Shown here: in pieces, positions 1 through 64,000 of the stretch | Layout of the letters: each line of letters opens with the position of its first letter | Numbering within the stretch: position 1 is the stretch's first letter | From: an uncultured Lachnospiraceae bacterium | Lineage (GTDB): Bacteria; Bacillota; Clostridia; Lachnospirales; Lachnospiraceae | Assembly: GCA_947629525.1 (NCBI GenBank) | Contig: CANREB010000001.1 | Span: 1-64,000, forward strand | DNA length: 64,000 nt | Reading direction: 5' to 3' | Notes under the pieces: generated by a model | Told to the model about the DNA's origin: nothing | Seen by the model: the letters and a program-made list of their open reading frames with translations, nothing else | Database searches by the model: none | Made by a program: the position numbers and the translations under genes

Positions 1-5
1 CAGAT

Positions 6-50
6 AAAAAATCGCAACACTTCATGATAGCATGAGTGCTGCGATTTTTT
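6..50. terminator. Bidirectional rho-independent terminator-like hairpin
   Basis: The arms AAAAAATCGCA and TGCGATTTTTT pair around an imperfect inner stem (ACACTTCATG / CATGAGTGCT). The A-run on one side and T-run on the other would let it work in both directions. It probably separates a gene to the left of the window from the decayed region to the right. Confidence 0.8.
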
Positions 51-104
51 CCATCCACGTTCTTATTTGACGCTTACTTTTATACAAACAGTACAAATTA
101 CGGA

Positions 105-441
105 ATAAAGAGGACATTTGTTATATTATTATGCGGATTGATCACGGGAATGGTTATTTACTTTACGTACTATATTACGTCAGAGAAAATCGTATACAAC
201 AGAAAATAAAAATGTATATTCTATGATAACAGATGTATCACCAGTTTTTTTAGACGAATGCGTTGAAATATTTGGAACACCTAATCCTAATGTCGTCCTT
301 CCTGACTATATGCTCGATAAATGTATGGTCGTTAAGTGTGTATATAAGGATGCGGAGGGGAATTATAGTAAAATTAAGACAGGAAATTATTTTATAGGCT
401 ACCAGTATAAAAATGGCTACTATTTGTTCAACGATGGATAA
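105..441 (+). pseudogene. Remnant of a small membrane-anchored protein
   Basis: Two reading frames lie end to end. The first, about 105-206, encodes a hydrophobic anchor (VILLCGLITGMVIYFTYYI) and stops at a TAA in an A-rich run. The second begins at ATG 223 and encodes 72 aa ending at 441, with the look of a small extracytoplasmic domain (KTGNYFIGYQYKNGYYLFNDG). A frameshift in the A-run would join them, so I read this as a broken gene. No ATG precedes the anchor segment and no family is recognised. The 72-aa part could instead be a separate small protein. Confidence 0.3.
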
Positions 442-454
442 TAGTAGAATGTTT

Positions 455-623
455 GTATCAGGTAAATAACTCGCCTGATACGTAATTTCGTTTTGCCAAA
501 CGTGTATCCATATGGAATATCCTCCTCGGTTTAAAAAGTGTAAAAAGTTGTGAACTTTTTCAGCTTTTTCAATTATCTCAACCGAGAGGTGTTTACTCAA
601 GATGCGAGTTATTTACCTGATAC
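455..623. mobile_element. 169-bp mini-element, internal deletion of the 8.1-8.4 kb copy
   Basis: The ends are inverted repeats: GTATCAGGTAAATAACTCGC at 455 and its complement ending at 623. The interior matches nearly base for base the right part of the element at 8091-8411, but about 150 bp of its tnpA-like gene is missing, with the junction just after CCTGATACG near 482. The left end can also fold on itself (GTATCAGG...CCTGATAC). I see no target-site duplication. The right end lies inside the 3' end of the neighbouring 337-aa gene and supplies its last codons. It looks like a non-autonomous MITE-like derivative. Confidence 0.75.
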
Positions 624-1606
624 GCGGCTACAGGGAAAGACTTGATAGTATCTATTAGAAGTGCGATTGCCTCTTCCTCTCGTCCAATCAATTGATAAAA
701 AAGCGGCAGAAATATCTTCATTTCAAGTACATTTTTTCTATAAGAAGAATCACCAAAATACTCTGATATACGAATCATTTCCCTCAAATAATCAGTCATA
801 GTTTTCGTAATGTATAATCGATATCCCAGTTCCTTTTCCAATATATTCTGTATCATCTGAGCATACTCATTATAGTCAGACTCCGCCACCAGCTTCGGAT
901 CCAACTCTATGAGCGGATTAACTGCATGTTCTATATTGGGATAATAGAAAAGTCCTAATTCACATAAATAATCTGCAATCCTCTTCCGCACAAGTACTTT
1001 CTTAATCTTATCCTCACTGCCAATTTCTATAATATCCTTTGCACACATGATCAGGTATGGAAATGCATTTTCTTCTAGCTTATTTATATGTTTTTCAATA
1101 GTTGATTTTGCATAAATCATTGGAAACCAAACACCAATATTTCTCGGATTATCCCGAGCAATTTTTCTAAGGAAATTAGGATCATAGCATTCCCATATAT
1201 AACTTTCAAATTGTTCAAAACTTATTTCCAGAATAATGTTTGGTTTATTTTGAAGTTTATCAAAGTTTTTATTTAGTTCATTAAAAACCTGTAAATCTGT
1301 AACCCGTTTTTGATAGAATGTATTAGCCATCTGAAGAATCATATCACTATCGGGACACTGTCTCAGCTGCTCATAAAACCAGTTCTGATTATCATTCGAA
1401 CAAAATAGACTAACTATTTCACATATGGCAACCAACATATCGTACACACCATAATTATTTAGAGACACTAGAAAATCTCCGAAAAGCTCATCTTTTTCTT
1501 CTATTGACCGGCAAATATCTTCCAGGCTCCACGCAGGGCTATATAGGCTTATATCAAAAGTGCTTCCTAAATTACATATTTTTTCATAGAGGGTAATTTG
1601 TTTCAT
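593..1606 (-). CDS. Unknown 337-aa protein, 3' end altered by the mini-element
   Basis: I do not recognise the family. The protein is soluble, acidic and probably mostly helical, with no signal peptide or membrane segment. The last dozen codons (AAYQVNNSHLE) are read from the inverted end of the mini-element at 455-623, so the native C-terminus was replaced when the element inserted. The next gene upstream is the HD hydrolase, nearly 200 bp away across a stretch with no recognisable gene, so an operon is not obvious. The codon pattern looks like real coding sequence. Function cannot be assigned. Confidence 0.6.
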   Translation of the reverse strand: MKQITLYEKICNLGSTFDISLYSPAWSLEDICRSIEEKDELFGDFLVSLNNYGVYDMLVAICEIVSLFCSNDNQNWFYEQLRQCPDSDMILQMANTFYQKRVTDLQVFNELNKNFDKLQNKPNIILEISFEQFESYIWECYDPNFLRKIARDNPRNIGVWFPMIYAKSTIEKHINKLEENAFPYLIMCAKDIIEIGSEDKIKKVLVRKRIADYLCELGLFYYPNIEHAVNPLIELDPKLVAESDYNEYAQMIQNILEKELGYRLYITKTMTDYLREMIRISEYFGDSSYRKNVLEMKIFLPLFYQLIGREEEAIALLIDTIKSFPVAAYQVNNSHLE

Positions 1607-1797
1607 AATAATATTTCTCTTTCAGTTTAATTTGAACAGTCAGACACTTTCATCATAACCATCTTGATCATCCTTATGAACGATAGCCTTAAACGGATCT
1701 CCCGAAAAGCATCCTGATGCCCTAGAGCATTTACATATTCTATTTTGGCTTACTGATCCAGGAAACAGGTTTTAATAACCTTGTCATTAAAACACAT

Positions 1798-3240
1798 TTA
1801 TGATGTAATTAATGCCTTAATTTCTTGATGCATTCTTTCATAATCATATATTTTCCCTTTTTCCTCCAATACATATATTCTGATAAACTCACTTTTATAA
1901 TTTGCCAATTTACTAACAATCGACAACTTGTCCCCCGCTAAATATGAAATTTTTCCACTGTCCGGGTCATACAGTTTTACTGCTTCACGTAAATCTTCTA
2001 AATCGGCATTTTTTTCTGCTACTCTATAGCTATTATGTATTTTTTCAATTGTAATTGGTACGATTTGATACCCCCACCTATCACTACCTATAATTTGAGT
2101 AATCTTGTCAGGATCCCTTTTCAATTCCCATTTCAAAACTGCAAACTCTTGAGATGGCGAATCTTCATACAAATCTTTTATTTCGAATATTACTTTAGGA
2201 CGTATTCTATCTCTATACATTTCATACAGTCTCTTATACTCTTCATCATCCGTTTTATCATAATACTCTTTTAAAGATACCTCCAAAAAAGCATCATTGA
2301 ACTTTAAAAACTCCTCATCATTCACACTATCGTGTATTTCTTCCAACGAATTGTATAAAAAATTACCACTTTGAACTAATTTGATGTACATACACTTTAC
2401 CATTCCTTCAAAAGCAGTATTTGTTTTATGAAAAATAACCTGTGAATAATGAAAATATCTTGACATCAAAAAATGTTCTACAACATGTTGCCCCTTTTTA
2501 TTACATACTAAGACTTTTTTCCCTAGCAAATCGGAATCTTCAACCATTAATAATCTAACCAAATACTGCAAATCAACTAAACCATATTTTACTCCCGTTT
2601 GATAAGAATCCCTTAACAAATAATCTAATCTATCGGCATCTAAACTCGAATGAAGCAACTGAGTATAAACCATATTTCTCGATCCATATTCTCCTGTAAA
2701 AATCTCCCCAATTTCTTCAGGATCCAACCCATATTTTTCTAAGATACCTTTAATTCCCTGATTATGAATAATAATATATTTTCCTAAATGTTCATGATGT
2801 GCCGATTTTGAATGGAACGATGACATTTCGTACAAATGTTTTTTCTCGTTTTTGTCCACTAGCTGAACAATACTAGTTGCATTTTGGTTATCTTTACAAT
2901 AACTGTAAACACTTTCTCCTAAATGAGAAAGAGGATAATGTCCAATATCATGCAATAATGCAGCTGCACGCATCTTTACGACATCATCCTCTGTAAGCAT
3001 CCCCTGTTTCAACAAATGTTCTGTCATTAATCCCATAATATATAAAACACCTAATGAATGAACATATCTAGAATGTTCTGCGCCCGGAAAAACAAAATTA
3101 ACTCTTGCCAATTGTCTCAATCCACGCAAACGCTGAAAAATTGGTGTATCAATAATTTCTAATTCCATTTGTGTAATAGCAATTCCGCCATAAACAGGAT
3201 CGTTAATATATTTAACAATTTTCAATCGTTCATCTGTCAT
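1798..3240 (-). CDS. HD-domain phosphohydrolase (YwfO/dNTPase-like)
   Basis: This 480-aa protein has an N-terminal HD domain. The motifs HSRYVHSLGV (about residue 56) and HDIGHYPLSH (about residue 97) supply the metal-binding histidines and aspartates typical of HD nucleotide phosphohydrolases of the SAMHD1/dGTPase-like group, and the N-terminus (IFQRLRGLRQLARVNFVFPGA) is typical of that group. The C-terminal half is longer and less conserved. The YwgA-like gene ends 16 bp upstream and is probably cotranscribed. As I recall, Bacillus also carries ywfO and ywgA as neighbours. The exact substrate is not known; a nucleotide role is inferred from the family. Confidence 0.8.
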   Translation of the reverse strand: MTDERLKIVKYINDPVYGGIAITQMELEIIDTPIFQRLRGLRQLARVNFVFPGAEHSRYVHSLGVLYIMGLMTEHLLKQGMLTEDDVVKMRAAALLHDIGHYPLSHLGESVYSYCKDNQNATSIVQLVDKNEKKHLYEMSSFHSKSAHHEHLGKYIIIHNQGIKGILEKYGLDPEEIGEIFTGEYGSRNMVYTQLLHSSLDADRLDYLLRDSYQTGVKYGLVDLQYLVRLLMVEDSDLLGKKVLVCNKKGQHVVEHFLMSRYFHYSQVIFHKTNTAFEGMVKCMYIKLVQSGNFLYNSLEEIHDSVNDEEFLKFNDAFLEVSLKEYYDKTDDEEYKRLYEMYRDRIRPKVIFEIKDLYEDSPSQEFAVLKWELKRDPDKITQIIGSDRWGYQIVPITIEKIHNSYRVAEKNADLEDLREAVKLYDPDSGKISYLAGDKLSIVSKLANYKSEFIRIYVLEEKGKIYDYERMHQEIKALITS

Positions 3241-3255
3241 TTCTTATACCTCCAG

Positions 3256-3741
3256 TTAAATAAAACCTTTTTTTCGGAGTATATTTAAGGCATAAGTACA
3301 CTGTTCTTCATTATATTGTGGTTTTTGCTTTATGAGTACGCCCAAAAGAGCATTATCCCCTTCGCCAATTTTCCAACTTCTCTTATTGTTAAAAATATAT
3401 AAGAGTGAGGCTAATAATTCATACCAGGATGCAAGTACAAAATCTGCTCTTTTATCTTCTGAAAGCGAATTTACTATATCTATATTATTTTTTGCAGATG
3501 AAGATAAGCTATATTCACTAAAATCATTACTTGATAAAACTTCTAAATTATTATAAACATAATTAGTTAAAGAAGGTGAATATGGACCATGCACATACCA
3601 ATTATATGTGTATCCCAAATCTGTTCCTAAAGATTGCAAAAGATATATCTTTTTTTGACAAATAAGTCTATCATCAAAGCTTTCTTTACTAATTGCCATT
3701 TTCTGAAATACAATTCCATTTGCAATATCAATATTATTCAT
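3256..3741 (-). CDS. YwgA-like protein, partner of the HD hydrolase
   Basis: This 161-aa soluble protein carries the motif YVHGPYSPSLTNYVYNNL near residue 50, resembling the GPYS...L signature of YwgA-type and Panacea/SocA-like proteins. It is followed 16 bp later by the HD phosphohydrolase, so the two probably form one transcript. The start ATG at 3741 follows an AAAGGTGA-type ribosome site (complement of TCACCTTT at about 3749). Function is unknown. The fold resemblance suggests a regulatory or adaptor role for the hydrolase, which is inference. Confidence 0.6.
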   Translation of the reverse strand: MNNIDIANGIVFQKMAISKESFDDRLICQKKIYLLQSLGTDLGYTYNWYVHGPYSPSLTNYVYNNLEVLSSNDFSEYSLSSSAKNNIDIVNSLSEDKRADFVLASWYELLASLLYIFNNKRSWKIGEGDNALLGVLIKQKPQYNEEQCTYALNILRKKGFI

Positions 3742-3951
3742 TTATAATCACCTTTCATTTTTTTGTAATGTACTTTTATAGTAACATAATTAGAACCAAG
3801 TCTCAATTATTTTTTCATAGTACCCTTTACTAGTATATGCATATTCACTCGTAGCACATTCAGAATATATGTTCTGTATTTATAATATCAAATTAATCAA
3901 CCCACGTCAACTAAGAACTATTAAATTCTGTACTGTAAATATATTCCTGGA

Positions 3952-4753
3952 AACCATAAACACCTTACAGCCGCTGATTGTCTCTACATAGAGCGGGAAC
4001 TGAATGCCGGATCGTCTTTTAAGGATATCGCACGCTATCTCTGTAAGGATCCCAGCACCATTTCAAAAGAAGTAAGGACTCACAGGCTCTCCGACTATTA
4101 TCCCGGCAGGGGCCTTTTTCTGAATGCTAAAAACTTTTGCATCCACCGCTTCCACTGTAGGAAGGCAAATGTCTGCGGCAAGATCATCTTATGCGGCATC
4201 AAATGTGCATCCTGCCCTCCCTGCAACTGGCATTGCAGCGATTTCGTGAAGGAACTTTGCACACGCCTTACTATGGCACTCTACGTCTGTAATGGCTGTG
4301 ACAAGAGCCATGCCCACTGCACTGTGCCACATAAGTACCACTATGACGGTCGCTTTGCTGACCGTAAATACCGCGAGCAGCTCTCTTTCTCCCGTTCCGG
4401 TGTAAACATGACGAAAAAACAGCTGCGCGATATTGACAAAGTCGTTTCTCCTCAACCGTTGCACCAAAATTTATTACTGCACCCCTATGCGCAACGTCCA
4501 AAAAGGCGGTATAGAAAATGTACATACCAAGCTCCGGAAGATACTCCCAAAGGGAACCGGTTTTGAATATCTGACCCATTGGGATTTAAACCTAATCGTC
4601 AATCACATTAATTCCGTCCCGCGACTGAGTCTCTCTAGGCGCACGCCTTACCAGGCGGCATATGAGAACTTCTGCATGGAAGTCTTATTAGCATTCCAGC
4701 TCAAGCCGATTGCACCCGACAAGGTCAATCTGACGCCTGAGCTGATCAAGTAA
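3952..4753 (+). pseudogene. IS30-family transposase, internally deleted and frameshifted
   Basis: The N-terminal part reads as an IS30-type helix-turn-helix (SFKDIARYLCKDPSTISKEV) followed by a cysteine-rich segment (CGIKCASCPPCNWHC). After the frame around 4440 the sequence jumps to the C-terminal signature (GGIENVHTKLRKILPKG, then WDLNLIVNHINSVPR), ending at TAA 4753. The central DDE core is missing and the frame changes between the parts. GC content is higher than in the flanking genes, which fits an imported element. Confidence 0.8.
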
Positions 4754-4807
4754 TCCGTAAACCTGTCACAAAATCTGCTGTCTGATAAGGCTACACATTT
4801 ATGTATT

Positions 4808-5037
4808 TTATTATCCCATACATTCCTGCGGATCCACCAGTTTGACGGACTTTTTTCCGGCATTCCCGGATCTGTGCTGCTCATTCCCGGAGACAGTACT
4901 GTTCTGACACCATAGTTATTTCTGAACCCATAGACTTACCTCCGTATAGCGGTATCAAAAGTTGAAACAAAATTTTTGACCCTTTCTTCCTCTCATCAGT
5001 CGAGGTAAATACTATCGATATTCTTATTATACAATCA
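4808..5037. repeat. Direct repeat copy A (IS66-like remnant)
   Basis: This stretch, from TTATTATCCCATACATTCC to about CGAGGTAAATACTATCG, is a diverged copy of 7816-8077 in the same orientation. It lacks the central part that in copy B encodes a TnpB-like tail, and it has its own insertion near 4882-4910. The two copies bracket the Panacea/ATPase cassette. Copy A begins about 55 bp after the end of the IS30 remnant. Confidence 0.75.
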
Positions 5038-5051
5038 TCCTTTAATATTTA

Positions 5052-5721
5052 TTACAAAGCCAATTCTGTCTTTAATTCTTCCATTTTTATCCTTGATATT
5101 TCTCCAGACGTATATATTTCTAAAGCACAGCCAATACCTTTTGGAAAGTACATTTCTACCAAAATTTTGAAATCCATACATCCATAAAACCATCCCGTAA
5201 TAATATCTGAATTATCAGTTTCTTCAACCTTAACAATTTTCACTGTCCCAACCTCATACGAAGTATCTGGTGCAAAATTCTCAAAAATTATTCTATATAA
5301 TCCAAAATACCTCAAATAATTCAATACCCTCTTGTTTGGAGCAGATAGTTGTTTATAACAATTAAAATCTTTACTCTGAACATGATTATGATGTTCTGAT
5401 TTTTTGATTTCCGGAGATGAAACAAATGATACATTATTTTCTTTTATTATAAAGCTAAGTCTCCTCACCGCTTTTTGCTGCTCTGATAAAAGATCTTCTG
5501 GGGATATCCATATGTATGTTCTTTCATAATTTGTTTTTTCACAATTACAAAATATTGTTACTTGTTCTCCCTATATTTTTAAGTATTTCTTCATACAGGC
5601 ATAATGAAATTTGTTTTGAATTATTTAAATCAATTATATTGCGAAAAAAATCAATATTATTTATTATTTCCTCTTTACCCTGAAGCATTAGCATATCAGG
5701 ATCAATTAAAATGTATTCCAT
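5052..5721 (-). pseudogene. Partner of the AAA ATPase, frameshifted (about 220 aa if joined)
   Basis: Translation can start at ATG 5721, which overlaps the ATPase stop as TAATG, implying translational coupling. The first frame (MEYILIDPDMLMLQGKEEII...) runs about 50 codons, then near the sequence AAATATAGGGAG (about 5565-5575) the open frame continues one register away. That frame, EQVTIFCNCEKTNYERTYIW..., runs on through the 138-aa segment to the stop at 5052. One-nucleotide loss at the junction would restore a single protein. I do not recognise the family. Position and coupling suggest it is the effector or partner of the ATPase. Programmed frameshifting or a sequencing error are alternatives to a true mutation. 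Confidence 0.6.
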
Positions 5722-7484
5722 TATTGCTTTCTCTTCTCTAATGCTGCATTCATTAAATCATCCAACAGTTTCTGCGTTTCATCACGGAAATCATCAGGAT
5801 ATTGCAAATTGCCATATCCTGACAATTTTCCTTGGCTAATATGAGTTCCTCTTTTATTTTGGAAAAAATTAATCACTATATCATTTTCTCTAATATTTCT
5901 TTTCAATACCAGATACCTTATCCTCAAAACAAAATATTCACTATGTGTCTCTATTATAATTTTTCGTCCTCGTTTTACCAACTCGGCAAAAAAATCAGCT
6001 AGTCTGCTTTGAGAATATGGATGCAAATGCAGCTCTGGTTGTTCAAAAACCAAATATTCTCCTTCTTCTGACAATAAACCTGTTATTAAAACAGGTAATA
6101 CTTGGCTCGTTCCAATACCAACATTCATAATATCTGATTCTTTTCTTTGAGTGTTAGATATAGATACGCTAAAGCCAAATGAATTTTTCTTTTCTACTTT
6201 TATATTGCTTGCAACATTTAGATGAACAGCCCACTCATCTAAAGCTTCGAGAAGGCTCATTTTCTCCACTTCATTATTGGGTAATATATACTCCTTTATT
6301 TTATTCTCCCTCAATAAAACTGAAGCAAAATATGCACCTGTTGTACCTACATACTTTGGAATTGTCTCAAACCCAACATTATATAATCCTTGCGGTTTTT
6401 CCCTAATAGGACCTAAATAAAATATTTTTCTAAATATTTTATTCAATATTATTCTATATGTTCGAAGTGCATCAGAAATAACATCACACTCTAGATTAAC
6501 ACCCTTTTCTTCGCTCCCCAAATTATAAAGTGTATTTATATCCCATTCGTACTCTTTATCCCAATCATTGGCAAAATCTTTTGAACGATTTTCAACAAGC
6601 GCGTTTTCATACTTCGTTAATATTTTTTTCAATTCTTCAATATTCTGGTGCTTATAAATACAACTAAACAACACATTTTCTTTAAAATTTCTAGGAATAT
6701 TACTAAAATTAGCATAATATTTAAATTGACACCTGCTGTATTCTTCTATATCATCAAGTACTCGATTCACTAACTCAATAATATTTGAACCATTATCCCC
6801 ATCGTTTCGTTCGATATCTCTATTTATTCCTCTTCTCATTAGTTCAAAGTATAATTTTTCTACTGTGTCCAAAGAGACAATCGCATTTTTCTCAAGATAA
6901 CTCCTCTTTTTCTCTCCCAATAAGCACTTTACTATTTCATTAATAAAATTATAAAAAAGTACATTAAATTCATTATTGTAATTTATATATAATTTGCATA
7001 ATAATAAATTATTAATTTTTAATGATAACGCTGTATCTACATTATTTATTTGTATTTTATACAAATCTTTATTTGTTTTAACTAATTCTAAATGATCATT
7101 TGCAATATCAAAGACTATTTTATCAAGATATACATCTTTCTCCGCTGATTTACAAAATTTCCACAGCACATCTGTTAGATTATTTGCATTATAATTCTCT
7201 GTATACTCATCAGCCATTACCGAAACGCCAAATGAAAATTGTGCTTTTTTCGGATTATTAATTACATCATCAAAATCACCTAATGTTACATATTTCCCTG
7301 AAAGTAATAAATCAATATCAGGACTATTACACTCTATAGTCTGTTTTAGCGTAAGAAGAGTTTGCAACGCTGTACTTTTTCCACTGCTATTCGCCCCCAT
7401 CAAAACACTTAAGCCGGAAACCGGAATTCTAGTCATTTTGTTATAAGATTTAAAATTTTCCACCATAATGCTATTTAGATGCAT
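5721..7484 (-). CDS. AAA ATPase, OLD/RecF-like (DUF3696-type)
   Basis: This 587-aa SMC/OLD-like ATPase has Walker A GANSSGKST near residue 31 and a Walker B/D-loop segment YLVFEQPELHLHPYSQSRL near residue 476. A switch histidine lies in IIIETHSEYF, and the domain arrangement resembles DUF3696-type ATPases. The long middle is a helical insertion. Such ATPases often serve in two- or three-gene defence or toxin modules, paired with an effector. Here it follows a truncated Panacea-type gene by 33 bp and is coupled to the broken downstream gene through a TAATG overlap. The ATPase itself looks intact. I see no TOPRIM domain, so a classic OLD nuclease is unlikely. Confidence 0.8.
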   Translation of the reverse strand: MHLNSIMVENFKSYNKMTRIPVSGLSVLMGANSSGKSTALQTLLTLKQTIECNSPDIDLLLSGKYVTLGDFDDVINNPKKAQFSFGVSVMADEYTENYNANNLTDVLWKFCKSAEKDVYLDKIVFDIANDHLELVKTNKDLYKIQINNVDTALSLKINNLLLCKLYINYNNEFNVLFYNFINEIVKCLLGEKKRSYLEKNAIVSLDTVEKLYFELMRRGINRDIERNDGDNGSNIIELVNRVLDDIEEYSRCQFKYYANFSNIPRNFKENVLFSCIYKHQNIEELKKILTKYENALVENRSKDFANDWDKEYEWDINTLYNLGSEEKGVNLECDVISDALRTYRIILNKIFRKIFYLGPIREKPQGLYNVGFETIPKYVGTTGAYFASVLLRENKIKEYILPNNEVEKMSLLEALDEWAVHLNVASNIKVEKKNSFGFSVSISNTQRKESDIMNVGIGTSQVLPVLITGLLSEEGEYLVFEQPELHLHPYSQSRLADFFAELVKRGRKIIIETHSEYFVLRIRYLVLKRNIRENDIVINFFQNKRGTHISQGKLSGYGNLQYPDDFRDETQKLLDDLMNAALEKRKQ

Positions 7485-7517
7485 CGCTTACCCCTTCTAA
7501 AAAAACAGTCAACCCTT

Positions 7518-7823
7518 TTAATAAGTTGACTGAAAATATTTTTTAATATCTCTATTTTTAATTGTTTCTCTGTTTAAATATGCACTCTTCCATGGTTCTT
7601 GATTATGTGTGATTTCAACTAATTCAAACGCACTATACGAATAATATTTTTCCCAAATCGCGTCCAAAGTTTCTTTAGAATCAACATCATAAAACCGGCA
7701 AACCCATCCTTCAGATTCCGGGATTTCTGCTTTACCGTATAATTTAAAGTAATTATAAATTTCAATATTTACCGGTCCATACTGCCAAGCTTCAAATTCA
7801 TCCTGAAACAATGGTTTATTATC
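7518..7823 (-). pseudogene. Panacea/SocA-like (DUF4065) protein, 5'-truncated
   Basis: The surviving reading frame contains PLFQDEFEAWQYGPVNIEIY, the conserved core of Panacea (DUF4065) proteins, where the motif normally lies well inside the protein. Upstream the frame runs into repeat copy B at about 7816-7823, so roughly the first third is missing and only a TTG (7811) offers an internal start. Panacea domains are known antitoxins of many toxin families and act with diverse partners. The neighbouring ATPase and its partner are the obvious candidates here. With the N-terminus gone, activity is doubtful. Confidence 0.7.
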
Positions 7824-8077
7824 CCATACATTCCGGCGACTCCACCGGTTTGACGGACTTTTTCGGCGTAATCGTCAGCCCTTCTATCAGCCGCAGGAAC
7901 TGCTGCTTAGTGGCCAAATAAGTTACGCGCCGGGCGGTTCCGGCATTCCCGGATCTGTGCTGCCACCATAGTTATTTCTGAACTCATAGACTTACCTACG
8001 CATAGCGGTATCAAAAGTTGAAACAAAACTTTTGATATTTTCTTCCTCTCAGCAGTCGATGCACATACTACCTATCG
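7816..8077. repeat. Direct repeat copy B with an IS66 TnpB-like tail
   Basis: This is the longer copy of the direct repeat also seen at 4808-5037. On the minus strand, about 7950 down to the stop at 7819, it reads ATKQQFLRLIEGLTITPKKS, resembling the C-terminus of IS66 TnpB (Orf2). The IS66 TnpA-like gene lies just upstream on the same strand, as in an IS66 operon. The rest of tnpB and all of tnpC are absent. Its left edge cuts the Panacea-type gene. Confidence 0.65.
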
Positions 8078-8299
8078 TTTACGCTTATTCGTATCAGGCA
8101 AATAACTCGCCTGATACGATTCAGCTGATTGTTCCAGTGCTTCCTCACGGATGATTCGAAGCCAGTAAAAATAAGAATTACGGCTGAGACCATTCTGTTT
8201 GCAATATTCATCCACTGTCAGGTTCGTATTGTTCCGGTCTTGAATGATGGCTTTCCATTGCTGAATGCTGTAATTTCGTTTTGCCAAACGTGTATCCAT
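8072..8299 (-). CDS. IS66 TnpA-like helix-turn-helix protein
   Basis: This 75-aa protein (MDTRLAKRNYSIQQWKAI..., then LTVDEYCKQNGLSRNSYFYW) matches the pattern of IS66-type TnpA accessory proteins: a basic start, a helix-turn-helix near residues 28-48, and a W/R-rich tail. Its 3' end reads through the inverted repeat at 8091 (SYQASYLPDTN). A good AGGAGGA ribosome site lies just before ATG 8299. With no full tnpB or tnpC nearby it cannot support transposition alone. Confidence 0.7.
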   Translation of the reverse strand: MDTRLAKRNYSIQQWKAIIQDRNNTNLTVDEYCKQNGLSRNSYFYWLRIIREEALEQSAESYQASYLPDTNKRKR

Positions 8300-8411
8300 A
8301 TGGAATATCCTCCTCGGTTTAAAAAGTGTAAAAAGTTGTGAACTTTTTCAGCTTTTTCAATTATCTCAACCGAGAGGTGTTTACTCAAGATGCGAGTTAT
8401 TTACCTGATAC
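8091..8411. mobile_element. 321-bp element with 20-bp inverted ends carrying tnpA
   Basis: The element begins with GTATCAGGCAAATAACTCGC and ends with the complement, GCGAGTTATTTACCTGATAC, at 8411, one mismatch between the ends. It holds only the TnpA-like gene and a leader of about 110 bp that contains a strong inverted repeat around GTTGTGAACTTTTTCAGC and CTCGGTT...AACCGAG. The 169-bp copy at 455-623 is derived from the same family. I see no clear target duplication. It appears to be a mini-IS mobilised in trans. Confidence 0.7.
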
Positions 8412-8549
8412 GAAGAACTGCAGTATCAGCGGACTTCCCGGATAACACTCATGAATGAGCTCCTTACCTGTTATCAATACCTCAAAGAACAGAACATGCT
8501 GTTATTATATGAGGCATATCGTAATGGCGAGGAACTGCCATTTGATTGA
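8412..8549 (+). pseudogene. Unidentified C-terminal gene fragment
   Basis: Immediately after the inverted end at 8411 an open frame reads EELQYQRTSRITLMNELLTC..., ending LPFD at TGA 8549. It looks like the tail of a gene cut by the element. The family is not recognised; a transposase tail is possible. From 8550 to 8757 I see no gene, only GC-richer sequence (GCCCCGCTGATGCGGCTGCGG) of IS-like composition and the hairpin at 8691. Confidence 0.3.
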
Positions 8550-8690
8550 ATTTCTATAGTTTTTCGTAAAGAACTTATCTGATTAACAGATGCTTATCAA
8601 GGCGGCTAACGCCCCGCTGATGCGGCTGCGGCATTGACAAGTATTCACGGATCAGATAGTTGGTAATCAGGCAAAACCAATAGACAAATA

Positions 8691-8715
8691 TCGGCGGTTA
8701 TGAATAGACCGCCGA
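8691..8715 (-). terminator. Possible weak terminator hairpin after the retropepsin-like gene
   Basis: The arms TCGGCGGT and ACCGCCGA form a perfect 8-bp stem with a 9-base loop, 42 bp past the stop of the leftward gene ending at 8758. The T-run on the minus strand lies before the stem rather than after it, so this is not a canonical intrinsic terminator. Confidence 0.35.
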
Positions 8716-8757
8716 AAAAAATCAAAAAAATTTACACACTTTACTTGACAAACCCTT

Positions 8758-9225
8758 TCAGTCTCCCATACAATCCATATACTCTCTCAAATTATTCGCA
8801 TTATCAGCTATAAGAAGTTTTTTCGTGTTGCTCCAATGCATATAATATAGCTTGTCCAGTATATCCTGTCCCATTAGGCAGGTATAAAAACGCTTGTCAA
8901 AGGTAATCCATACCGACACATTCTCCAAAACTATTGAAGTTCCAATCTTTAGTTTGTTCATCTCTACTTCATAAAATTTAATGCTGTATCTGTCCCTGCT
9001 GTATTCCTTGTTTCCCTCTTTTAAGACACCATTCAAATATCTGACAGATGCCTTGTTTTCAATAAAATCTTCTTCCTCCAGATTTACTCCCAGTTCTTTC
9101 GCCCTACAGCATGTTATGCTAGCTCCTGTGTCAATGATAAACTGCATCGCCGCGTTTCTTTTTTCAAGTATATATAATTCGCAATTAACAGTAAATATAC
9201 CGTCATCTGACACTGTATATAGCAT
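8758..9225 (-). CDS. Retropepsin-like aspartic protease domain protein
   Basis: This protein of about 155 aa has the motif MQFIIDTGASITCCRAKEL near residue 30, the DTGA signature of pepsin/retropepsin-fold proteases, and a later segment CLMGQDILDKLYYM that fits the second conserved strand (GxDxL). I start it at ATG 9225, preceded by GGGGGGAGAGAGAA, rather than at an upstream in-frame codon. The gene overlaps the end of the preceding small gene by 23 bp, so the two are likely translated together. Single-domain retropepsins act as dimers. The substrate is unknown. Confidence 0.65.
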   Translation of the reverse strand: MLYTVSDDGIFTVNCELYILEKRNAAMQFIIDTGASITCCRAKELGVNLEEEDFIENKASVRYLNGVLKEGNKEYSRDRYSIKFYEVEMNKLKIGTSIVLENVSVWITFDKRFYTCLMGQDILDKLYYMHWSNTKKLLIADNANNLREYMDCMGD

Positions 9226-9460
9226 TTCTCTCTCCCCCCTGCACATAGCTTCCAATGATAATACACAGAATGTCTTTTTCCAAGTACTCGTGCAGTTTTT
9301 TACATAAGTCATCATCTGAATCTTCAGAGTCGCTCACTGCCAGCAGTTGTCCCTCACCATCATCCAATGAATCAATCTGCATCAGTATTCTGCTATAAGG
9401 GAACTCTCTTTTGACTGTATTAAACGATTTGATGTCTGTTTGATTTAAAACACGCAGCAT
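9203..9460 (-). CDS. Small acidic protein paired with the retropepsin-like gene
   Basis: This protein of about 85 aa starts at ATG 9460 (MLRVLNQTDIKSFNTVKREF). It has a strongly acidic centre (AVSDSEDSDDDLCKKLHEYL) and no membrane segment. Its end overlaps the retropepsin-like gene and carries that gene's G-rich ribosome site. An in-frame extension to 9532 exists but lacks a ribosome site. The family is not recognised. The overlap suggests it is a partner, or possibly a substrate, of the protease (inference). Confidence 0.5.
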   Translation of the reverse strand: MLRVLNQTDIKSFNTVKREFPYSRILMQIDSLDDGEGQLLAVSDSEDSDDDLCKKLHEYLEKDILCIIIGSYVQGGERNAIYSVR

Positions 9461-9621
9461 ATAATCACCATACCTTTTTAAGCTTTTCCTAGTATCTGTA
9501 ATAATGATAGCATATACGCCTGATAATCTCAATCACTTCCTTGAGTTTCCGTACTTTTATCCACAAAGCCCCGTTTTCACAGTCATCGTCATAAACAACT
9601 TTCAAAAAATGTCCAAAATAT

Positions 9622-9721
9622 AAGGAATCCTATTCCTTTTTGATGTAAAATTTAATCACCACAAAAAAATCATACTAAACAAAAAAGAGGAGGATTCCCT
9701 GTGGTTAATTTTACATCAAAT
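9622..9721 (+). promoter_or_regulatory. Inverted repeat that can mask the transposase start
   Basis: TTGATGTAAAATTTAATCACCACA (first 20 bases at 9640-9659) pairs with TGTGGTTAATTTTACATCAA (9700-9719), and AGGAATCCT near 9623 pairs with most of GAGGATTCC near 9690. The pairing buries both the GAGGAGG ribosome site (9687) and the GTG start (9701). Many insertion sequences use such a structure to block translation of read-through transcripts. Confidence 0.6.
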
Positions 9722-10650
9722 ACTTATCAAATGAAACGGGAAATTTTAAATTTTTTTGAAAAAAATTTCCAAACATCTTTCTAAACCGGAAAAGAAATTT
9801 ACTGCTGATATCACTTATGGCATGCTTGCTTCCGGTAGCTGTCTGTTGACTGATGTCGCAATCAGCTCCATGAACCTTCCAAAAAGATCAACATTGTTGA
9901 CCGTTTATCCAAACACCTTGAAAAGGTTACCCCTGCGGTGGCTGCTGCTTCTTATCTTCAGCTAATTAAAAAATGGATTCCATCTGATCCGATCATTCAT
10001 ATCGATGACAGCGATGTTGTAAAACCTGACGGATATCAGTTTGAGTCCCTCGGCATAGTCCGGGATGGTTCATCCACAATAAATGGACAATGGCTACAGA
10101 GCTGCGTAACCGCCGTAAAGGCAAGGTTAAAACAAATGTGATCTACAGGGGCAAAGAACATGAAGCTTATCTTTCACATATAAAAGTGCAGATTACTGCA
10201 TCCAAAAAAATATCTGCCTGGTGCTTGTTTACGGCATTACAGAACATCCTATGATGCTTGCCACGAATAAAGATATCAGATTCAAAGAAGATGTAATCAA
10301 AATGGCAAGAATCTACTTCTCACGATGGAAAATAGAGGAATATTTCCGCTGTAAAAAGCAGATATTCCGGTTTGAAAACTTCCGTGTCCGCAGACTGAAA
10401 GCTATCAACGCACTTAACTTTTACATTACCCTATGCATGGCATTTCTGGCTAATATTTCCATGAAATCAGGAACCCATGCGCTAAAGGCTGTAATCATAC
10501 AGACAGCAGATCCTATAAAAGAAAAAGTACATTTCTGCTATTACCGGTTACATCTCCGGCATACTATCGTATGCAAAAGAAGGTGTCAGGCTGTGGTTCC
10601 GGACTAAGCGTCCGGCATACCGTCAACTCTGCCTTAAGCTAACCGATTAG
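9701..10650 (+). pseudogene. IS4-type DDE transposase with several frameshifts
   Basis: The start is GTG 9701 behind GAGGAGG. The frame breaks near 9770, near 9860, and again between about 10100 and 10220. Recognisable pieces in order are FTADITYGMLASGSCLLTDV, HIDDSDVVKPDGYQFESLG (acidic catalytic region), and ARIYFSRWKIEEYFRCKKQ, which matches the Y-(2)-R-(3)-E-(6)-K signature of IS4-family transposases. It ends at TAG 10650. The element is dead. It marks the left edge of the glycan locus. From 10651 to 10808 I see no gene. Confidence 0.8.
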
Positions 10651-10808
10651 ACAGATAAAAGAATATTTCTCCTAAAGCCCGGCTAAGGTGGGGTTTATTA
10701 AAGTACCCCTGATCAGGAAACTGCTATTCAAAAATTTTGCAGGTTGGTACTTTAGTAAGATATGTTCATTTTTTACAGTTTGCGAAAACTCAAGAATTTT
10801 CACTTCTA

Positions 10809-11858
10809 TCACACCTTATAAATTTTCAACATTAACTTTTCATTTATTTTTTTATATATTATTGAAAATATTATACTGCAAATAATAACAGTTCCGAAAT
10901 ATTCCAGATCGCTTTTAATATAAAATATGTTGCCTCTGAAGATTTCAATAAACAAATAATGTATCAAATAAAGCTCGTACGACACTCTCCCCAACATACT
11001 CAACACGCAATTATCAATAATTACCTTCATAGTTAATACCAAATATGAACTAACAAATAATATAGATATACATATTTGTAAAAATATCATATAACAGTTA
11101 TAAGTATCAATCCCCTGCCTAAATGCAACACAAAACATTACAATAAGTGCCATTAATGCACTAACTGATAAAATGCTGAATACTTTATAATACCTTTTTA
11201 ACCAAGTAAATATTATATCCCCATAAATTCCAAAAGCCAAACCCATCGGAAACGCAAAACATGACTTATACCATTTTATATCCATTTTCAGCTTGTTACA
11301 AATATACGCATAAATTATTGTACTTATAAAAAAGAACAGCAGGGCTCTATGTGCCTTTAAAGATTTAAACAAAATATAAAACAAAACGTAAAAAATAAAA
11401 AGCGTAATTATATACCATTCTGTGCCAACTATCAATTCAATTCCCAATAACCCCTTTATCATTCGCCGCCAATCAACAGCATACTCTTTATCAACGAAAT
11501 AATATAAAATAATATACAAAATATTAATCAATACCATCGGGATATATACTTTTTTCAACCGCCTACTCCAAAAATGCTCAAAATAATTTGACTTATTAAT
11601 CATACTCTTAGTTAATCCATATGCCGAAAAAAAGAAAAATAAACTCACAAACAAAAAACCTATATATCCGAACAAAACCATGATTCCTTGGTTTTCCAAC
11701 TTCAGAGTTAAATGCTGAAGAATTACGCCCAACGCACAAATACCCTTTACTGAATTCGTTGATTTTACTGATAAATAGTCCTCTTTCTCTACAAAATTTT
11801 TAACATATTTAATTTTATACAAAACTAAGGCAATATAAGCCAAAGGCATTATAAACAT
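10809..11858 (-). CDS. Acyltransferase 3 family membrane protein
   Basis: This protein of about 349 aa has about ten membrane segments and the N-terminal pattern SVKGICALGVILQHLTLKLE, the catalytic-histidine region of acyltransferase-3 (OafA/WecH-like) proteins that O-acetylate or acylate surface sugars. I place the start at ATG 11858, one base past the stop of the FkbM gene, because AAAGGGACAG lies at the right distance. The longer frame to 11897 would overlap that gene. It is probably the last gene of the leftward transcript. Confidence 0.8.
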   Translation of the reverse strand: MFIMPLAYIALVLYKIKYVKNFVEKEDYLSVKSTNSVKGICALGVILQHLTLKLENQGIMVLFGYIGFLFVSLFFFFSAYGLTKSMINKSNYFEHFWSRRLKKVYIPMVLINILYIILYYFVDKEYAVDWRRMIKGLLGIELIVGTEWYIITLFIFYVLFYILFKSLKAHRALLFFFISTIIYAYICNKLKMDIKWYKSCFAFPMGLAFGIYGDIIFTWLKRYYKVFSILSVSALMALIVMFCVAFRQGIDTYNCYMIFLQICISILFVSSYLVLTMKVIIDNCVLSMLGRVSYELYLIHYLFIEIFRGNIFYIKSDLEYFGTVIICSIIFSIIYKKINEKLMLKIYKV

Positions 11859-11859
11859 A

Positions 11860-12831
11860 TTAATCTGTCCCTTTGTCATATTCATATGGTACTGCATATA
11901 AATCTGTTTCGCCCCAAGCCGGCGAATAATGTCTTACGTAAAAATTATAATCTTTCAAATTTGCTCTGCACCATTCGATAATGCTGATCATCTGTTCTTC
12001 AGAATGATAAATTGAAATTGCCAAAACAGGTCTATCTTGCGCTATAGTATTTTTCGCACCTATAAGACCCTCCGGTTCTGACCCCTCTATATCCATTTGA
12101 ATAAATGTTACCTTTGATTTATCATTAGTTTTTTCTCTATACTTTTTCATTGTGACATCTATAGACGTTACCGGCACTTCAACTAAATTACCGCTGTTTG
12201 TTTTTTCCAACTTATTTGAATACTCTTCTCCACCTTTGAAATATAATGTTGTTTCTTCCTCCCATACTCCCTTCCTTATGACATATCCCTTAAAATTAGA
12301 ATGTCGCTTTTCTATTTTTTTTATATTTTTCTTACATTTAATCGCATTACTTTTATCCGGTTCAAAGCATAACATAGTTACATTTGCAGTTATACCCCCC
12401 CCCTGTTCCCAATATGGATATTTCTTTTCAAATGAAATTGCAGTATCTCCTATATACCCCCCGCAATTTATAAAAAATTCTTTTTTACCTAATTTTATTA
12501 TTTCCGGGCAAAAATATTGATCTTTTAATGGATCTCTTACTGATCTCAGATACTTCCGATTTAATGTGCTTCTATATTTGATTATATTCCCATATACCAA
12601 TCTGCTCTTTTCATCTGAAAGAGCATTTTTATTATCCTGAATTTTCTCTTTATTGCTTTCAAAGAAATCACTGACACGTTTCAAATGTTCCGTGTCTGTA
12701 CAACGATCCAAAAAATCAACAACCGAATTTACTACATCTGAATACATCAATTTTCTTTCTAAAACAACCAAAGGATAAAAAATCTTTATTCGCATAACGC
12801 GACTCCAAATACTAACAATTTTCTTTCTCAT
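11860..12831 (-). CDS. FkbM-type methyltransferase with a G9 tract
   Basis: This 323-aa protein has the SAM-binding motif FFINCGGYIGDTAISFEKK near residue 118 and the FkbM signature FIQMDIEGSEPEGLIGAKN near residue 247, so it probably O-methylates a sugar of the surface glycan. Nine consecutive G (12395-12403) encode Gly-Gly-Gly near residue 144, between the SAM motifs, so any single slip would remove the C-terminal half. A second run of six G encodes part of the SAM motif itself. AAGGAGG precedes the ATG. The frame is intact here. Confidence 0.85.
   Translation of the reverse strand: MRKKIVSIWSRVMRIKIFYPLVVLERKLMYSDVVNSVVDFLDRCTDTEHLKRVSDFFESNKEKIQDNKNALSDEKSRLVYGNIIKYRSTLNRKYLRSVRDPLKDQYFCPEIIKLGKKEFFINCGGYIGDTAISFEKKYPYWEQGGGITANVTMLCFEPDKSNAIKCKKNIKKIEKRHSNFKGYVIRKGVWEEETTLYFKGGEEYSNKLEKTNSGNLVEVPVTSIDVTMKKYREKTNDKSKVTFIQMDIEGSEPEGLIGAKNTIAQDRPVLAISIYHSEEQMISIIEWCRANLKDYNFYVRHYSPAWGETDLYAVPYEYDKGTD
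12395..12403 (-). repeat. Poly-G tract (G9) in the FkbM gene, in frame
   Basis: On the coding strand the tract is GGGAACA-G9-TATAACT. In the present length the gene is open, so it is ON. A gain or loss of one or two G would truncate the protein at about the middle. Confidence 0.85.
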
Positions 12832-12845
12832 TTTTTCCTCCTTAT

Positions 12846-13523
12846 TTACAGTAGAACTAACATTATTTCCAAGTGTGATTTTTTGTCATATGGAATCTGA
12901 GTAAGTTTTTGAATCTTATAATTAAAAGGCGGATAATCAAGATATACTCCGGAACCCAAAAATAATCTTGTGTGCATGCCTGCAATTTTATCTAAATTTT
13001 TTTCGGCTTTAGGTTTATTCAGCAAATGCTCCGTTATAATCACATATTTATAATTGCTCTTTTTTATGTTTTCCATAACTTTTTGAATCTCAGAATTACC
13101 TAAATGCTGCAATACCTGCCTGCACAAACATATATCACCCTTTGGAAGCTCATCGCAGGTAATATCTTTACATAAGAAAACCGCTTTATCGCTTCCGTAT
13201 GTTTTTTGATTATAGCGTATTAGTTCTTCTACGCAATCCACTCCTGTATAGTGCTCACAGGCATCTAATAGTTTTGAACCGACTCTGAAATCCCCACATC
13301 CCAAATCCACTATATTTTTTATACTATGCTCCTTCAAAAACACGCAGATAAATTCAGCATATGGAATTCCATATGTGTCATCACTGCCCTTTCCCGAATA
13401 ATACCCCCCCCCATGTATGCTTTCTCTCCATAATCCTTTTTTGTAGATTTCACTAAATATATTCGCATTAGTCTTTACTCTGTTTTTTGAAAACAAAACA
13501 TTTTCAATAATTTTCTTAATCAT
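12846..13523 (-). CDS. Class I SAM methyltransferase with a G9 tract
   Basis: This 225-aa protein has motif I NIVDLGCGDFRVGSKLLDA near residue 71, an acidic end of strand 2 (YTGVDC), and a post-motif region CLCRQVLQHLGN resembling the QVLQH pattern of small-molecule methyltransferases. It probably acts on a sugar nucleotide or glycan. Nine G at 13404-13412 encode Gly-Gly-Gly near residue 38, ahead of the SAM domain, so slippage would abolish the enzyme. The gene lies 14 bp upstream of the FkbM gene and is presumably cotranscribed. Confidence 0.8.
   Translation of the reverse strand: MIKKIIENVLFSKNRVKTNANIFSEIYKKGLWRESIHGGGYYSGKGSDDTYGIPYAEFICVFLKEHSIKNIVDLGCGDFRVGSKLLDACEHYTGVDCVEELIRYNQKTYGSDKAVFLCKDITCDELPKGDICLCRQVLQHLGNSEIQKVMENIKKSNYKYVIITEHLLNKPKAEKNLDKIAGMHTRLFLGSGVYLDYPPFNYKIQKLTQIPYDKKSHLEIMLVLL
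13404..13412 (-). repeat. Poly-G tract (G9) in the methyltransferase gene, in frame
   Basis: The coding-strand context is ATACAT-G9-TATTATT. It lies early in the gene (codons 38-40). The present length leaves the gene open (ON), and a slip would leave only a short peptide. Confidence 0.85.
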
Positions 13524-13553
13524 ACATATAACCTCATATAATATAAAGCGTAA

Positions 13554-14684
13554 TTATCTCCGACATCGTTCTTGGCGTTCATTCATATTTCCCATAATCT
13601 CAATATATTTATCTGCCGTTATCTCAGTACTGTATACTTCCTCAATTTCAGAACGCATTTTGTGATAATCTTTCGGGTTGTCCATTACCTTAATAATACA
13701 TTCTTTTAAATCCTCCACGTTTCCTTTCTTGCAGATCAATCCCATCCCTGTTTTCCCAACAATAGTCCTGACTCCATACAGATCAGAAGCAATCACAGGT
13801 GTGCCGCAAAGCATGGCTTCTACCTGAACCATCCCGAACGATTCAAGCGAATTGACGCTTGGAAGTACAAATACATCTAACGAAGAATAAAACTCTGCCA
13901 TTTTTTCTTCCGGTATTTTACCTACGAACAAGACATTTTTTACATCATTTATATCTATATATTCTTTAAGCTTAGGATATATACTGCCTCCGGCAACTGA
14001 ACTATAATCACCTCCGACAACAAGGACAACATCTTTTTTTGACTTTTGTAACTGTTCAAATGCCTTGATTAAAATATCAAGTCCTTTCTCTTCCACAATT
14101 CTTCCACAGAATCCTATCCTGAATTTTTCATGTTCCATCTTGCCAGTCTCAGGCAAGGCTTTAATCGGAGGTGAAATCTCATGCATTTTTTTAATAAACG
14201 ACCTCGCCACTCGTGATTTCTCCATATATTCTATAGTATTAACCGCAATGTTCTCAGCTCTTTTTAAAGCAACCGTATGGGACATATCCATAATCTTTAA
14301 AATCAGTTTATTTAACAACCCTTTAGAAAGATTTATATCACAATGATATGTGCAGATAATTTTATGCTTAGGAATAAATAAGCTAATCAATCCTGATTCC
14401 AGCATTGGCAGATGAAGGTTTACTACATCCGCCTGTTTCGAATATTTAATAGCATATAAAATAAATTTAGGGCTTATCGTTCCTTTGCTTATTTTAAGCC
14501 ATACTGGTGTTCTTAGCACGTGCACCCCATTTATTACCTGTTCTTTTTCAAGATTATCATGATTACTTGTAACTACTGTTACTTCATTTCCGCGTCGGCT
14601 TAATTCCTCACACAATAATCTGGCATATTCGCTAAGCCCACTAACATATGGAAAGTAATAATTTAAAATAACTAATATTTTCAT
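13554..14684 (-). CDS. GT4 family glycosyltransferase
   Basis: This 376-aa GT-B enzyme has an N-terminal Rossmann start (ILVILNYYFPYVSGLSEYAR) and the C-terminal nucleotide-sugar region GFCGRIVEEKGLDILIKAF. The retaining-GT motif ESFGMVQVEAMLCGTPVIAS contains the E-x7-E signature. It is cytoplasmic or membrane-associated and transfers a sugar to the growing glycan. The donor cannot be read from the sequence. It lies between the methyltransferase gene and a large membrane protein in the same orientation. Confidence 0.85.
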   Translation of the reverse strand: MKILVILNYYFPYVSGLSEYARLLCEELSRRGNEVTVVTSNHDNLEKEQVINGVHVLRTPVWLKISKGTISPKFILYAIKYSKQADVVNLHLPMLESGLISLFIPKHKIICTYHCDINLSKGLLNKLILKIMDMSHTVALKRAENIAVNTIEYMEKSRVARSFIKKMHEISPPIKALPETGKMEHEKFRIGFCGRIVEEKGLDILIKAFEQLQKSKKDVVLVVGGDYSSVAGGSIYPKLKEYIDINDVKNVLFVGKIPEEKMAEFYSSLDVFVLPSVNSLESFGMVQVEAMLCGTPVIASDLYGVRTIVGKTGMGLICKKGNVEDLKECIIKVMDNPKDYHKMRSEIEEVYSTEITADKYIEIMGNMNERQERCRR

Positions 14685-14710
14685 TTTTAAATCTACCTTT
14701 TTTATTTAAA

Positions 14711-16438
14711 TTATTTATCAGAATATCCGCTGTGCAAAGAATAAGCAAGCCAGTTCCCATATATAAGCGTTTTTTCATCATCTATGTCTTCTAACTTAGT
14801 AAACTCATAATCAGTAATTCCGTTATCCTTTAAAGTATAGTGTATTCCCCAAAAGGCAGTAGAAGAAAATGCTATTTGAAGATTATAATCTTTATCGTCA
14901 ATTTCTTTGGATAAGCATTTCAATTGTTCTCGAATTAAAATACCATCTTCATTTTTTACGTTAATCATCCATATCCAAGGGCATATATTAAAAAGTACTG
15001 CTATCGTCATAAACACAATTGCAAGTTTTTGTCTTGGAAACGGCTTTTGCAGTATAATAACATAAGCCATTATAACTATCATATACAGATGTGGGATATA
15101 ACGCATTGCAAATGATTGTTCAAACGCAAACAGTTCGACAATAGTTATAGCACAAAGCAATAAGGCAAATGCGAACCTACTGCTGATGCTACTTCTATGT
15201 TTAATTATATAAAATATTATAACAACTACAGACAAAATTAAAATTCCACTAAACCATACTCCATAAGCGCTTAATCTTGTATCAGGAATCGAATAATACC
15301 CTAATTCTCCTGCATGAACGGTAAATGGAATTTTTAATGCATCTCTTATTGTATTATATTCACCATGTGACATTTTCCCAAACAGTGAAATCAACACACG
15401 TTGGAATCTGTTGATGTTTGCAATTCCAAATATTTCATTCATATCCATACCGATCAAATCTGCAAATCCCGCAAACAGATTTTTATATCTTATCATATTA
15501 GTTACATAAGGAGCATATCCAACCACAACTACTGAAAAAAGAGCCGCGCTAAAATATATTACAAATAAATTCTTTATATTTCTAAAACGCTTTCTGTTCA
15601 TATATGCACAAAAGCAGAAATGTGCTATACATATCAATCCGGTAAAACCCAAAATTGAAAATTTCAAATTGCAGCCCCAAACAATCAGTGATAATATAGT
15701 AAACCTGTTACTTATCCTAATATCTGTTTCATTTGCAACCGCTATCAGCTCTATCATCAATGCCAATAATATACAAGCCGCTAATCCATCTACATAATAA
15801 CACTGAATCTGACATAAGGCAATTGGATTGACAGCAATTACCAATGCTCCTAAAATACTTTTAGGTTTATTACCTAATTTTTTATTTAAATGACAGTATG
15901 ATAATCCAAACAATATAATAATAAACAATACTGTATATGCTTTCCCTGACTCTATATTATTTGTAATACTGTAAAGAGAAGCAGCAAAATACCAACTCGC
16001 CTTGGGATAGCACTCAGCCCAGTGTGCGGAACCTTCAGTTGCCCATAACATTTCTTTTGGTATACTTTCTGAAAATTGCAAATATGAATCCGCACTATAT
16101 TTTGTGGGATTCCAACCATCATTCAACAGTCCTACGGCAGGTTTATGATACCCTTCTCCATCCCATGTATGATCATATGAAGCACTAGCAAATAGAATAC
16201 ATCCTACCATTATGACAACTGAAATTCCAACTACAGCTGATGCGTACTTTTTATATCTGCCATTATATACGACACAACATATAATAAACGGGATTATAAC
16301 ATTAAACATATTGACGCTTATCCCTAACAGCAGAAACACAGAAGTTATTATCACAATACCTGTTGCCCAAAACAGCAAAAAAGTGGTTATCATATATATT
16401 AACTTATCAAAAATCTTTTCTTCATTCCTCAAGCACAT
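14711..16438 (-). CDS. Large membrane protein, GT-C (GT39-like) candidate
   Basis: This 575-aa protein has about eleven to thirteen membrane segments, with a long extracytoplasmic loop after the second or third segment containing DHTWDGEGYHKPAVGLLNDG. Such an acidic loop is where GT-C polyprenyl-phosphate-sugar transferases keep their catalytic residue. The C-terminus is a soluble tail. It may add a residue from a lipid-linked donor outside the membrane, consistent with the UbiA- and Gtr-like genes beside it. The assignment rests on architecture only; a polymerase is an alternative. Confidence 0.6.
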   Translation of the reverse strand: MCLRNEEKIFDKLIYMITTFLLFWATGIVIITSVFLLLGISVNMFNVIIPFIICCVVYNGRYKKYASAVVGISVVIMVGCILFASASYDHTWDGEGYHKPAVGLLNDGWNPTKYSADSYLQFSESIPKEMLWATEGSAHWAECYPKASWYFAASLYSITNNIESGKAYTVLFIIILFGLSYCHLNKKLGNKPKSILGALVIAVNPIALCQIQCYYVDGLAACILLALMIELIAVANETDIRISNRFTILSLIVWGCNLKFSILGFTGLICIAHFCFCAYMNRKRFRNIKNLFVIYFSAALFSVVVVGYAPYVTNMIRYKNLFAGFADLIGMDMNEIFGIANINRFQRVLISLFGKMSHGEYNTIRDALKIPFTVHAGELGYYSIPDTRLSAYGVWFSGILILSVVVIIFYIIKHRSSISSRFAFALLLCAITIVELFAFEQSFAMRYIPHLYMIVIMAYVIILQKPFPRQKLAIVFMTIAVLFNICPWIWMINVKNEDGILIREQLKCLSKEIDDKDYNLQIAFSSTAFWGIHYTLKDNGITDYEFTKLEDIDDEKTLIYGNWLAYSLHSGYSDK

Positions 16439-16476
16439 ATCTAATCACCTTTCAATCGCCCTCCTCAATATTCGTC

Positions 16477-17987
16477 TTAATAAATCCCTATATAAACTGT
16501 ATTTCCATCAAAATATATTTGTTCATCACTATAGCAATTCCATTCCCTGCCTTTAAAAACCAAATCATATATTTCTTGAGGACATTGAACATTAGTTAAA
16601 TCTCTTCCCGTATAATAATAAAATGCGTTTCCCCTTGCAAAATCTATTGCCCATACCCTCAGATTCAGATTATATGCACAAAAAATTCCTCTATAACTAT
16701 ATGTTTTATTCTCATCATCGACAAAAGCAATATTTTCAATTTTTATACCATTTTCCTGTTCATAAACATTTATTTTTTCATCAATTATTTCCGCTATTAA
16801 TCTATCAGAAGCATTTGATTTAAGCAAATCTATACTTAAACTATTGGTTCTACATATAAAAAATACAATACATATAACTGTCAGAGCTTCTAAAATTCCG
16901 CAAAATACTTTATCTGATTTTCGCATATTTAGACGCAACGCAATAATAATCCAATAAGACAATATGCCATAAAACACTACTATCGTCCTCTGTGATAAAT
17001 ACGCTTCAGCAAAAATATGACTCATAAAAACAGAAAGATATATTCCTAACGAACTTATACATACACATGCGCCATATATAACATATTTTTTGTTAACATA
17101 AGTCAGGGTAAAAATTTTTACAGCAAACGCAACCACTGTTGCGATGTAGATGCAAACATAGTATACCCCCCCCCCCCTATCGAGTCCATGATCCAAATAC
17201 TTTTTTGAGATTTCCACACTATTTCCAAATTTTTCATTACATTAAAGTCTGCTCTAGGTATATCATCTGCAAAAATTTTCATTGTTAAAACATTAACCGT
17301 AACCAATAGTAAATATACTGCAATTCCTTTTAATATTCCCTTAATATAATTGCCAAATATTTTATTTTCCTCATACAGATCTGATTCTATTTCTAACATA
17401 AGCCTCAAAATATAAAACAACACAAAAAATGATAAAATAACCTGATAAAAGCCTACTGAAATAACTAGTAGAATGATGCCTGTTAAATGTTTTTTCCGAA
17501 ATAACTTATTAATACCAATATTACACAAAAGCACACCTAACAGATAAAAAGGCGCACACTCTACAAACTGAAACCAATCTGCAAAGCATGGGCAAATAAA
17601 TATTATTACAACTGCACCAAAACATATAAACTGCAATTTATCAGAAAAATACTGCCTAAGTACAGAAAAACAATATATTATGTTTAACGAAACAAGCCCC
17701 ACAGATACAATGCTCCAACCTATCACAGCATCCGGTGTCCATATTCCTAAATATTTACTAAGAAGCCACAAAACTCCCAATGAATATCTACCACTGTCAA
17801 TGCAAGTCATAAAATTCATTTTTGCAAAATCTTTAAAAGACATAAATTGTTCCCGCGCCAATCTAAAGGTGTCTTGCGAGTAATGCGGATAAATATATGT
17901 ACCAAAACACATAACAGCTACAATTACCGCCCCCGTAATCCACAGGATATTTCCATTATTCTGCAATAATTTATTTGTATTTTTCAA
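16477..17987 (-). pseudogene. GtrII-like membrane glucosyltransferase, phase-OFF by a G12 tract
   Basis: Translation from ATG 17987 gives a polytopic protein whose start (YPHYSQDTFRLAREQF, then DSGRYSLGVLWLLSKYLGI) resembles GtrII-type O-antigen glucosyltransferases. At 12 G (17166-17177) it reads DSIGGGGYTM and stops 15 residues later at 17118. The remaining membrane half lies in another frame (RGGGVYYVCIYIATVV...) to 16477. A tract of 10 or 13 G would join the halves into a protein of about 500 aa. I therefore read it as a reversibly switched-off gene rather than a dead one. GtrA- and UbiA-like genes lie just upstream. Confidence 0.8.
17166..17177 (-). repeat. Poly-G tract (G12) in the GtrII-like gene, out of frame
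   Basis: The coding-strand context is CTCGATA-G12-TATACTA. It is the longest G-run in the window and the only one that clearly splits a gene. Full-length frame requires 10 or 13 G (n = 1 mod 3). The assembled state is therefore OFF. Confidence 0.9.
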
Positions 17988-18035
17988 ACTTACATCCTCC
18001 TATCGCCCAAAACTTTAATCCAATTACTTATTCAA

Positions 18036-18890
18036 TCATCTATATACACAAACAAACATAAACAATATATACACAACTACTAGGATAAGCAAAGACTTGC
18101 TTCCTATTAAAACCGTAACCGGATCGCCATCGGAATTTTCTAAATCAAGATTATACACCATGCATATAATCATTGCTATAGGAACACTCCATAAAAATAA
18201 TCCTCCCCTCTCTACAGTCCATAATGCATAAAATCCCAATCCCAATCCCAAACACATATACATATGGTTGTTCAGGAACGAGTCATTATAATATACCATA
18301 ACCGCTCTTGTTTCATTTGAATTTATTTTCCTTAATTCATTTCTTCGCTTGCCAAGACCAAAATAAAAAGAAAATGCTATAACTGTCAAATATAACCATG
18401 ATGATACAACAACGTCACTAATCACACCGCCATACATAATCCTTATCAAAAATCCCAATGCCAAAACCGAAATATCTACAATAGGATAATTCTTAAGTTT
18501 CAAACTGTACATTATATTGATCAATAGATATAATGCCACCAGAAAGATTGCTCTATTGCTCCTAATGTAATAAGCTAATATTATAAATGAAAGCAAAATC
18601 AAAATCATTCCCAGCACTACAGCCTCTGCTTTGGAAACACTTCCTACCGCTATAGGTCTTTTGCATTTTATTGGATGAAGCTTGTCCTTTTCCACATCTT
18701 TCAAATCATTGAACACATAAACTGCTGATGCCAAAAAGCAGAATGTAATATACCCTAAAACTGTATAATATAATTTTACCGTAAATAATTCCCTTGAAAA
18801 GAAAAGTGGCACAAAAATTAAAAAATTTTTTATATAGTGTTTGGGTCTTATAAGTTTTATATAATTAAACATTTTATTCATATTACGCAT
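18036..18890 (-). CDS. UbiA-family prenyl-phosphate phosphoribosyltransferase-like protein
   Basis: This protein of about 285 aa has eight or nine membrane segments and the prenyl-phosphate-binding motif YVFNDLKDVEKDKLHP (NDxxDxxxD). The following KCKRPIAVGSVSKAEAVVLG matches the decaprenyl-phosphate phosphoribosyltransferase branch of UbiA more than quinone enzymes. It would make polyprenyl-phospho-ribose, a precursor for lipid-linked ribo- or arabinofuranose. I start it at ATG 18890 because AGAGG lies 5 bases upstream; the longer frame begins with TTG within the end of gtrA. It acts with the GT-C and Gtr-like genes nearby (inference). Confidence 0.75.
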   Translation of the reverse strand: MRNMNKMFNYIKLIRPKHYIKNFLIFVPLFFSRELFTVKLYYTVLGYITFCFLASAVYVFNDLKDVEKDKLHPIKCKRPIAVGSVSKAEAVVLGMILILLSFIILAYYIRSNRAIFLVALYLLINIMYSLKLKNYPIVDISVLALGFLIRIMYGGVISDVVVSSWLYLTVIAFSFYFGLGKRRNELRKINSNETRAVMVYYNDSFLNNHMYMCLGLGLGFYALWTVERGGLFLWSVPIAMIICMVYNLDLENSDGDPVTVLIGSKSLLILVVVYILFMFVCVYR

Positions 18891-18931
18891 ATTTTCCTCT
18901 TGGCTTATAACATAGCTAACATTCTTATATA

Positions 18932-19333
18932 TCAAGTATTTTTAAATATTTTATATTTACTCCAAAAATAATTAACCGTAATAATTATTATGCTAAGGAT
19001 TATACGACATAAGTAGGTGGGAAAACCACAAATAGTTACCAATAAAAAAAACAGAATAGAATCAACTATAAGTGAGAGCGTGCGAAGTTTAGCAAACTTC
19101 CATAACCTGCCTAAAGCATCAGCCGATGCCTTTTTATTAAACACATATATTTGATTCATCCAAAAATTAATAGCTACCGCTATATAATAGCCTATTATAT
19201 TTGACAGAAGATAATAAATACCCATCTCTGTCAAAACATAAAATATGGCTAGGTTTACTGCTGTAGTTATTCCACCGCATACTATATACTTTAATGTTTC
19301 CTTTAATTGATCATCATTAATATTAATATTCAT
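18932..19333 (-). CDS. GtrA-like membrane protein
   Basis: This 133-aa protein has four membrane segments and the GtrA pattern: KYIVCGGITTAVNLAIFYVL at the start, NFWMNQIYVFNKKA in the middle, and a last segment ending FWSKYKIFKNT. GtrA-like proteins are thought to flip polyprenyl-phosphate-linked sugars to the outer face, as in O-antigen glucosylation. It overlaps the end of the radical SAM gene by about 11 bp and is followed by the UbiA-like gene, so the three are translated from one transcript. Confidence 0.85.
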   Translation of the reverse strand: MNININDDQLKETLKYIVCGGITTAVNLAIFYVLTEMGIYYLLSNIIGYYIAVAINFWMNQIYVFNKKASADALGRLWKFAKLRTLSLIVDSILFFLLVTICGFPTYLCRIILSIIIITVNYFWSKYKIFKNT

Positions 19334-20210
19334 CTACCGAATACTTCACTTCCGGAGTAAATATTCCTCCCAGAGTATCACATTTGTCACAAAGCTCCAA
19401 TGCATTCCTGCCAATGTCTTTCATCCTCGTCCTAAGCTCATTATAAATATCAGATTTCCAAATTTCCTCAATAGTATTCACATTAACATCACCCAGTGTA
19501 TATTTGCCAAGCGCGTCATTACAACATAGGCTGATTTTTCCATCCGGTCGTATATTAAGTTGCTGAAACAAAAGTACACATTTGGCATCAATTGATTTCG
19601 CCTGAGCTTTTTTATTCGGCGCCTGCCCCCCCCTTGATGTTAAAACTTCATTTTGTTTTCTCATTTGAAAAACGACTTTTTCCTTAAGTGCAGGCTTGTC
19701 CTCTAAATAATCTATCAATGCCTGCACTGTAGGATTCCACATACCTTCATTATTATAATTATCAATATACAGCCTATCCAAATACGGAATGATAGCATCA
19801 AATTTTTCTATTGTCACCAAACTGCCATTTGTCCATAAATCCCAAAACGCATTAGGGACGTGGGTTTTGCCATACCTTTGAAATTCAATTATACGCTCAT
19901 CCAAAAATGGTTCGTTATTATCAAACAATGCTACGGAACCACTATAGTTAAGTTTTTCCAATTCGTCTATAATTTTTTTAAAAAGTTCTTCCGTCATCTT
20001 AGCATATGGTCTTTGCGGCTCATTCGCATTTACAGGGCAGAATGTGCAAACGCCATTGCACCTGTTAATTGTTTCTATGTCTATTCTCATAGGAAGCGGC
20101 ATTCGGTCTATTCTATATTTCCCTACAGCCTCATTATTTAGTTCTATTATTGGATTAATCCCCTCTGATTTCTTTTTTCCATGTAAAATACTTTTCACTA
20201 TACTTTTCAT
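19323..20210 (-). CDS. Radical SAM/SPASM-type protein with a G8 tract
   Basis: This protein of about 295 aa has the [4Fe-4S] motif CNGVCTFC (CxxxCxxC) near residue 51, preceded by the radical SAM strand (MRIDIETINR). A SPASM-like C-terminal cysteine set follows (CVLLF..., SLCCNDALGKY, CDKCDTL). It may carry out a radical modification of a sugar or carrier; the substrate is not evident. Eight G (19626-19633) encode Arg-Gly-Gly near residue 193 and are in frame. The start is ATG 20210 after GGAGGG. Confidence 0.8.
   Translation of the reverse strand: MKSIVKSILHGKKKSEGINPIIELNNEAVGKYRIDRMPLPMRIDIETINRCNGVCTFCPVNANEPQRPYAKMTEELFKKIIDELEKLNYSGSVALFDNNEPFLDERIIEFQRYGKTHVPNAFWDLWTNGSLVTIEKFDAIIPYLDRLYIDNYNNEGMWNPTVQALIDYLEDKPALKEKVVFQMRKQNEVLTSRGGQAPNKKAQAKSIDAKCVLLFQQLNIRPDGKISLCCNDALGKYTLGDVNVNTIEEIWKSDIYNELRTRMKDIGRNALELCDKCDTLGGIFTPEVKYSVDEY
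19626..19633 (-). repeat. Poly-G tract (G8) in the radical SAM gene, in frame
   Basis: The coding-strand context is ACATCAA-G8-CAGGCG. It is the shortest of the seven tracts and its flanks differ from the common A-Gn-TAT pattern. A slip would remove the SPASM cysteines. Confidence 0.7.
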
Positions 20211-20216
20211 CAAAAA

Positions 20217-20882
20217 TTACCCTCCATTAAACCAACCCACAAAATCAAACTGGTTATAAACCCTTTTTATCGGTCTCTTAGGATTTTGCCATTCAGATAG
20301 TATACCAACTTTGGATTCATTTTCATATCCCTTTATATAATATGCGCTTTTGATTTCCGGATATGGCACATGAGTAAACACAACTTTATTCTCATACGGA
20401 AGTCTGTCAAATGCTACTAGGTCATCCTTAGTACACCCTGACCTGTCTGTAAACAGCACGTAAATATTACCCCAGTTAATCCTCTTTTTTCTCCGTTCCC
20501 AAGATTCACGAGCTTCCGTCTCGGTAGAATAATGCATAAAATATATCTTAACATCTTTCAAATATGCAGTGGGATAATCTACATTTCCATATATTGGATC
20601 AACTTCCTTCACAAACCGTAAGTCTTCATTCATATATCCCCTTAAATCATTTAAAAGACAGATATAATCAGATGCCTTTATAAACAGATTAATAAACGGA
20701 GAACGGAATTCAAGTCCCAAATCATTATATACCCCCCCCCCTATGCAGTTTGATGAAATAATTGTCATATCGTGATTCTTTAAACGCTTCCGCAAGCAAC
20801 ATAAGTACATTTTACGTTTTACATTCAGGCGAAAATTCCTGTCAGTTATCCAATGCAAAACAGCATCTATAAATCTTTCCAT
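20217..20882 (-). CDS. DUF1919-family exopolysaccharide protein with a G10 tract
   Basis: This protein of about 222 aa has the DUF1919 signature IISSNCIGGGVYNDLGLEFR, close to the family pattern NNCWGGxxYxxLGL, followed by the SPFINLFI segment. DUF1919 proteins occur in polysaccharide loci and their reaction is not established. Ten G (20732-20741) encode the Gly-Gly-Gly of the conserved motif, near residue 48, so the switch lies inside a conserved family motif. I place the start at ATG 20882 because AAGGTG precedes it and the upstream gene stops 9 bp before; a longer frame to 20942 would overlap. Confidence 0.75.
   Translation of the reverse strand: MERFIDAVLHWITDRNFRLNVKRKMYLCCLRKRLKNHDMTIISSNCIGGGVYNDLGLEFRSPFINLFIKASDYICLLNDLRGYMNEDLRFVKEVDPIYGNVDYPTAYLKDVKIYFMHYSTETEARESWERRKKRINWGNIYVLFTDRSGCTKDDLVAFDRLPYENKVVFTHVPYPEIKSAYYIKGYENESKVGILSEWQNPKRPIKRVYNQFDFVGWFNGG
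20732..20741 (-). repeat. Poly-G tract (G10) in the DUF1919 gene, in frame
   Basis: The coding-strand context is CTGCATA-G10-TATATAA, closely like that of the G12 tract in the GtrII-like gene. The present length keeps the gene open (ON). Confidence 0.85.
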
Positions 20883-20890
20883 AATTCCTG

Positions 20891-22411
20891 TCACCTTCTT
20901 GTACATACTCTTTTGGCAATACTTACTATATCCGACATCCACTTATTTCTTATATGTTTTTTATATTTATTGTACGACCAAGGTCCCTCTCCATATATTC
21001 TGTTGTCGATCTGATATTTATGGATTTTGTCAATTGTTTGAAATCTGTATTCCAGTGGGATATCTATTTTTCTTCTTAAATACTTTTTCAGCAAAGCCAC
21101 ATCCTTAACGTCTTTTTCTTCCCCCCGAACAGTCTTCATCTCTATCAATCGTTGAGGAATAATAAATTTCATGCTTTCAAAATAAAAATAGTTTTCAGGA
21201 TTGTAAATCATATCCTGAATAGGAATCGTATAGTATGGCAACTGACTCAAATGATTATCCATATCTTCTATTTCTTCTTCATTTTTAAATATATAATCTG
21301 TCAGATAATCAAGATCTGCCGCCTGTCTAAGTCCACAGACCTCTAATACAGCGCTGGAATCAATTATAAATCTGTCCTTAGAGTATCCGTTCTTGGCTAT
21401 AAGCTTTTTTAATTCCGAAATTTTTTTATATACTTTGCTATATTGATATGGATTAGCCCTGTTCATAAAGTCCACCGAATTACGGTTGTACAATAACTCC
21501 GCCATATCTCTTGTTTCTGTCTGATTATCCGAAATATGAATAGAATGATTCTCAATTTGAAATAAGTTTCTTATTTTTGTCTTTACTTCAATTACACTAT
21601 CTAAACTATCAGCCTCAAACAAATAAGTCCTTACGGGCTTTCCCTTTTTGTAGCAGGCATCGACTTTCCCTATTACACCAGAAAATTGATTTTCTATACT
21701 ACCTGTCCACTCCTGGTGCCCATATATCTGTGCCATAAAAGTCTTCATACCTTGATACGTCAAATATACATCTTGCGAATAAATTATGTTTCCAATACTC
21801 TTCAATAAACTCTCGACGTCTCCATATTTCGACAAGTCTGCTATCGGCCATACGCATGCCATGTAGCAATTATTTTTAAGCCAAGTGTATTGAATAGCCA
21901 TATATCCCATACTGACATCACTCATCATATATTTGCGAAAGAACTCATAATTATAGTTGTTCCTCCGCTGCAATTCAGGAAATTTAATAACAGAAACTTC
22001 TTTGTCAAAATATGCCGCAACCGTAATTCTATGCGATCCGTCTACTGCATCATTATTTTTATCCAAGGGAATCAATGACCTTGAATTGTCAAAACCGTTA
22101 GTTTTTATATCTGTTATAAGTGTATCTAACTCGTCAACATACTTATCAAAAGAGTCTTTTTCATCTGTTCCAGGTTCCAAAAAAAGTCCGCATGAAAAAG
22201 CATTTATATTATCATAATATACTTTCCTGCCAAAACTACCGATAAGTTTTTTCTCCTTAGCATCAATATACAGCCACTTCGCCATTAAGTCAAACCGATT
22301 ATATTTAATGAGTTCTCTTGCAGAAACACTAGTTATCTCATACTCATTCGTAGTGTCTATATTATTTTCATTAATAAAATATTCTGTTAAAAGATTAAAT
22401 GGATAGTTCAT
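20891..22411 (-). CDS. Two-domain protein: ParB/Srx-like plus nucleotidyltransferase-like
   Basis: This 506-aa soluble protein has an N-terminal region with IPLDKNNDAVDGSHRITVAA near residue 112. It matches the ParB/sulfiredoxin-fold motif (GxHRxxA) found in several small-molecule kinases and capsule-locus proteins. The C-terminal third has DSSAVLEVCGLRQAADLDYL, resembling the nucleotidyltransferase-like proteins also found in such loci. The central part is unassigned. It ends 9 bp before the DUF1919 start and overlaps the GT10 gene by 17 bp. No function is proven; a sugar phosphorylation role is speculation. Confidence 0.5.
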   Translation of the reverse strand: MNYPFNLLTEYFINENNIDTTNEYEITSVSARELIKYNRFDLMAKWLYIDAKEKKLIGSFGRKVYYDNINAFSCGLFLEPGTDEKDSFDKYVDELDTLITDIKTNGFDNSRSLIPLDKNNDAVDGSHRITVAAYFDKEVSVIKFPELQRRNNYNYEFFRKYMMSDVSMGYMAIQYTWLKNNCYMACVWPIADLSKYGDVESLLKSIGNIIYSQDVYLTYQGMKTFMAQIYGHQEWTGSIENQFSGVIGKVDACYKKGKPVRTYLFEADSLDSVIEVKTKIRNLFQIENHSIHISDNQTETRDMAELLYNRNSVDFMNRANPYQYSKVYKKISELKKLIAKNGYSKDRFIIDSSAVLEVCGLRQAADLDYLTDYIFKNEEEIEDMDNHLSQLPYYTIPIQDMIYNPENYFYFESMKFIIPQRLIEMKTVRGEEKDVKDVALLKKYLRRKIDIPLEYRFQTIDKIHKYQIDNRIYGEGPWSYNKYKKHIRNKWMSDIVSIAKRVCTRR

Positions 22412-23384
22412 TTTTAGCCTGATTCCTACTCTTTTTAATTATGTTCTTAATACATCTTATTTTTTGTTTTTTACTTTCATTTTGCCCATAATATGCTCTT
22501 ACAGTATTTCCACAAGGTCTTCTTGATGCCATACCTAACGGCTGCTCAAATATATTAAGTAAAAACTTTTCTAAATCGAGCTTTAAGTCTGTTATATAAT
22601 TTGGTCTCACCAAAGCGGGTTGTGCCAGCATACTTTGGTACAATGTTTCATCATTATCTATTTCTTTAATCTTCTCAATGGCATTAGGAATGTCTTTTCT
22701 TCCACTTATAACTACCATAGCATTTTTATTAAAAGTCTCACACACATCAGGGGCTCCCCAATATATAGGTACAGTTCCTGCCGCAAAGCCTTGTATCAAT
22801 TTTTCTGTTATATATCCTCTATTAGAACTATTTTCAAAGCAAATTGAAAACTTAAATTTTTTCTGAAACTCATATTTGTCCGGCACGCCGTCAGGCAAAT
22901 TTATATTATTCTGATACCGTCCTCCTGAAGCTACTTTCTTATATTCTGATAATCTTTCGAAAAATTCAGCCCTGATAGGATCTGCATTTCCATTGCTCAC
23001 AACATAACTGCAAAAACCTGTCTTGTTTTTTTTACTAATTGACTCCTTTGTATGTTTTATAAGCATTTCTTTTATGTCATCTGCATACTTCGGATTTATG
23101 ACATAATTCGGCATATATGCATATCTGTCTCCATACGACATTCGTTCAAAACCAATAGCATAATCATATAAGTTAAAGTCAGGGCAGAAGTTCTCTCCCG
23201 AATAGAAAATTCGTACACAATTATAATTCAATGCCTCTTTTGCATAAACAGAGCCTATAACATAATCTGGTTCCTTATCCGATAATCTTATATCGTAATG
23301 CTTTCGCAATATTTTATTTATTAAATAATTTTCACAATCAAATCCCTGCCACCAATCAAGGTACATAATCTTAATTTCTTTCAT
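22395..23384 (-). CDS. GT10 family alpha-1,3-fucosyltransferase-like protein
   Basis: This protein of about 329 aa has the GT10 C-terminal signature FSICFENSSNRGYITEKLIQ (FxxxFEN...YxTEK), then GFAAGTVPIYWGAP, as in Helicobacter and mammalian alpha-1,3/4-fucosyltransferases. These enzymes use GDP-fucose to fucosylate GlcNAc or glucose in lactosamine-type acceptors (Lewis structures). I start at ATG 23384 behind GGGA, since the longer frame begins inside the preceding gene. Acceptor specificity cannot be read. It is the third type of fucosylation-related family in the locus. Confidence 0.85.
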   Translation of the reverse strand: MKEIKIMYLDWWQGFDCENYLINKILRKHYDIRLSDKEPDYVIGSVYAKEALNYNCVRIFYSGENFCPDFNLYDYAIGFERMSYGDRYAYMPNYVINPKYADDIKEMLIKHTKESISKKNKTGFCSYVVSNGNADPIRAEFFERLSEYKKVASGGRYQNNINLPDGVPDKYEFQKKFKFSICFENSSNRGYITEKLIQGFAAGTVPIYWGAPDVCETFNKNAMVVISGRKDIPNAIEKIKEIDNDETLYQSMLAQPALVRPNYITDLKLDLEKFLLNIFEQPLGMASRRPCGNTVRAYYGQNESKKQKIRCIKNIIKKSRNQAKNELSI

Positions 23385-23389
23385 TACTA

Positions 23390-24358
23390 TTATCCCAGTT
23401 CTCCATTGCATAATCTGCAAAAATAAGTATTATAACTTGACAATCCATTCATTTCATAAGTACACTTAAAAACAGGACTGATTTTTTTCATCTCTTCCCA
23501 TTGAAGCCAATCATATTCATTATCATAATTTTTTACAAGCATGTACGCCTGATCTGTAATTCTCGTTGGCATCATTTCACAAATGCGCTTATATTGTTCA
23601 TTATTATCAATTATCTTCCTAAAAAATATATGAAAAATGTTATTGTCCATAGCAGCATCTTCATATTTCCAGTAAGTCAACAAATAACTCAGCTCAGCTA
23701 TTATTAACTCATGGCCTGCAGCAGCCGCTATCCACCAATTGCTATAATGCCTGCATTCCTTTAATTGTGAACTCTGCTTAAAAACAAAAAATTTTTTCAT
23801 CATATAGTTTGGTACGGTATCAGCAATATATACTGTAGCATCAGCCCATAGCCCTCCGTACATCGCTAATGCCGATAATTTTACAATATCTGCAAAATGT
23901 GCTTCCCCTATTTTTCCATCTGCATACTTTTCCCACACATAATCAGGAAGCCATATATAATCATGTATATTACTTTCTGTTAGAACAATCACTTTTCTCC
24001 CAAGTTTTTGCAACGACTGTATGCATGCTCGAACTACTGCGGGCGTACTATCATATCCCTGCCACCACATTGTAAATACAGAATCATCACAATCATTATT
24101 TAATTTTAATATCATCTTTGATTTTAAATGGACTTTCATACTTTCTATACTTTTCTCATATTTTTCCATATAGAAATAAATTCTTTTTTGTGATAATTCA
24201 TCATAAACATCCTCACCATATATTGTTTTTATCAACTGTGATAACTTATAAATATCTTTGAACTTTCGGCTTTCTTTGTCAAAAGAACGTTGTATTTTTT
24301 TATACCGCCATGCTTGCAGATATACTCGTATTCCTAATCTTGACAGGGCGCGATGCAT
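23390..24358 (-). CDS. Capsular polysaccharide synthesis glycosyltransferase (GT32-like)
   Basis: This 322-aa protein contains VFTMWWQGYDSTPAVVRACI near residue 93 and LSALAMYGGLWADATVYIAD near residue 160, the DxD-like core of the Caps_synth/Gly_transf_sug (GT32-like) family. Its ATG (24358) lies two bases after ten G, so the frame immediately upstream reads GGG-GTA-ATG. With 9 or 12 G it would be fused to the preceding gene; with 11 G it would begin at a TAATG stop-start overlap. Independent initiation at this ATG is uncertain because only the G-run, and no ordinary ribosome site, precedes it. Confidence 0.75.
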   Translation of the reverse strand: MHRALSRLGIRVYLQAWRYKKIQRSFDKESRKFKDIYKLSQLIKTIYGEDVYDELSQKRIYFYMEKYEKSIESMKVHLKSKMILKLNNDCDDSVFTMWWQGYDSTPAVVRACIQSLQKLGRKVIVLTESNIHDYIWLPDYVWEKYADGKIGEAHFADIVKLSALAMYGGLWADATVYIADTVPNYMMKKFFVFKQSSQLKECRHYSNWWIAAAAGHELIIAELSYLLTYWKYEDAAMDNNIFHIFFRKIIDNNEQYKRICEMMPTRITDQAYMLVKNYDNEYDWLQWEEMKKISPVFKCTYEMNGLSSYNTYFCRLCNGELG

Positions 24359-25022
24359 TACCCCCCCCCCTGTATATTTTTCTACATAATATACTTACTT
24401 TATTATGTGCAACCCAATCTGCATTTAACTTTTTATATCCGCCATTCACATAATGCCATTGAAATGGTACAGAAGCGTCTGACGGTTGAACATATTGGTA
24501 TCCAAATTTATTCATATAGTCATCCAACTTTTTCAAATGCTCTTGATAATTTTTTGAATTAATGCCCAGCCCCTCGGACATCTTATTTAATTTATTGATG
24601 TACATTGGATTTATACAACTTTTTTGAAGGATTGCATGATAAATGAGCGAATAATAGTAATCTTCATCCGACATAATATACCAGTTTCCATTATTCGCCA
24701 TTATTCTTCTTTCCAGAATATCTTTCTCCCATAATTCATCATAATAATTGTCTCCCTGATGCCTTAAATCAATCGGTATCATCTTCCCACCTATAAAAGT
24801 AGCTAAATGTATATTATCTTCAGGTATCATTTTACAAATAGTATTTGAAACTGACATAAACTGTCCAGCATCTTCGCATAAAATATCTATATCCTCATGC
24901 CCATCACAAAAAAAATTATCGTTGTTCATCTTCTCGAAATTGCGCATTACAACGTATCGAACATTTCCTTTATTCAAAGCATCAAATAAGTCATATACAC
25001 TATCCCAATTATATATTTGCAT
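24300..25022 (-). CDS. Nucleotidyltransferase-like protein ending in a G10 tract
   Basis: This 240-aa protein has RYVVMRNFEKM followed by GHEDIDILCEDAGQF, the DxD pattern of the nucleotidyltransferase-like proteins common in polysaccharide loci. The segment PIDLRHQGDNYYDELWE then YSLIYHAILQKS completes the family pattern. Ten G near residue 217 give a 20-residue tail (NASRPVKIR...) that reads out of frame across the start of the next gene. The natural C-terminus is probably either just after Gly-Gly-Gly or a fusion to the downstream GT. Its catalytic role is not established. Confidence 0.6.
   Translation of the reverse strand: MQIYNWDSVYDLFDALNKGNVRYVVMRNFEKMNNDNFFCDGHEDIDILCEDAGQFMSVSNTICKMIPEDNIHLATFIGGKMIPIDLRHQGDNYYDELWEKDILERRIMANNGNWYIMSDEDYYYSLIYHAILQKSCINPMYINKLNKMSEGLGINSKNYQEHLKKLDDYMNKFGYQYVQPSDASVPFQWHYVNGGYKKLNADWVAHNKVSILCRKIYRGGGNASRPVKIRNTSISASMAV
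24361..24370 (-). repeat. Poly-G tract (G10) at a gene junction
   Basis: The coding-strand context is ATATACA-G10-TAATGCATC. With 9 or 12 G the two genes form one frame of about 540 aa. With 11 G the first gene stops at TAA overlapping the next ATG. With 10 G, as here, the first runs on with a 19-codon tail. Confidence 0.85.
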
Positions 25023-25205
25023 TGTTAAATCCCCTCAATTCCTTAATTTTGTGGTTATTAAATCATTCAACGTATAGGACTAATCTAAATTTCTCTTGCC
25101 TATCCTTAATCTATATCATGTTTTTTATATTAAAATTACCAATATCACCTTTCAGGTTCAAACTTATTTTACTAGTAAGACACCTAAAATAATCTATTTA
25201 ACTTT

Positions 25206-26243
25206 TTATTTTTTTAGTATCTTACCAATAAAAGTACAGCCCATAAGTGTCAACAATATCTTACAAAAAACATATAAATTATAATTATAGTTTGATATTG
25301 TTAATTTACTATTTATTATTTCTATGTATTGATATATAACAGCATGTATACATAATATGTACAATGACTTGCTACCAAAAACAACAAATATATTTGCTAC
25401 TGAATATTTTTCAATCAAATGGCAAAACAGAAACAAACCCAAACTCCCCAATGCACAAAAAGCAACGAAAAAACAAACTCCCGACGAAATAGATGTAGTA
25501 TATGTACCAACACTCATATTCCAAAAAATTTGTATATTACTAATAATATAATTATAAAATGTAGCTATAATCAACAAGGATATCAAAATGCAACCGCTTT
25601 TCATATGCCCCCCCCCCGTATACCATCGGTTACATCTGACTCGCATACACTCATATTGTGTTCCACACCAAATAAAAATAGCCGCCACAAAAGCAGTATC
25701 TATACTCCAAGGCAACATTATTGTTAGTTGTGACAAAAAACTACTTATTCCAGCATATAATCCAATAATTATAATACAAAAAAACTTAGATTTTTTCCAT
25801 ATTATATGTATTGGAATAAACAGTATCCACGCGATCGCAAGGCAAGGCAAAAACCACATAGGTCCATTTCCATATTCCATAAAAATTACATTTTCTTCTA
25901 ATCCTAATGGCGAAAACAAAGCCTTCCTTGCATAAAATACACCAATAATGTTCCTAATTAAAAATGTACTATTATTATTTTTAATAAAAAATAACGGAAT
26001 GTACAAAATGCCTACTACTAATGAATAAACGAAATAAAGCCGTACAATTTTCTTGGCTGATTTAATACAAATGTCTACTCCATTCCTACCCAAAAATTGA
26101 AAAATACAGCCACTTGTAGCAAAAAACATTGGCATATAATAAATACATATCCAATCAGTCCAAATGCCTGCATGAGAACATAACACTGCAATAATGCCAA
26201 TTCCTCTGGCAATATCTACATACCTCAATCTTTCTTTTCCCAT
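25206..26243 (-). CDS. Acyltransferase 3 family membrane protein with a G10 tract
   Basis: This 345-aa protein has about ten membrane segments and begins RLRYVDIARGIGIIAVLCSH, the catalytic-histidine region of acyltransferase-3 proteins that O-acetylate surface sugars. Ten G (25608-25617) encode part of TGGGHM near residue 209, in a loop between membrane segments, so a slip would remove the C-terminal half. The start ATG overlaps the end of the FkbM gene by 19 bp. The frame is intact (ON). It resembles the acyltransferases at 10809 and 48401 only at family level. Confidence 0.85.
   Translation of the reverse strand: MGKERLRYVDIARGIGIIAVLCSHAGIWTDWICIYYMPMFFATSGCIFQFLGRNGVDICIKSAKKIVRLYFVYSLVVGILYIPLFFIKNNNSTFLIRNIIGVFYARKALFSPLGLEENVIFMEYGNGPMWFLPCLAIAWILFIPIHIIWKKSKFFCIIIIGLYAGISSFLSQLTIMLPWSIDTAFVAAIFIWCGTQYECMRVRCNRWYTGGGHMKSGCILISLLIIATFYNYIISNIQIFWNMSVGTYTTSISSGVCFFVAFCALGSLGLFLFCHLIEKYSVANIFVVFGSKSLYILCIHAVIYQYIEIINSKLTISNYNYNLYVFCKILLTLMGCTFIGKILKK
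25608..25617 (-). repeat. Poly-G tract (G10) in the acyltransferase gene, in frame
   Basis: The coding-strand context is GGTATAC-G10-CATATGA. Seven, ten or thirteen G keep the frame open; other lengths truncate the protein. Upstream, from 25.6 to 63 kb, no G- or C-run of eight or more is seen. Confidence 0.85.
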
Positions 26244-27001
26244 ATTTCACCAATCCATAACCTTGCTTTCAGTTTATATCTATGCATGACCAAAAAACTC
26301 CGTATCTCACGTTCTTTTTCAATTCCCTTGTTATTCTCTATAACAATATAATCTATGACCACCTCATTAAAATCAATTCCATTAAGTACATCTAACTCAG
26401 CACCTTCAACATCAACTGACATAAAATCTACATGATTGATGTTATATTTTTTAAATACACTTTTTAAAGTTAACACTTTAACTTTATATCTTTTCGATAC
26501 TTTACCATTATAATCTACTGTTTTAACAATTCCAGACATGTAATCATCTTCGCATTCACAAAATTCGCTTTCACCATTTCTACTACCCACCGCGACTGGA
26601 AGACATTTTATTGCCCTATATTCTTTCCACTTCGAATACATTTTAGGCATTGGCTCAAAAGCCAGTCCACTCCAATTTCTATTCAATTTGAAAAAATAAG
26701 TATTATTAATATGAATCGGATTGTTCCCTCCTACATCAAGAAACACACCATTTTTCTTCCCAGCAAATATATAATGATCTAAATAGTAATCCTGATAAAA
26801 TTGTGAATAGTATTGTATTCCATCAAAAATCTTATTACTTTTTACATATGGATTCAAAATAACTAGTCCAGGAACATCCGCATCAGAAACACACATCATA
26901 TCATACTTCCTAAGTGTTTCATCTAATACACGCTTTTCTTCACGTTCCAATAATTTTTTATTTACAATATTCTTTATACACTGTGGCGTTATTTTTTGCA
27001 A
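26225..27001 (-). CDS. FkbM-type methyltransferase
   Basis: This 258-aa protein has NGVFLDVGGNNPIHINNTYF near residue 84 (SAM motif) and DFMSVDVEGAELDVLNGIDF near residue 190 (FkbM signature). It probably methylates a sugar hydroxyl. The first codon of the frame is TTG with no convincing ribosome site, so the true start may lie a little further in. It follows the exporter ATPase gene by 14 bp. Unlike the other FkbM gene it contains no G-tract. Confidence 0.8.
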   Translation of the reverse strand: MQKITPQCIKNIVNKKLLEREEKRVLDETLRKYDMMCVSDADVPGLVILNPYVKSNKIFDGIQYYSQFYQDYYLDHYIFAGKKNGVFLDVGGNNPIHINNTYFFKLNRNWSGLAFEPMPKMYSKWKEYRAIKCLPVAVGSRNGESEFCECEDDYMSGIVKTVDYNGKVSKRYKVKVLTLKSVFKKYNINHVDFMSVDVEGAELDVLNGIDFNEVVIDYIVIENNKGIEKEREIRSFLVMHRYKLKARLWIGEIWEKKD

Positions 27002-27015
27002 TTACAAATAAGTAT

Positions 27016-28308
27016 TTATTGATTTGACGTAATTACCTCCCTAACTATTACATCATTTAATCTGAAATTACCCCAAAATTTTTTTTCAAAATTCAGTCTA
27101 TTTGCGTTTCCATTTGACTCAACTTCAAATAAAATTTTTGTCGTTGGTTCATCATAGGTTTCATGCCCAGCTAATTCACCCATTGAAAACACCGCAAATT
27201 TAAAACAGTACTGTCCTGGCACAAGTGATTCTAATCCAATACTAAATTCTACTATCTTCTTCTCGTCTTTTTTGATATCACAAATTTCATCTGTTTCAAT
27301 TAATGCAACTGGCGAATTATCCAATGAATGTACTGGACAATAAAACCGTAATCCTTCTATAGCCTCATTCCCTTTTAAAATCACTCTTATTTGCATTCTG
27401 CTATGTTCTATATAAATTGGCAACTCTGTACCAATAAATTCTAAGCTTTCAATAAAAATTTTACTTCCATAATGTTTTACCATTCTATCTGCATATTGAA
27501 AATCATAGTAACGCACTAATTCCCCTCTTGAGCTTCCCATATATATTGTAATTGCTTTATCAACGTTCCCATCGTAAACTAACTTTCCCCGATCAAGTAC
27601 AATACAACGAGTACACAATTGCCTTATCGTATTCATATTGTGACTTACATAAAAAACCGTTTTTTTATTATTTATAGCAGCATTACTCATAGAACCCAAA
27701 CATTTTCTTTGAAACTTTAAATCTCCAACAGCCAACACTTCATCCATAATCATAATCTCAGATTCAAGATGCGCCGCAACAGAAAACGCTAATTTCACAT
27801 ACATTCCTGAAGAATATCTCTTTACAGGTGTATCTATAAACTGTCTGCATTCAGAAAAATCTATTATTGCCTCTAGTTTTTCATCTACTTCCGCTTTAGT
27901 CATACCTAAAATAGCGCCATTCATATATATATTTTCACGTCCGGTAAGCTCTGGATGAAAGCCAGTCCCCACCTCCAACATACTGGCTATCCGCCCATTT
28001 ATACCTATTTTTCCCTCCGTAGGTGCTGTCACTCGTGATAATAATTTCAACAGTGTAGACTTTCCTGCCCCATTGGCACCGATAATCCCTACCGCCTCAC
28101 CCCTCTTCACCTCAAAGCTTACCCCGTTTAAAGCATAAAATGTTTCACCTATTTTAGTCTGATCTGTACCTATTAGCGTATTAGGATCCTCTTTACCACG
28201 TTTTCTAGCCCACCAGCTTTTTAAATCACCTGCCAATGTTCCTCCGCCTATAGCTCCTAACTTATATTGTTTTTTTACGTTTTCCACCTTTATAGCTATG
28301 TCTGACAT
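27016..28308 (-). CDS. Polysaccharide ABC exporter ATPase (TagH/Wzt-like)
   Basis: This 430-aa ATPase has Walker A GIIGANGAGKST near residue 76, signature YSSGMYVKLAFSVA near residue 163, and Walker B IMIMDEVLAVGD. Residues from about 260 onward form an extra C-terminal domain of the Wzt type, which in known systems recognises the finished glycan before export. With the permease 13 bp upstream it forms a TagGH/Wzm-Wzt exporter, so at least one polymer of this locus is completed inside the cell and exported by ABC transport. Confidence 0.9.
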   Translation of the reverse strand: MSDIAIKVENVKKQYKLGAIGGGTLAGDLKSWWARKRGKEDPNTLIGTDQTKIGETFYALNGVSFEVKRGEAVGIIGANGAGKSTLLKLLSRVTAPTEGKIGINGRIASMLEVGTGFHPELTGRENIYMNGAILGMTKAEVDEKLEAIIDFSECRQFIDTPVKRYSSGMYVKLAFSVAAHLESEIMIMDEVLAVGDLKFQRKCLGSMSNAAINNKKTVFYVSHNMNTIRQLCTRCIVLDRGKLVYDGNVDKAITIYMGSSRGELVRYYDFQYADRMVKHYGSKIFIESLEFIGTELPIYIEHSRMQIRVILKGNEAIEGLRFYCPVHSLDNSPVALIETDEICDIKKDEKKIVEFSIGLESLVPGQYCFKFAVFSMGELAGHETYDEPTTKILFEVESNGNANRLNFEKKFWGNFRLNDVIVREVITSNQ

Positions 28309-28321
28309 ATAATACCCACTC

Positions 28322-29173
28322 CTATACAGTATCCATAAAAGTTCTTTCTACTTTATTAAATAGCAATACCCCTGCCATAAATACAATTACTGTTACTGCA
28401 ATACTTAATAACCAATACATTCCTTCAAAATCGCCTGTGCCAATAAGAGCATACTTATAATTTTGTATTATCGAAGACATAGGATTAAGAAGAATTACTG
28501 TTTTTAATACTCCTTTTACCTCAGATATAGGATAAACAATGGGCGTAAGATACATCCACAAATTAAGCCCAAATCCAACCAATATAGTCAAGTCCCTATA
28601 TTTTGTAGTAAGCGACGATACAATTATGCCTACTCCCAGACCAAATATAGCTGTTTGAAGCATTAACAGCGGTATTAAGATAACCGACATTCCTACATGA
28701 ATCGAATACCCCTTCAATTCATATATAACTATAGCAATAATTGACATTATAAATACTATAGACATGTTGACAGCCGCATATATGACTGATGAGATCGGCA
28801 TTGTAAGCCTTGGAAAATATACTTTTCCCATGATTCCCGCATTACTTACAAATGTTGACGATGTCACATTCACACATGTTGAAAAATAATTCCATAATGT
28901 ATAGCCACACAAATAAAACAGAAAATACGGTACTCCGTCTGACTGAATGCCCGCTATATTACCAAAAATAATAGTTGATATAAATGATGATATCAACGGA
29001 TTAATTATGAACCACAACGGTCCCAATATCGTCTGTTTGTATTGCGCTGTAAATTCACGCTTTACAAACAAGAATATCAAATCCTTATATCGAAACACTT
29101 CCTTAAAGTTCAAATCATACCATTTTCTATATGGAGTAATAACAATATCCCACTCCTCTTTTTCATCCCACAT
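28322..29173 (-). CDS. ABC-2 type polysaccharide exporter permease (TagG/Wzm-like)
   Basis: This 283-aa membrane protein has six segments. The amphipathic start (YKDLIFLFVKREFTAQYKQT, then LGPLWFIINPLISSF) is typical of ABC-2 polysaccharide permeases, and the last segments include LNPMSSIIQNYKYAL. It forms the channel for the ATPase that follows 13 bp later. Substrate identity is not visible. Confidence 0.9.
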   Translation of the reverse strand: MWDEKEEWDIVITPYRKWYDLNFKEVFRYKDLIFLFVKREFTAQYKQTILGPLWFIINPLISSFISTIIFGNIAGIQSDGVPYFLFYLCGYTLWNYFSTCVNVTSSTFVSNAGIMGKVYFPRLTMPISSVIYAAVNMSIVFIMSIIAIVIYELKGYSIHVGMSVILIPLLMLQTAIFGLGVGIIVSSLTTKYRDLTILVGFGLNLWMYLTPIVYPISEVKGVLKTVILLNPMSSIIQNYKYALIGTGDFEGMYWLLSIAVTVIVFMAGVLLFNKVERTFMDTV

Positions 29174-29195
29174 TTTCTTTGTATCTCCTATATTA

Positions 29196-30584
29196 TTAAT
29201 TGTTTTTTTCCTTTTTAGGCCAAAGAATCCGTTTTACTGCACGTGGAAATCTTAATAACTTTGTGCCTACCCTGCGATCAAATGAAGTATCTAAAACATA
29301 GTTCACCCGGAAATTTACGCCTGCATATAATGTATCAAATAGTGAATTTATCAACGAATAATTCTGCCCGCAATCCATACTCTTACTCCTATCCTTATCC
29401 GATATCTCCATGCTTTTAAAAATTTTTGTCCAATTTTCCCTGTAATTGTACCTACTAACATTATTAAAGCTTTCTTTCGCTTCCTGCTCCATCTGATATC
29501 TTATGTCATGATCCAACAACACTTCGCATAAATTCTCTGACATTTTATTTATATCACCTATCTGAGCTGTCTTGATTCCCATTCCATCGTTGACTAAGGA
29601 TAAATAGGGTAATGAATACATTACACATGGTTTTCCATATGCCTTACTCTCCAATAGAACATATGAATATCCTTCTTTTTCAGAAGTCATCATTACCACT
29701 GCGCTATTCTGATAATATTTTCCTACATTTTTATGATATCCATGAAAATGTACCAAGTCACTTACTCCCAGTTCCCCACAAAGCAGCCTCGCATTCTTTA
29801 TATCAATATCATTACCTGTTCCAACAATATCAAGTTCTACATCTGCGACTTTTTTTTTGACTTCCGCAATTACACGCAAGGCGTCATCCAACCTTTTCCC
29901 CTGTGCAATGCGTCCAATCCACAACACGTGATGATTGTTAATATCACTGTGTGCAGATTGCACCTCCCTAATTTCGTCGGGTATAGGATTTTCTAATCGA
30001 ACCACCTCACACCCACATAATTCATAAAACTTTGCATTTACATCACTCAATGCAATAATCTTATCACACAGTGCAAATACTCGCCCCGAAACCATAGAAT
30101 AATCACTTGCCAACGTATAAATATTTGAGAAATGACCATGGCTATATACAATAAACGGAATTCCCAAGGACTTAACCGTCAGCATTTCCCACAAAAGCAC
30201 TTCGCTTTCCCATCCGTTGTGAATAAATACATCAATATGTTTGTCAATAATCCCGTCTTCTATCGCACACAGTCTACCTTCTATATTATCATCCATAGGA
30301 ATAACAATCCTGTGCACTTCTTCAGGATAGTAATAATCTTTAGGATTAGGACTTTCTTCCGTAAAAAGTACTACCTTGTATCCCATGTCAATCCATACAG
30401 GCATAAGATTAGAAATTGCTCTTTCTATGCCCCCATCATAAATACGATGATAATAAACTCCTATTGTTTTAATTACATTTTTATTCCTGGCAATCAATTC
30501 TCTGTTATTTTCAAAATACTGTAAAACTTCAATTATAGAATGTCTTTTTCGTAAACTGCAGATTTTCTTTGCACACTCTGCCAT
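29196..30584 (-). CDS. GT4 family glycosyltransferase
   Basis: This protein of about 462 aa is a GT-B enzyme. It has YYHRIYDGGIERAISNLMPV near the start, LWIGRIAQGKRLDDALRVI in the second domain, and SEKEGYSYVLLESKAYGKPC with the E-x7-E motif. A C-terminal extension of about 80 aa (...DTLYAGVNFRVNYVLD) is not part of the usual fold. I start at ATG 30584 behind AGAGGTGA. The preceding GT2 gene stops at 30590, just upstream. Confidence 0.85.
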   Translation of the reverse strand: MAECAKKICSLRKRHSIIEVLQYFENNRELIARNKNVIKTIGVYYHRIYDGGIERAISNLMPVWIDMGYKVVLFTEESPNPKDYYYPEEVHRIVIPMDDNIEGRLCAIEDGIIDKHIDVFIHNGWESEVLLWEMLTVKSLGIPFIVYSHGHFSNIYTLASDYSMVSGRVFALCDKIIALSDVNAKFYELCGCEVVRLENPIPDEIREVQSAHSDINNHHVLWIGRIAQGKRLDDALRVIAEVKKKVADVELDIVGTGNDIDIKNARLLCGELGVSDLVHFHGYHKNVGKYYQNSAVVMMTSEKEGYSYVLLESKAYGKPCVMYSLPYLSLVNDGMGIKTAQIGDINKMSENLCEVLLDHDIRYQMEQEAKESFNNVSRYNYRENWTKIFKSMEISDKDRSKSMDCGQNYSLINSLFDTLYAGVNFRVNYVLDTSFDRRVGTKLLRFPRAVKRILWPKKEKNN

Positions 30585-30589
30585 ACAAT

Positions 30590-31609
30590 TCACCTCTTAT
30601 ACAGACTGCTTATATAGCTACAAGCTCCTTTCATTCTGTTCATCAAACCCACGTATCTTTCTTTTCTTTTCATATTTCTATACCACCGCTCATAACATCT
30701 GGGATTTTTTGCAAACAACCTGTATTGTTTCGGAATCTCAATATTATCATACCTTTCTAACATATATCTTTCTGCAATCCACAATCGTTTCAACCATTCT
30801 GCGTCTAGTTTTTCCTTCCTGGTTTTAATATCATAATACCTGTCAATTGCATAATCACAGTAGCCTTTTACAGCAACTATAAATACATCATATATTTTAT
30901 GCGCATTAGCAAAGTTTACTCTGCTTTCAAGTGCTGCTAATGTGTCCTCAATCCTTTGAGAAGTATACTTCGCAATAATAGAATTATCCCGTATTGTATA
31001 AAAGTATAGTGCTTCATCCACAACAGCAATCTTATCACATTCCCATAAAATTTTGTGTATGACAAATTCATCCTCATGCAATCTGCCAAAAGGGTATCGT
31101 ATTTCATCAAAAATCTTTCTCTTGTACAACTTGTTCCATGCCACTACTGTCGGAATATTAAGCAATGCCTGCTCTTTTGTAAGAACTTCATATCTAACTT
31201 GCTCTCTATTAATTACCCTTTTGCTAAAAGACGCATCTTCCCTTTCATAACCGCATACCACTAAATCCGACTGTTCATTATTCATAACCGATAGCATAAT
31301 CTCATACATCTGTGGATGTATCCAATCATCACCATCTACAAATGCCAGACAGTCACCACGAGCTTTATCAATTCCATAATTACGTGCATCCGACAATCCT
31401 CCGTTTGTCTTATGATATACTTTTATCCGTGAATCCTGCTTGGCATACTGCTCACATATATCTCCGCTTCCGTCATTAGAGCCATCATCCACTAAAATAA
31501 TTTCTAAATTAGGATATGTCTGTTCCATAACAGAACGTATGCATTGCCCCACATACTCTTTCACATTATAAATAGGTATGATAATACTAATCAGTTCTTT
31601 TGGCAACAT
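30590..31609 (-). CDS. GT2 family glycosyltransferase
   Basis: This 339-aa GT-A enzyme begins ISIIIPIYNVKEYVGQCIRS, with the donor-binding LVDDGSNDGSG and DxD FVDGDDWIHPQM near residue 92. The acceptor-side E-D residues lie in PFGRLHEDEFV. It is soluble and presumably membrane-associated, adding one sugar to the glycan from an unknown donor. It overlaps the translation signals of the downstream GT4 gene, indicating co-translation. Confidence 0.85.
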   Translation of the reverse strand: MLPKELISIIIPIYNVKEYVGQCIRSVMEQTYPNLEIILVDDGSNDGSGDICEQYAKQDSRIKVYHKTNGGLSDARNYGIDKARGDCLAFVDGDDWIHPQMYEIMLSVMNNEQSDLVVCGYEREDASFSKRVINREQVRYEVLTKEQALLNIPTVVAWNKLYKRKIFDEIRYPFGRLHEDEFVIHKILWECDKIAVVDEALYFYTIRDNSIIAKYTSQRIEDTLAALESRVNFANAHKIYDVFIVAVKGYCDYAIDRYYDIKTRKEKLDAEWLKRLWIAERYMLERYDNIEIPKQYRLFAKNPRCYERWYRNMKRKERYVGLMNRMKGACSYISSLYKR

Positions 31610-31624
31610 ATATGACCTTTCAAA

Positions 31625-33889
31625 TTAATCTTTTCCATTAATCAATTTTTTGCTCACAGCATTGGCAACCAAGTTAATATACTGTCCCAAAAATGGGATC
31701 TTTATCAACGCCGCATAAGTTGAATATAATATTAACAAAATTCCCTTTACTTTAGGCTGTTCTTCTTTTACTTTAGACTGTTCTTCCCATTTTAAATATA
31801 TTGTATAATAATCCGTTGAAAAATGCGAAACGATTCGCAATGCATTTGATAACTGCTGTCGTTTTTTTTCTCTGTCTCTGTCAGTACAAAGCATTTGAAT
31901 TTCATTATGAAGTTTATCTATCATAAGTTCAATTGAAAAACCGTCCTCTATCTTTTTCCGAGCAGCATTCCCTAATTTATCCGCATAGTCCTTATCGCCT
32001 AATATCTGCACAAGCTTATTTACATACATCTCCACTTCAGATTGGGCATATTTTCTATTATTCGTATCCATTGCTGATTGCTGTAATGGCACCAACGCTC
32101 CCACATCATCACCAACTAAATCTTTCTGTCCTCCCACATCACTGCTGACTATAGGCACTCCCATTGAACATGATTCATATGCAGTAAGCGTCAATCCCTC
32201 ATTAATAGAACATATCAAGACAACGTTAGCATCCCTGTAACAGGCTCTCATATTATTACTTGCTCCAAGACAATATATGGTTTTCTGCAGCTTTTTTTTC
32301 TTAATTGCCCTCTGCAGTTCGTCCAACTGAGGTCCGTCACCTACAACAGCAAATGCAACATCCGGAACTGCCTTAATTACTCCATACGCTATGTCTATTA
32401 TCATAAACGGACGTTTCTGAGCGCATATTCTACAGGGAAACAATATAATCGGACGTTCCATAGATATCCCCATCTTTTCATGCAGATACCCTGCTTTCTC
32501 TTTTGACTGATCAAAATATTTATGGTCAACTCCTATATACATGCATTCAACCGAATTGGGATCACAGCCAAATTCATTTATAAGCACCTGCCTGGTTGAA
32601 CTGTTACAGACATATGTCTTTTCTGTAATTCCATTAGCCGCTGCCGATGTCCTAGCATATCCCCCGGCTCTCCAACACCAATCTTCCAAATGTAAATAAT
32701 CAATAATTACTAATTCAGGAAAATGTTCTCTTATCCATGGAAGCATATAATATCCTATATAAGAACTTGACACTATCAATATATCTATCAGACGACTTTG
32801 AATAATATATGATACATACTCAATAAAATGTGCCGGCGTTAAAAATTCTGCCATACAATATACTTCATCTGTATATTCTTCAAAGCGCTGTCTCCATATA
32901 TGATCTGCATGTATGGTTGTAAGTACATAATTTTTATATCCCAGATTATTTAACCCTGCTATCGCATCAAGGTTAAACTTATCAGCTCCTCCCATAACCA
33001 TCTGCGGAATAAGCCATAAGACTCTTTTTTCGGATTTCTCATAATCATTACTTTTTTCCCATTCAGTATACTCCGCCCGATAAAAAGCATTCTCATCATA
33101 CTCGTCAATAAAACTAATTCCTTTTACCTTAATATCAACACCCTTTGCGGCTTCTTTTATCAAATGTTCACAAAATTTTTTCTGTTCTTTGTTTCTTTCA
33201 ACAGTTGAGCTTCTACCGCTATCATGCCTTCGATACCAAAACAATTCTATTGGAACCCGAACAGGCCGCATATGCTTGCTAAGCATATCCAGCCAAAACC
33301 TCCAGTCCTCATGGTATGGCCATTTCTCAACTTTATATCCGCCAACACTTTCATAAGCCCGTTTCCGAATCATTGCCGTTACAACAAGGAAGTTCTCTTT
33401 TTTCATTTTCTTGGCGTTAAACTTCCTTTTCCAAACATACTCCTGTCCTTGAAAGCCTACTGAATCTGTATATGCCCAAGATGCCTCTTGATTATAATAT
33501 AACACCCAGTACAAATATTCCAAGTATTGAGGTGCAATCAAATCATCAGAATCAAGCGGTACCAATAGCTCTGTACTTGCATATTCAGCCCCTGTATTTC
33601 TAGCATATGATGGGCCATGGTTCGACTGGTCTACTACCTTAATCCTTCTATCTTTTTTTGCATATTTATTCAAGATATCTATATCCTCTTGATTTGTACT
33701 GCCATCATTTACTATTATCCATTCAAACCAAGGAAATGTCTGGTTCATTACAGAATTGAAAGTTTCCTCAAAATATTTTCCAGCATTATAATACGGTGTC
33801 ACTATCGTAACCAAAGCCTCATCTATACCCGGACTATAAAAACGTGTTCTTCTTTTTCCGGGTCTTTTTGAAAAATCAAAATCAGACAT
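31625..33889 (-). CDS. Two-domain GT2-GT4 glycosyltransferase
   Basis: This protein of about 754 aa joins two enzymes. Residues up to about 270 form a GT2 domain (VTIVTPYYNAGKYFEETFNS, DxD LVPLDSDDLIAPQYL). Residues from about 290 to 640 form a GT4 domain (IILFPCRICAQKRPFMII, SINEGLTLTAYESCSMGVPI). A C-terminal tail with a possible amphipathic segment (LGQYINLVANAVSKKL) may bind the membrane. I place the start at ATG 33889 after AGGAAGG. It may add two sugars in succession or a repeating disaccharide. Confidence 0.85.
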   Translation of the reverse strand: MSDFDFSKRPGKRRTRFYSPGIDEALVTIVTPYYNAGKYFEETFNSVMNQTFPWFEWIIVNDGSTNQEDIDILNKYAKKDRRIKVVDQSNHGPSYARNTGAEYASTELLVPLDSDDLIAPQYLEYLYWVLYYNQEASWAYTDSVGFQGQEYVWKRKFNAKKMKKENFLVVTAMIRKRAYESVGGYKVEKWPYHEDWRFWLDMLSKHMRPVRVPIELFWYRRHDSGRSSTVERNKEQKKFCEHLIKEAAKGVDIKVKGISFIDEYDENAFYRAEYTEWEKSNDYEKSEKRVLWLIPQMVMGGADKFNLDAIAGLNNLGYKNYVLTTIHADHIWRQRFEEYTDEVYCMAEFLTPAHFIEYVSYIIQSRLIDILIVSSSYIGYYMLPWIREHFPELVIIDYLHLEDWCWRAGGYARTSAAANGITEKTYVCNSSTRQVLINEFGCDPNSVECMYIGVDHKYFDQSKEKAGYLHEKMGISMERPIILFPCRICAQKRPFMIIDIAYGVIKAVPDVAFAVVGDGPQLDELQRAIKKKKLQKTIYCLGASNNMRACYRDANVVLICSINEGLTLTAYESCSMGVPIVSSDVGGQKDLVGDDVGALVPLQQSAMDTNNRKYAQSEVEMYVNKLVQILGDKDYADKLGNAARKKIEDGFSIELMIDKLHNEIQMLCTDRDREKKRQQLSNALRIVSHFSTDYYTIYLKWEEQSKVKEEQPKVKGILLILYSTYAALIKIPFLGQYINLVANAVSKKLINGKD

Positions 33890-33952
33890 TTTAGTATTCC
33901 TTCCTGTCAGATACGTAATAAACAAATAATAACTATTTTATTTTCAAAATTA

Positions 33953-35068
33953 TTATACACTTCTGCCACACATTAATTTATATTTATTAACATCTGCTTT
34001 CTTTATAAAATATTTTAGCCTGCGAAATACCCCTCTAGGTATGCTTTTTACAATCCTAAGCATTTCTATCAAATCTATTAATACATAATCGGCAAACTTG
34101 CCATGCATAATCAGCTTAATATATATTTTATTAGGATAGTTAGATAAATCAGATTTTTCAATATCTTTAAATATGTCTGTATCCTTTATTATGTTTTCAA
34201 TACAATTCATTCTTTCTTTTATGGTATGTGAAGATTTTTTTAGCCGATTCATTCCTCCATCTATTAGGTATAGTCTATATGCCTGCAACTGTGCGTCAAT
34301 ATCCGGATTCATTTTTTTTGAAAATTCTTCTTTTAAATATACATACAAATTAGATATCTGTTCAAAATATTTCAATACATTATCATTTTTCCTTGTCAAG
34401 GATCCTTCCACGACACGATAATGATATCCTGAAATGCTATTATCTATAACTATACTCTTACAATTAAAAAGTATCGGAAAAGTAACCCCTGCATCATCTC
34501 CCATTGTTATATCATTTGGTATTTTCATATGATATTCTATCAAGATTTCCCTCTTACAAAGCTTTGTCCATAACGATGGCCAAATTGAAAACGTATAAAA
34601 ATTGCCTTGATTCATTATTTTATCATACAATGAACTTAATTCCTCGCCTTGATAAAAGCCGTTAGATAATCTGTTTTTCATATATACCACGCTCGTTCCG
34701 AAGTCCTGCATAAACGCACATACCACAACATCCGGATAATCTTTTTCAGCACATTTATACAATTTCTCAAGCGTATCTAATTCGAGGTAATCATCAGAAT
34801 CAACAAATGTAATATAATCCCCCGTTGCCACCTTAACACCGGCCTTCCGAGCACTCACAGAGCCCTCATTATCTTTACTTATTACTTGTATTCGCTTATC
34901 GTTCTGGGCATATTTATTACAAATCAATAGTGAGCTATCAGTTGATCCATCATTTACCAGTATTACCTCTATATTGCGGAAGCTTTGGTTTATTATACTT
35001 TCTATACATTCACATAAATATTTCTCTGTATTATAAATCGGAACAATTACCGAGATTTTTATCATCAT
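33953..35068 (-). CDS. GT2 family glycosyltransferase
   Basis: This 371-aa GT-A protein has KISVIVPIYNTEKYLCECIE at the start, LVNDGSTDSSLLICN, the DxD motif ITFVDSDDYLELDTLEKLY, and an acceptor-region D-D in NDITMGDDAGVTFPI. The C-terminus is basic and aromatic, perhaps membrane-associated. Donor and acceptor are unknown. It lies 25 bp downstream of the GT6 gene in the same transcript. Confidence 0.85.
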   Translation of the reverse strand: MMIKISVIVPIYNTEKYLCECIESIINQSFRNIEVILVNDGSTDSSLLICNKYAQNDKRIQVISKDNEGSVSARKAGVKVATGDYITFVDSDDYLELDTLEKLYKCAEKDYPDVVVCAFMQDFGTSVVYMKNRLSNGFYQGEELSSLYDKIMNQGNFYTFSIWPSLWTKLCKREILIEYHMKIPNDITMGDDAGVTFPILFNCKSIVIDNSISGYHYRVVEGSLTRKNDNVLKYFEQISNLYVYLKEEFSKKMNPDIDAQLQAYRLYLIDGGMNRLKKSSHTIKERMNCIENIIKDTDIFKDIEKSDLSNYPNKIYIKLIMHGKFADYVLIDLIEMLRIVKSIPRGVFRRLKYFIKKADVNKYKLMCGRSV

Positions 35069-35092
35069 TATTTACCCCAACTAAACCACCAA

Positions 35093-35917
35093 CTAACCTT
35101 TTTTCATGAAAAAATAAATAACTTTCCATATAAGCATATATACATCATTTATTCTTCTTATTATAAAATGCCATTTTTTTCTCTTACCCTTATCTTCTTT
35201 AAATTTTATATCTATTACCTTTTTCTTATCACGCAATAAGAATATTGTCTCATATGGAATATCCCAATCCTCCGGATAGCAATAAGAAGGCGAAAGCACT
35301 TTGTAGTCATTGCGCTCTAAAATATACTTATTTATATGAGATTCATCATGCCATTTTGCTATAATCCCTTTATCATAATCTTCTTGTATTTTACTATCCA
35401 ATTCATTGATAAGCTTCAAAAATTCATTTGTTTTTCCACCGTTAACCCCTCCGCATACATATATATCACCCTTATATCTTGGTATATACGCATTACTTTT
35501 CTTCTGTCTGTCATAAGGATACTCATACGGTTTATTACCATACCATCCCGGATGCTGCACAACAAGCAGATTTTCTTTTAACGGCAAAAACATTTCTTCC
35601 GTTACACTTTTTGTACATACAATATTAGAATTCATAAAAAAGATATAATCAAACTGTTTTAAATCTTCTGCAATTCTTTTAAACATTTTAAAGCGAAACA
35701 GTGTATTATCCGGCCACCCCAAATCAGACTGAAACAGCTTATGAATCCTTTGATTACCTGCTTCCCCGTAAATTTTTTCTGCATCAGTAAACACGAAATA
35801 TTCTATGCATGAGTTATTTAAAAAATATTTTTCAAAGCTAATATAAAAATCTTTCCAAAATTGTACGTAACTACCAGTGCATATATATAGGATTCCTATC
35901 TTATATTTCGTATCCAT
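35093..35917 (-). CDS. GT6 family (ABO-type) glycosyltransferase
   Basis: This 274-aa protein matches GT6. It has KIGILYICTGSYVQFWKDFY at the start, DYIFFMNSNIVCTKSVTE with the NxN that replaces the DxD of animal enzymes in bacterial GT6, VQHPGWYG, and WHDESHINKYILERNDYKVL. Family members transfer alpha-linked galactose or GalNAc, often to the H structure (Fuc-alpha-1,2-Gal), giving blood-group B or A type products. The length fits a bacterial catalytic domain with no membrane anchor. The GT11 next to it could make exactly such an acceptor. Donor choice is not predictable by eye. Confidence 0.85.
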   Translation of the reverse strand: MDTKYKIGILYICTGSYVQFWKDFYISFEKYFLNNSCIEYFVFTDAEKIYGEAGNQRIHKLFQSDLGWPDNTLFRFKMFKRIAEDLKQFDYIFFMNSNIVCTKSVTEEMFLPLKENLLVVQHPGWYGNKPYEYPYDRQKKSNAYIPRYKGDIYVCGGVNGGKTNEFLKLINELDSKIQEDYDKGIIAKWHDESHINKYILERNDYKVLSPSYCYPEDWDIPYETIFLLRDKKKVIDIKFKEDKGKRKKWHFIIRRINDVYMLIWKVIYFFMKKG

Positions 35918-36043
35918 ACTACTCTCCTAATTTATATTCAAATTGTTCGGTCTAATATATGATTATAATCCATAATTTAAGCATGACTGAAACTTTATGA
36001 ACATATTTGTTCCAATTAATCAAATCCAGTAATCAATCTCATT

Positions 36044-36901
36044 TTAACCACCTATTTTAATACAATTTTCGCAAACAGGACTACCATTGTTGTTATTAAT
36101 CCACTTTGATGGTGCGACCACAACTTTATCTGCATTGTTGTTTAAATACTCTGCCCACCAACTAAAGCTACTGTTAGCCATAATCATATTTTTGCATTTT
36201 GACATTAAAAACAGATCAAAGCAGCTTGCATCTTCATTATTAATATCTACAAACGTTATATTTTCTTTTTGGTCAAAAAATTTTCTGCACCAGCCCATAT
36301 CATCCGAAAACACAAAAAAATGCGCATCATTAATATGTTCGCCCATATATTTCATGCTATTGTTATAGTATTCTTCTGTGCAGATTCCCCCAAACATATC
36401 TTGCATTTTAAGATAATCGCCACGCCTAACATGAATAGCTACAGAATTTGTTTTTTCAATTTCCTCCAATATCCGTTTATTCTCACCTACAGGAAATTTC
36501 CTTAATACTAACTCATTCCGCAATAATTCAGATATGTCTTCAAAATATTCCTTTCTCTGCCAATATCCATCTAAATATACATCCTGCATTTTTAAAATAT
36601 CAGGATCAAATTCTCCAGTCTCTGATTCTATAACATAACTTTTCTTTCTTCCAAATATCTTACGGCAAACAATCCCAGCCAAACTTTCATCATTGCCGGC
36701 AAGCTTATATTTTTGCCTTTTAGTACACTCCTTTATCTTTGTTTGAAATAAATTTAATTGAAATTTCCTATATGTGCTATTACTCCCGCGATACCACGAA
36801 ATATCCAAGTAAGCTTCCTTTCCATTTTCCTGAAGCTGTCTATACAAAGCATACTGAAAAAGCTGATTTCCAAGTCCTCCCATTACTTTCACTATAATCA
36901 T
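36044..36901 (-). CDS. GT11 family alpha-1,2-fucosyltransferase-like protein
   Basis: This 285-aa protein has VMGGLGNQLFQYALYRQL at the start, the GDP-fucose-binding VAIHVRRGDYLKM, FFVFSDDMGWCRKFF, and NSSFSWWAEYLN near the end, all hallmarks of GT11. Family members add fucose in alpha-1,2 linkage to galactose. It overlaps the upstream GT2 gene by 4 bp (ATGA) and precedes the GT6 gene by about 127 bp. The pair could make an H-type acceptor and then extend it (inference). Confidence 0.9.
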   Translation of the reverse strand: MIIVKVMGGLGNQLFQYALYRQLQENGKEAYLDISWYRGSNSTYRKFQLNLFQTKIKECTKRQKYKLAGNDESLAGIVCRKIFGRKKSYVIESETGEFDPDILKMQDVYLDGYWQRKEYFEDISELLRNELVLRKFPVGENKRILEEIEKTNSVAIHVRRGDYLKMQDMFGGICTEEYYNNSMKYMGEHINDAHFFVFSDDMGWCRKFFDQKENITFVDINNEDASCFDLFLMSKCKNMIMANSSFSWWAEYLNNNADKVVVAPSKWINNNNGSPVCENCIKIGG

Positions 36902-37899
36902 AATTCTTTTTTCCTGTTCTTTATATGAAGCAAAAATATTGTAAGCTTAAACGCATACAATGATACAAATAATACGATTCTTCTTGAAAGTTTATCGCTT
37001 CGGCACAAATACTCTCTCGCCCATTTATTATGCTTATTGATTAAACTAAGTAACTCTTCCTGAAGTTCATTATTTCCATAATAACATTCTTCATAATACT
37101 TCAACAGTTTTTCATACAGGAAATACGCTGTTTCATCTGCCATTTCATCCTGCCCTATATCATTTAAAAACTGTATCTGTTTCTCTATTTGTGGTATTTC
37201 ATCTGTAACTATTCGTTCAGATAAACCTTTTTTGCTGTCTAATCCTACTATGCTATTGTCTCTGCGTCTATAATAATATAAATCTTTATCAATATAAACG
37301 CCTCTCTTGGCAGCATAAAATACCTTTGCTGACCACACAACATCCTCATAGCACCTTCCCTTTGGGAAGTAAAGACCTTTTATAACATTTCTGCGATATA
37401 ACCTATCCCATACTGAAAACGATATCCTATATTTGTCTTTCCCATATATTAAAAATCTCAATACCTCAATATTTTCAAAAATCAGTATATTGCCTGTTCT
37501 ATTTTCATGTATTTCATTTTTTTTATTGTCAAAAAAGTCCTGCCAATTCGCGATAGCAATGTCGGCCTGATTTTTTTCAAGGATTTCAACCAACGTTTCA
37601 TACATACTCAAATCAATAAAGTCATCCGAGTCAACAAAACCTATATATTCACCTTTGGCGACTTCCAATCCTACATTTCTGGCGTCTGACAAACCACCAT
37701 TTTCCTTGTGAATAACAACTACTCTATTGTCCATTTGCGCATACTGATCGCAAATAACCCCCGAGTTATCTGTTGAGCCATCGTCAACTAAAATCACCTC
37801 AAGATTCTTATATGACTGATTTAATATTGAATCTACACACTGCTTTAAATATTGCGATACATTATATATTGGAACGATCACACTAATAAGTTCATTCAT
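36898..37899 (-). CDS. GT2 family glycosyltransferase
   Basis: This 333-aa GT-A protein starts LISVIVPIYNVSQYLKQCVD, with [15 protein letters not shown], DxD GYIGFVDSDDFIDLSMYE, and CYEDVVWSAKVFYAAKRG as the acceptor loop. A basic C-terminus with a hydrophobic stretch (VLFVSLYAFKLTIFLLHI) suggests membrane association. It overlaps the GT11 gene by 4 bp. Donor and acceptor are unknown. Confidence 0.85.
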   Translation of the reverse strand: MNELISVIVPIYNVSQYLKQCVDSILNQSYKNLEVILVDDGSTDNSGVICDQYAQMDNRVVVIHKENGGLSDARNVGLEVAKGEYIGFVDSDDFIDLSMYETLVEILEKNQADIAIANWQDFFDNKKNEIHENRTGNILIFENIEVLRFLIYGKDKYRISFSVWDRLYRRNVIKGLYFPKGRCYEDVVWSAKVFYAAKRGVYIDKDLYYYRRRDNSIVGLDSKKGLSERIVTDEIPQIEKQIQFLNDIGQDEMADETAYFLYEKLLKYYEECYYGNNELQEELLSLINKHNKWAREYLCRSDKLSRRIVLFVSLYAFKLTIFLLHIKNRKKEL

Positions 37900-37914
37900 A
37901 TCACATATCTTCTA

Positions 37915-38919
37915 TTAATTAATAAATTTTAAACACAATCTTTTCATATAAAACAGCAGAAAGCTTGTATTTTGAACTCCAATTAACTTCATGGAAATAT
38001 TTGTCGCCTTTCCTAATAACCTATTATATTTCTTCAACACATAGCGATAATCATTTATTTTTCTGCATACTTCTTTTCTTTCATCTTTATTTATCAAAAA
38101 CAAATTTCCCATGACAAAAAAGACTATTAGCTCTCCAAAGAAAAAATACATATTATTTCTAACCTTATCATCCATCTGATATTTTTCAAAGAAGTCTTCC
38201 CATCTATCCATGACATTAAATATGTCCATAAACTTTTTTTTACTGATTGTATTAGAGTTAGAACCTTCTCGCTTCTCCCTATAATAATATGTCGATGGTG
38301 TCATAACAACAGAATCTGCCAAATAAATAACCTTATATATCAAATCTAAGTCTTCAGCATAAATATCCCTTGTAAATTGAAATGCCTTTCCTCGCCAGTA
38401 TGACACTTTATAGCATTTACCACACGGAGACCATAGTGCAGGACCTGATGATAATTCCATAAAAGCACTCCTACCGTTTTTCTTTCCAAATGTTTTGTAA
38501 TCATAATAGTCATTATCTCTTCGTATTTTCCCATCTGTAAACGCATAATCTGACTGGTCAATCAACAAATCAGGATAACCATTTTGGCAGCATGTCCGAA
38601 AATATATCTGTAACGTGTCTTTATCAATATAATCATCACTGTCTACAAATATCATATATTCCCCGGAGACTTTATCAATTCCATAATTTCTGGCATCCGA
38701 TGATCCACCATTGCTTTTATGAAAAGTCTTAACTATAGGATACTTTTCTGCATACATATCACAAATAGCAGCACTGCCGTCTGTAGAGCCGTCGTCTACT
38801 AAGATAATTTCATATGCTTTATATGTTTGATTAACCAAACTATTTATGCACTCATCTAAATAATCTTTCACATTATATACTGGCACTACAATACTGTAAT
38901 TTATATGTTGTTGGCTCAT
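37915..38919 (-). CDS. GT2 family glycosyltransferase
   Basis: This 334-aa GT-A protein starts YSIVVPVYNVKDYLDECINS, with [15 protein letters not shown], DxD YMIFVDSDDYIDKDTLQI, and RDIYAEDLDLIYKVIY as the acceptor loop. It is 15 bp upstream of another GT2 gene with similar organisation but only moderate similarity. Donor and acceptor are unknown. Confidence 0.85.
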   Translation of the reverse strand: MSQQHINYSIVVPVYNVKDYLDECINSLVNQTYKAYEIILVDDGSTDGSAAICDMYAEKYPIVKTFHKSNGGSSDARNYGIDKVSGEYMIFVDSDDYIDKDTLQIYFRTCCQNGYPDLLIDQSDYAFTDGKIRRDNDYYDYKTFGKKNGRSAFMELSSGPALWSPCGKCYKVSYWRGKAFQFTRDIYAEDLDLIYKVIYLADSVVMTPSTYYYREKREGSNSNTISKKKFMDIFNVMDRWEDFFEKYQMDDKVRNNMYFFFGELIVFFVMGNLFLINKDERKEVCRKINDYRYVLKKYNRLLGKATNISMKLIGVQNTSFLLFYMKRLCLKFIN

Positions 38920-39007
38920 AATATACCCTGCCTTCTTATGTTATCTCCTAATAACATGAATCGTCATAGTATGTCTTTGGATAATATGAATCAATGTCTT
39001 TGACTCC

Positions 39008-39862
39008 CTAAATCTTTATCCAATCCGCACAATACACATCCGGCGTCTCTCTCCCATTAATCCATTTATTGGGACTAATTACCTTTTTATCAGCATTGCT
39101 GTTAAGGTACGCCGCCCACCAGCTGAAGCTGCTATTAGCAATAATCTGATGCTTACATTCTGACATCAAGCGCATGTCAATATATCCTTTGCTTTCAGGA
39201 TTACCTTCGACGTAAATATAGTTTTTGACTTCTCCAAATTTTTCCTTAGTCCACTCCAGATCATTAGAGAAAAAATAGTATTTTGGATTTTTTATACGGC
39301 TGTTCATAATTTCAATAGCCTTCTGATAATACTGTTCTGTACAAATATTACCATAAATGCTGTCCTGTTTTATATAATCACCACGCCGTATGTGAACAGC
39401 AACTGATTCTGTAGCATTTATCATATCTTCATAATCCTTATTCTGTCCGTCCAATTCATTTATAAACTTAAAATCAGTTTTAATGCTGTCCTGAATAGCA
39501 TACGAATACTTCCATGACTGCCAAAAACCTTCCAAAAAGCCTTCCTTTAGATTTAATATACTTTCATCATATGTATAATCTTCTTTTTCATAAATGTGTG
39601 TCTTTTTGTCACCGAGAAATCTTGATACTATTCTCGCCACCATTCCTGTACCTATGACATACTTTCTTGCCTCTTTCTTGGTACACAATTCATATTTTAA
39701 ATCAAAACATCCATAATTAAGGAAACATTCACGTGACACATCAATATGCTTAAATTTTGATATATCAAGCTTTGCATCCATCCCTCTTGCCAAAAATGCT
39801 TTATATAATGCATACTGAAACATCTGATTGCCTAATCCGCCGCACAATCGTACTATGATCAT
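39008..39862 (-). CDS. GT11 family alpha-1,2-fucosyltransferase-like protein (second copy)
   Basis: This 284-aa paralogue of the GT11 at 36044 has LCGGLGNQMFQYALYKAF, VAVHIRRGDYIKQDSIYG, YFFSNDLEWTKEKFG and NSSFSWWAAYLNSNADKKV. All the GDP-fucose and catalytic motifs are kept, so both copies should be active. Divergence between them suggests different acceptors rather than recent duplication. It is followed by GT2 genes and preceded by a GtrB-like gene. Confidence 0.9.
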   Translation of the reverse strand: MIIVRLCGGLGNQMFQYALYKAFLARGMDAKLDISKFKHIDVSRECFLNYGCFDLKYELCTKKEARKYVIGTGMVARIVSRFLGDKKTHIYEKEDYTYDESILNLKEGFLEGFWQSWKYSYAIQDSIKTDFKFINELDGQNKDYEDMINATESVAVHIRRGDYIKQDSIYGNICTEQYYQKAIEIMNSRIKNPKYYFFSNDLEWTKEKFGEVKNYIYVEGNPESKGYIDMRLMSECKHQIIANSSFSWWAAYLNSNADKKVISPNKWINGRETPDVYCADWIKI

Positions 39863-39886
39863 ATATGTCCTCGCTTCACTTACACA

Positions 39887-40897
39887 TTATTCCTGTTTAG
39901 TATTGTTTTCTTCATCATCAATTTTTTTCACGTTTTCAACAACGGCATTAGTATTATTAATATTGGTTTCTCTTTCAAAATAAATAGGTCTGCTCTTTAC
40001 TTCCATATAAATTCTTGCCAAATACTCGCCTATCATTCCTAATATAGTAATGATTACGCCGCCCAAAAACAGCATGACGATCATTATGCTGGCGTATCCT
40101 GTTCTTAGGGCATATGGATTTCGAACCATACTCATCCATATATCCACAGCATATATGAACGCCATTATGGTTATAATGATCCCTAAATAAACAACGCCCC
40201 GCAGTGGAGTTGTTGCAAATGCGATAAAACCGCTGTACGCATATCTGACTAATCCCATAAAGCTCCACTTGGTCTTGCCTGCTGATCTTTCTACATTCTC
40301 ATACTCGATCCATTTGTTTTTGTAACCAACCCAAGCATATATACCTTTTGTAAACCGCTCACGCTCCGTTACAGAAAGTATTGCTTCGACTACATTACGT
40401 TTCATGAGGCAGTAGTCTGTACTACCTGGTACTAAATCTATCACAGTAACATGATTTATAATATGATAAAATGCCCTTGAAAATAAACTCCTGATCATGG
40501 GCTCGCCTGTTCTTGATATTCTCCTTGCAGTCGCCCTGTCATATCCTTCATTTTCAACGGCGTTAAGCATCTTTATTAGAAGTTCTGGCGGGTGCTGCAA
40601 ATCTACATCTATCAATGCCACAAAATCACCGGTACTTTTGCTCAGTCCGGCGTATATCGCAGATTCTTTTCCAAAATTACGCGACAAAGCTATATACTGC
40701 ACTTTTCCCTTTGTCGCAGTGTTTGCTACTTCCTTTATTATATTAAGCGTATTATCCTTACTGCCATCGTCTATAAACGTTATTATGAAATCATACTTAT
40801 AAAGCTTTTTAAAAACTTCCTTTACACCATCATAGAATGCCTGTATACAGTTTTCTTCATTATAGCAGGGGACTATCAGCTCTATTGTCTTTTTCAT
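39887..40897 (-). CDS. GtrB/DPM1-like polyprenyl-phosphate glycosyltransferase
   Basis: This protein of about 336 aa has a GT2 domain (ELIVPCYNEENCIQAFYDGV, VALIDVDLQHPPELLIKM with the DxD-LQ pattern, RTGEPMIRSLFSRAFYHI). Two C-terminal membrane segments follow (GVVYLGIIITIMAFIYAVDI and a second). This is the layout of GtrB/CsbB-type enzymes that load a sugar on undecaprenyl phosphate. It would supply the GtrA flippase and GtrII-like transferase encoded 20 kb downstream. I start at ATG 40897 behind GGAG. A good leftward promoter lies just upstream. Confidence 0.9.
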   Translation of the reverse strand: MKKTIELIVPCYNEENCIQAFYDGVKEVFKKLYKYDFIITFIDDGSKDNTLNIIKEVANTATKGKVQYIALSRNFGKESAIYAGLSKSTGDFVALIDVDLQHPPELLIKMLNAVENEGYDRATARRISRTGEPMIRSLFSRAFYHIINHVTVIDLVPGSTDYCLMKRNVVEAILSVTERERFTKGIYAWVGYKNKWIEYENVERSAGKTKWSFMGLVRYAYSGFIAFATTPLRGVVYLGIIITIMAFIYAVDIWMSMVRNPYALRTGYASIMIVMLFLGGVIITILGMIGEYLARIYMEVKSRPIYFERETNINNTNAVVENVKKIDDEENNTKQE

Positions 40898-40951
40898 TAA
40901 TATGCTCCGCACTTTATCAAGAACTTTTATTGTATATGGTTACCTTTGTCC

Positions 40952-40980
40952 ATAATAACATACATTTTTTTTATATACAA
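40952..40980 (-). promoter_or_regulatory. SigmaA-type promoter for the GtrB-like gene and downstream operon
   Basis: On the minus strand a -35 TTGTAT (40975-40980) and -10 TATTAT (40952-40957) are separated by 17 bp. The position, about 55 bp before the GtrB-like start in a 180-bp gap, fits an internal transcription start for the block from 40.9 kb leftward. Confidence 0.6.
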
Positions 40981-41076
40981 TATTTTTCGTGCAATTTAAG
41001 CATTGAGCCTGACTATTTACGCGCAATTGTTTTCAAGATTCATTGTCCGTTCAAACATTTACAAATTCAGCTGTTT

Positions 41077-41736
41077 TTATGCGTTCAGGTTTTCCCACTC
41101 ATTTGCCAAAGTTTTAGCATCATACTCCCACCACTTACTTTTCAAAAGCCGCTCTCTTTTTTCCTCATCAAACCTATATCTTATAACCTTTGCAGGACAT
41201 CCCGCGACAACCGCATACGCCGGCACATCCTTTGTCACAAGACTTTCTGCACCGATCACAGCTCCCGTTCCAATATGCACTCCACCTATTATACTTACAT
41301 AGCTTCCAATCCACACATCATTATCAATATATGTATGTTTGGATCTCGTCACTAAATCCTGAGCCTTGGCGCCTACGGGATCATATATACTAAACGGTGT
41401 TTTTTTATTAAATGCCCAAAACGGGAACGTAGAAAACTCTGACATATCATGATTCCCGGAAATAATTTTTAGATCTCTGCCAATTGAGCAATAACTGCCT
41501 ATGCTTACATGCTCCAAATACGCATCTCCGTTTAGGAATGTATACTTTCCTATTTCTACCTTCCCGATATATATAGGCATTCCGGCTATTGAAGCAGTTT
41601 TGTCTATCTGCGGTTTATGGAGCTTTTTGGAAAACCATGACCTAAACAATCTTGGAGTTTTATTGAATGTTTCCATAAACCAACAGAACACTGCCCGCCT
41701 TATCTGAGTGGCTTTGCCTGCCTTTAACACTTCCAT
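41077..41736 (-). CDS. Hexapeptide-repeat O-acetyltransferase
   Basis: This 219-aa left-handed beta-helix protein contains hexad repeats (IGKVEIGKYTFLNGDAYLEH, IDNDVWIGSYVSIIGGVHIG, then GTGAVIGAESLVTKDVPAYA) and the CatB/xenobiotic-acetyltransferase core SGNHDMSEF with the catalytic histidine. It ends VVAGCPAKVIRYRF, a typical closing strand. It likely acetylates a sugar of the glycan. A gap of 180 bp with a promoter follows it. Confidence 0.85.
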   Translation of the reverse strand: MEVLKAGKATQIRRAVFCWFMETFNKTPRLFRSWFSKKLHKPQIDKTASIAGMPIYIGKVEIGKYTFLNGDAYLEHVSIGSYCSIGRDLKIISGNHDMSEFSTFPFWAFNKKTPFSIYDPVGAKAQDLVTRSKHTYIDNDVWIGSYVSIIGGVHIGTGAVIGAESLVTKDVPAYAVVAGCPAKVIRYRFDEEKRERLLKSKWWEYDAKTLANEWENLNA

Positions 41737-41756
41737 AACATCATCACCCTATCTAG

Positions 41757-42794
41757 TCAAACCCGATACATTAAACCATACCTTATATCCCCAACTAATA
41801 GCTTCCATAAAAATTTACTTTTATGAAAAAGCATTATTGAATATTTTATTAATTTCTCTGAAAATGTATCATAACATATTTTTTTCAGTTCTTCGTAGTA
41901 CTCTGCGTAATACTCATCGATCTGAGCTAAATACACTGTCTTTTTCTCTTCATCGTTCTCCTGAGTAACTATTTGATACCACAATTTCAGTATAACAAGA
42001 TAAAATCCGATCATATGCCTCTGGTATGCATAAACACACTGATTTCCCTTATAAAAATCAAGGTTCATTTTGTTCGCCAAGGCAAGCTCATAATGCAAGG
42101 CGTTGGGTTTGAGGATTCTGCTGTCAGTATATTTTGATACCCGGTGCAGTACATATACTTTATTCAAAAGTATCATCCGCTCCGCATTAAACAAAAATCT
42201 CGGAACACAGTATACATCATTCAAGTAATTTTGCGGCAGTATCTCCCGAGCATCATAAATAATCGACAGCATTCTTTTATAAAAATCTCTCTTGATCAAC
42301 ATCCCCCATAAGCATCCTGTATTACCGCTGTTGACATTTGGTGCGAACAACCTGTCAAGCATCTCTCTGCCGGATATTTCCTCTATCCTTTTATTATCTG
42401 AAAACTGATAGCTTTGAATCTTTGCGCTTACAATATTTACAAAGCAAGTGTATACCAAATCGGCATCCTTATGCATCATCATATCTTCAAGCATCTTATG
42501 TTCAAAAATATCATCTCCATCCAGAAATGCAATGCTTGTGTTTTCCTTAGCCATTTTATAACCTGTATCTCTTGCATTTGACATTCCTGCATTCTTTTGG
42601 TGGCACACTTTTATTCTTTCATCTTTTTCAGCATACTCATCACATATGAGCGGTGTTTCATCTGTAGAGCCGTCATCTACAAGAATCAATTCATAATTCG
42701 TATATGTTTGCATTAATACACTGTCCAATGTGTCACGCAAAAAACGAGCGCCATTGTAAACAGGTATAATCACGCTCAAATCACATCCTGCCAT
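41757..42794 (-). CDS. GT2 family glycosyltransferase
   Basis: This 345-aa GT-A protein has [35 protein letters not shown], Dx[19 protein letters not shown], and an acceptor loop with [15 protein letters not shown]. It lies 20 bp upstream of the acetyltransferase gene. Substrates are unknown. Confidence 0.85.
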
Positions 42795-42836
42795 TATAAT
42801 ACCTCATCCATGATAATAACGTTATTTTCCATATTT

Positions 42837-43859
42837 TTACTTTCCAAACTTAATATTTTTACTCTTTATATGCATAATTTTCTTTATTACTTCTATAAAT
42901 AATCTGTAACAAACATAATACGTATATACAAAATGAAGTCCCAAACTTATTTTTTTATAACTGACACACATTCTTACCGAATCAATAAGAGGAATTGCAG
43001 GCACCATACAATATATAATAAATAAAATTTTTCTTTTTTTTAAAATCGCACTCGTGCCGGCTCTCACACTATATCCTGATTGTTTTACATCATTCAGATT
43101 AGTGTATACTCTAAACTTAAGTTTTCTTAAATATGAACTGAAGTTTGATAAAGAGTAATGAACAATATTATCATTTGGTATACAACCTACATAATGTGTC
43201 TTTTTCACCACATTATAAAAAATAGAAGTCGCAAACTCCTGCGTTTTATAAAAATCGCCATACAGTTCCTTTGCCTTTAAAATATCAATTGTTACTGTAC
43301 CGCCATCTCCGATAGGAATGATGGAATCATCACTATAGAAATATAAATTTCCTTCTTCGCATTGTTTCTTTAGATATTTTCTATTGTCTTTAATTCTAGA
43401 TTCTGATAAATGATATACCACATAACTGAATGGATCGCCAAAATAGTTTATATATGCACATGCTATACCACAGTTTTGCCCGGGAATATATTTATCATGC
43501 ATTAATGCATAAATCCCATTTCCATCTTCCACTTTTTCCAGCAGGCGCTTCCGTTTACTAAGCTGCTCATTACTTGTTAAGACCTCATCCGAATCTTGAA
43601 ATACAACCCATCTCCCTCGAGCGTTATCAAGTCCAATACGCTTTGCATATTCCGGAAAACGTTTAGGATTTGGCAATATTATAGCATTATATTTTTGGGC
43701 AATCTCTATTGTATTATCAGTAGAACCTCCATCTACAACAAGTATTTCAATACTTTCATCCGGCATATTTTGATCACGTATTGAAGTTAACGCCATTTCA
43801 ATAGTATTTTCTGAATTGTATGTGGGCATTATAATTGAAAACCATATTTTATTAGTCAC
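42837..43859 (-). CDS. GT2 family glycosyltransferase
   Basis: This protein of about 340 aa has FSIIMPTYNSENTIEMALTS, LVVDGGSTDNTIEIAQ, and WVVFQDSDEVLTSNEQL, in which DSD fills the DxD site. A basic hydrophobic C-terminal region (ILFIIYCMVPAIPLIDSV) suggests one or two membrane segments. I start at GTG 43859 because GGAGGAG lies 5-6 bases upstream; the frame extends to 43880 without a ribosome site. Acceptor unknown. Confidence 0.8.
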   Translation of the reverse strand: MTNKIWFSIIMPTYNSENTIEMALTSIRDQNMPDESIEILVVDGGSTDNTIEIAQKYNAIILPNPKRFPEYAKRIGLDNARGRWVVFQDSDEVLTSNEQLSKRKRLLEKVEDGNGIYALMHDKYIPGQNCGIACAYINYFGDPFSYVVYHLSESRIKDNRKYLKKQCEEGNLYFYSDDSIIPIGDGGTVTIDILKAKELYGDFYKTQEFATSIFYNVVKKTHYVGCIPNDNIVHYSLSNFSSYLRKLKFRVYTNLNDVKQSGYSVRAGTSAILKKRKILFIIYCMVPAIPLIDSVRMCVSYKKISLGLHFVYTYYVCYRLFIEVIKKIMHIKSKNIKFGK

Positions 43860-43990
43860 TTCAACTCCTCCGAAACCCAAAATGCTTCTTAATTATCATA
43901 TTATAATTATTATAATTTATCATATATTCAAACGTTTTTATCTGGCAACTATATAAAAAGCAAAGCTTATTAAAGTTATCGTATTTTAAT

Positions 43991-45100
43991 TTAACCGGCT
44001 TTAATGGACAATATCACATCACATATAATTTTGCTTGGGCTAAATTTGTTCACAATGCTTTCTCTTTTATATTTGATATAGTTTTCTTCAAATGCCGACA
44101 TACACTCTATATTTCCCGAATACATAACTGCATTGCTCCCGATCCCCTCTTGGCGTTCCGTAGTCTTTCGCATTATTAGGCACGGCTTCCCCATATAGTG
44201 AAGTTCTTCCTGATTGCTTCCTCCATCCGTGATCACATACTGCGAATTGTATAAAAGCTTCATAAAGTCAAAGTAGTCTATCCTTGGCAATAATATAAAA
44301 TTTCCGCTTGCTTCCAGACGGGACAATATATTTAGCTCTTTAAGCTTATTCTCAGTTATTTTATGAAGGATCAAAACACATTTCCTTTTTTGCGCAAATT
44401 TTTCGATCTGTGCTATCACCTGCCCGACAAATTCATTTTTCATAAGGTTTTCCTGCCGGTGCATAACAAAAACAAAATAATCTTCATCCAATATATCCTT
44501 TACCGCTTCCGTGGCAATTTCTATCTTTTGGGAATACATCAAGCTGTCAAGTATCGTGTTATATTCTGTGTTTACGACTTTTCCTTTAACTCTTTTTAAA
44601 TTGCCCGCCGGTTCGCTTCCTGGCGCGAAATGTACATATGCAAGCCTGCTTGTCACAAGGCGGTCTATCTCCTCTGGAAAGGGATTCAGCAGATTATGTG
44701 ACCTTAATCCTGCTTCAATATGGCATACACACATTCCGAGTTTTCTGCCAATCATTGCTCCCATCATCGTCGATACAGTATCCCCATGAACTATAAGCGC
44801 TTCACCCTTAAGATCATCCTCATTAAAATTAGAAGTTATCATGCCGGCAGCGTTTCGCCTTGTCGCCGCAAACCATTTAAGAAGTCCTGCTGCGCTTTTG
44901 GTTATACTTTCTTCTTTTGATAACTCCACAAATTTGCCGTTTAAGTTTATAAATTTCATAATGCGGCTATTTGCAATATCATTTTGCCCTGATGCTATTA
45001 TATTGCATACTGCACCTTTTTTTTGACATTCTATTATCACTGGAAATACTTTGATCAGCTCTGCCTCAGTACCAATGAAAAAATAAATATTTTTTGCCAT
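43991..45100 (-). CDS. UDP-GlcNAc 2-epimerase-like protein (WecB family)
   Basis: This 369-aa GT-B-fold protein has IVHGDTVSTMMGAMIGRKLG, VCHIEAGLRSHNLLNPFPEE, IDRLVTSRLAYVHFAP and YVITDGGSNQEELHYMGKPC, all motifs of non-hydrolysing 2-epimerases that convert UDP-GlcNAc to UDP-ManNAc. The N-terminus (FFIGTEAELIKVFPVII) is typical. It overlaps the stop of the gene before it as TAATG. A relative with another UDP-HexNAc substrate cannot be excluded. Confidence 0.85.
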   Translation of the reverse strand: MAKNIYFFIGTEAELIKVFPVIIECQKKGAVCNIIASGQNDIANSRIMKFINLNGKFVELSKEESITKSAAGLLKWFAATRRNAAGMITSNFNEDDLKGEALIVHGDTVSTMMGAMIGRKLGMCVCHIEAGLRSHNLLNPFPEEIDRLVTSRLAYVHFAPGSEPAGNLKRVKGKVVNTEYNTILDSLMYSQKIEIATEAVKDILDEDYFVFVMHRQENLMKNEFVGQVIAQIEKFAQKRKCVLILHKITENKLKELNILSRLEASGNFILLPRIDYFDFMKLLYNSQYVITDGGSNQEELHYMGKPCLIMRKTTERQEGIGSNAVMYSGNIECMSAFEENYIKYKRESIVNKFSPSKIICDVILSIKAG

Positions 45101-46704
45101 TATATGTTAAATCCCTCATAATAATAGTAAATCATAAATCCGTCCACCTCATATACTATATCAGGTTTTCCAAGCCACCGTTCCACGTCTTCCTCGGTTA
45201 TACTCATACCGAAGCCGCTATCCTTCCAATCAAGGAGATAATTAAATGTCGTCGGCAAATCAGTATACTCTACATTCAGTTCTCCGTCTATGTTTGAAGC
45301 ATTTACGATCGTATATTCCCCCTTGCCGACAAGAGTAAGCGTAGTCGCACAGCCAACTGATCCGATACCGTTTCCCAAATGTTTCTCCCTGATAAGAGAA
45401 TCAACATTACTCATCGCGGATTCATACGCCGGCACATAGTCATCCGGTTTCCAAAATGTAGTCATATTGATTATTATTGCCAAAGAAAAAAACGAAAAAT
45501 AAAGCATTTTATATTTACTATTTATTTCTCCACCCAGTTTGACAATGATATTTTCTGACTGACGCGCCATAAAAATAGCGCCATAGAACAAAACCAACGT
45601 CATGTATCTGCCGGTGCAAAACTCATCGCCATACTCTGAGAACATTACTATCAAGACATTAAAGATAATCGCTAATGCCAAAATAACGTCAACCGGATCC
45701 TGCTTGACATCTTTCTTTTTGCATACTGCGTTTATTACAGTCCTAAAGCATAAAATAAACATTAATATAACCAGTATTAACCTAAATCCCGCAATAAACG
45801 TTCCGAGTGATAACATCATCCTGTTGCTGATGTCTATGTTGAACAGTGCCAGCACTTCCACGATCGTAGTAGATATGAAGCGCCAAATATTTGAAAAATC
45901 TGCGAATGCGTTATTTCCATATATGACACTGCCATCTCTCCACATTCCCCACTCACCATATTGATGTATAAATATTTGTGCCAATGCCGGCACTCCGAAG
46001 CTGATCACATGAAGCAGTGCCAACACGATCATAATTCCAAACACTATGGGAATAAGCAGCTTCCTCTTTTCATTCCATAACCGGATAAGCCCCGCGCATA
46101 TCATTGGTCCCACAAAGTCAATGACATATAGAAAATCTGTCTTTTTGTATCCTACTATAGCCAAGACAAGAATAATGACTTTAAGGATCGCCTTATGCTT
46201 TTTATCTGACATTTCCTGGTGTATTAACAATAACATAACAGAAAATGTAGCAAAAAACACCGGCATTATATGCAGATCGTACAGATACTGGTGAAGGAAT
46301 TGGGAATAATGTCCCATAGCCTGGGTTGAGCCCGGGTGTAAGATTACTGTTATAAAAGCAAATATACCCAGTCTATACCACTCAAAATGTTTTTTGGAGT
46401 ACATAGCCGTGAAAGTAGTAAAAAGCATGACTATACAATAAGTGATTACTGAATGTACTCGTATCGCCTTTTGTGAACACCCGAACAATTTATATGGAAT
46501 ATATGCCAAAGTGTTAACGATTCCGGTAAGATCAATATTTAAATCATATTTTTCCTTCATAAACCACCTATAAATGGGATCAACATATTCATAATCAAAC
46601 CAAAAGCTTCTCTTTAAGCCATAGTTATATATTCCGGCCGCAAACACAAATAAGAATAAAATAGCCATATTAAATATAAGACTTTTCCTTGTACTAACTT
46701 TCAA
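45100..46704 (-). CDS. Polytopic membrane protein, tandem copy 1
   Basis: This 534-aa protein has about eleven membrane segments and begins MAILFLFVFAAGIYNYGLKR. The extracytoplasmic start SFWFDYEYVDPIYRWFMKEK resembles the acidic first loop of GT-C enzymes. It closely resembles its neighbour at 46779-48392 across the whole length (shared YNYGLKRSFWFD, VILHPGS, YGAVFMARxSENIIVKL). The TTG start at 46704 follows GGGAGG at about 10 bases. Function is inferred only: a surface glycosyltransferase or polymerase. Confidence 0.65.
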   Translation of the reverse strand: MKVSTRKSLIFNMAILFLFVFAAGIYNYGLKRSFWFDYEYVDPIYRWFMKEKYDLNIDLTGIVNTLAYIPYKLFGCSQKAIRVHSVITYCIVMLFTTFTAMYSKKHFEWYRLGIFAFITVILHPGSTQAMGHYSQFLHQYLYDLHIMPVFFATFSVMLLLIHQEMSDKKHKAILKVIILVLAIVGYKKTDFLYVIDFVGPMICAGLIRLWNEKRKLLIPIVFGIMIVLALLHVISFGVPALAQIFIHQYGEWGMWRDGSVIYGNNAFADFSNIWRFISTTIVEVLALFNIDISNRMMLSLGTFIAGFRLILVILMFILCFRTVINAVCKKKDVKQDPVDVILALAIIFNVLIVMFSEYGDEFCTGRYMTLVLFYGAIFMARQSENIIVKLGGEINSKYKMLYFSFFSLAIIINMTTFWKPDDYVPAYESAMSNVDSLIREKHLGNGIGSVGCATTLTLVGKGEYTIVNASNIDGELNVEYTDLPTTFNYLLDWKDSGFGMSITEEDVERWLGKPDIVYEVDGFMIYYYYEGFNI

Positions 46705-46742
46705 CGCACCTTCATCCTCCCGTTTTTTTCAAATTTATTTTA

Positions 46743-46771
46743 ATTATATAAAATATTCAAATTTATTACAA
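46743..46771 (-). promoter_or_regulatory. SigmaA-type promoter for tandem copy 1
   Basis: On the minus strand -35 TTGTAA (46766-46771) and -10 TATAAT (46743-46748) stand 17 bp apart. The spacer TAAATTTGAATATTTTA is nearly identical to that of the promoter at 49483-49511. It lies in the 75-bp gap between the two tandem genes. Confidence 0.7.
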
Positions 46772-46778
46772 TATTTTT

Positions 46779-48392
46779 TTATAAGCCAAACCCCTGTTCA
46801 TAATAGTAAATCACGAATCCCGCTATTTCTATCACTTCATCAGCTTTACCTAAAGCCTGTTCTACCATCTCAAATCCGTGCCATTCATGATCATTAGCAG
46901 CATCGACCCAGTCAATAATGTAATTAAATGGAGCCTGCATTTCTTCAAAACCACCTACATTTAACTGTAATCCGCCCCATACTCCTCCGTCCACGACGGC
47001 ATAGTCGCCCTTGCCTAATATAGTCAGAGTAGAGGCATAATAATGACCTGCCACACCGTTGCCTAAATGGTTGTCCAAAATATAAGAGCTGACCTCTTGA
47101 AGACTTTGTTCATAGTCCGGGACATAATCATCCGGTCTCCAAAATTCAGTCATATTAAGTATTATCGCCGAAGAAAAAAACATAAAAAAATACATTTTGA
47201 ATCTGTTATCTGTTTGTCCGTTCAATTTAACAATAATATTTTCCGAGCATCTTGCCATAAAAACAGCGCCATAGAACAAAATCAACGTCATATATCTTAT
47301 GCAATTCGCTCCATCCCCATAATCGGAAAACATTACAATAAACAAATTAAATAAAATGCCTAATGCCAAGACGATATTTACAACATTGATCGATTCATCC
47401 TTTTTTATTATTGAATCAATAACTGTCTTGAAACAACATATAAGCATATATGCGACCAGAATGATCCTAAATCCGGCAATCAGTGAACTGATTGACAGCA
47501 TGCTTTTCCTAATTATATCAATGTTAAACAATGCCAAAAATTCCGTCATAGTATTGGAAATATAGTTCTGGATCATTCTGGGATCTGCAAAGTTGATCAT
47601 ACCATATATTGGTCCTTGTCCGTAACTGTACGAATGATCAGCAAAAAGCGACGCCACCGAAGGCACAAAAAAACCCACTATATGGAGCAACGCCAAAACC
47701 GCTGTCATCCCCGAAAGTATTGCCAAAAATAATTTCCTTTTTTCTCTCCAAAAATAGATCAAGCCGACACATGCCAACGGTCCCGCAAACCCTATAATAT
47801 ATATAAAATCAGTCTTTTTACAACCGATAATTATAACAGCGCCAATCAATATCTTCAGGATCGTCTTATACTTCTTTCCTAATGTTTCCTTATGTATGCA
47901 CAATAGCATAACAGAGAGCATGGCACACATCACCGGTATTGGATGTATATCATACGGATACTGATGAAACCATACAGTATAATGCCCGCAAACAGGAGAT
48001 GAACCCGGATGCAAAATAACTGCTATAAAGGCAAATATACCAAGCTTATACCATTCAAAGCGTTTTCCGTCAGAATAGACCGCTGCAATAGTAGCAAACA
48101 GCATAATTATCTGATAATTTATTACAGAATACACCCTCACTGTCTTCATCGAACATCCAAACATCCTATACGGAAGATAAACTAAAACATCATAAATTGA
48201 GTTAAGATTCATTTTTAATCCATAATATTCTTTTAAAAATCTGCGATAAACCTGATCAGAGTATTCGGGATCAAACCAAAAGCTTCTTTTCAGACCATAA
48301 TTATATATGCCTGCCGCAAATACAAATAATAGCAGGATAGCCATATTGATCAATATATATTTTTTTCTTGTATCTGTTTTCTGCATGTTCAT
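46779..48392 (-). CDS. Polytopic membrane protein, tandem copy 2
   Basis: This protein of about 537 aa is a paralogue of the 534-aa protein that follows, with the same run of membrane segments, a start region AAGIYNYGLKRSFWFDPEYS and a similar soluble end (FVIYYYEQGFGL). I take ATG 48392 behind AGAAGAG as the start; the longer frame to 48416 overlaps the acyltransferase gene. The pair looks like an old tandem duplication with specialised extracytoplasmic ends. Biochemical role unknown; GT-C-like by architecture. Confidence 0.65.
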   Translation of the reverse strand: MNMQKTDTRKKYILINMAILLLFVFAAGIYNYGLKRSFWFDPEYSDQVYRRFLKEYYGLKMNLNSIYDVLVYLPYRMFGCSMKTVRVYSVINYQIIMLFATIAAVYSDGKRFEWYKLGIFAFIAVILHPGSSPVCGHYTVWFHQYPYDIHPIPVMCAMLSVMLLCIHKETLGKKYKTILKILIGAVIIIGCKKTDFIYIIGFAGPLACVGLIYFWREKRKLFLAILSGMTAVLALLHIVGFFVPSVASLFADHSYSYGQGPIYGMINFADPRMIQNYISNTMTEFLALFNIDIIRKSMLSISSLIAGFRIILVAYMLICCFKTVIDSIIKKDESINVVNIVLALGILFNLFIVMFSDYGDGANCIRYMTLILFYGAVFMARCSENIIVKLNGQTDNRFKMYFFMFFSSAIILNMTEFWRPDDYVPDYEQSLQEVSSYILDNHLGNGVAGHYYASTLTILGKGDYAVVDGGVWGGLQLNVGGFEEMQAPFNYIIDWVDAANDHEWHGFEMVEQALGKADEVIEIAGFVIYYYEQGFGL

Positions 48393-48400
48393 TTCTCTTC

Positions 48401-49435
48401 TTATTTTCCTATACACTTTTTTAATCTTTCATCTCCGCTCATAACGCACATAACCACATAACATATAAAGCATACTACTGCTGTTGCAGCCAATCTGCTC
48501 AATATCTGCAAAACTATTCCATTCCCTCCTAAATCAGCTAATGTAACAAATCCATTTTTTACATATAATATGCACCACTGATTCAATGCCACGTATATCA
48601 GCGAATTACGGCCGATCGAAGCCAAAACATCCACTAAAAAACATAATTTCCCAATCATTATCTTTCTGATGAATCTGCTAAAATTCCATAACAATATCGC
48701 AGCCACAACAGCATTAATATATGTCAATGGATAGATCCCATATTCTCCGGTTCTAAAATTCACTGCCGGATTCACGAACAAAATAAGCAGATCGTTGATG
48801 ATCCACAACGGCACAAACACAAACCATTTCATACTGAAAATTTGTTCTTGGATCTTACTTTCTTTTATATCACGCAAAATAACACCGGTCGCCATAAATA
48901 TTATACCAGGCAAAGCCGCGTCTAATCCCATCACGAATAAATGCTGCGACGCCGCGAACATACCGAAAAAACTCATCATTGCAGATACCATAAATAAAAT
49001 TATTTTATTCGTAAACAACCTATTTAAGAGATAATATATAACATTGATCCAAAACAATGCCGGCAAAAACCACAATGCACCTGCAATAGGCACATAACTT
49101 GTCGGACTGACAAAAAGACTTTGTATACCCTGGCGCAGCCTTTCCCAACTTCCATCCAGTACAAAACTATACAAGCTGTGAAAAACTCCCCAAAAAGCAT
49201 AAGGAACCATCAGCTGCTTAAATTTCTTAATAATAAATTGCCCTCCGTCGCAGGCTCTCTTGTTAAAAAAATAGCCGGAAACTACATAAAACAAAGGCAT
49301 AAAAACCGCGTGAAACCATATATCGAAATTTTTATTATATTGTGAGATCTCCCCGCCTTCATAATGATTCCAAATCATGCTGATAATGCCTAATCCTCGT
49401 AATATATCAACTGTTATATCTCTATCCTTATTCAT
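48401..49435 (-). CDS. Acyltransferase 3 family membrane protein
   Basis: This protein of about 344 aa has ten membrane segments, begins RDITVDILRGLGIISMIWNH with the catalytic histidine, and has HAVFMPLFYVVSGYFFNKRA in the second segment. It is typical of OafA-like O-acyltransferases. I start at ATG 49435, preceded by GAGAGG at 8 bases and a leader of about 40 bases from the promoter at 49483. The frame to 49468 would leave almost no leader. It heads the leftward block. Confidence 0.85.
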   Translation of the reverse strand: MNKDRDITVDILRGLGIISMIWNHYEGGEISQYNKNFDIWFHAVFMPLFYVVSGYFFNKRACDGGQFIIKKFKQLMVPYAFWGVFHSLYSFVLDGSWERLRQGIQSLFVSPTSYVPIAGALWFLPALFWINVIYYLLNRLFTNKIILFMVSAMMSFFGMFAASQHLFVMGLDAALPGIIFMATGVILRDIKESKIQEQIFSMKWFVFVPLWIINDLLILFVNPAVNFRTGEYGIYPLTYINAVVAAILLWNFSRFIRKIMIGKLCFLVDVLASIGRNSLIYVALNQWCILYVKNGFVTLADLGGNGIVLQILSRLAATAVVCFICYVVMCVMSGDERLKKCIGK

Positions 49436-49482
49436 TAAATTATTCCTCTCACTCTCTATTAACGGCATTATATTATTTTTTT

Positions 49483-49511
49483 ATTGTATAAAATATTCAA
49501 AATTATTGCAA
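49483..49511 (-). promoter_or_regulatory. SigmaA-type promoter for the leftward block
   Basis: On the minus strand -35 TTGCAA (49506-49511) and -10 TACAAT (49483-49488) are 17 bp apart. Its spacer TAATTTTGAATATTTTA nearly matches the promoter at 46743. It is divergent from the strong promoter at 49603. Confidence 0.7.
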
Positions 49512-49602
49512 TAGTTTTTACATTTCTTTTGCACTGGTTTTCATATTTTAGCACAAAAATTTAAATCAAAATTCAATGACCAGGATTTAATTCGCAATTT
49601 TC

Positions 49603-49631
49603 TTGACATATAAAGCATTTCTTTTTATAAT
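49603..49631 (+). promoter_or_regulatory. Consensus sigmaA promoter for wbqC
   Basis: The -35 is TTGACA (49603-49608), the spacer 17 bp, and the -10 TATAAT (49626-49631), a full consensus match. It gives a leader of about 45 bases before ATG 49683, with GAGGAACC as ribosome site. Confidence 0.85.
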
Positions 49632-49682
49632 AAATTTGATTTATAGCGATTTAACTAATATGATCTTGAGGAACCGTATATT

Positions 49683-50393
49683 ATGAAACTTGGCATTATG
49701 CAACCATATTTTCTTCCATATATAGGCTATTGGCAATTAATAAATGCCGTGGATAAATTTGTATTATTGGATGATGTGAATTATATTATGCGCGGATATA
49801 TCAACCGCAACAGTATATTGGTCAATGGCAGGGAGCATCGCTTTACGATCCCTGTCCGGCAAGCTTCTCAGAATAAATTGATCAAAGATACCAAATTTGC
49901 TTTTCCCGATGAAGAAAAAAACAAATTTTTGCTTATGGTCGAAAACTCATATAAAAAAGCTCCCTGCTTCAATGAAGTAATGCCATTGATCCATCAGATC
50001 GTTGAGTTTGAGCAGGAAGATATAACGCAATACATACATAACAGTTTAACTATAATAATGAATTACCTTGGCATCGAAACAAAGATCTATCATTCATCGC
50101 AGATCCCTAAAAATAACGATCTGCATGGGCAGGACAGAATTCTTGAGATATGCCGTCAGTTAAGATCCGATGTATATATCAACCCATGCGGCGGAAGGAA
50201 ACTGTATAGTTCGGACGAATTTGAGAAAAATGGGATACGGCTGTATTTTTTGGATACTCGCAGCGACAAGATTCATTACAGCCAGAATAACGAAGAGTTT
50301 AAAGAAAATTTATCGATCATAGATATAATGTTCTTCAATGATGTGGAGACAATACGGACTTTTCTGCAAGAATATGATCTGCACAGTCATTAA
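49683..50393 (+). CDS. WbqC-like family protein
   Basis: This 236-aa protein begins KLGIMQPYFLPYIGYWQLIN, the WbqC signature, followed by LLDDVNYIMRGYINRN and the motif INPCGGRKLYSSDEF. WbqC-like proteins accompany aminosugar genes in O-antigen loci; their chemistry is not settled. It is read rightward from a perfect promoter and converges with the DegT aminotransferase gene, 4 bp from its end. That neighbour supports a role in amino-sugar modification. Confidence 0.9.
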   Translation: MKLGIMQPYFLPYIGYWQLINAVDKFVLLDDVNYIMRGYINRNSILVNGREHRFTIPVRQASQNKLIKDTKFAFPDEEKNKFLLMVENSYKKAPCFNEVMPLIHQIVEFEQEDITQYIHNSLTIIMNYLGIETKIYHSSQIPKNNDLHGQDRILEICRQLRSDVYINPCGGRKLYSSDEFEKNGIRLYFLDTRSDKIHYSQNNEEFKENLSIIDIMFFNDVETIRTFLQEYDLHSH

Positions 50394-50397
50394 TTTT

Positions 50398-51507
50398 TTA
50401 AACCTTACAGCCCAAAATAATATCACATATCTTATCCACAGTGTCCATACTTAACTCTGCGTATAACGGCAGTGTCAGAATGTGTTTACTTATATGCAGA
50501 GCTATTGGCGTCTTTAATACATCATATCGTCCATTAAACGCGGAGAATGTATTAGTCAGCGGATAAAAATACTTTCTTGCATAAATATCATTCTTTTCCA
50601 ATTCAGCAAATACTGTTTCACGTGTTGCTCCAAACTGCCGTTCGTCAAACAATACCGGAAGGTAAGCATAATTGGGTTCGACATCCTTTTGAGCGACATT
50701 CAGACGTATTCCCTTTATTCCCTCTAACCGCTCATAATAGCGCTCTGCTGCTTTTTTTCTTTTATCAATTTCTTCTTTGATATGCCGCAGATTACACAAT
50801 CCCATTGCCGCGCAAAATTCATTCATTTTGGCATTGGCGCCTACTGCCCGCACTTCTTCCGGTCCATGTATGCCAAAATTTTTCAACTCATAAAGAGCAT
50901 TTCCCAACTGCTTATTTTTATAGCAGGCAGCTCCTCCCTCAATGGTATTAAATACCTTAGTAGCATGAAAACTAAAGCAGGATACATCGCCAAAATTTCC
51001 TATACCCTGCCCCTTATATGTCTCACCAAATGCATGGGCTGCATCATAAATAACTTTTAATCCGTATTTTTTTGCAATATACTCAATTCCCTCTATATCG
51101 CATATATTGCCATAAACATGCACCGGAACAATAGCACATGTCTTGTCTGTTATCAGCTTTTCGATCTTTGACACATCTATAGTGTAATCATCTTCATTAA
51201 TATCACAAAATACCGGTTCTAAGTTATTTCGCACAATGGCATGAGTCGTAGAGGCAAAAGTAAAAGGAGTAGTGATGACTTCTCCTTGCAAGTTTAACGC
51301 CTGAACAGAAAGCTCCAATGCCATATGTCCATTTGTAAAAAGTTCTACATTTTCTACATTTAAATAGTTTAACAGTTCATTTTGAAACTTTATATGCTTG
51401 GGACCCATATTAGTCATATGGTGGTTGTCCCATATATCTTTTATTTCATTTATATACTCAGCCAATGGGGCAATTGACGACTGCGTAACAAATATCTTCT
51501 CTTGCAT
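50398..51507 (-). CDS. DegT/DnrJ/EryC1-family sugar aminotransferase
   Basis: This protein of about 369 aa is a PLP-dependent enzyme. It has GEVITTPFTFASTTHAIVRN, IYDAAHAFGETYKGQGIGNF (with the PLP-binding D), and SCFSFHATKVFNTIEGGAAC with the catalytic lysine. Relatives aminate nucleotide-linked keto-sugars (for example 3- or 4-keto-dTDP sugars). I start at ATG 51507 behind GAGG; the longer frame begins with a TTG at 51534. It converges with the WbqC gene. The specific keto-sugar is unknown. Confidence 0.85.
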   Translation of the reverse strand: MQEKIFVTQSSIAPLAEYINEIKDIWDNHHMTNMGPKHIKFQNELLNYLNVENVELFTNGHMALELSVQALNLQGEVITTPFTFASTTHAIVRNNLEPVFCDINEDDYTIDVSKIEKLITDKTCAIVPVHVYGNICDIEGIEYIAKKYGLKVIYDAAHAFGETYKGQGIGNFGDVSCFSFHATKVFNTIEGGAACYKNKQLGNALYELKNFGIHGPEEVRAVGANAKMNEFCAAMGLCNLRHIKEEIDKRKKAAERYYERLEGIKGIRLNVAQKDVEPNYAYLPVLFDERQFGATRETVFAELEKNDIYARKYFYPLTNTFSAFNGRYDVLKTPIALHISKHILTLPLYAELSMDTVDKICDIILGCKV

Positions 51508-51593
51508 ATTTTCCTCGCTTAATACACAGACCAATTAATGATATGCTTCCATATTATAAATATTATAATACCACATATGTTGTTTATATACAA

Positions 51594-52565
51594 TCAAAAT
51601 ATCTTCAGTCTTTTCAATAAATTCCTTGCTTTGTTAAAACCGAGCAAATGTATTGTATAATAAATGATCTCATATTTAATTGTCAAAGGCGGACAATGAA
51701 GTTTAGAATAATACTCTTTACTCACCACACAAAACTTGTTGTCAGCAGTTTCTGCTTCAAAATCACGTTCGTTCTCCTTAAACACACCCTCATTTCTATC
51801 TTTACAATCAGGCGCGTGCACTCCCGAACCATCGTATCCATTATTTTTTACCTTTGTATTACGTGGCAATGTCTGATATTTCTTCGAAAACCACAAATAA
51901 AACCCAATCGTTGTATCAGCGATCTCCCACCTGTCTTCCACAAAAGCTCCAACAAACCTGTATTTTATCCTTCGAGGCATTTTTAATGAATATGTTTTTC
52001 TAACATTATCCTCAAACCAGCCTCGCGATATAGTATTTGCAAATTCTGACCATTTATCGCTCCAAACGCCATATCCATATGCATTACAAGATGGTTTCGC
52101 AAAAATATAGTTTTCTTTTCCTGCAAAAAATTTTTCTTCTTTCGGATGGGTATATGCACCAACAGAAAAAATTTTATCATTATCCTTATATAATTCAAGG
52201 TAATAATTCATGTAATCCAAAAAATCTACTGAAAATACATTATCATCTTCGGTAAAGATCCATCTGTCACACTTCTGCGATACTAAGTCTATCAGATCCA
52301 ACTCATTCCGCAGAGCGCCAAAATTATAATTTCTTTTTATTATATTGATATTTTTAAAGCCATTGATCCCCTTATTTAGATAGTCTTCCACTTTATGATA
52401 TCCATCCTCATATTGATCGGATGGCGGATAATCCAGTCCTATAAAAAGTTCGGTTTCTATCGCAAGTGCATTTTTCTTCAGGGATTCTATACAGGCTTTA
52501 AAAAGTTCATATCTATTACAGGTGGTGATTATTATCGGGGCATATACCCTGTTATGATTATCCAT
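51594..52565 (-). CDS. GT-A glycosyltransferase, family member 1 of 2
   Basis: This 323-aa protein begins RVYAPIIITTCNRYELFKAC and has FIGLDYPPSDQYEDGYHKVE, then WIFTEDDNVFSVDFLDYMNY with an EDD motif in the DxD position. A paralogue (59428-60411, rightward) shares this layout throughout. The family is GT2-like with an unusual acceptor end (LLGFNKARNLLKRLKIF). Donor unknown. Both paralogues probably act on the same polymer with different acceptors. Confidence 0.8.
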   Translation of the reverse strand: MDNHNRVYAPIIITTCNRYELFKACIESLKKNALAIETELFIGLDYPPSDQYEDGYHKVEDYLNKGINGFKNINIIKRNYNFGALRNELDLIDLVSQKCDRWIFTEDDNVFSVDFLDYMNYYLELYKDNDKIFSVGAYTHPKEEKFFAGKENYIFAKPSCNAYGYGVWSDKWSEFANTISRGWFEDNVRKTYSLKMPRRIKYRFVGAFVEDRWEIADTTIGFYLWFSKKYQTLPRNTKVKNNGYDGSGVHAPDCKDRNEGVFKENERDFEAETADNKFCVVSKEYYSKLHCPPLTIKYEIIYYTIHLLGFNKARNLLKRLKIF

Positions 52566-52632
52566 AATAAAATTCCTCTATAATTATCAATATATGAAAA
52601 TGCACAGCAATACGATCAGGGTCTTTTTTTAA

Positions 52633-53319
52633 TTATTCAGCTATTTTTTTTAGCGCATAACTTGCATTGCTGTGAAGTATATCCATTGACAAATAGGCAA
52701 ATCCATATCCATTATTGATGCAAAATTCATTTACAGCTTCCACAACACCATACTGAGACGCCTCCCACATAGAAAAGCGAGTATAATCATGTCCCATAAT
52801 CATTCCCTGATCTTTTACTTTGTGTTTGCAGATCATAAGTTCCCTTGACGGATGTTCGTAATCATGCGTTGCATCCAAAAACACATAATCAAGTTCATCA
52901 TCCGCCAGTTCTGACAGTTTATCGCAAGAATCTCCCTTTAAAATCACTACCCGACCATTTTCTATTTCGGCATGAAATCTCTGTTCAAGGCGCTTCACAT
53001 ATTCATCTCCGTATTCTACCATATAAAGTTTTCGCGGTTTACATATTTTTAAAATTTTATCTGAAAAATATCCTTCCGCAACTCCCACTTCTGCCCAAAC
53101 CTTATCCGGTTCGCAATATTCCAGCAATTTTTCTCTTGAAGAAACCAACTTCGCGTTTTTTAAATATTTATCGTCCAAAAAAACGGATAAGTTAGGTTCT
53201 CTTTTAGCGCAGGAAAAATATTTATCCGGATCAGACAGCAAATGCTCCCGACGAACGATCATAACAGCGATACTTTGCACCAGTTTATTTTTACATATCA
53301 GATTTTTAATAAACTTCAT
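52633..53319 (-). CDS. Class I SAM-dependent methyltransferase
   Basis: This protein of about 228 aa has the motif I region KVWAEVGVAEGYFSDKILKI near residue 77, VEYGDEYVKRLEQRFH, and LDYVFLDATHDYEHPSRELM (post-motif), resembling Methyltransf_24-type enzymes. It probably O-methylates a sugar or a carbamoyl precursor. I place the start at ATG 53319 after AGGAGAG; the frame extends to 53361 without such a site. Confidence 0.75.
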   Translation of the reverse strand: MKFIKNLICKNKLVQSIAVMIVRREHLLSDPDKYFSCAKREPNLSVFLDDKYLKNAKLVSSREKLLEYCEPDKVWAEVGVAEGYFSDKILKICKPRKLYMVEYGDEYVKRLEQRFHAEIENGRVVILKGDSCDKLSELADDELDYVFLDATHDYEHPSRELMICKHKVKDQGMIMGHDYTRFSMWEASQYGVVEAVNEFCINNGYGFAYLSMDILHSNASYALKKIAE

Positions 53320-53373
53320 TTCAATACGCTCTCCTAATCCACTATTATTCATATTTAACATATACTTATAAAG

Positions 53374-54357
53374 CTATGAATACTTATAACGCAACATCGC
53401 AATATTTATATTTAAATTTCCTATGAAAGACAGTCTTTTCCTCTTTCCTGCTGTTTCTGATAAGACTTTTTTAAAGAAATCAATATATCTTACTGCAACA
53501 TCAGAAATATTATTTATTTTAATGCAAGCTTGGAAACTGTCATAATCAACAACGATCCTTTCGATCAACGACGGTATCTCTTCAGGCGCATCAAACAAAC
53601 AACCTGCATTCTGCAATATTTCAGGATGTCCACCGTCATTATAGCAGATTGCAGGCAAGCCGCAGGCAAGCGCCTCGATCAGTGAATTGGAGCATGGATC
53701 CTTTTGACTTGCGGTGATATAAATATCATTTTCTTTTAAAATTTTTGCAAGTTCGCCGCTTGGTTTAGGTTCGATCGATTTTATGTTCTTAAATTTGACA
53801 GGCGAATTGCCGACAAATGTCATATCATACTTTTGAAAGTCAAGATGTTCATCCAAATATTGGTATGCTTTGAATCCTTTCTTAACATTGTTAGACCAAC
53901 TGCTTGCAATCAATTTTATTTTTCTGTTTTCTTCAAATGGTATTTTACCCACACGATTAAATATGTTTTCGTCTGTTGCGTTTAATATTACAGTCTCCCA
54001 CGAATTAGTTTCCAACCCCATATCAAGATTTACATTTTTAGACCATTCTGACTGAAAAACAGTGGCGTCAGCAATATATTTATTTGTATTATTTGCGATT
54101 TGGTCACGTTTGTCACTTAAATTATTACATAGCCGCATAGGTCCATCAATTCGATGCACATAAAGCTTATCCGGATATGTGTGTTTGATCCTTAAAATCT
54201 CGTCAATACAATGGTGCGAATTAAAGAGTACTACATCGGCATTCTCGATTTCCGAATAAACTCCCTGTTTAATAAATTCGTTTTTGAGGCATCTGATAAA
54301 CTGATTGCCGCCACCTGTCGGATCATTAGTGATAGAAAAAACTATACTTACTTTCAA
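53374..54357 (-). CDS. GT4 family glycosyltransferase
   Basis: This protein of about 327 aa starts VSIVFSITNDPTGGGNQFIR (P-loop-like glycine-rich acceptor turn of GT4) and ends with KENDIYITASQKDPCSNSLI and EALACGLPAICYNDGGHPEI. I start it at TTG 54357, five bases after GGAGG; the frame also opens with an earlier TTG. Donor and acceptor unknown. The upstream gene is another GT4. Confidence 0.8.
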   Translation of the reverse strand: MKVSIVFSITNDPTGGGNQFIRCLKNEFIKQGVYSEIENADVVLFNSHHCIDEILRIKHTYPDKLYVHRIDGPMRLCNNLSDKRDQIANNTNKYIADATVFQSEWSKNVNLDMGLETNSWETVILNATDENIFNRVGKIPFEENRKIKLIASSWSNNVKKGFKAYQYLDEHLDFQKYDMTFVGNSPVKFKNIKSIEPKPSGELAKILKENDIYITASQKDPCSNSLIEALACGLPAICYNDGGHPEILQNAGCLFDAPEEIPSLIERIVVDYDSFQACIKINNISDVAVRYIDFFKKVLSETAGKRKRLSFIGNLNINIAMLRYKYS

Positions 54358-54414
54358 AATAACCTCCAAGTATCTTTATACGATTCTGTTATGACTATTT
54401 TTGAACAAAACGCA

Positions 54415-55485
54415 TTAATCTTTTACGTACAATTCGTTTTCATATCTTTCCGCAATTTTTTTTAGTTCATAGTTTTTGGCGGTAGAAAGACCATTCTTAA
54501 TTATTTTTTCGCGAAGTACCAGATCATTGATTATTTTATTAAATGCATCCGTTATTGCCGAAACATCCTCAATGTCAACGATAAAACCGTTTTCGCCATT
54601 AGTCATCATATCTACTGCCTGTCCGACTTTCGTAGATATAACAGGTACGCCGCTTGCCATAGATTCTAATATTGCCTTGGGTCCTCCCTCTTCACGCGAT
54701 GCCACAATATATATGTCGATCATTCTATATAATTTTGCAATGTCACCGGCATTTTCCATGTATATATGTTTATAAGGAATTTGCGCCTGCTCGAGACGCT
54801 TTTTGACATATCCCCGGGCCGGTCCTGACAATAGCACAAAAATATCATGTTCATGAGACAGCATCTCAACGGCATCGCAAAAAATGTCAGGTCCCTTTAT
54901 AAGTTTAGGTTCCAATCCTTCGTCCCAGCCGTTTCCGTCCTTTTGGAATGAACCTATAACGATCTGCCCTTTCTTTATTCCAATTTTGCTTCGTTGTTTT
55001 TCTCTTTCTTCAAGAGATATGGCAGGGAAATATATATTGGTATCTATTCCCAACGGGATAACACAAATCTTATCACTATTTACGCCATAGCTAATAAGCT
55101 TATTTTTCGTAATATTGCAGGAAGTGTGCCATTTCCCGACATATTTGTCAACAGAAGCTATCATACTTGCTCTTGGATCTCCATCGACAATATGAAAGCA
55201 TGTAACGATTATTTTGTTACCTTTGCGCTTTTTATATCTTGCAGGAGCTGCCATAAATACATTGAATGAACCGTAATGTATATATGAATCGTTTGAAATA
55301 TATTTGGCACTGGAAGTAACTTCCCCAATTATATTTTTTACGTTACCCACAATATTCTTCCCATCTTCAGCAATAGACCAATTTGTATTTTCGACAATGT
55401 AGTACAAATCTGTTTTTTTTGAACTTAGCTTGCGCCTTATCAACAGATCGATATTGTCTGTAACATAATTAAAAATTTTATTCAA
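54415..55485 (-). CDS. GT4 family glycosyltransferase
   Basis: This 356-aa GT-B protein has KIIVTCFHIVDGDPRASMIA, GSFQKDGNGWDEGLEPKLIK and DIYIVASREEGGPKAILESM followed by ASGVPVISTKVGQAVDM, the E-x7-E region of GT4 enzymes. It is similar to the neighbouring GT4 only at fold level. Substrates unknown. Confidence 0.8.
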   Translation of the reverse strand: MNKIFNYVTDNIDLLIRRKLSSKKTDLYYIVENTNWSIAEDGKNIVGNVKNIIGEVTSSAKYISNDSYIHYGSFNVFMAAPARYKKRKGNKIIVTCFHIVDGDPRASMIASVDKYVGKWHTSCNITKNKLISYGVNSDKICVIPLGIDTNIYFPAISLEEREKQRSKIGIKKGQIVIGSFQKDGNGWDEGLEPKLIKGPDIFCDAVEMLSHEHDIFVLLSGPARGYVKKRLEQAQIPYKHIYMENAGDIAKLYRMIDIYIVASREEGGPKAILESMASGVPVISTKVGQAVDMMTNGENGFIVDIEDVSAITDAFNKIINDLVLREKIIKNGLSTAKNYELKKIAERYENELYVKD

Positions 55486-55587
55486 AGCTTAGTTCTCCTA
55501 TCCGGCTCCAACTCATCTTTCAACAATATAAATCTGCTCAAGGCCTTTGCTGACTCGTCTTTTGAAATCTTACGGAACATTACGACT

Positions 55588-56298
55588 TTATAGCTTTCCA
55601 ACGACTAATAACGTATTTGCAAAAATATTTCCTTTAACAATTTTGGAAAGTATAGAATAATCACAAAAATGTAATGAAAGGATTTCAATTTCTGCTAATG
55701 TAACTATTTTTAACAGTGTATAAGGTGAAAAACACCATTTATGATCTGAATTGATTTTTTCCATATTTGATTTGATAGCTCCTGATAACACCCATGAACC
55801 AAAACAATTAGGCACATCGATCATGATATATGCTCCTGCATAACTTTTTTTGATCATTTTGAGAAAAGCAAGCGGATCTTCCATGTGTTCAAGTACTTCC
55901 GGCACAATGATCGCTGTTTCTTTATCTTTTACAAATCCGGTATAAAGTTCTTTCCACAATGCATCGCTTTCATAAGCAGCGTCTTTATCATATATCCTTT
56001 TACAGCCTCTCTCCAACAAATAATCTACTGATTTTTTATCTATGTCCGTACCGATCACATTTTTAAAATTGTCACATAACATTCCATGAAGCCATCCACC
56101 ATTTTTAAGATAATCATTCAGATTTTTATAATGTCCGCAGCATCCAACATGAATTATATTTTCTACATTATATTCTTTTAATAAAAGAATCAATTCAGAT
56201 TTCCTATCTTTTCCTTCACGCGATCTGGGTATCTCAAACTTTACAAGACCACCACCCGTTTTTAAAAGTTTTTCTCTCATAGAATCATCTATTTTCAT
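55588..56298 (-). CDS. Class I SAM-dependent methyltransferase
   Basis: This 236-aa protein has NIIHVGCCGHYKNLNDYLKN (a divergent motif I with GCCG), NVIGTDIDKKSVDYLLERGC, and AIIVPEVLEHMEDPLAFLKM, the EVLEHxxDP signature of UbiE/Methyltransf_11-type enzymes. It likely methylates a glycan component. A gap of 328 bp follows toward the divergent gene at 56626. Confidence 0.75.
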   Translation of the reverse strand: MKIDDSMREKLLKTGGGLVKFEIPRSREGKDRKSELILLLKEYNVENIIHVGCCGHYKNLNDYLKNGGWLHGMLCDNFKNVIGTDIDKKSVDYLLERGCKRIYDKDAAYESDALWKELYTGFVKDKETAIIVPEVLEHMEDPLAFLKMIKKSYAGAYIMIDVPNCFGSWVLSGAIKSNMEKINSDHKWCFSPYTLLKIVTLAEIEILSLHFCDYSILSKIVKGNIFANTLLVVGKL

Positions 56299-56625
56299 TT
56301 TTCTTATATGATGTTTATAGTGTAAACACCGTATTCCTTTCTTTTAATCATTCATCATAATCAATACATTTATTCTTTGGCGTTGGATTTTAAATAATAG
56401 GATTACCAAATCATTGTAAACTATTTATACTTTACATATAAAAGCCCGAAGTGTCAAGATTTTTCATTTTATTTTTTGCATTTTTTACGTAATCAGCTTT
56501 TTCACAATCAAAAACAGAAAAAACATATAAGATCAGGGATCAGATCAGGGATCAGGGGATTGCTTTTCGTAAAAATATCGTGTAGACTAATATAGAGAAT
56601 AGTTGATTGGAGAATATTCCTGTAA
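56299..56625. other. Divergent intergenic region with GATCAGG repeats
   Basis: No gene is seen in these 327 bp. At 56531-56560 the units GATCAGG and GATCA alternate several times (GATCAGGGATCAGATCAGGG and on), which gives a short perfect tandem array next to the promoter at 56560. The rest is AT-rich. The repeats could be an operator or a copy-number-variable spacer. Confidence 0.6.
56560..56588 (+). promoter_or_regulatory. SigmaA-type promoter beside the repeat array
   Basis: The -35 TTGCTT (56560-56565) and -10 TAGACT (56583-56588) are 17 bp apart. The -35 begins where the GATCAGG array ends, so array length could change what binds there. A leader of about 30 bases precedes ATG 56626. Confidence 0.5.
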
Positions 56626-57531
56626 ATGAATAAGATTTTATTGATCGTTATGGAAAAAACGGATTATTTTTTTCCATATATTAACAATCCAAACATTATA
56701 ATAGATACCTGTTGGAATAACGAATACTTAAAAAATCATACCAGCTTATTTAAGGTATGCTCAGTATTGCATTTTCCATTGCCAATATTTTTCGGAACAT
56801 GGGTAAAGAAAATCAAAGACTTTTCCAAAATCATCATTTTCGACAGATGCTTTAACGCTCTTTTAAAATTATATTTAGACGCAATAGTTCCTGATACACC
56901 AAAGTTTATTTTCTGTTGGAATTCAAGGGAGCGTTGGGACTGGATACTTCCGGATATAAATTGCATGGGAAAAAACAAATATCCTATGTTCAGCTATAGC
57001 CTGAAAGACAGCAAAGAGCTTGGTATTAATTATCTGCATACATTTTATACTGATAATATCAAGTTGGAAGAGAAAAAAACTGAATATGATCTAGTATTTA
57101 TCGGCAGATCCAAAAAAAGGACAGAATTAATAAATAAAATATATCATTACAGTCATGATAATAATTTATCATTGTTTTTGCATGTATATGATTCAGAGAA
57201 AAGGTCATTTCCAACAAGCGATACTTTGATCCGGTATGATGATTATCTTGAAATAATAAGCAAAAGTAAAGCAATAATAGATATTACCGACCAAAACCAT
57301 GACGGTCTGTCATTAAGGGTAATGGAATCTTTATTTTTTAATAAAAAGCTTATTACAGACAATGAATTTGTACTCAACTGTGACTTTTATAGAGCAGAAA
57401 ACATATTTATATTAAAAAAAGGCGAAACATGGCAGGGGCTGATAGAATTTCTTGATATACCCTATGCAGAAATACCAAATGACATTAAAATGCAATATAC
57501 GATCGAACATTGGGTCGAAGAGTTTCTATGA
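56626..57531 (+). CDS. Glycosyltransferase-like protein (CgeB/GT4-like)
   Basis: This 301-aa protein has a GT-B-like second half: YDLVFIGRSKKRTELINKIY (start of the nucleotide-sugar domain), LEIISKSKAIIDITDQNHDG and LSLRVMESLFFNKKLITDNE, matching the end region of capsule-locus glycosyltransferases. The N-terminal half is divergent. It reads rightward and its end overlaps the convergent GT2 stop by a few bases. Donor unknown. Confidence 0.65.
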   Translation: MNKILLIVMEKTDYFFPYINNPNIIIDTCWNNEYLKNHTSLFKVCSVLHFPLPIFFGTWVKKIKDFSKIIIFDRCFNALLKLYLDAIVPDTPKFIFCWNSRERWDWILPDINCMGKNKYPMFSYSLKDSKELGINYLHTFYTDNIKLEEKKTEYDLVFIGRSKKRTELINKIYHYSHDNNLSLFLHVYDSEKRSFPTSDTLIRYDDYLEIISKSKAIIDITDQNHDGLSLRVMESLFFNKKLITDNEFVLNCDFYRAENIFILKKGETWQGLIEFLDIPYAEIPNDIKMQYTIEHWVEEFL

Positions 57532-58581
57532 CCGACCAAGAAATTTACTACCTACTCTAATAAAAAATAATTTACATTTATGGTTTAAAGTATCAAAGGC
57601 ATTCAAAACACTCAGGGCAAGCACAGAGATCCGCATTTCTACCCGAAGTTTTCTTTCTATAAATGCGTGATCTCCCATAAGCCACTTTACCATTTCTAAA
57701 TTATAGTCCTCTACAGCCCCCTTCCACAATTCCCAATCCATATCATTTGGAATCGTTGTTTTATTTCTATATACATACAGGATATCCCTGCGATTCCTCC
57801 ATATAAGCCTGAAATGAAAATCCTTATATCGCTTTATGTCTAAATTAAGTGTTATAACCGTCCGAATCGCATGTTCCGCCGCGCTTTTTCCATTCCGCAT
57901 ACTGCTCGGCAACACACGATACATAAAATCATATTCCGGCATAACATAAAGTTTTCCATAATGCATAATAAAATAAAAAATAGTTTGATCGGTTCCATCA
58001 AATCTGAAAGTATCTAAATCCGCATACTTTAATACTGAACTTCTGAAAACACAACTTGCAATATGGAAATACTGCCTGTGTTTTGAAAAATAGACATCAT
58101 ATAAAGTCGATTTTTTATCAATCAATGAACGGTGAAGTTCATAGTTTTTTTCCTCGTTCCCTCTTTTTTTGATCATACCCGATGCACATGCAACACAGTC
58201 ATTGTTTTTCTCCTGATCCAAAAAACTTATTTTTCTTTTAAAACCATCTGTGCCGCAGTAATGATCGTCCCCGTCCAAAACCGAAATGTATTCTCCTCTG
58301 GATTTGCTCAACAAAAACCAAATAAGCCTTGCATGCCGCCAGTCCGGATATTCTTTTTTTGAATCATCTCTTGGCATCCTAAACAATTTTATATTATCAT
58401 TCTTACCATACTTACTCTGCAAAAGTTCCCATGAACCATCGTTAGAACCGTCATCACCTATTAATATTTCATATTCATATCCTATATCCTGCCGCAAAAT
58501 AGAATCTACCGCTTCTTCTATATATTGCTTTTGATTATAATTAGTTATCGTAACCGTCAGCTTAACATCCGCGTTTTTCAT
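57526..58581 (-). CDS. GT2 family glycosyltransferase
   Basis: This 351-aa GT-A protein has KLTVTITNYNQKQYIEEAVD, LIGDDGSNDGSWELLQ, and EYISVLDGDDHYCGTDGFKR, the DxD region. A second block, FDGTDQTIFYFIMHYGKLYV, fits the acceptor loop of TagE/TuaG-like enzymes. Substrates unknown. The upstream gene is a methyltransferase. Confidence 0.85.
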   Translation of the reverse strand: MKNADVKLTVTITNYNQKQYIEEAVDSILRQDIGYEYEILIGDDGSNDGSWELLQSKYGKNDNIKLFRMPRDDSKKEYPDWRHARLIWFLLSKSRGEYISVLDGDDHYCGTDGFKRKISFLDQEKNNDCVACASGMIKKRGNEEKNYELHRSLIDKKSTLYDVYFSKHRQYFHIASCVFRSSVLKYADLDTFRFDGTDQTIFYFIMHYGKLYVMPEYDFMYRVLPSSMRNGKSAAEHAIRTVITLNLDIKRYKDFHFRLIWRNRRDILYVYRNKTTIPNDMDWELWKGAVEDYNLEMVKWLMGDHAFIERKLRVEMRISVLALSVLNAFDTLNHKCKLFFIRVGSKFLGRS

Positions 58582-58631
58582 ACTTGTCCCCCATTTTGTA
58601 TAAGATCGTTTCTAACTTATTATGTCTTGAT

Positions 58632-59273
58632 TTAACGCTTATATATATACACCGTATATTCATACAGCCCATAGTCATTCCGTATTATAAAATCCCGCGT
58701 TAGATCCTGTACGATAAATTTACTGAGTACATTTAACGGCAGATGAAACAAATCGTCCCTTTCCCAGGCTACATCCTTTGACATGACATTAAACGCAATC
58801 CCACAATTGCATTTTTCGTAAACTTTTATTACAAGTTTCTGAAAATATGCAAGCATATCTTCATAGCTCATTGTTAATTTCTCTGTAAAAACTCCATTCA
58901 TTACAATGTAATCATAATTTGGGACCACATTCTCAGGATCATCACTTAATAAATCGCAATGATAAAATTTTGACATCGGAAATTTCTGCTTACATTTATT
59001 TATAAATATTTCAGAAGCGTCGAGACCTTCATAGCCGACATTTACATGATTATCCTGAATATACTGAAGCAGATGCCCAAGACCACATCCAAAATCAAGC
59101 AGCGACGGCGTTCTCCCTTCCCAAGACCGTCTTGAATCAAAATTTACCACATCCAGCATAACCTTGTATCTGGCTTGCACATCTGATTCATTTGGCCAAT
59201 CGACCCCTTTGTTGTTATCCCCATATGCTTTAAAACATTCCTCATAGTGTTTAACAATATCCATATATGCCAT
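58632..59273 (-). CDS. Class I SAM-dependent methyltransferase
   Basis: This 213-aa protein has SLLDFGCGLGHLLQYIQDNH near residue 59 (motif I), YEGLDASEIFINKCKQKF (motif II) and DYIVMNGVFTEKLTMSYEDM. The pattern is like small methyltransferases acting on nucleotide sugars or on glycan ends. It is read leftward, divergent from the GT at 59428. Confidence 0.8.
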   Translation of the reverse strand: MAYMDIVKHYEECFKAYGDNNKGVDWPNESDVQARYKVMLDVVNFDSRRSWEGRTPSLLDFGCGLGHLLQYIQDNHVNVGYEGLDASEIFINKCKQKFPMSKFYHCDLLSDDPENVVPNYDYIVMNGVFTEKLTMSYEDMLAYFQKLVIKVYEKCNCGIAFNVMSKDVAWERDDLFHLPLNVLSKFIVQDLTRDFIIRNDYGLYEYTVYIYKR

Positions 59274-59362
59274 TTTTTATTCTCCATCGATCAGGTTTTG
59301 TTATATCACATTTATTCTACAAAATAAAGTGTAAAACGTCAATGGATTTTTCTTGGGTTTTA

Positions 59363-59391
59363 TTGTATTTAAACACTAAATCTGATATACT
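59363..59391 (+). promoter_or_regulatory. SigmaA-type promoter for the GT at 59428
   Basis: The -35 TTGTAT (59363-59368) and -10 TATACT (59386-59391) are separated by 17 bp. The ribosome site AGGAAGGA precedes ATG 59428. Confidence 0.7.
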
Positions 59392-59427
59392 ATAGCTATC
59401 GATAATCAGTTCAGGAAGGATTTTATT

Positions 59428-60411
59428 ATGGATCTCAACAACAAAGTATATGCACCGGTAATGATCATAACATGCAACAGATATGCTCATTTTAAGGCAT
59501 GTATAGAGTCTCTGCGTAAAAATACACTTGCGGCAGAAACGGAAATTTTTATAGGTCTGGATTATCCGCCATCTGCTGAATATGAAGACGGATATAATAA
59601 AATAAAAGATTATATAGCATCGGGAATTGACGGTTTTAAACAGGTCAACATAATAAAGCGGGAATATAATTTTGGTTCGCAGGAGAACTATTTTGATTTA
59701 GAAACAAATATAGTAATGCCAAAGTATGATCGATGGATCTTTACTGAAGATGATAATGTATTTTCAATAGATTTTTTAGATTATATGAATTATTATCTCG
59801 AGTTATATAAAAATGATGATAAGATTTTTTCGATATGCGGACATACCTATCCCCGGGAAGAAGCTTTTTTTAGCGGAAAAGAGGGCTATAATTTTGCCCG
59901 ATGCGGATTTAATGCATGGGGGTATGGTGTTTGGCGCGATAAATGGCAAGATGCACTAAATACCTTTTCCGGAGAATGGATAGAGACTATGGTTAAAAAA
60001 ACAAGTTATATCGATTCATTTAAAATCCCCAAACGGATCAAGCATAATTTAGTTTATTGTTTTTGTAAAGATTCATGGAAAATATATGATAGAACTCTCA
60101 CATTTTATTTATGGTTTTGTCAAAAATACCAGCTCTTTCCACATAGCACCTTTGTAAAAAACAATGGGCTTGATGGTTCGGGAGAATGTTTGGTTAATGA
60201 TGCAAGCCGAAATGAAGGCACATTTGAGAATGAGACCCCAAAATCCGAAACATATAAAAATCATTCCAAGTTCAGCGTAGTAGGAAAGGATTATTATTCT
60301 TCGTTTTATCCCTATGGCTTTGATCGCAATGCTGAAATCATATATTTGGCAATGCATCTGCTTGGTTTTAAAAGAGCTAAAACTGTACTACAGCGTTTAA
60401 AAATAATTTGA
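59428..60411 (+). CDS. GT-A glycosyltransferase, family member 2 of 2
   Basis: This 327-aa paralogue of 51594-52565 shares VYAPVMIITCNRYAHFKACI, IGLDYPPSAEYEDGYNKIKD and WIFTEDDNVFSIDFLDYMNY. It differs in the middle (CGHTYPREEAFFSGKEGYNF) and at the end. It is read rightward from its own promoter and converges with the GT4 gene within 2 bp. The pair suggests duplication with change of acceptor. Confidence 0.8.
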   Translation: MDLNNKVYAPVMIITCNRYAHFKACIESLRKNTLAAETEIFIGLDYPPSAEYEDGYNKIKDYIASGIDGFKQVNIIKREYNFGSQENYFDLETNIVMPKYDRWIFTEDDNVFSIDFLDYMNYYLELYKNDDKIFSICGHTYPREEAFFSGKEGYNFARCGFNAWGYGVWRDKWQDALNTFSGEWIETMVKKTSYIDSFKIPKRIKHNLVYCFCKDSWKIYDRTLTFYLWFCQKYQLFPHSTFVKNNGLDGSGECLVNDASRNEGTFENETPKSETYKNHSKFSVVGKDYYSSFYPYGFDRNAEIIYLAMHLLGFKRAKTVLQRLKII

Positions 60412-60412
60412 T

Positions 60413-61582
60413 CTAATGTCTAAGCTTATCGATCAGATCCCACTCTTTTAAAGTAACATTTTGAAGCGAATTATTACTATAGATCTGATGCACTGCATTA
60501 TCAGTCAACATTTCAAAACTATCTTCATTAATTCCATTCTTTATTGTTTCTTTAATGCTCTGTATCGACGTATCAGGAATAAGATAGCCATTGATCTTAT
60601 CTTGTATAACTTCTTTTATACCTGCAACATTTGTGCCAAAACATAAAGCTCCGCATGCCATTGCCTCCAATAATGTTTTGGGCATTCCTTCATATTCAGA
60701 TGCTAAAATATAATATTTAAAGTCATTATATATCTTGGGTAGCTCTTTATTATCTACAAAACCATGGAATACTACATCATAACCTCTTTTGTGCGCAAAC
60801 ATCTCCAATTCGTTTCTCATAGACCCGTTTCCAACTATATCTAACCCAAAATTACATTCAGCTATAGCCTGAATGGTATTATACAGATTTTTTTGCTTAT
60901 CCAGCCTTCCAACAAATAAAAACCTGTTTTTCCTATCGTTTTTATTGATTTTGCAAAACATATCACAGTCTATATAATTAGTCAGAACCGTTACTTTATT
61001 ATCAGGCACATTATAATTACTGCAAATATATTCTTTATCATCTGAACTTGAAACAGTAGCTATATCACATATATCATACATCTCTTTTTCTATTTTTTTA
61101 TACTTATGATATCTTCTCACAGTGAGTCTTTTGTTTTTTGCTGTATCAGCCTCATTTATTTTTTTATTTAAAAACAACGAATACGTATATCCTGTCCTGA
61201 GCAAAAACAATTTTTTGTATTTTTTTTGTATGATTGCCGCCGTCCATGCCCCACCCATCTGATTAGTTTTTATTATATCGATCTCTTTACAATATTTTTT
61301 CTGAATATACGGCAGTAAATATGAATATAAATGTGTCAGATGACCTCCGATAAAAATTTTCGGCATCGGAACCACGATTATTCTCTCGTCAATTTTTTTC
61401 TCCGCCAATAACTTTTCATATACTGCCCTGTCATTACGACCGTAAGTAAACCATATTATTTTTTCAAAATGCCCCATTTTCAAATGTTCTTCATATATCT
61501 GCTTTTCACGTGAAAACAAACCTTGAGACACCCATGTCTCTAACGATATTCCTTCTGTAAATAATAGTCCTAAAGAACTCAA
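60413..61582 (-). CDS. GT4 family glycosyltransferase
   Basis: This 389-aa GT-B protein has KNRFLFVGRLDKQKNLYNTI, AECNFGLDIVGNGSMRNELE, YYILASEYEGMPKTLLEAMA and CGALCFGTNVAGIKEVIQ, the E-x7-E end of GT4 enzymes. The N-terminal half is acceptor-binding and divergent. Substrates unknown. Confidence 0.85.
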   Translation of the reverse strand: MSSLGLLFTEGISLETWVSQGLFSREKQIYEEHLKMGHFEKIIWFTYGRNDRAVYEKLLAEKKIDERIIVVPMPKIFIGGHLTHLYSYLLPYIQKKYCKEIDIIKTNQMGGAWTAAIIQKKYKKLFLLRTGYTYSLFLNKKINEADTAKNKRLTVRRYHKYKKIEKEMYDICDIATVSSSDDKEYICSNYNVPDNKVTVLTNYIDCDMFCKINKNDRKNRFLFVGRLDKQKNLYNTIQAIAECNFGLDIVGNGSMRNELEMFAHKRGYDVVFHGFVDNKELPKIYNDFKYYILASEYEGMPKTLLEAMACGALCFGTNVAGIKEVIQDKINGYLIPDTSIQSIKETIKNGINEDSFEMLTDNAVHQIYSNNSLQNVTLKEWDLIDKLRH

Positions 61583-61616
61583 TATGTTTTCCTCCTGAAC
61601 TTACATTTTTCCACGT

Positions 61617-62645
61617 TCACTTTTTCAGTTCTATACGCAGCTTATTATAGCTTTTTGTACACAAAAGACATCTTATTATAATGCTCGCCAAAAACATCGG
61701 TGAAAAGACCCAACTGTACATCCGAATGTCTTTGACCCGCAGATCTCTCATACTCATCATTCTCTGAATCCTGTACAGACACAGCTCATTTTTTAAAGAA
61801 ACCTGTGAATATATACGTGTCTCTCTGTTTCTGTCCAACAGAACTTTAAAAATCGTATCAAACTTATCTATGCTATAACTATAGTCTTTCTCCCCAATTT
61901 TAAAAAAGGCTTCCTCCTCTGCGTCAGATAAACAAACATCCATCTTTTTAAGAAATCTTTTCCTTATCATCCGGGCATACATTTTTTGGCTGTCTGCATT
62001 GCCTTGATCCATTCTGGTGATTTGACCTTCATGTTCTCTATAATACAAAAGTTCCTCCGGATATGCCATCAAATCTGTCCATTCCATGCATCGCGTCCAC
62101 AAGTCATAATCCTGCGCCTTTTTACAGGCTGCATCGTATGACAGATCATGCTCCAAAAGAAACGCCTTTCGCATCATAGCACTGGGGTGACAGATGCCGG
62201 CATTATAAAACAACATTTTTGCTTTCCGCATCTGCCGGCTCATATTGCCTCCAAACTTATGGACACCGCTGTCCGCCTTAACAAAACATCCCAAAACATG
62301 AACGTTTGGATGATTTTCCATATAATTAAACTGCTTTTCCAAACGCTCCGGCAGTGATATGTCGTCTGCATCCATCCTTGCAATATATTTTCCCCTCGAC
62401 TGCTCAAGCATATAGTTTAGATTATCAGTTAAACCCTTGTTTTTTTTGTTTTGTATAAACAAAATCCGATCATCATGATATGACTTTATAATTTCCGCCA
62501 CATTAACGTTATCTGAAGCGTCATCTGCTATCAGAAACTCAAAATCCCTATATGTCTGATTCAGGATACTCTCCACGGAACTCCGTAAATACTCGATAGG
62601 TGTATTGTATACTGACATAATTACGCTGATCAAAGGTTTATACAT
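61617..62645 (-). CDS. GT2 family glycosyltransferase
   Basis: This 342-aa GT-A protein begins LISVIMSVYNTPIEYLRSSV, with LIADDASDNVNVAEIIK and GKYIARMDADDISLPERLEK (DxD), and DYDLWTRCMEWTDLMAYPEE as the acceptor loop, all of the WcaA-like GT2 type. Substrates unknown. It follows the hydrolase-like gene by 6 bp. Confidence 0.85.
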   Translation of the reverse strand: MYKPLISVIMSVYNTPIEYLRSSVESILNQTYRDFEFLIADDASDNVNVAEIIKSYHDDRILFIQNKKNKGLTDNLNYMLEQSRGKYIARMDADDISLPERLEKQFNYMENHPNVHVLGCFVKADSGVHKFGGNMSRQMRKAKMLFYNAGICHPSAMMRKAFLLEHDLSYDAACKKAQDYDLWTRCMEWTDLMAYPEELLYYREHEGQITRMDQGNADSQKMYARMIRKRFLKKMDVCLSDAEEEAFFKIGEKDYSYSIDKFDTIFKVLLDRNRETRIYSQVSLKNELCLYRIQRMMSMRDLRVKDIRMYSWVFSPMFLASIIIRCLLCTKSYNKLRIELKK

Positions 62646-62651
62646 AATGTC

Positions 62652-63509
62652 TCATACCCCTGTCCAAAACTTTCCCAGCCGTCTGAGAATAAAACCCTTT
62701 ATTTCTCTTGTCATTATCTTTATCGTCTTTCCGGCAGGTACAGTGTCTATCATAAATGATATTTTTCCTATGTCTTTATTATGATATTTTTCATAATACC
62801 CGCATAATGTTTCCTCATCCTTATCTATAATGTAGCACATATTCGATACGAACATTGTTTCTGCATGTTTAGTTCCGTTAAAAAGGAAAGCATACACACA
62901 CCCAAACGACTGACTGCTTAAATATTGTTTATAGTCCATTTCAAAATGGGAAGGGACAAAATAAAATATCTTTCCTTTATATTCACTTAGCATACTTGTC
63001 AAATCATTGTACTTACTGTCTGAATTGATATAATATTGCCCGGAAAAGTTTAAGACATACTCTGCATTTAATTTTATCCCGGAAAGTACTGCCATATACC
63101 CTCCCGATGAACTTCCGACAGTGATCACGCGATATCCCTTCGTTAAACGCGCGAGCAGATCCAATGTTTTATCCGCATTATTAACAGTACTGTTTATACC
63201 TCTTTGATAATGGCATTTCCATATATCTCTCACAAAAATGACACGACCGGCACGCTTATAAACTGACGAATTTTTTGCCACCCACTTCCATTCATATCTG
63301 TCCTTTTCTATGATCTCATTGCGAAACACTTCTGCCGTTTCCGGGTAATACAAACCATTACTTGAGAAAAAAACATAACAAATATCGGAATCCGCACCGG
63401 TATCGTATATTATATAATTATCTTGCTCATAGACTTTCAGTATCAGTTTATTCTGAGGATCCCTGTAATTAAATTCAATTTGCGGATCATTCAATTCAAT
63501 CCCCCCCAT
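62652..63509 (-). CDS. Alpha/beta-hydrolase-like protein with a G7 start
   Basis: This 285-aa protein has VITVGSSSGGYMAVLSGIKL near residue 130, the GxSxG nucleophile elbow of alpha/beta hydrolases, and FNGTKHAETMFVS as a likely histidine region. Its start reads ATG-GGG-GGG-ATT, giving seven G (63501-63507), the only longer G-run outside the 12-26 kb cluster. A slip there would frameshift the gene at codon 3. It may remove or add acyl groups on the glycan (inference). Confidence 0.65.
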   Translation of the reverse strand: MGGIELNDPQIEFNYRDPQNKLILKVYEQDNYIIYDTGADSDICYVFFSSNGLYYPETAEVFRNEIIEKDRYEWKWVAKNSSVYKRAGRVIFVRDIWKCHYQRGINSTVNNADKTLDLLARLTKGYRVITVGSSSGGYMAVLSGIKLNAEYVLNFSGQYYINSDSKYNDLTSMLSEYKGKIFYFVPSHFEMDYKQYLSSQSFGCVYAFLFNGTKHAETMFVSNMCYIIDKDEETLCGYYEKYHNKDIGKISFMIDTVPAGKTIKIMTREIKGFILRRLGKFWTGV

Positions 63510-63522
63510 AAAACCAACTACC

Positions 63523-64000
63523 TCATATAGTAGTAGCTACCGCTTTTCCGTTATTTACTTCATATATTTTATCGCAGTTTTTTAATGTAGACAGCCTATG
63601 GGCTACAATGATCAATGTCTTTTCGCCCTGCAGCATATCGATCGCCTCCATAACAGCACTTTCAGTTTCATTGTCAAGCGCGGAAGTGGCTTCATCCAAA
63701 ACCAATATATCAGGATCATAATATAAAGCTCTTGCAATAGCGATCCTTTGTCTTTGTCCGCCCGAAAACCTGATTCCGCGCTCACCGACAAATGTATCCA
63801 ATCCTTTTGGAAGGCTGCTGACGACTTCAAAAAGTTGAGCCTGCTTCAATGCCGACCACACTTTTTCATCATCGATCATAGACTCATCTGTTCCAAACGC
63901 AATATTATTTCGTATAGTATCATCAGCCAAATATACACTCTGAGGTACATATCCTACAATAGATGACCACTCCTGCGGAATCGTATATATGTCTATTCCA
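63523..64000 (-). CDS. ABC exporter ATPase, C-terminal part (PglK/MsbA-like), runs off the window
   Basis: The frame is open to the window edge and reads VGYVPQSVYLADDTIRNNIA (Q-loop), GVRF-type signature SGGQRQRIAIARAL, and DPDILVLDEATSALDNETES (Walker B), ending with the switch histidine in IIVAHRLSTL. The Walker A and the membrane half lie beyond 64000. Layout and motifs fit PglK/Wzx-type half-transporters that flip lipid-linked oligosaccharides. It is 13 bp upstream of the hydrolase gene. Confidence 0.9.
   Translation of the reverse strand, partial: GIDIYTIPQEWSSIVGYVPQSVYLADDTIRNNIAFGTDESMIDDEKVWSALKQAQLFEVVSSLPKGLDTFVGERGIRFSGGQRQRIAIARALYYDPDILVLDEATSALDNETESAVMEAIDMLQGEKTLIIVAHRLSTLKNCDKIYEVNNGKAVATTI

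What the first reader, a model, noticed from the sequence alone, without database searches (positions are those of the whole stretch)
12395..25617. Cluster of seven poly-G tracts in surface-glycan genes: candidate phase-variation locus
Within 13 kb there are seven coding-strand G-runs of 8-12 bases (12395, 13404, 17166, 19626, 20732, 24361, 25608), in an AT-rich region where GGG codons are otherwise uncommon; outside it none of this length is seen. Each lies inside, or at the edge of, a gene likely to modify the surface glycan. Five of the seven begin with A and continue with TA (A-Gn-TA). In Campylobacter, Helicobacter and Neisseria such runs switch genes by slippage. A cluster like this in a Firmicute glycan locus is, to my knowledge, unusual. 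Seven independent switches would allow up to 128 combinations.
Basis: partly seen in the sequence, partly recalled or inferred. Interest (0 to 1): 0.93.

Follow-up and report, generated by a model that had tools for sequence, protein, structure and literature searches.

The report
Poly-G switches in gut glycan genes
Seven runs of 8-12 G's lie in neighbouring genes that likely decorate the surface sugars of a gut-type bacterium, and other copies of such genes are found with a different run length or reading frame at the run, so the runs likely act as random on/off switches that would let sister cells wear different coats.

Summary
The seven poly-G tracts are real and far beyond chance (19 overlapping G8 matches; shuffles mean 0.52). 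They lie on the coding strand of a surface-polysaccharide locus in a Lachnospiraceae-type genome. They belong to a genome-wide set: 24 G9+ tracts in this assembly and 140 G8+ tracts in the stretches fetched from it and three same-genus relatives. Tracts lie inside open frames, between split frames, at gene ends, or between TTGACA and TATAAT-like boxes; 6 of 11 promoter products scanned are LysM proteins. Length or frame varies where flanks do not: a database protein equals the window's methyltransferase over 187 of its 194 residues but starts in another frame exactly at the tract, and one 4,261-bp pair of loci has a single gap, the tract. Likely verdict: slipped-strand phase variation of a known kind, in a lineage where my searches found none described. 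New and unexplained: 97 of 138 long tracts are followed by TA, against 7-11% of short runs; a similar excess appears in a Campylobacter genome. Read-level switching and phenotype are untested.

The parts
25206..26243 (-). Acyl_transf_3 acyltransferase, open through its tract
   Evidence: Pfam PF01757, 8.2e-16; frames
25608..25617 (-). G10 tract, inside the acyltransferase
24300..25022 (-). 240-aa ORF without Pfam match that runs through tract 24361 and ends 23 codons after it
24361..24370 (-). G10 tract at the junction of the 240-aa ORF and the Caps_synth gene, which are in different frames
23390..24358 (-). Caps_synth (capsular polysaccharide synthesis) gene starting at the ATG just after the tract
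   Evidence: Pfam PF05704, 7.8e-57
22395..23420 (-). GT10 fucosyltransferase-type gene, no tract
   Evidence: Pfam PF18025, PF00852
20217..20942 (-). DUF1919 gene, open through its tract; the tract lies over the family's conserved Gly-Gly
   Evidence: Pfam PF08942, 2e-68; alignment of 16 proteins
20732..20741 (-). G10 tract, inside DUF1919
19323..20213 (-). Radical SAM/SPASM gene, open through its tract
   Evidence: Pfam PF04055, PF13186
19626..19633 (-). G8 tract followed by CA; weakest candidate
17118..17987 (-). N-terminal piece of a GtrII-type glucosyltransferase gene
   Evidence: Pfam PF14264, profile 27-192 of 317
17166..17177 (-). G12 tract where the two frames of the GtrII-type gene meet (likely OFF)
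16477..17217 (-). Likely C-terminal piece of the same gene, in another frame; no Pfam match
12846..13523 (-). Small methyltransferase gene, open through its tract; copies in other frames known
   Evidence: Pfam PF13649
13404..13412 (-). G9 tract, inside the methyltransferase
11860..12831 (-). FkbM methyltransferase gene, open through its tract
   Evidence: Pfam PF05050
12395..12403 (-). G9 tract, inside the FkbM methyltransferase
27016..29173 (-). ABC transporter pair (ATPase and ABC-2 membrane protein), likely polysaccharide export; no tract
   Evidence: Pfam PF00005, PF01061
29196..42794 (-). Glycosyltransferase block (GT4-type, GT2-type, one GT6, two GT11); no tract
   Evidence: ORFs at 41077 and some others not scanned

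Best explanation
The seven poly-G runs lie in a surface-polysaccharide-type gene cluster and are likely slipped-strand switches: gain or loss of a G during replication would shift the reading frame of an acyltransferase, methyltransferase or sugar-transferase gene and so would turn that decoration of the cell coat off or on at random. Shown: the tracts are far beyond chance, on the coding strand, inside or between reading frames, and copies of the window's methyltransferase exist whose frame changes exactly at the tract. In the assembled consensus five genes are open through their tracts (acyltransferase, DUF1919, radical SAM, two methyltransferases), the GtrII-type gene is in two frames that meet at its tract (likely OFF), and 24361 is at a gene junction. 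Also shown: the locus is one cluster of a genome-wide set that includes tracts between -35-like and -10-like boxes, several of them ahead of LysM proteins, where a length change would alter promoter spacing (inferred). Inferred and untested: switching within one population, its rate, its effect on the glycan, and a use in escaping phages or antibodies.
For: Excess and clustering. Bimodal run lengths in four genomes: G5 246, G6 46, G7 8, G8 12, G9 63, G10 42. Of 140 tracts 58 are open through, 20 split, 18 promoter-type, 15 at 3' ends, 15 at 5' ends, 11 without ORF, 3 at edges; the longest ORF over the tract is on the G strand in 109 of 115. Length or frame variation: P0122; G020 orthologue split at its tract and a near relative of it, P0123, intact; L014/L123, one gap in 4,261 bases, at the tract, split against open; MBOAT gene G11 open, G9 and G9 split. 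TTGACA within 22 bases upstream of 18 of 140 long tracts against 16 of 1761 G4-G6 runs. Products mostly glycan- or envelope-type.
Against: All are assemblies, likely of metagenomes, with one consensus length per tract; no reads were seen. The source of P0122 is not shown, and short-read or PCR slippage could mimic a length change. 15 of the 24 aligned tract pairs have equal lengths, and no promoter pair between species shows a clear change of spacing by the tract. MutS1 is intact in this genome, so single-base slips should often be repaired. 19626 lacks the usual flank. No intact homologue of the split GtrII-type gene was found. 14 of 140 tracts have no ORF or lie at edges and may be artefacts.
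Confidence: 0.87

Rival explanations
1. The tracts are ordinary glycine codons over Gly-Gly motifs that happen to be written GGG, and do not switch.
For: In DUF1919 the tract lies over an invariant glycine and adds no residue; GGG is a usable codon, 83 of 495.
Against: Runs are bimodal in length, occur in promoters and split frames, are used in all three codon phases, and vary in length or frame between copies.
Confidence: 0.05
2. Sequencing or assembly artefacts: false G runs or miscounted homopolymers.
For: Some tracts sit at contig ends and lack the usual flank (3 edge tracts); one same-genus genome shows a G run of about 46 bases at one place; consensus lengths in metagenome assemblies can be wrong by one.
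Against: Tracts sit in the same place in orthologues of separate assemblies and inside open frames; 96 of 126 tracts with a role are followed by TA against 1 of 14 without, which random artefacts would not give, though in promoters the -10 box contributes.
Confidence: 0.05
3. Gene decay: split genes are dead pseudogenes and the tract marks a neutral frameshift.
For: 20 of 140 tracts split a frame.
Against: 58 are open through; the split genes keep open frames on both sides of the tract; the methyltransferase and MBOAT genes occur in both states among similar copies.
Confidence: 0.03

Closest known systems
Helicobacter canadensis poly-G phasome (29 tracts; PMC2823697, abstract and passages seen)
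   Same: Tracts, almost all poly-G, in promoters, in coding regions and at 3' ends, concentrated in a glycan-type region and including methyl- and formyltransferases
   Different: An epsilonproteobacterium; all 29 tracts shown variable in reads; no flank rule mentioned in the passages seen
Campylobacter poly-G/C phasome (PhasomeIt, PMC6321876, passages seen)
   Same: Many poly-G tracts per genome in surface-structure genes, mostly translational switching; C. aviculae tracts also favour a following TAT (20 of 39)
   Different: Different phylum; the genus here has MutS1
Neisseria meningitidis porA promoter spacing (J Bacteriol 1995, seen only as a title in a reference list; details recalled)
   Same: Repeat tract between -35 and -10 boxes would tune promoter spacing
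   Different: Here many loci across species, several ahead of LysM proteins, and spacing effects untested; none of the seven window tracts is of this type
GnT mutation hotspots (PMC12344412; abstract and the sections on Salmonella motifs and mechanism read)
   Same: Same boundary (G run followed by T); the weakest hotspot context, 5' AC and 3' A, resembles TAC-Gn-TA
   Different: Concerns T-to-G substitution after G3-G5, not indels in G8-G12; does not explain why T is favoured, and the ACA variant common in G000 is not the weakest context

Membership tests
Simple-sequence-repeat (poly-G) translational phase-variation loci | Repeat tract longer than chance allows | tested here: met
   bimodal lengths
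Simple-sequence-repeat (poly-G) translational phase-variation loci | Tract placed so that a length change shifts a reading frame | tested here: met
   Window: five genes open through, one split, one junction; four genomes:
Simple-sequence-repeat (poly-G) translational phase-variation loci | Tract length or frame differs between copies with conserved flanks | tested here: met
   Window tract 13404; L014/L123; MBOAT gene. Not tested separately for the other six window tracts
Simple-sequence-repeat (poly-G) translational phase-variation loci | Frequent reversible switching within a clone | not testable with these tools
   No reads or isolates
Simple-sequence-repeat (poly-G) translational phase-variation loci | Switch changes a phenotype | not testable with these tools
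   Experiment needed
Promoter-spacer (porA-like) transcriptional phase variation | Tract between -35 and -10 boxes | tested here: met
   18 of 140 tracts in the genome set by the TTGACA criterion, 11 of them running into TATAAT; 0 of the 7 window tracts
Promoter-spacer (porA-like) transcriptional phase variation | Tract length varies and alters spacing | tested here: inconclusive
   Orthologous promoters mostly equal (L086, L140, L020 all G10); L084 G12 against L124 G11 keeps the same total spacing; a paralogous pair in G000 has G8 and G11
Invertible-promoter or recombinase-driven phase variation | Inverted repeats with a recombinase | not tested
   Not searched for; the frame differences seen do not need it

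The most novel reading that the evidence does not exclude
A gut Firmicute lineage carries a Campylobacter-scale poly-G phasome that switches capsule tailoring, an NRPS-linked enzyme and LysM surface proteins, by both frame and promoter spacing; and long phase-variable G tracts across bacterial phyla share a DNA-level boundary rule, (TAC)-Gn-TAT, that shields the tract from irreversible substitution so that only reversible G gains and losses remain.
Probability: 0.38. Interest if true: 0.8.

Novelty: new member of a known kind. Interest (0 to 1): 0.66.

Why it matters
Multi-locus repeat-driven phase variation is known best from mucosal pathogens; a 2025 review (passages seen) says that its apparent restriction to pathogens may result from biases in genome databases. 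This would be a clear case in a gut-type Lachnospiraceae lineage, with dozens of tracts per genome. If true, strain identity in this group does not fix the surface coat, which would bear on phage resistance, antibody binding and, given the GT6, GT10 and GT11 genes here, host-glycan mimicry. The boundary rule would give a cheap sequence test for real poly-G switches and a new question about how such tracts arise and persist.

Tried and rejected
Loss of mismatch repair as the cause: rejected, a MutS1 match over the family cut-off is present in 34 of 38 genus genomes, G000 included. Hairpin through TAC...GTA: pairing of the two flanks exceeds shuffled pairing only slightly (mean stem 1.73 against 1.49, p 0.0005, 137 tracts; 1.75 against 1.59, p 0.03, 104 coding tracts), so not claimed. 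Insertion of a mobile cassette: not supported for DUF1919, where no residue is added; not tested for other genes. Known RNA elements: none over the gathering score in the window. Phage origin: ATACA-G9-TAT gave 3 viral contigs, not followed. A genus-specific motif: ATACA-G8+-TAT is in 5 of 38 genus genomes, mirror control 0, but GnTAT also occurs in other families and phyla. Orthologues of the window's DUF1919 gene: only distant matches (38-40%) in 4 of the other 37 genus genomes. Homologue of the split GtrII-type gene: only the window's own entry.

Literature: nine searches ran. Those that joined Lachnospiraceae or Firmicutes with phase-variation and homopolymer terms gave, by title and start of abstract, no paper on poly-G switching in this group. 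The library holds open-licence PMC papers only.
Full report
OBSERVATION. Dinucleotide shuffles give a mean of 0.52 G8 matches against 19. Two details are off: four tracts, not five, read A-Gn-TA (five continue with TA), and tracts are not confined to this stretch: the 3.08 Mb assembly has 24 G9+ tracts after merging overlapping matches, six of them in these 13 kb.

THE LOCUS. The genes described here run on the minus strand. Upstream (29196-42794) is a block of glycosyltransferase-type genes including one GT6 and two GT11, then an ABC transporter pair (27016-29173), an FkbM methyltransferase without tract (26225-27001), and then the tract genes and their neighbours: acyltransferase (tract 25608), a 240-aa ORF meeting a Caps_synth gene (24361), a GT10 fucosyltransferase-type gene, a 506-aa ORF without Pfam match, DUF1919 (20732), radical SAM/SPASM (19626), GtrA- and UbiA-type proteins, a GtrII-type gene (17166), a 575-aa ORF without Pfam match, a GT4-type transferase, a methyltransferase (13404), an FkbM methyltransferase (12395) and a second acyltransferase. 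This looks like an exported surface polysaccharide; the tracts fall mostly in likely tailoring steps, not in the glycosyltransferase block or the exporter. All of this is by family match, not by test.

STATE OF EACH TRACT. In the consensus the acyltransferase, DUF1919, radical SAM and both methyltransferases are open through their tracts; the GtrII-type gene is in two frames that meet at its tract; at 24361 the 240-aa ORF reads 23 codons past the tract start while Caps_synth starts at the ATG just after it in another frame. The GtrII OFF reading rests on the Pfam match of the N piece (27-192 of 317) and the abutting frame; the C piece has no match and no intact homologue was found.

GENOME-WIDE SET. 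I fetched stretches around the G9+ tracts of G000 and around all listed G9+ tracts of three same-genus relatives: G017 (50 of 50), G052 (29 of 29), G020 (25 of 29, the listing being cut). In these stretches, chosen because they hold G9+ tracts, there are 140 G8+ tracts (G000 29, G017 53, G052 32, G020 26). Run lengths are bimodal: G5 246, G6 46, G7 8, G8 12, G9 63, G10 42, G11 12, G12 6. By position: 58 open through, 20 split, 18 promoter-type, 15 at 3' ends, 15 at 5' ends, 11 without ORF, 3 at edges. The longest ORF over the tract is on the G strand in 109 of 115. Among 86 tract-bearing proteins of the three relatives, Methyltransf_11 matches 10, hexapeptide transferase and Sulfatase families 5 each, Acyl_transf_3, Formyl_trans_N and Radical_SAM 4 each (25 of 63 families shown). 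In G000 they include acyltransferases, MBOAT, YfhO (split), ATP-grasp and adenylation enzymes.

PROMOTER TRACTS. TTGACA lies within 22 bases upstream of 18 of 140 long tracts, against 16 of 1761 G4-G6 runs, and 11 of the 18 run straight into TATAAT. The distance from TTGACA to the tract end is 19 in 9 of 18, 20 or 21 in 6, 16 in 2, 14 in 1; I recall 17 as the optimum, so contraction would be predicted to strengthen most. L083:9784 also lies inside an ORF and L127 has a 14-base spacing; both are doubtful. Of 11 downstream products scanned 6 match LysM, one is a BspA-type LRR protein, one radical SAM, three have no match. One such promoter is shared by G000, G017 and G052 (L020, L140, L086), G10 in all three.

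LENGTH AND FRAME VARIATION. (a) Window methyltransferase: P0122 (194 aa; listed on contigs of at most 2,488 bases, source not shown) equals it over P0122 residues 8-194, while its first nine residues occur only in another frame of the window DNA; the crossing is at the tract. In relative G020 the orthologue (81% identical in the C part) has its N part in frame 1 and its C part in frame 2, meeting at its own G9 tract; a database protein, P0123, 95% identical to G020's C part and 78% to its first 46 residues, is intact. Both types of this gene thus occur in both states. (b) L014/L123: 4,261 aligned bases, 48 mismatches, one gap, which is the tract, G10 against G9, split against open. The chance that a lone gap falls in a 10-base tract is 0.002. 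(c) MBOAT gene: G11 open in G020, G9 split in G052 and G017; G017 also differs in a neighbouring A-run. Against: 15 of the 24 aligned tract pairs have equal lengths, paralogous and repeated pairs counted, and promoter pairs between species show no clear spacing change.

THE BOUNDARY. After G3-G6 runs in the same DNA the next two bases are TA in 7-11%; after G9-G12 runs in 68-83%, 97 of 138 long tracts in all. Codon phase does not explain it: of 62 in-frame tracts, 29, 19 and 14 end in the three phases, and TA follows in 22, 13 and 8. Tracts with a role (ORF or promoter) have TA in 96 of 126, those without in 1 of 14. TAC, directly or one base before the tract, precedes 40 of 104 coding and 12 of 18 promoter tracts. 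In the order sample GGGGGGGGGTAT is found 157 times outside G000 against 31 for the mirror pattern, in 79 of 294 genomes. Stretches of eight of those genomes, chosen by that pattern, again show a gap in run length (G7 2, G8 2, G9 24). In four genomes that had come up in the ATACA-G9-TAT scan, and so are biased by one or two sites each, the counts are C. aviculae 20 of 39 G9+ tracts (mirror control 7), Hungatella hathewayi 6 of 13 (0), a Ruminiclostridium MAG 4 of 6 (0), an Akkermansia MAG 4 of 30 (0). A study of G4T hotspots in Salmonella finds T-to-G substitution least with 5' AC and 3' A, close to TAC-Gn-TA. That suggests that long tracts survive where the edge does not erode; but A or C as the next base should serve as well, and G000's ACA is not the least mutable 5' context. 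I leave the excess of T unexplained.

COMPARISON. The mechanism is that of poly-G contingency loci as in Helicobacter canadensis and Campylobacter. The membership features that could be tested are met for translational switching; reversibility in a population and phenotype are not testable here. What is new is the lineage, the scale and the boundary rule.

Noticed in passing
window 22395-23420, 35093-35917, 36044-36901, 39008-39862: GT10, GT6 and two GT11 family matches in one cluster: the families of Lewis, ABO and H blood-group transferases (recalled), so the glycan may mimic host sugars.
   Followed up: no
L014:4926-11983 (G000 C15): A poly-G tract splits an AMP-binding enzyme gene beside a 1747-aa NRPS-like ORF; the copy in G017 is open: a possibly phase-variable natural-product pathway.
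   Followed up: partly
L143:698-12200 (G260 C31, same order, another family): Seven G8-G10 tracts in consecutive ORFs within 10 kb, most near the ORF start; one product scanned matches Hepar_II_III_C.
   Followed up: partly
L145:2636-4426 (G132 C4, same order): A DNA methylase (N6_N4_Mtase) ORF with two G9 tracts: a possible phasevarion.
   Followed up: no
L015:1347 and L015:6235 (G000 C16): Two similar promoters 5 kb apart (86% over 78 bp) with G8 and G11 in the spacer.
   Followed up: no
Campylobacter aviculae genome of L032 (G332): 20 of 39 G9+ tracts are followed by TAT (mirror control 7), as in the window's genus; the genome came up through a motif scan.
   Followed up: partly
window 14711-16438 and 20891-22411: ORFs of 575 and 506 aa inside the cluster without any Pfam match at E 0.01.
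   Followed up: no
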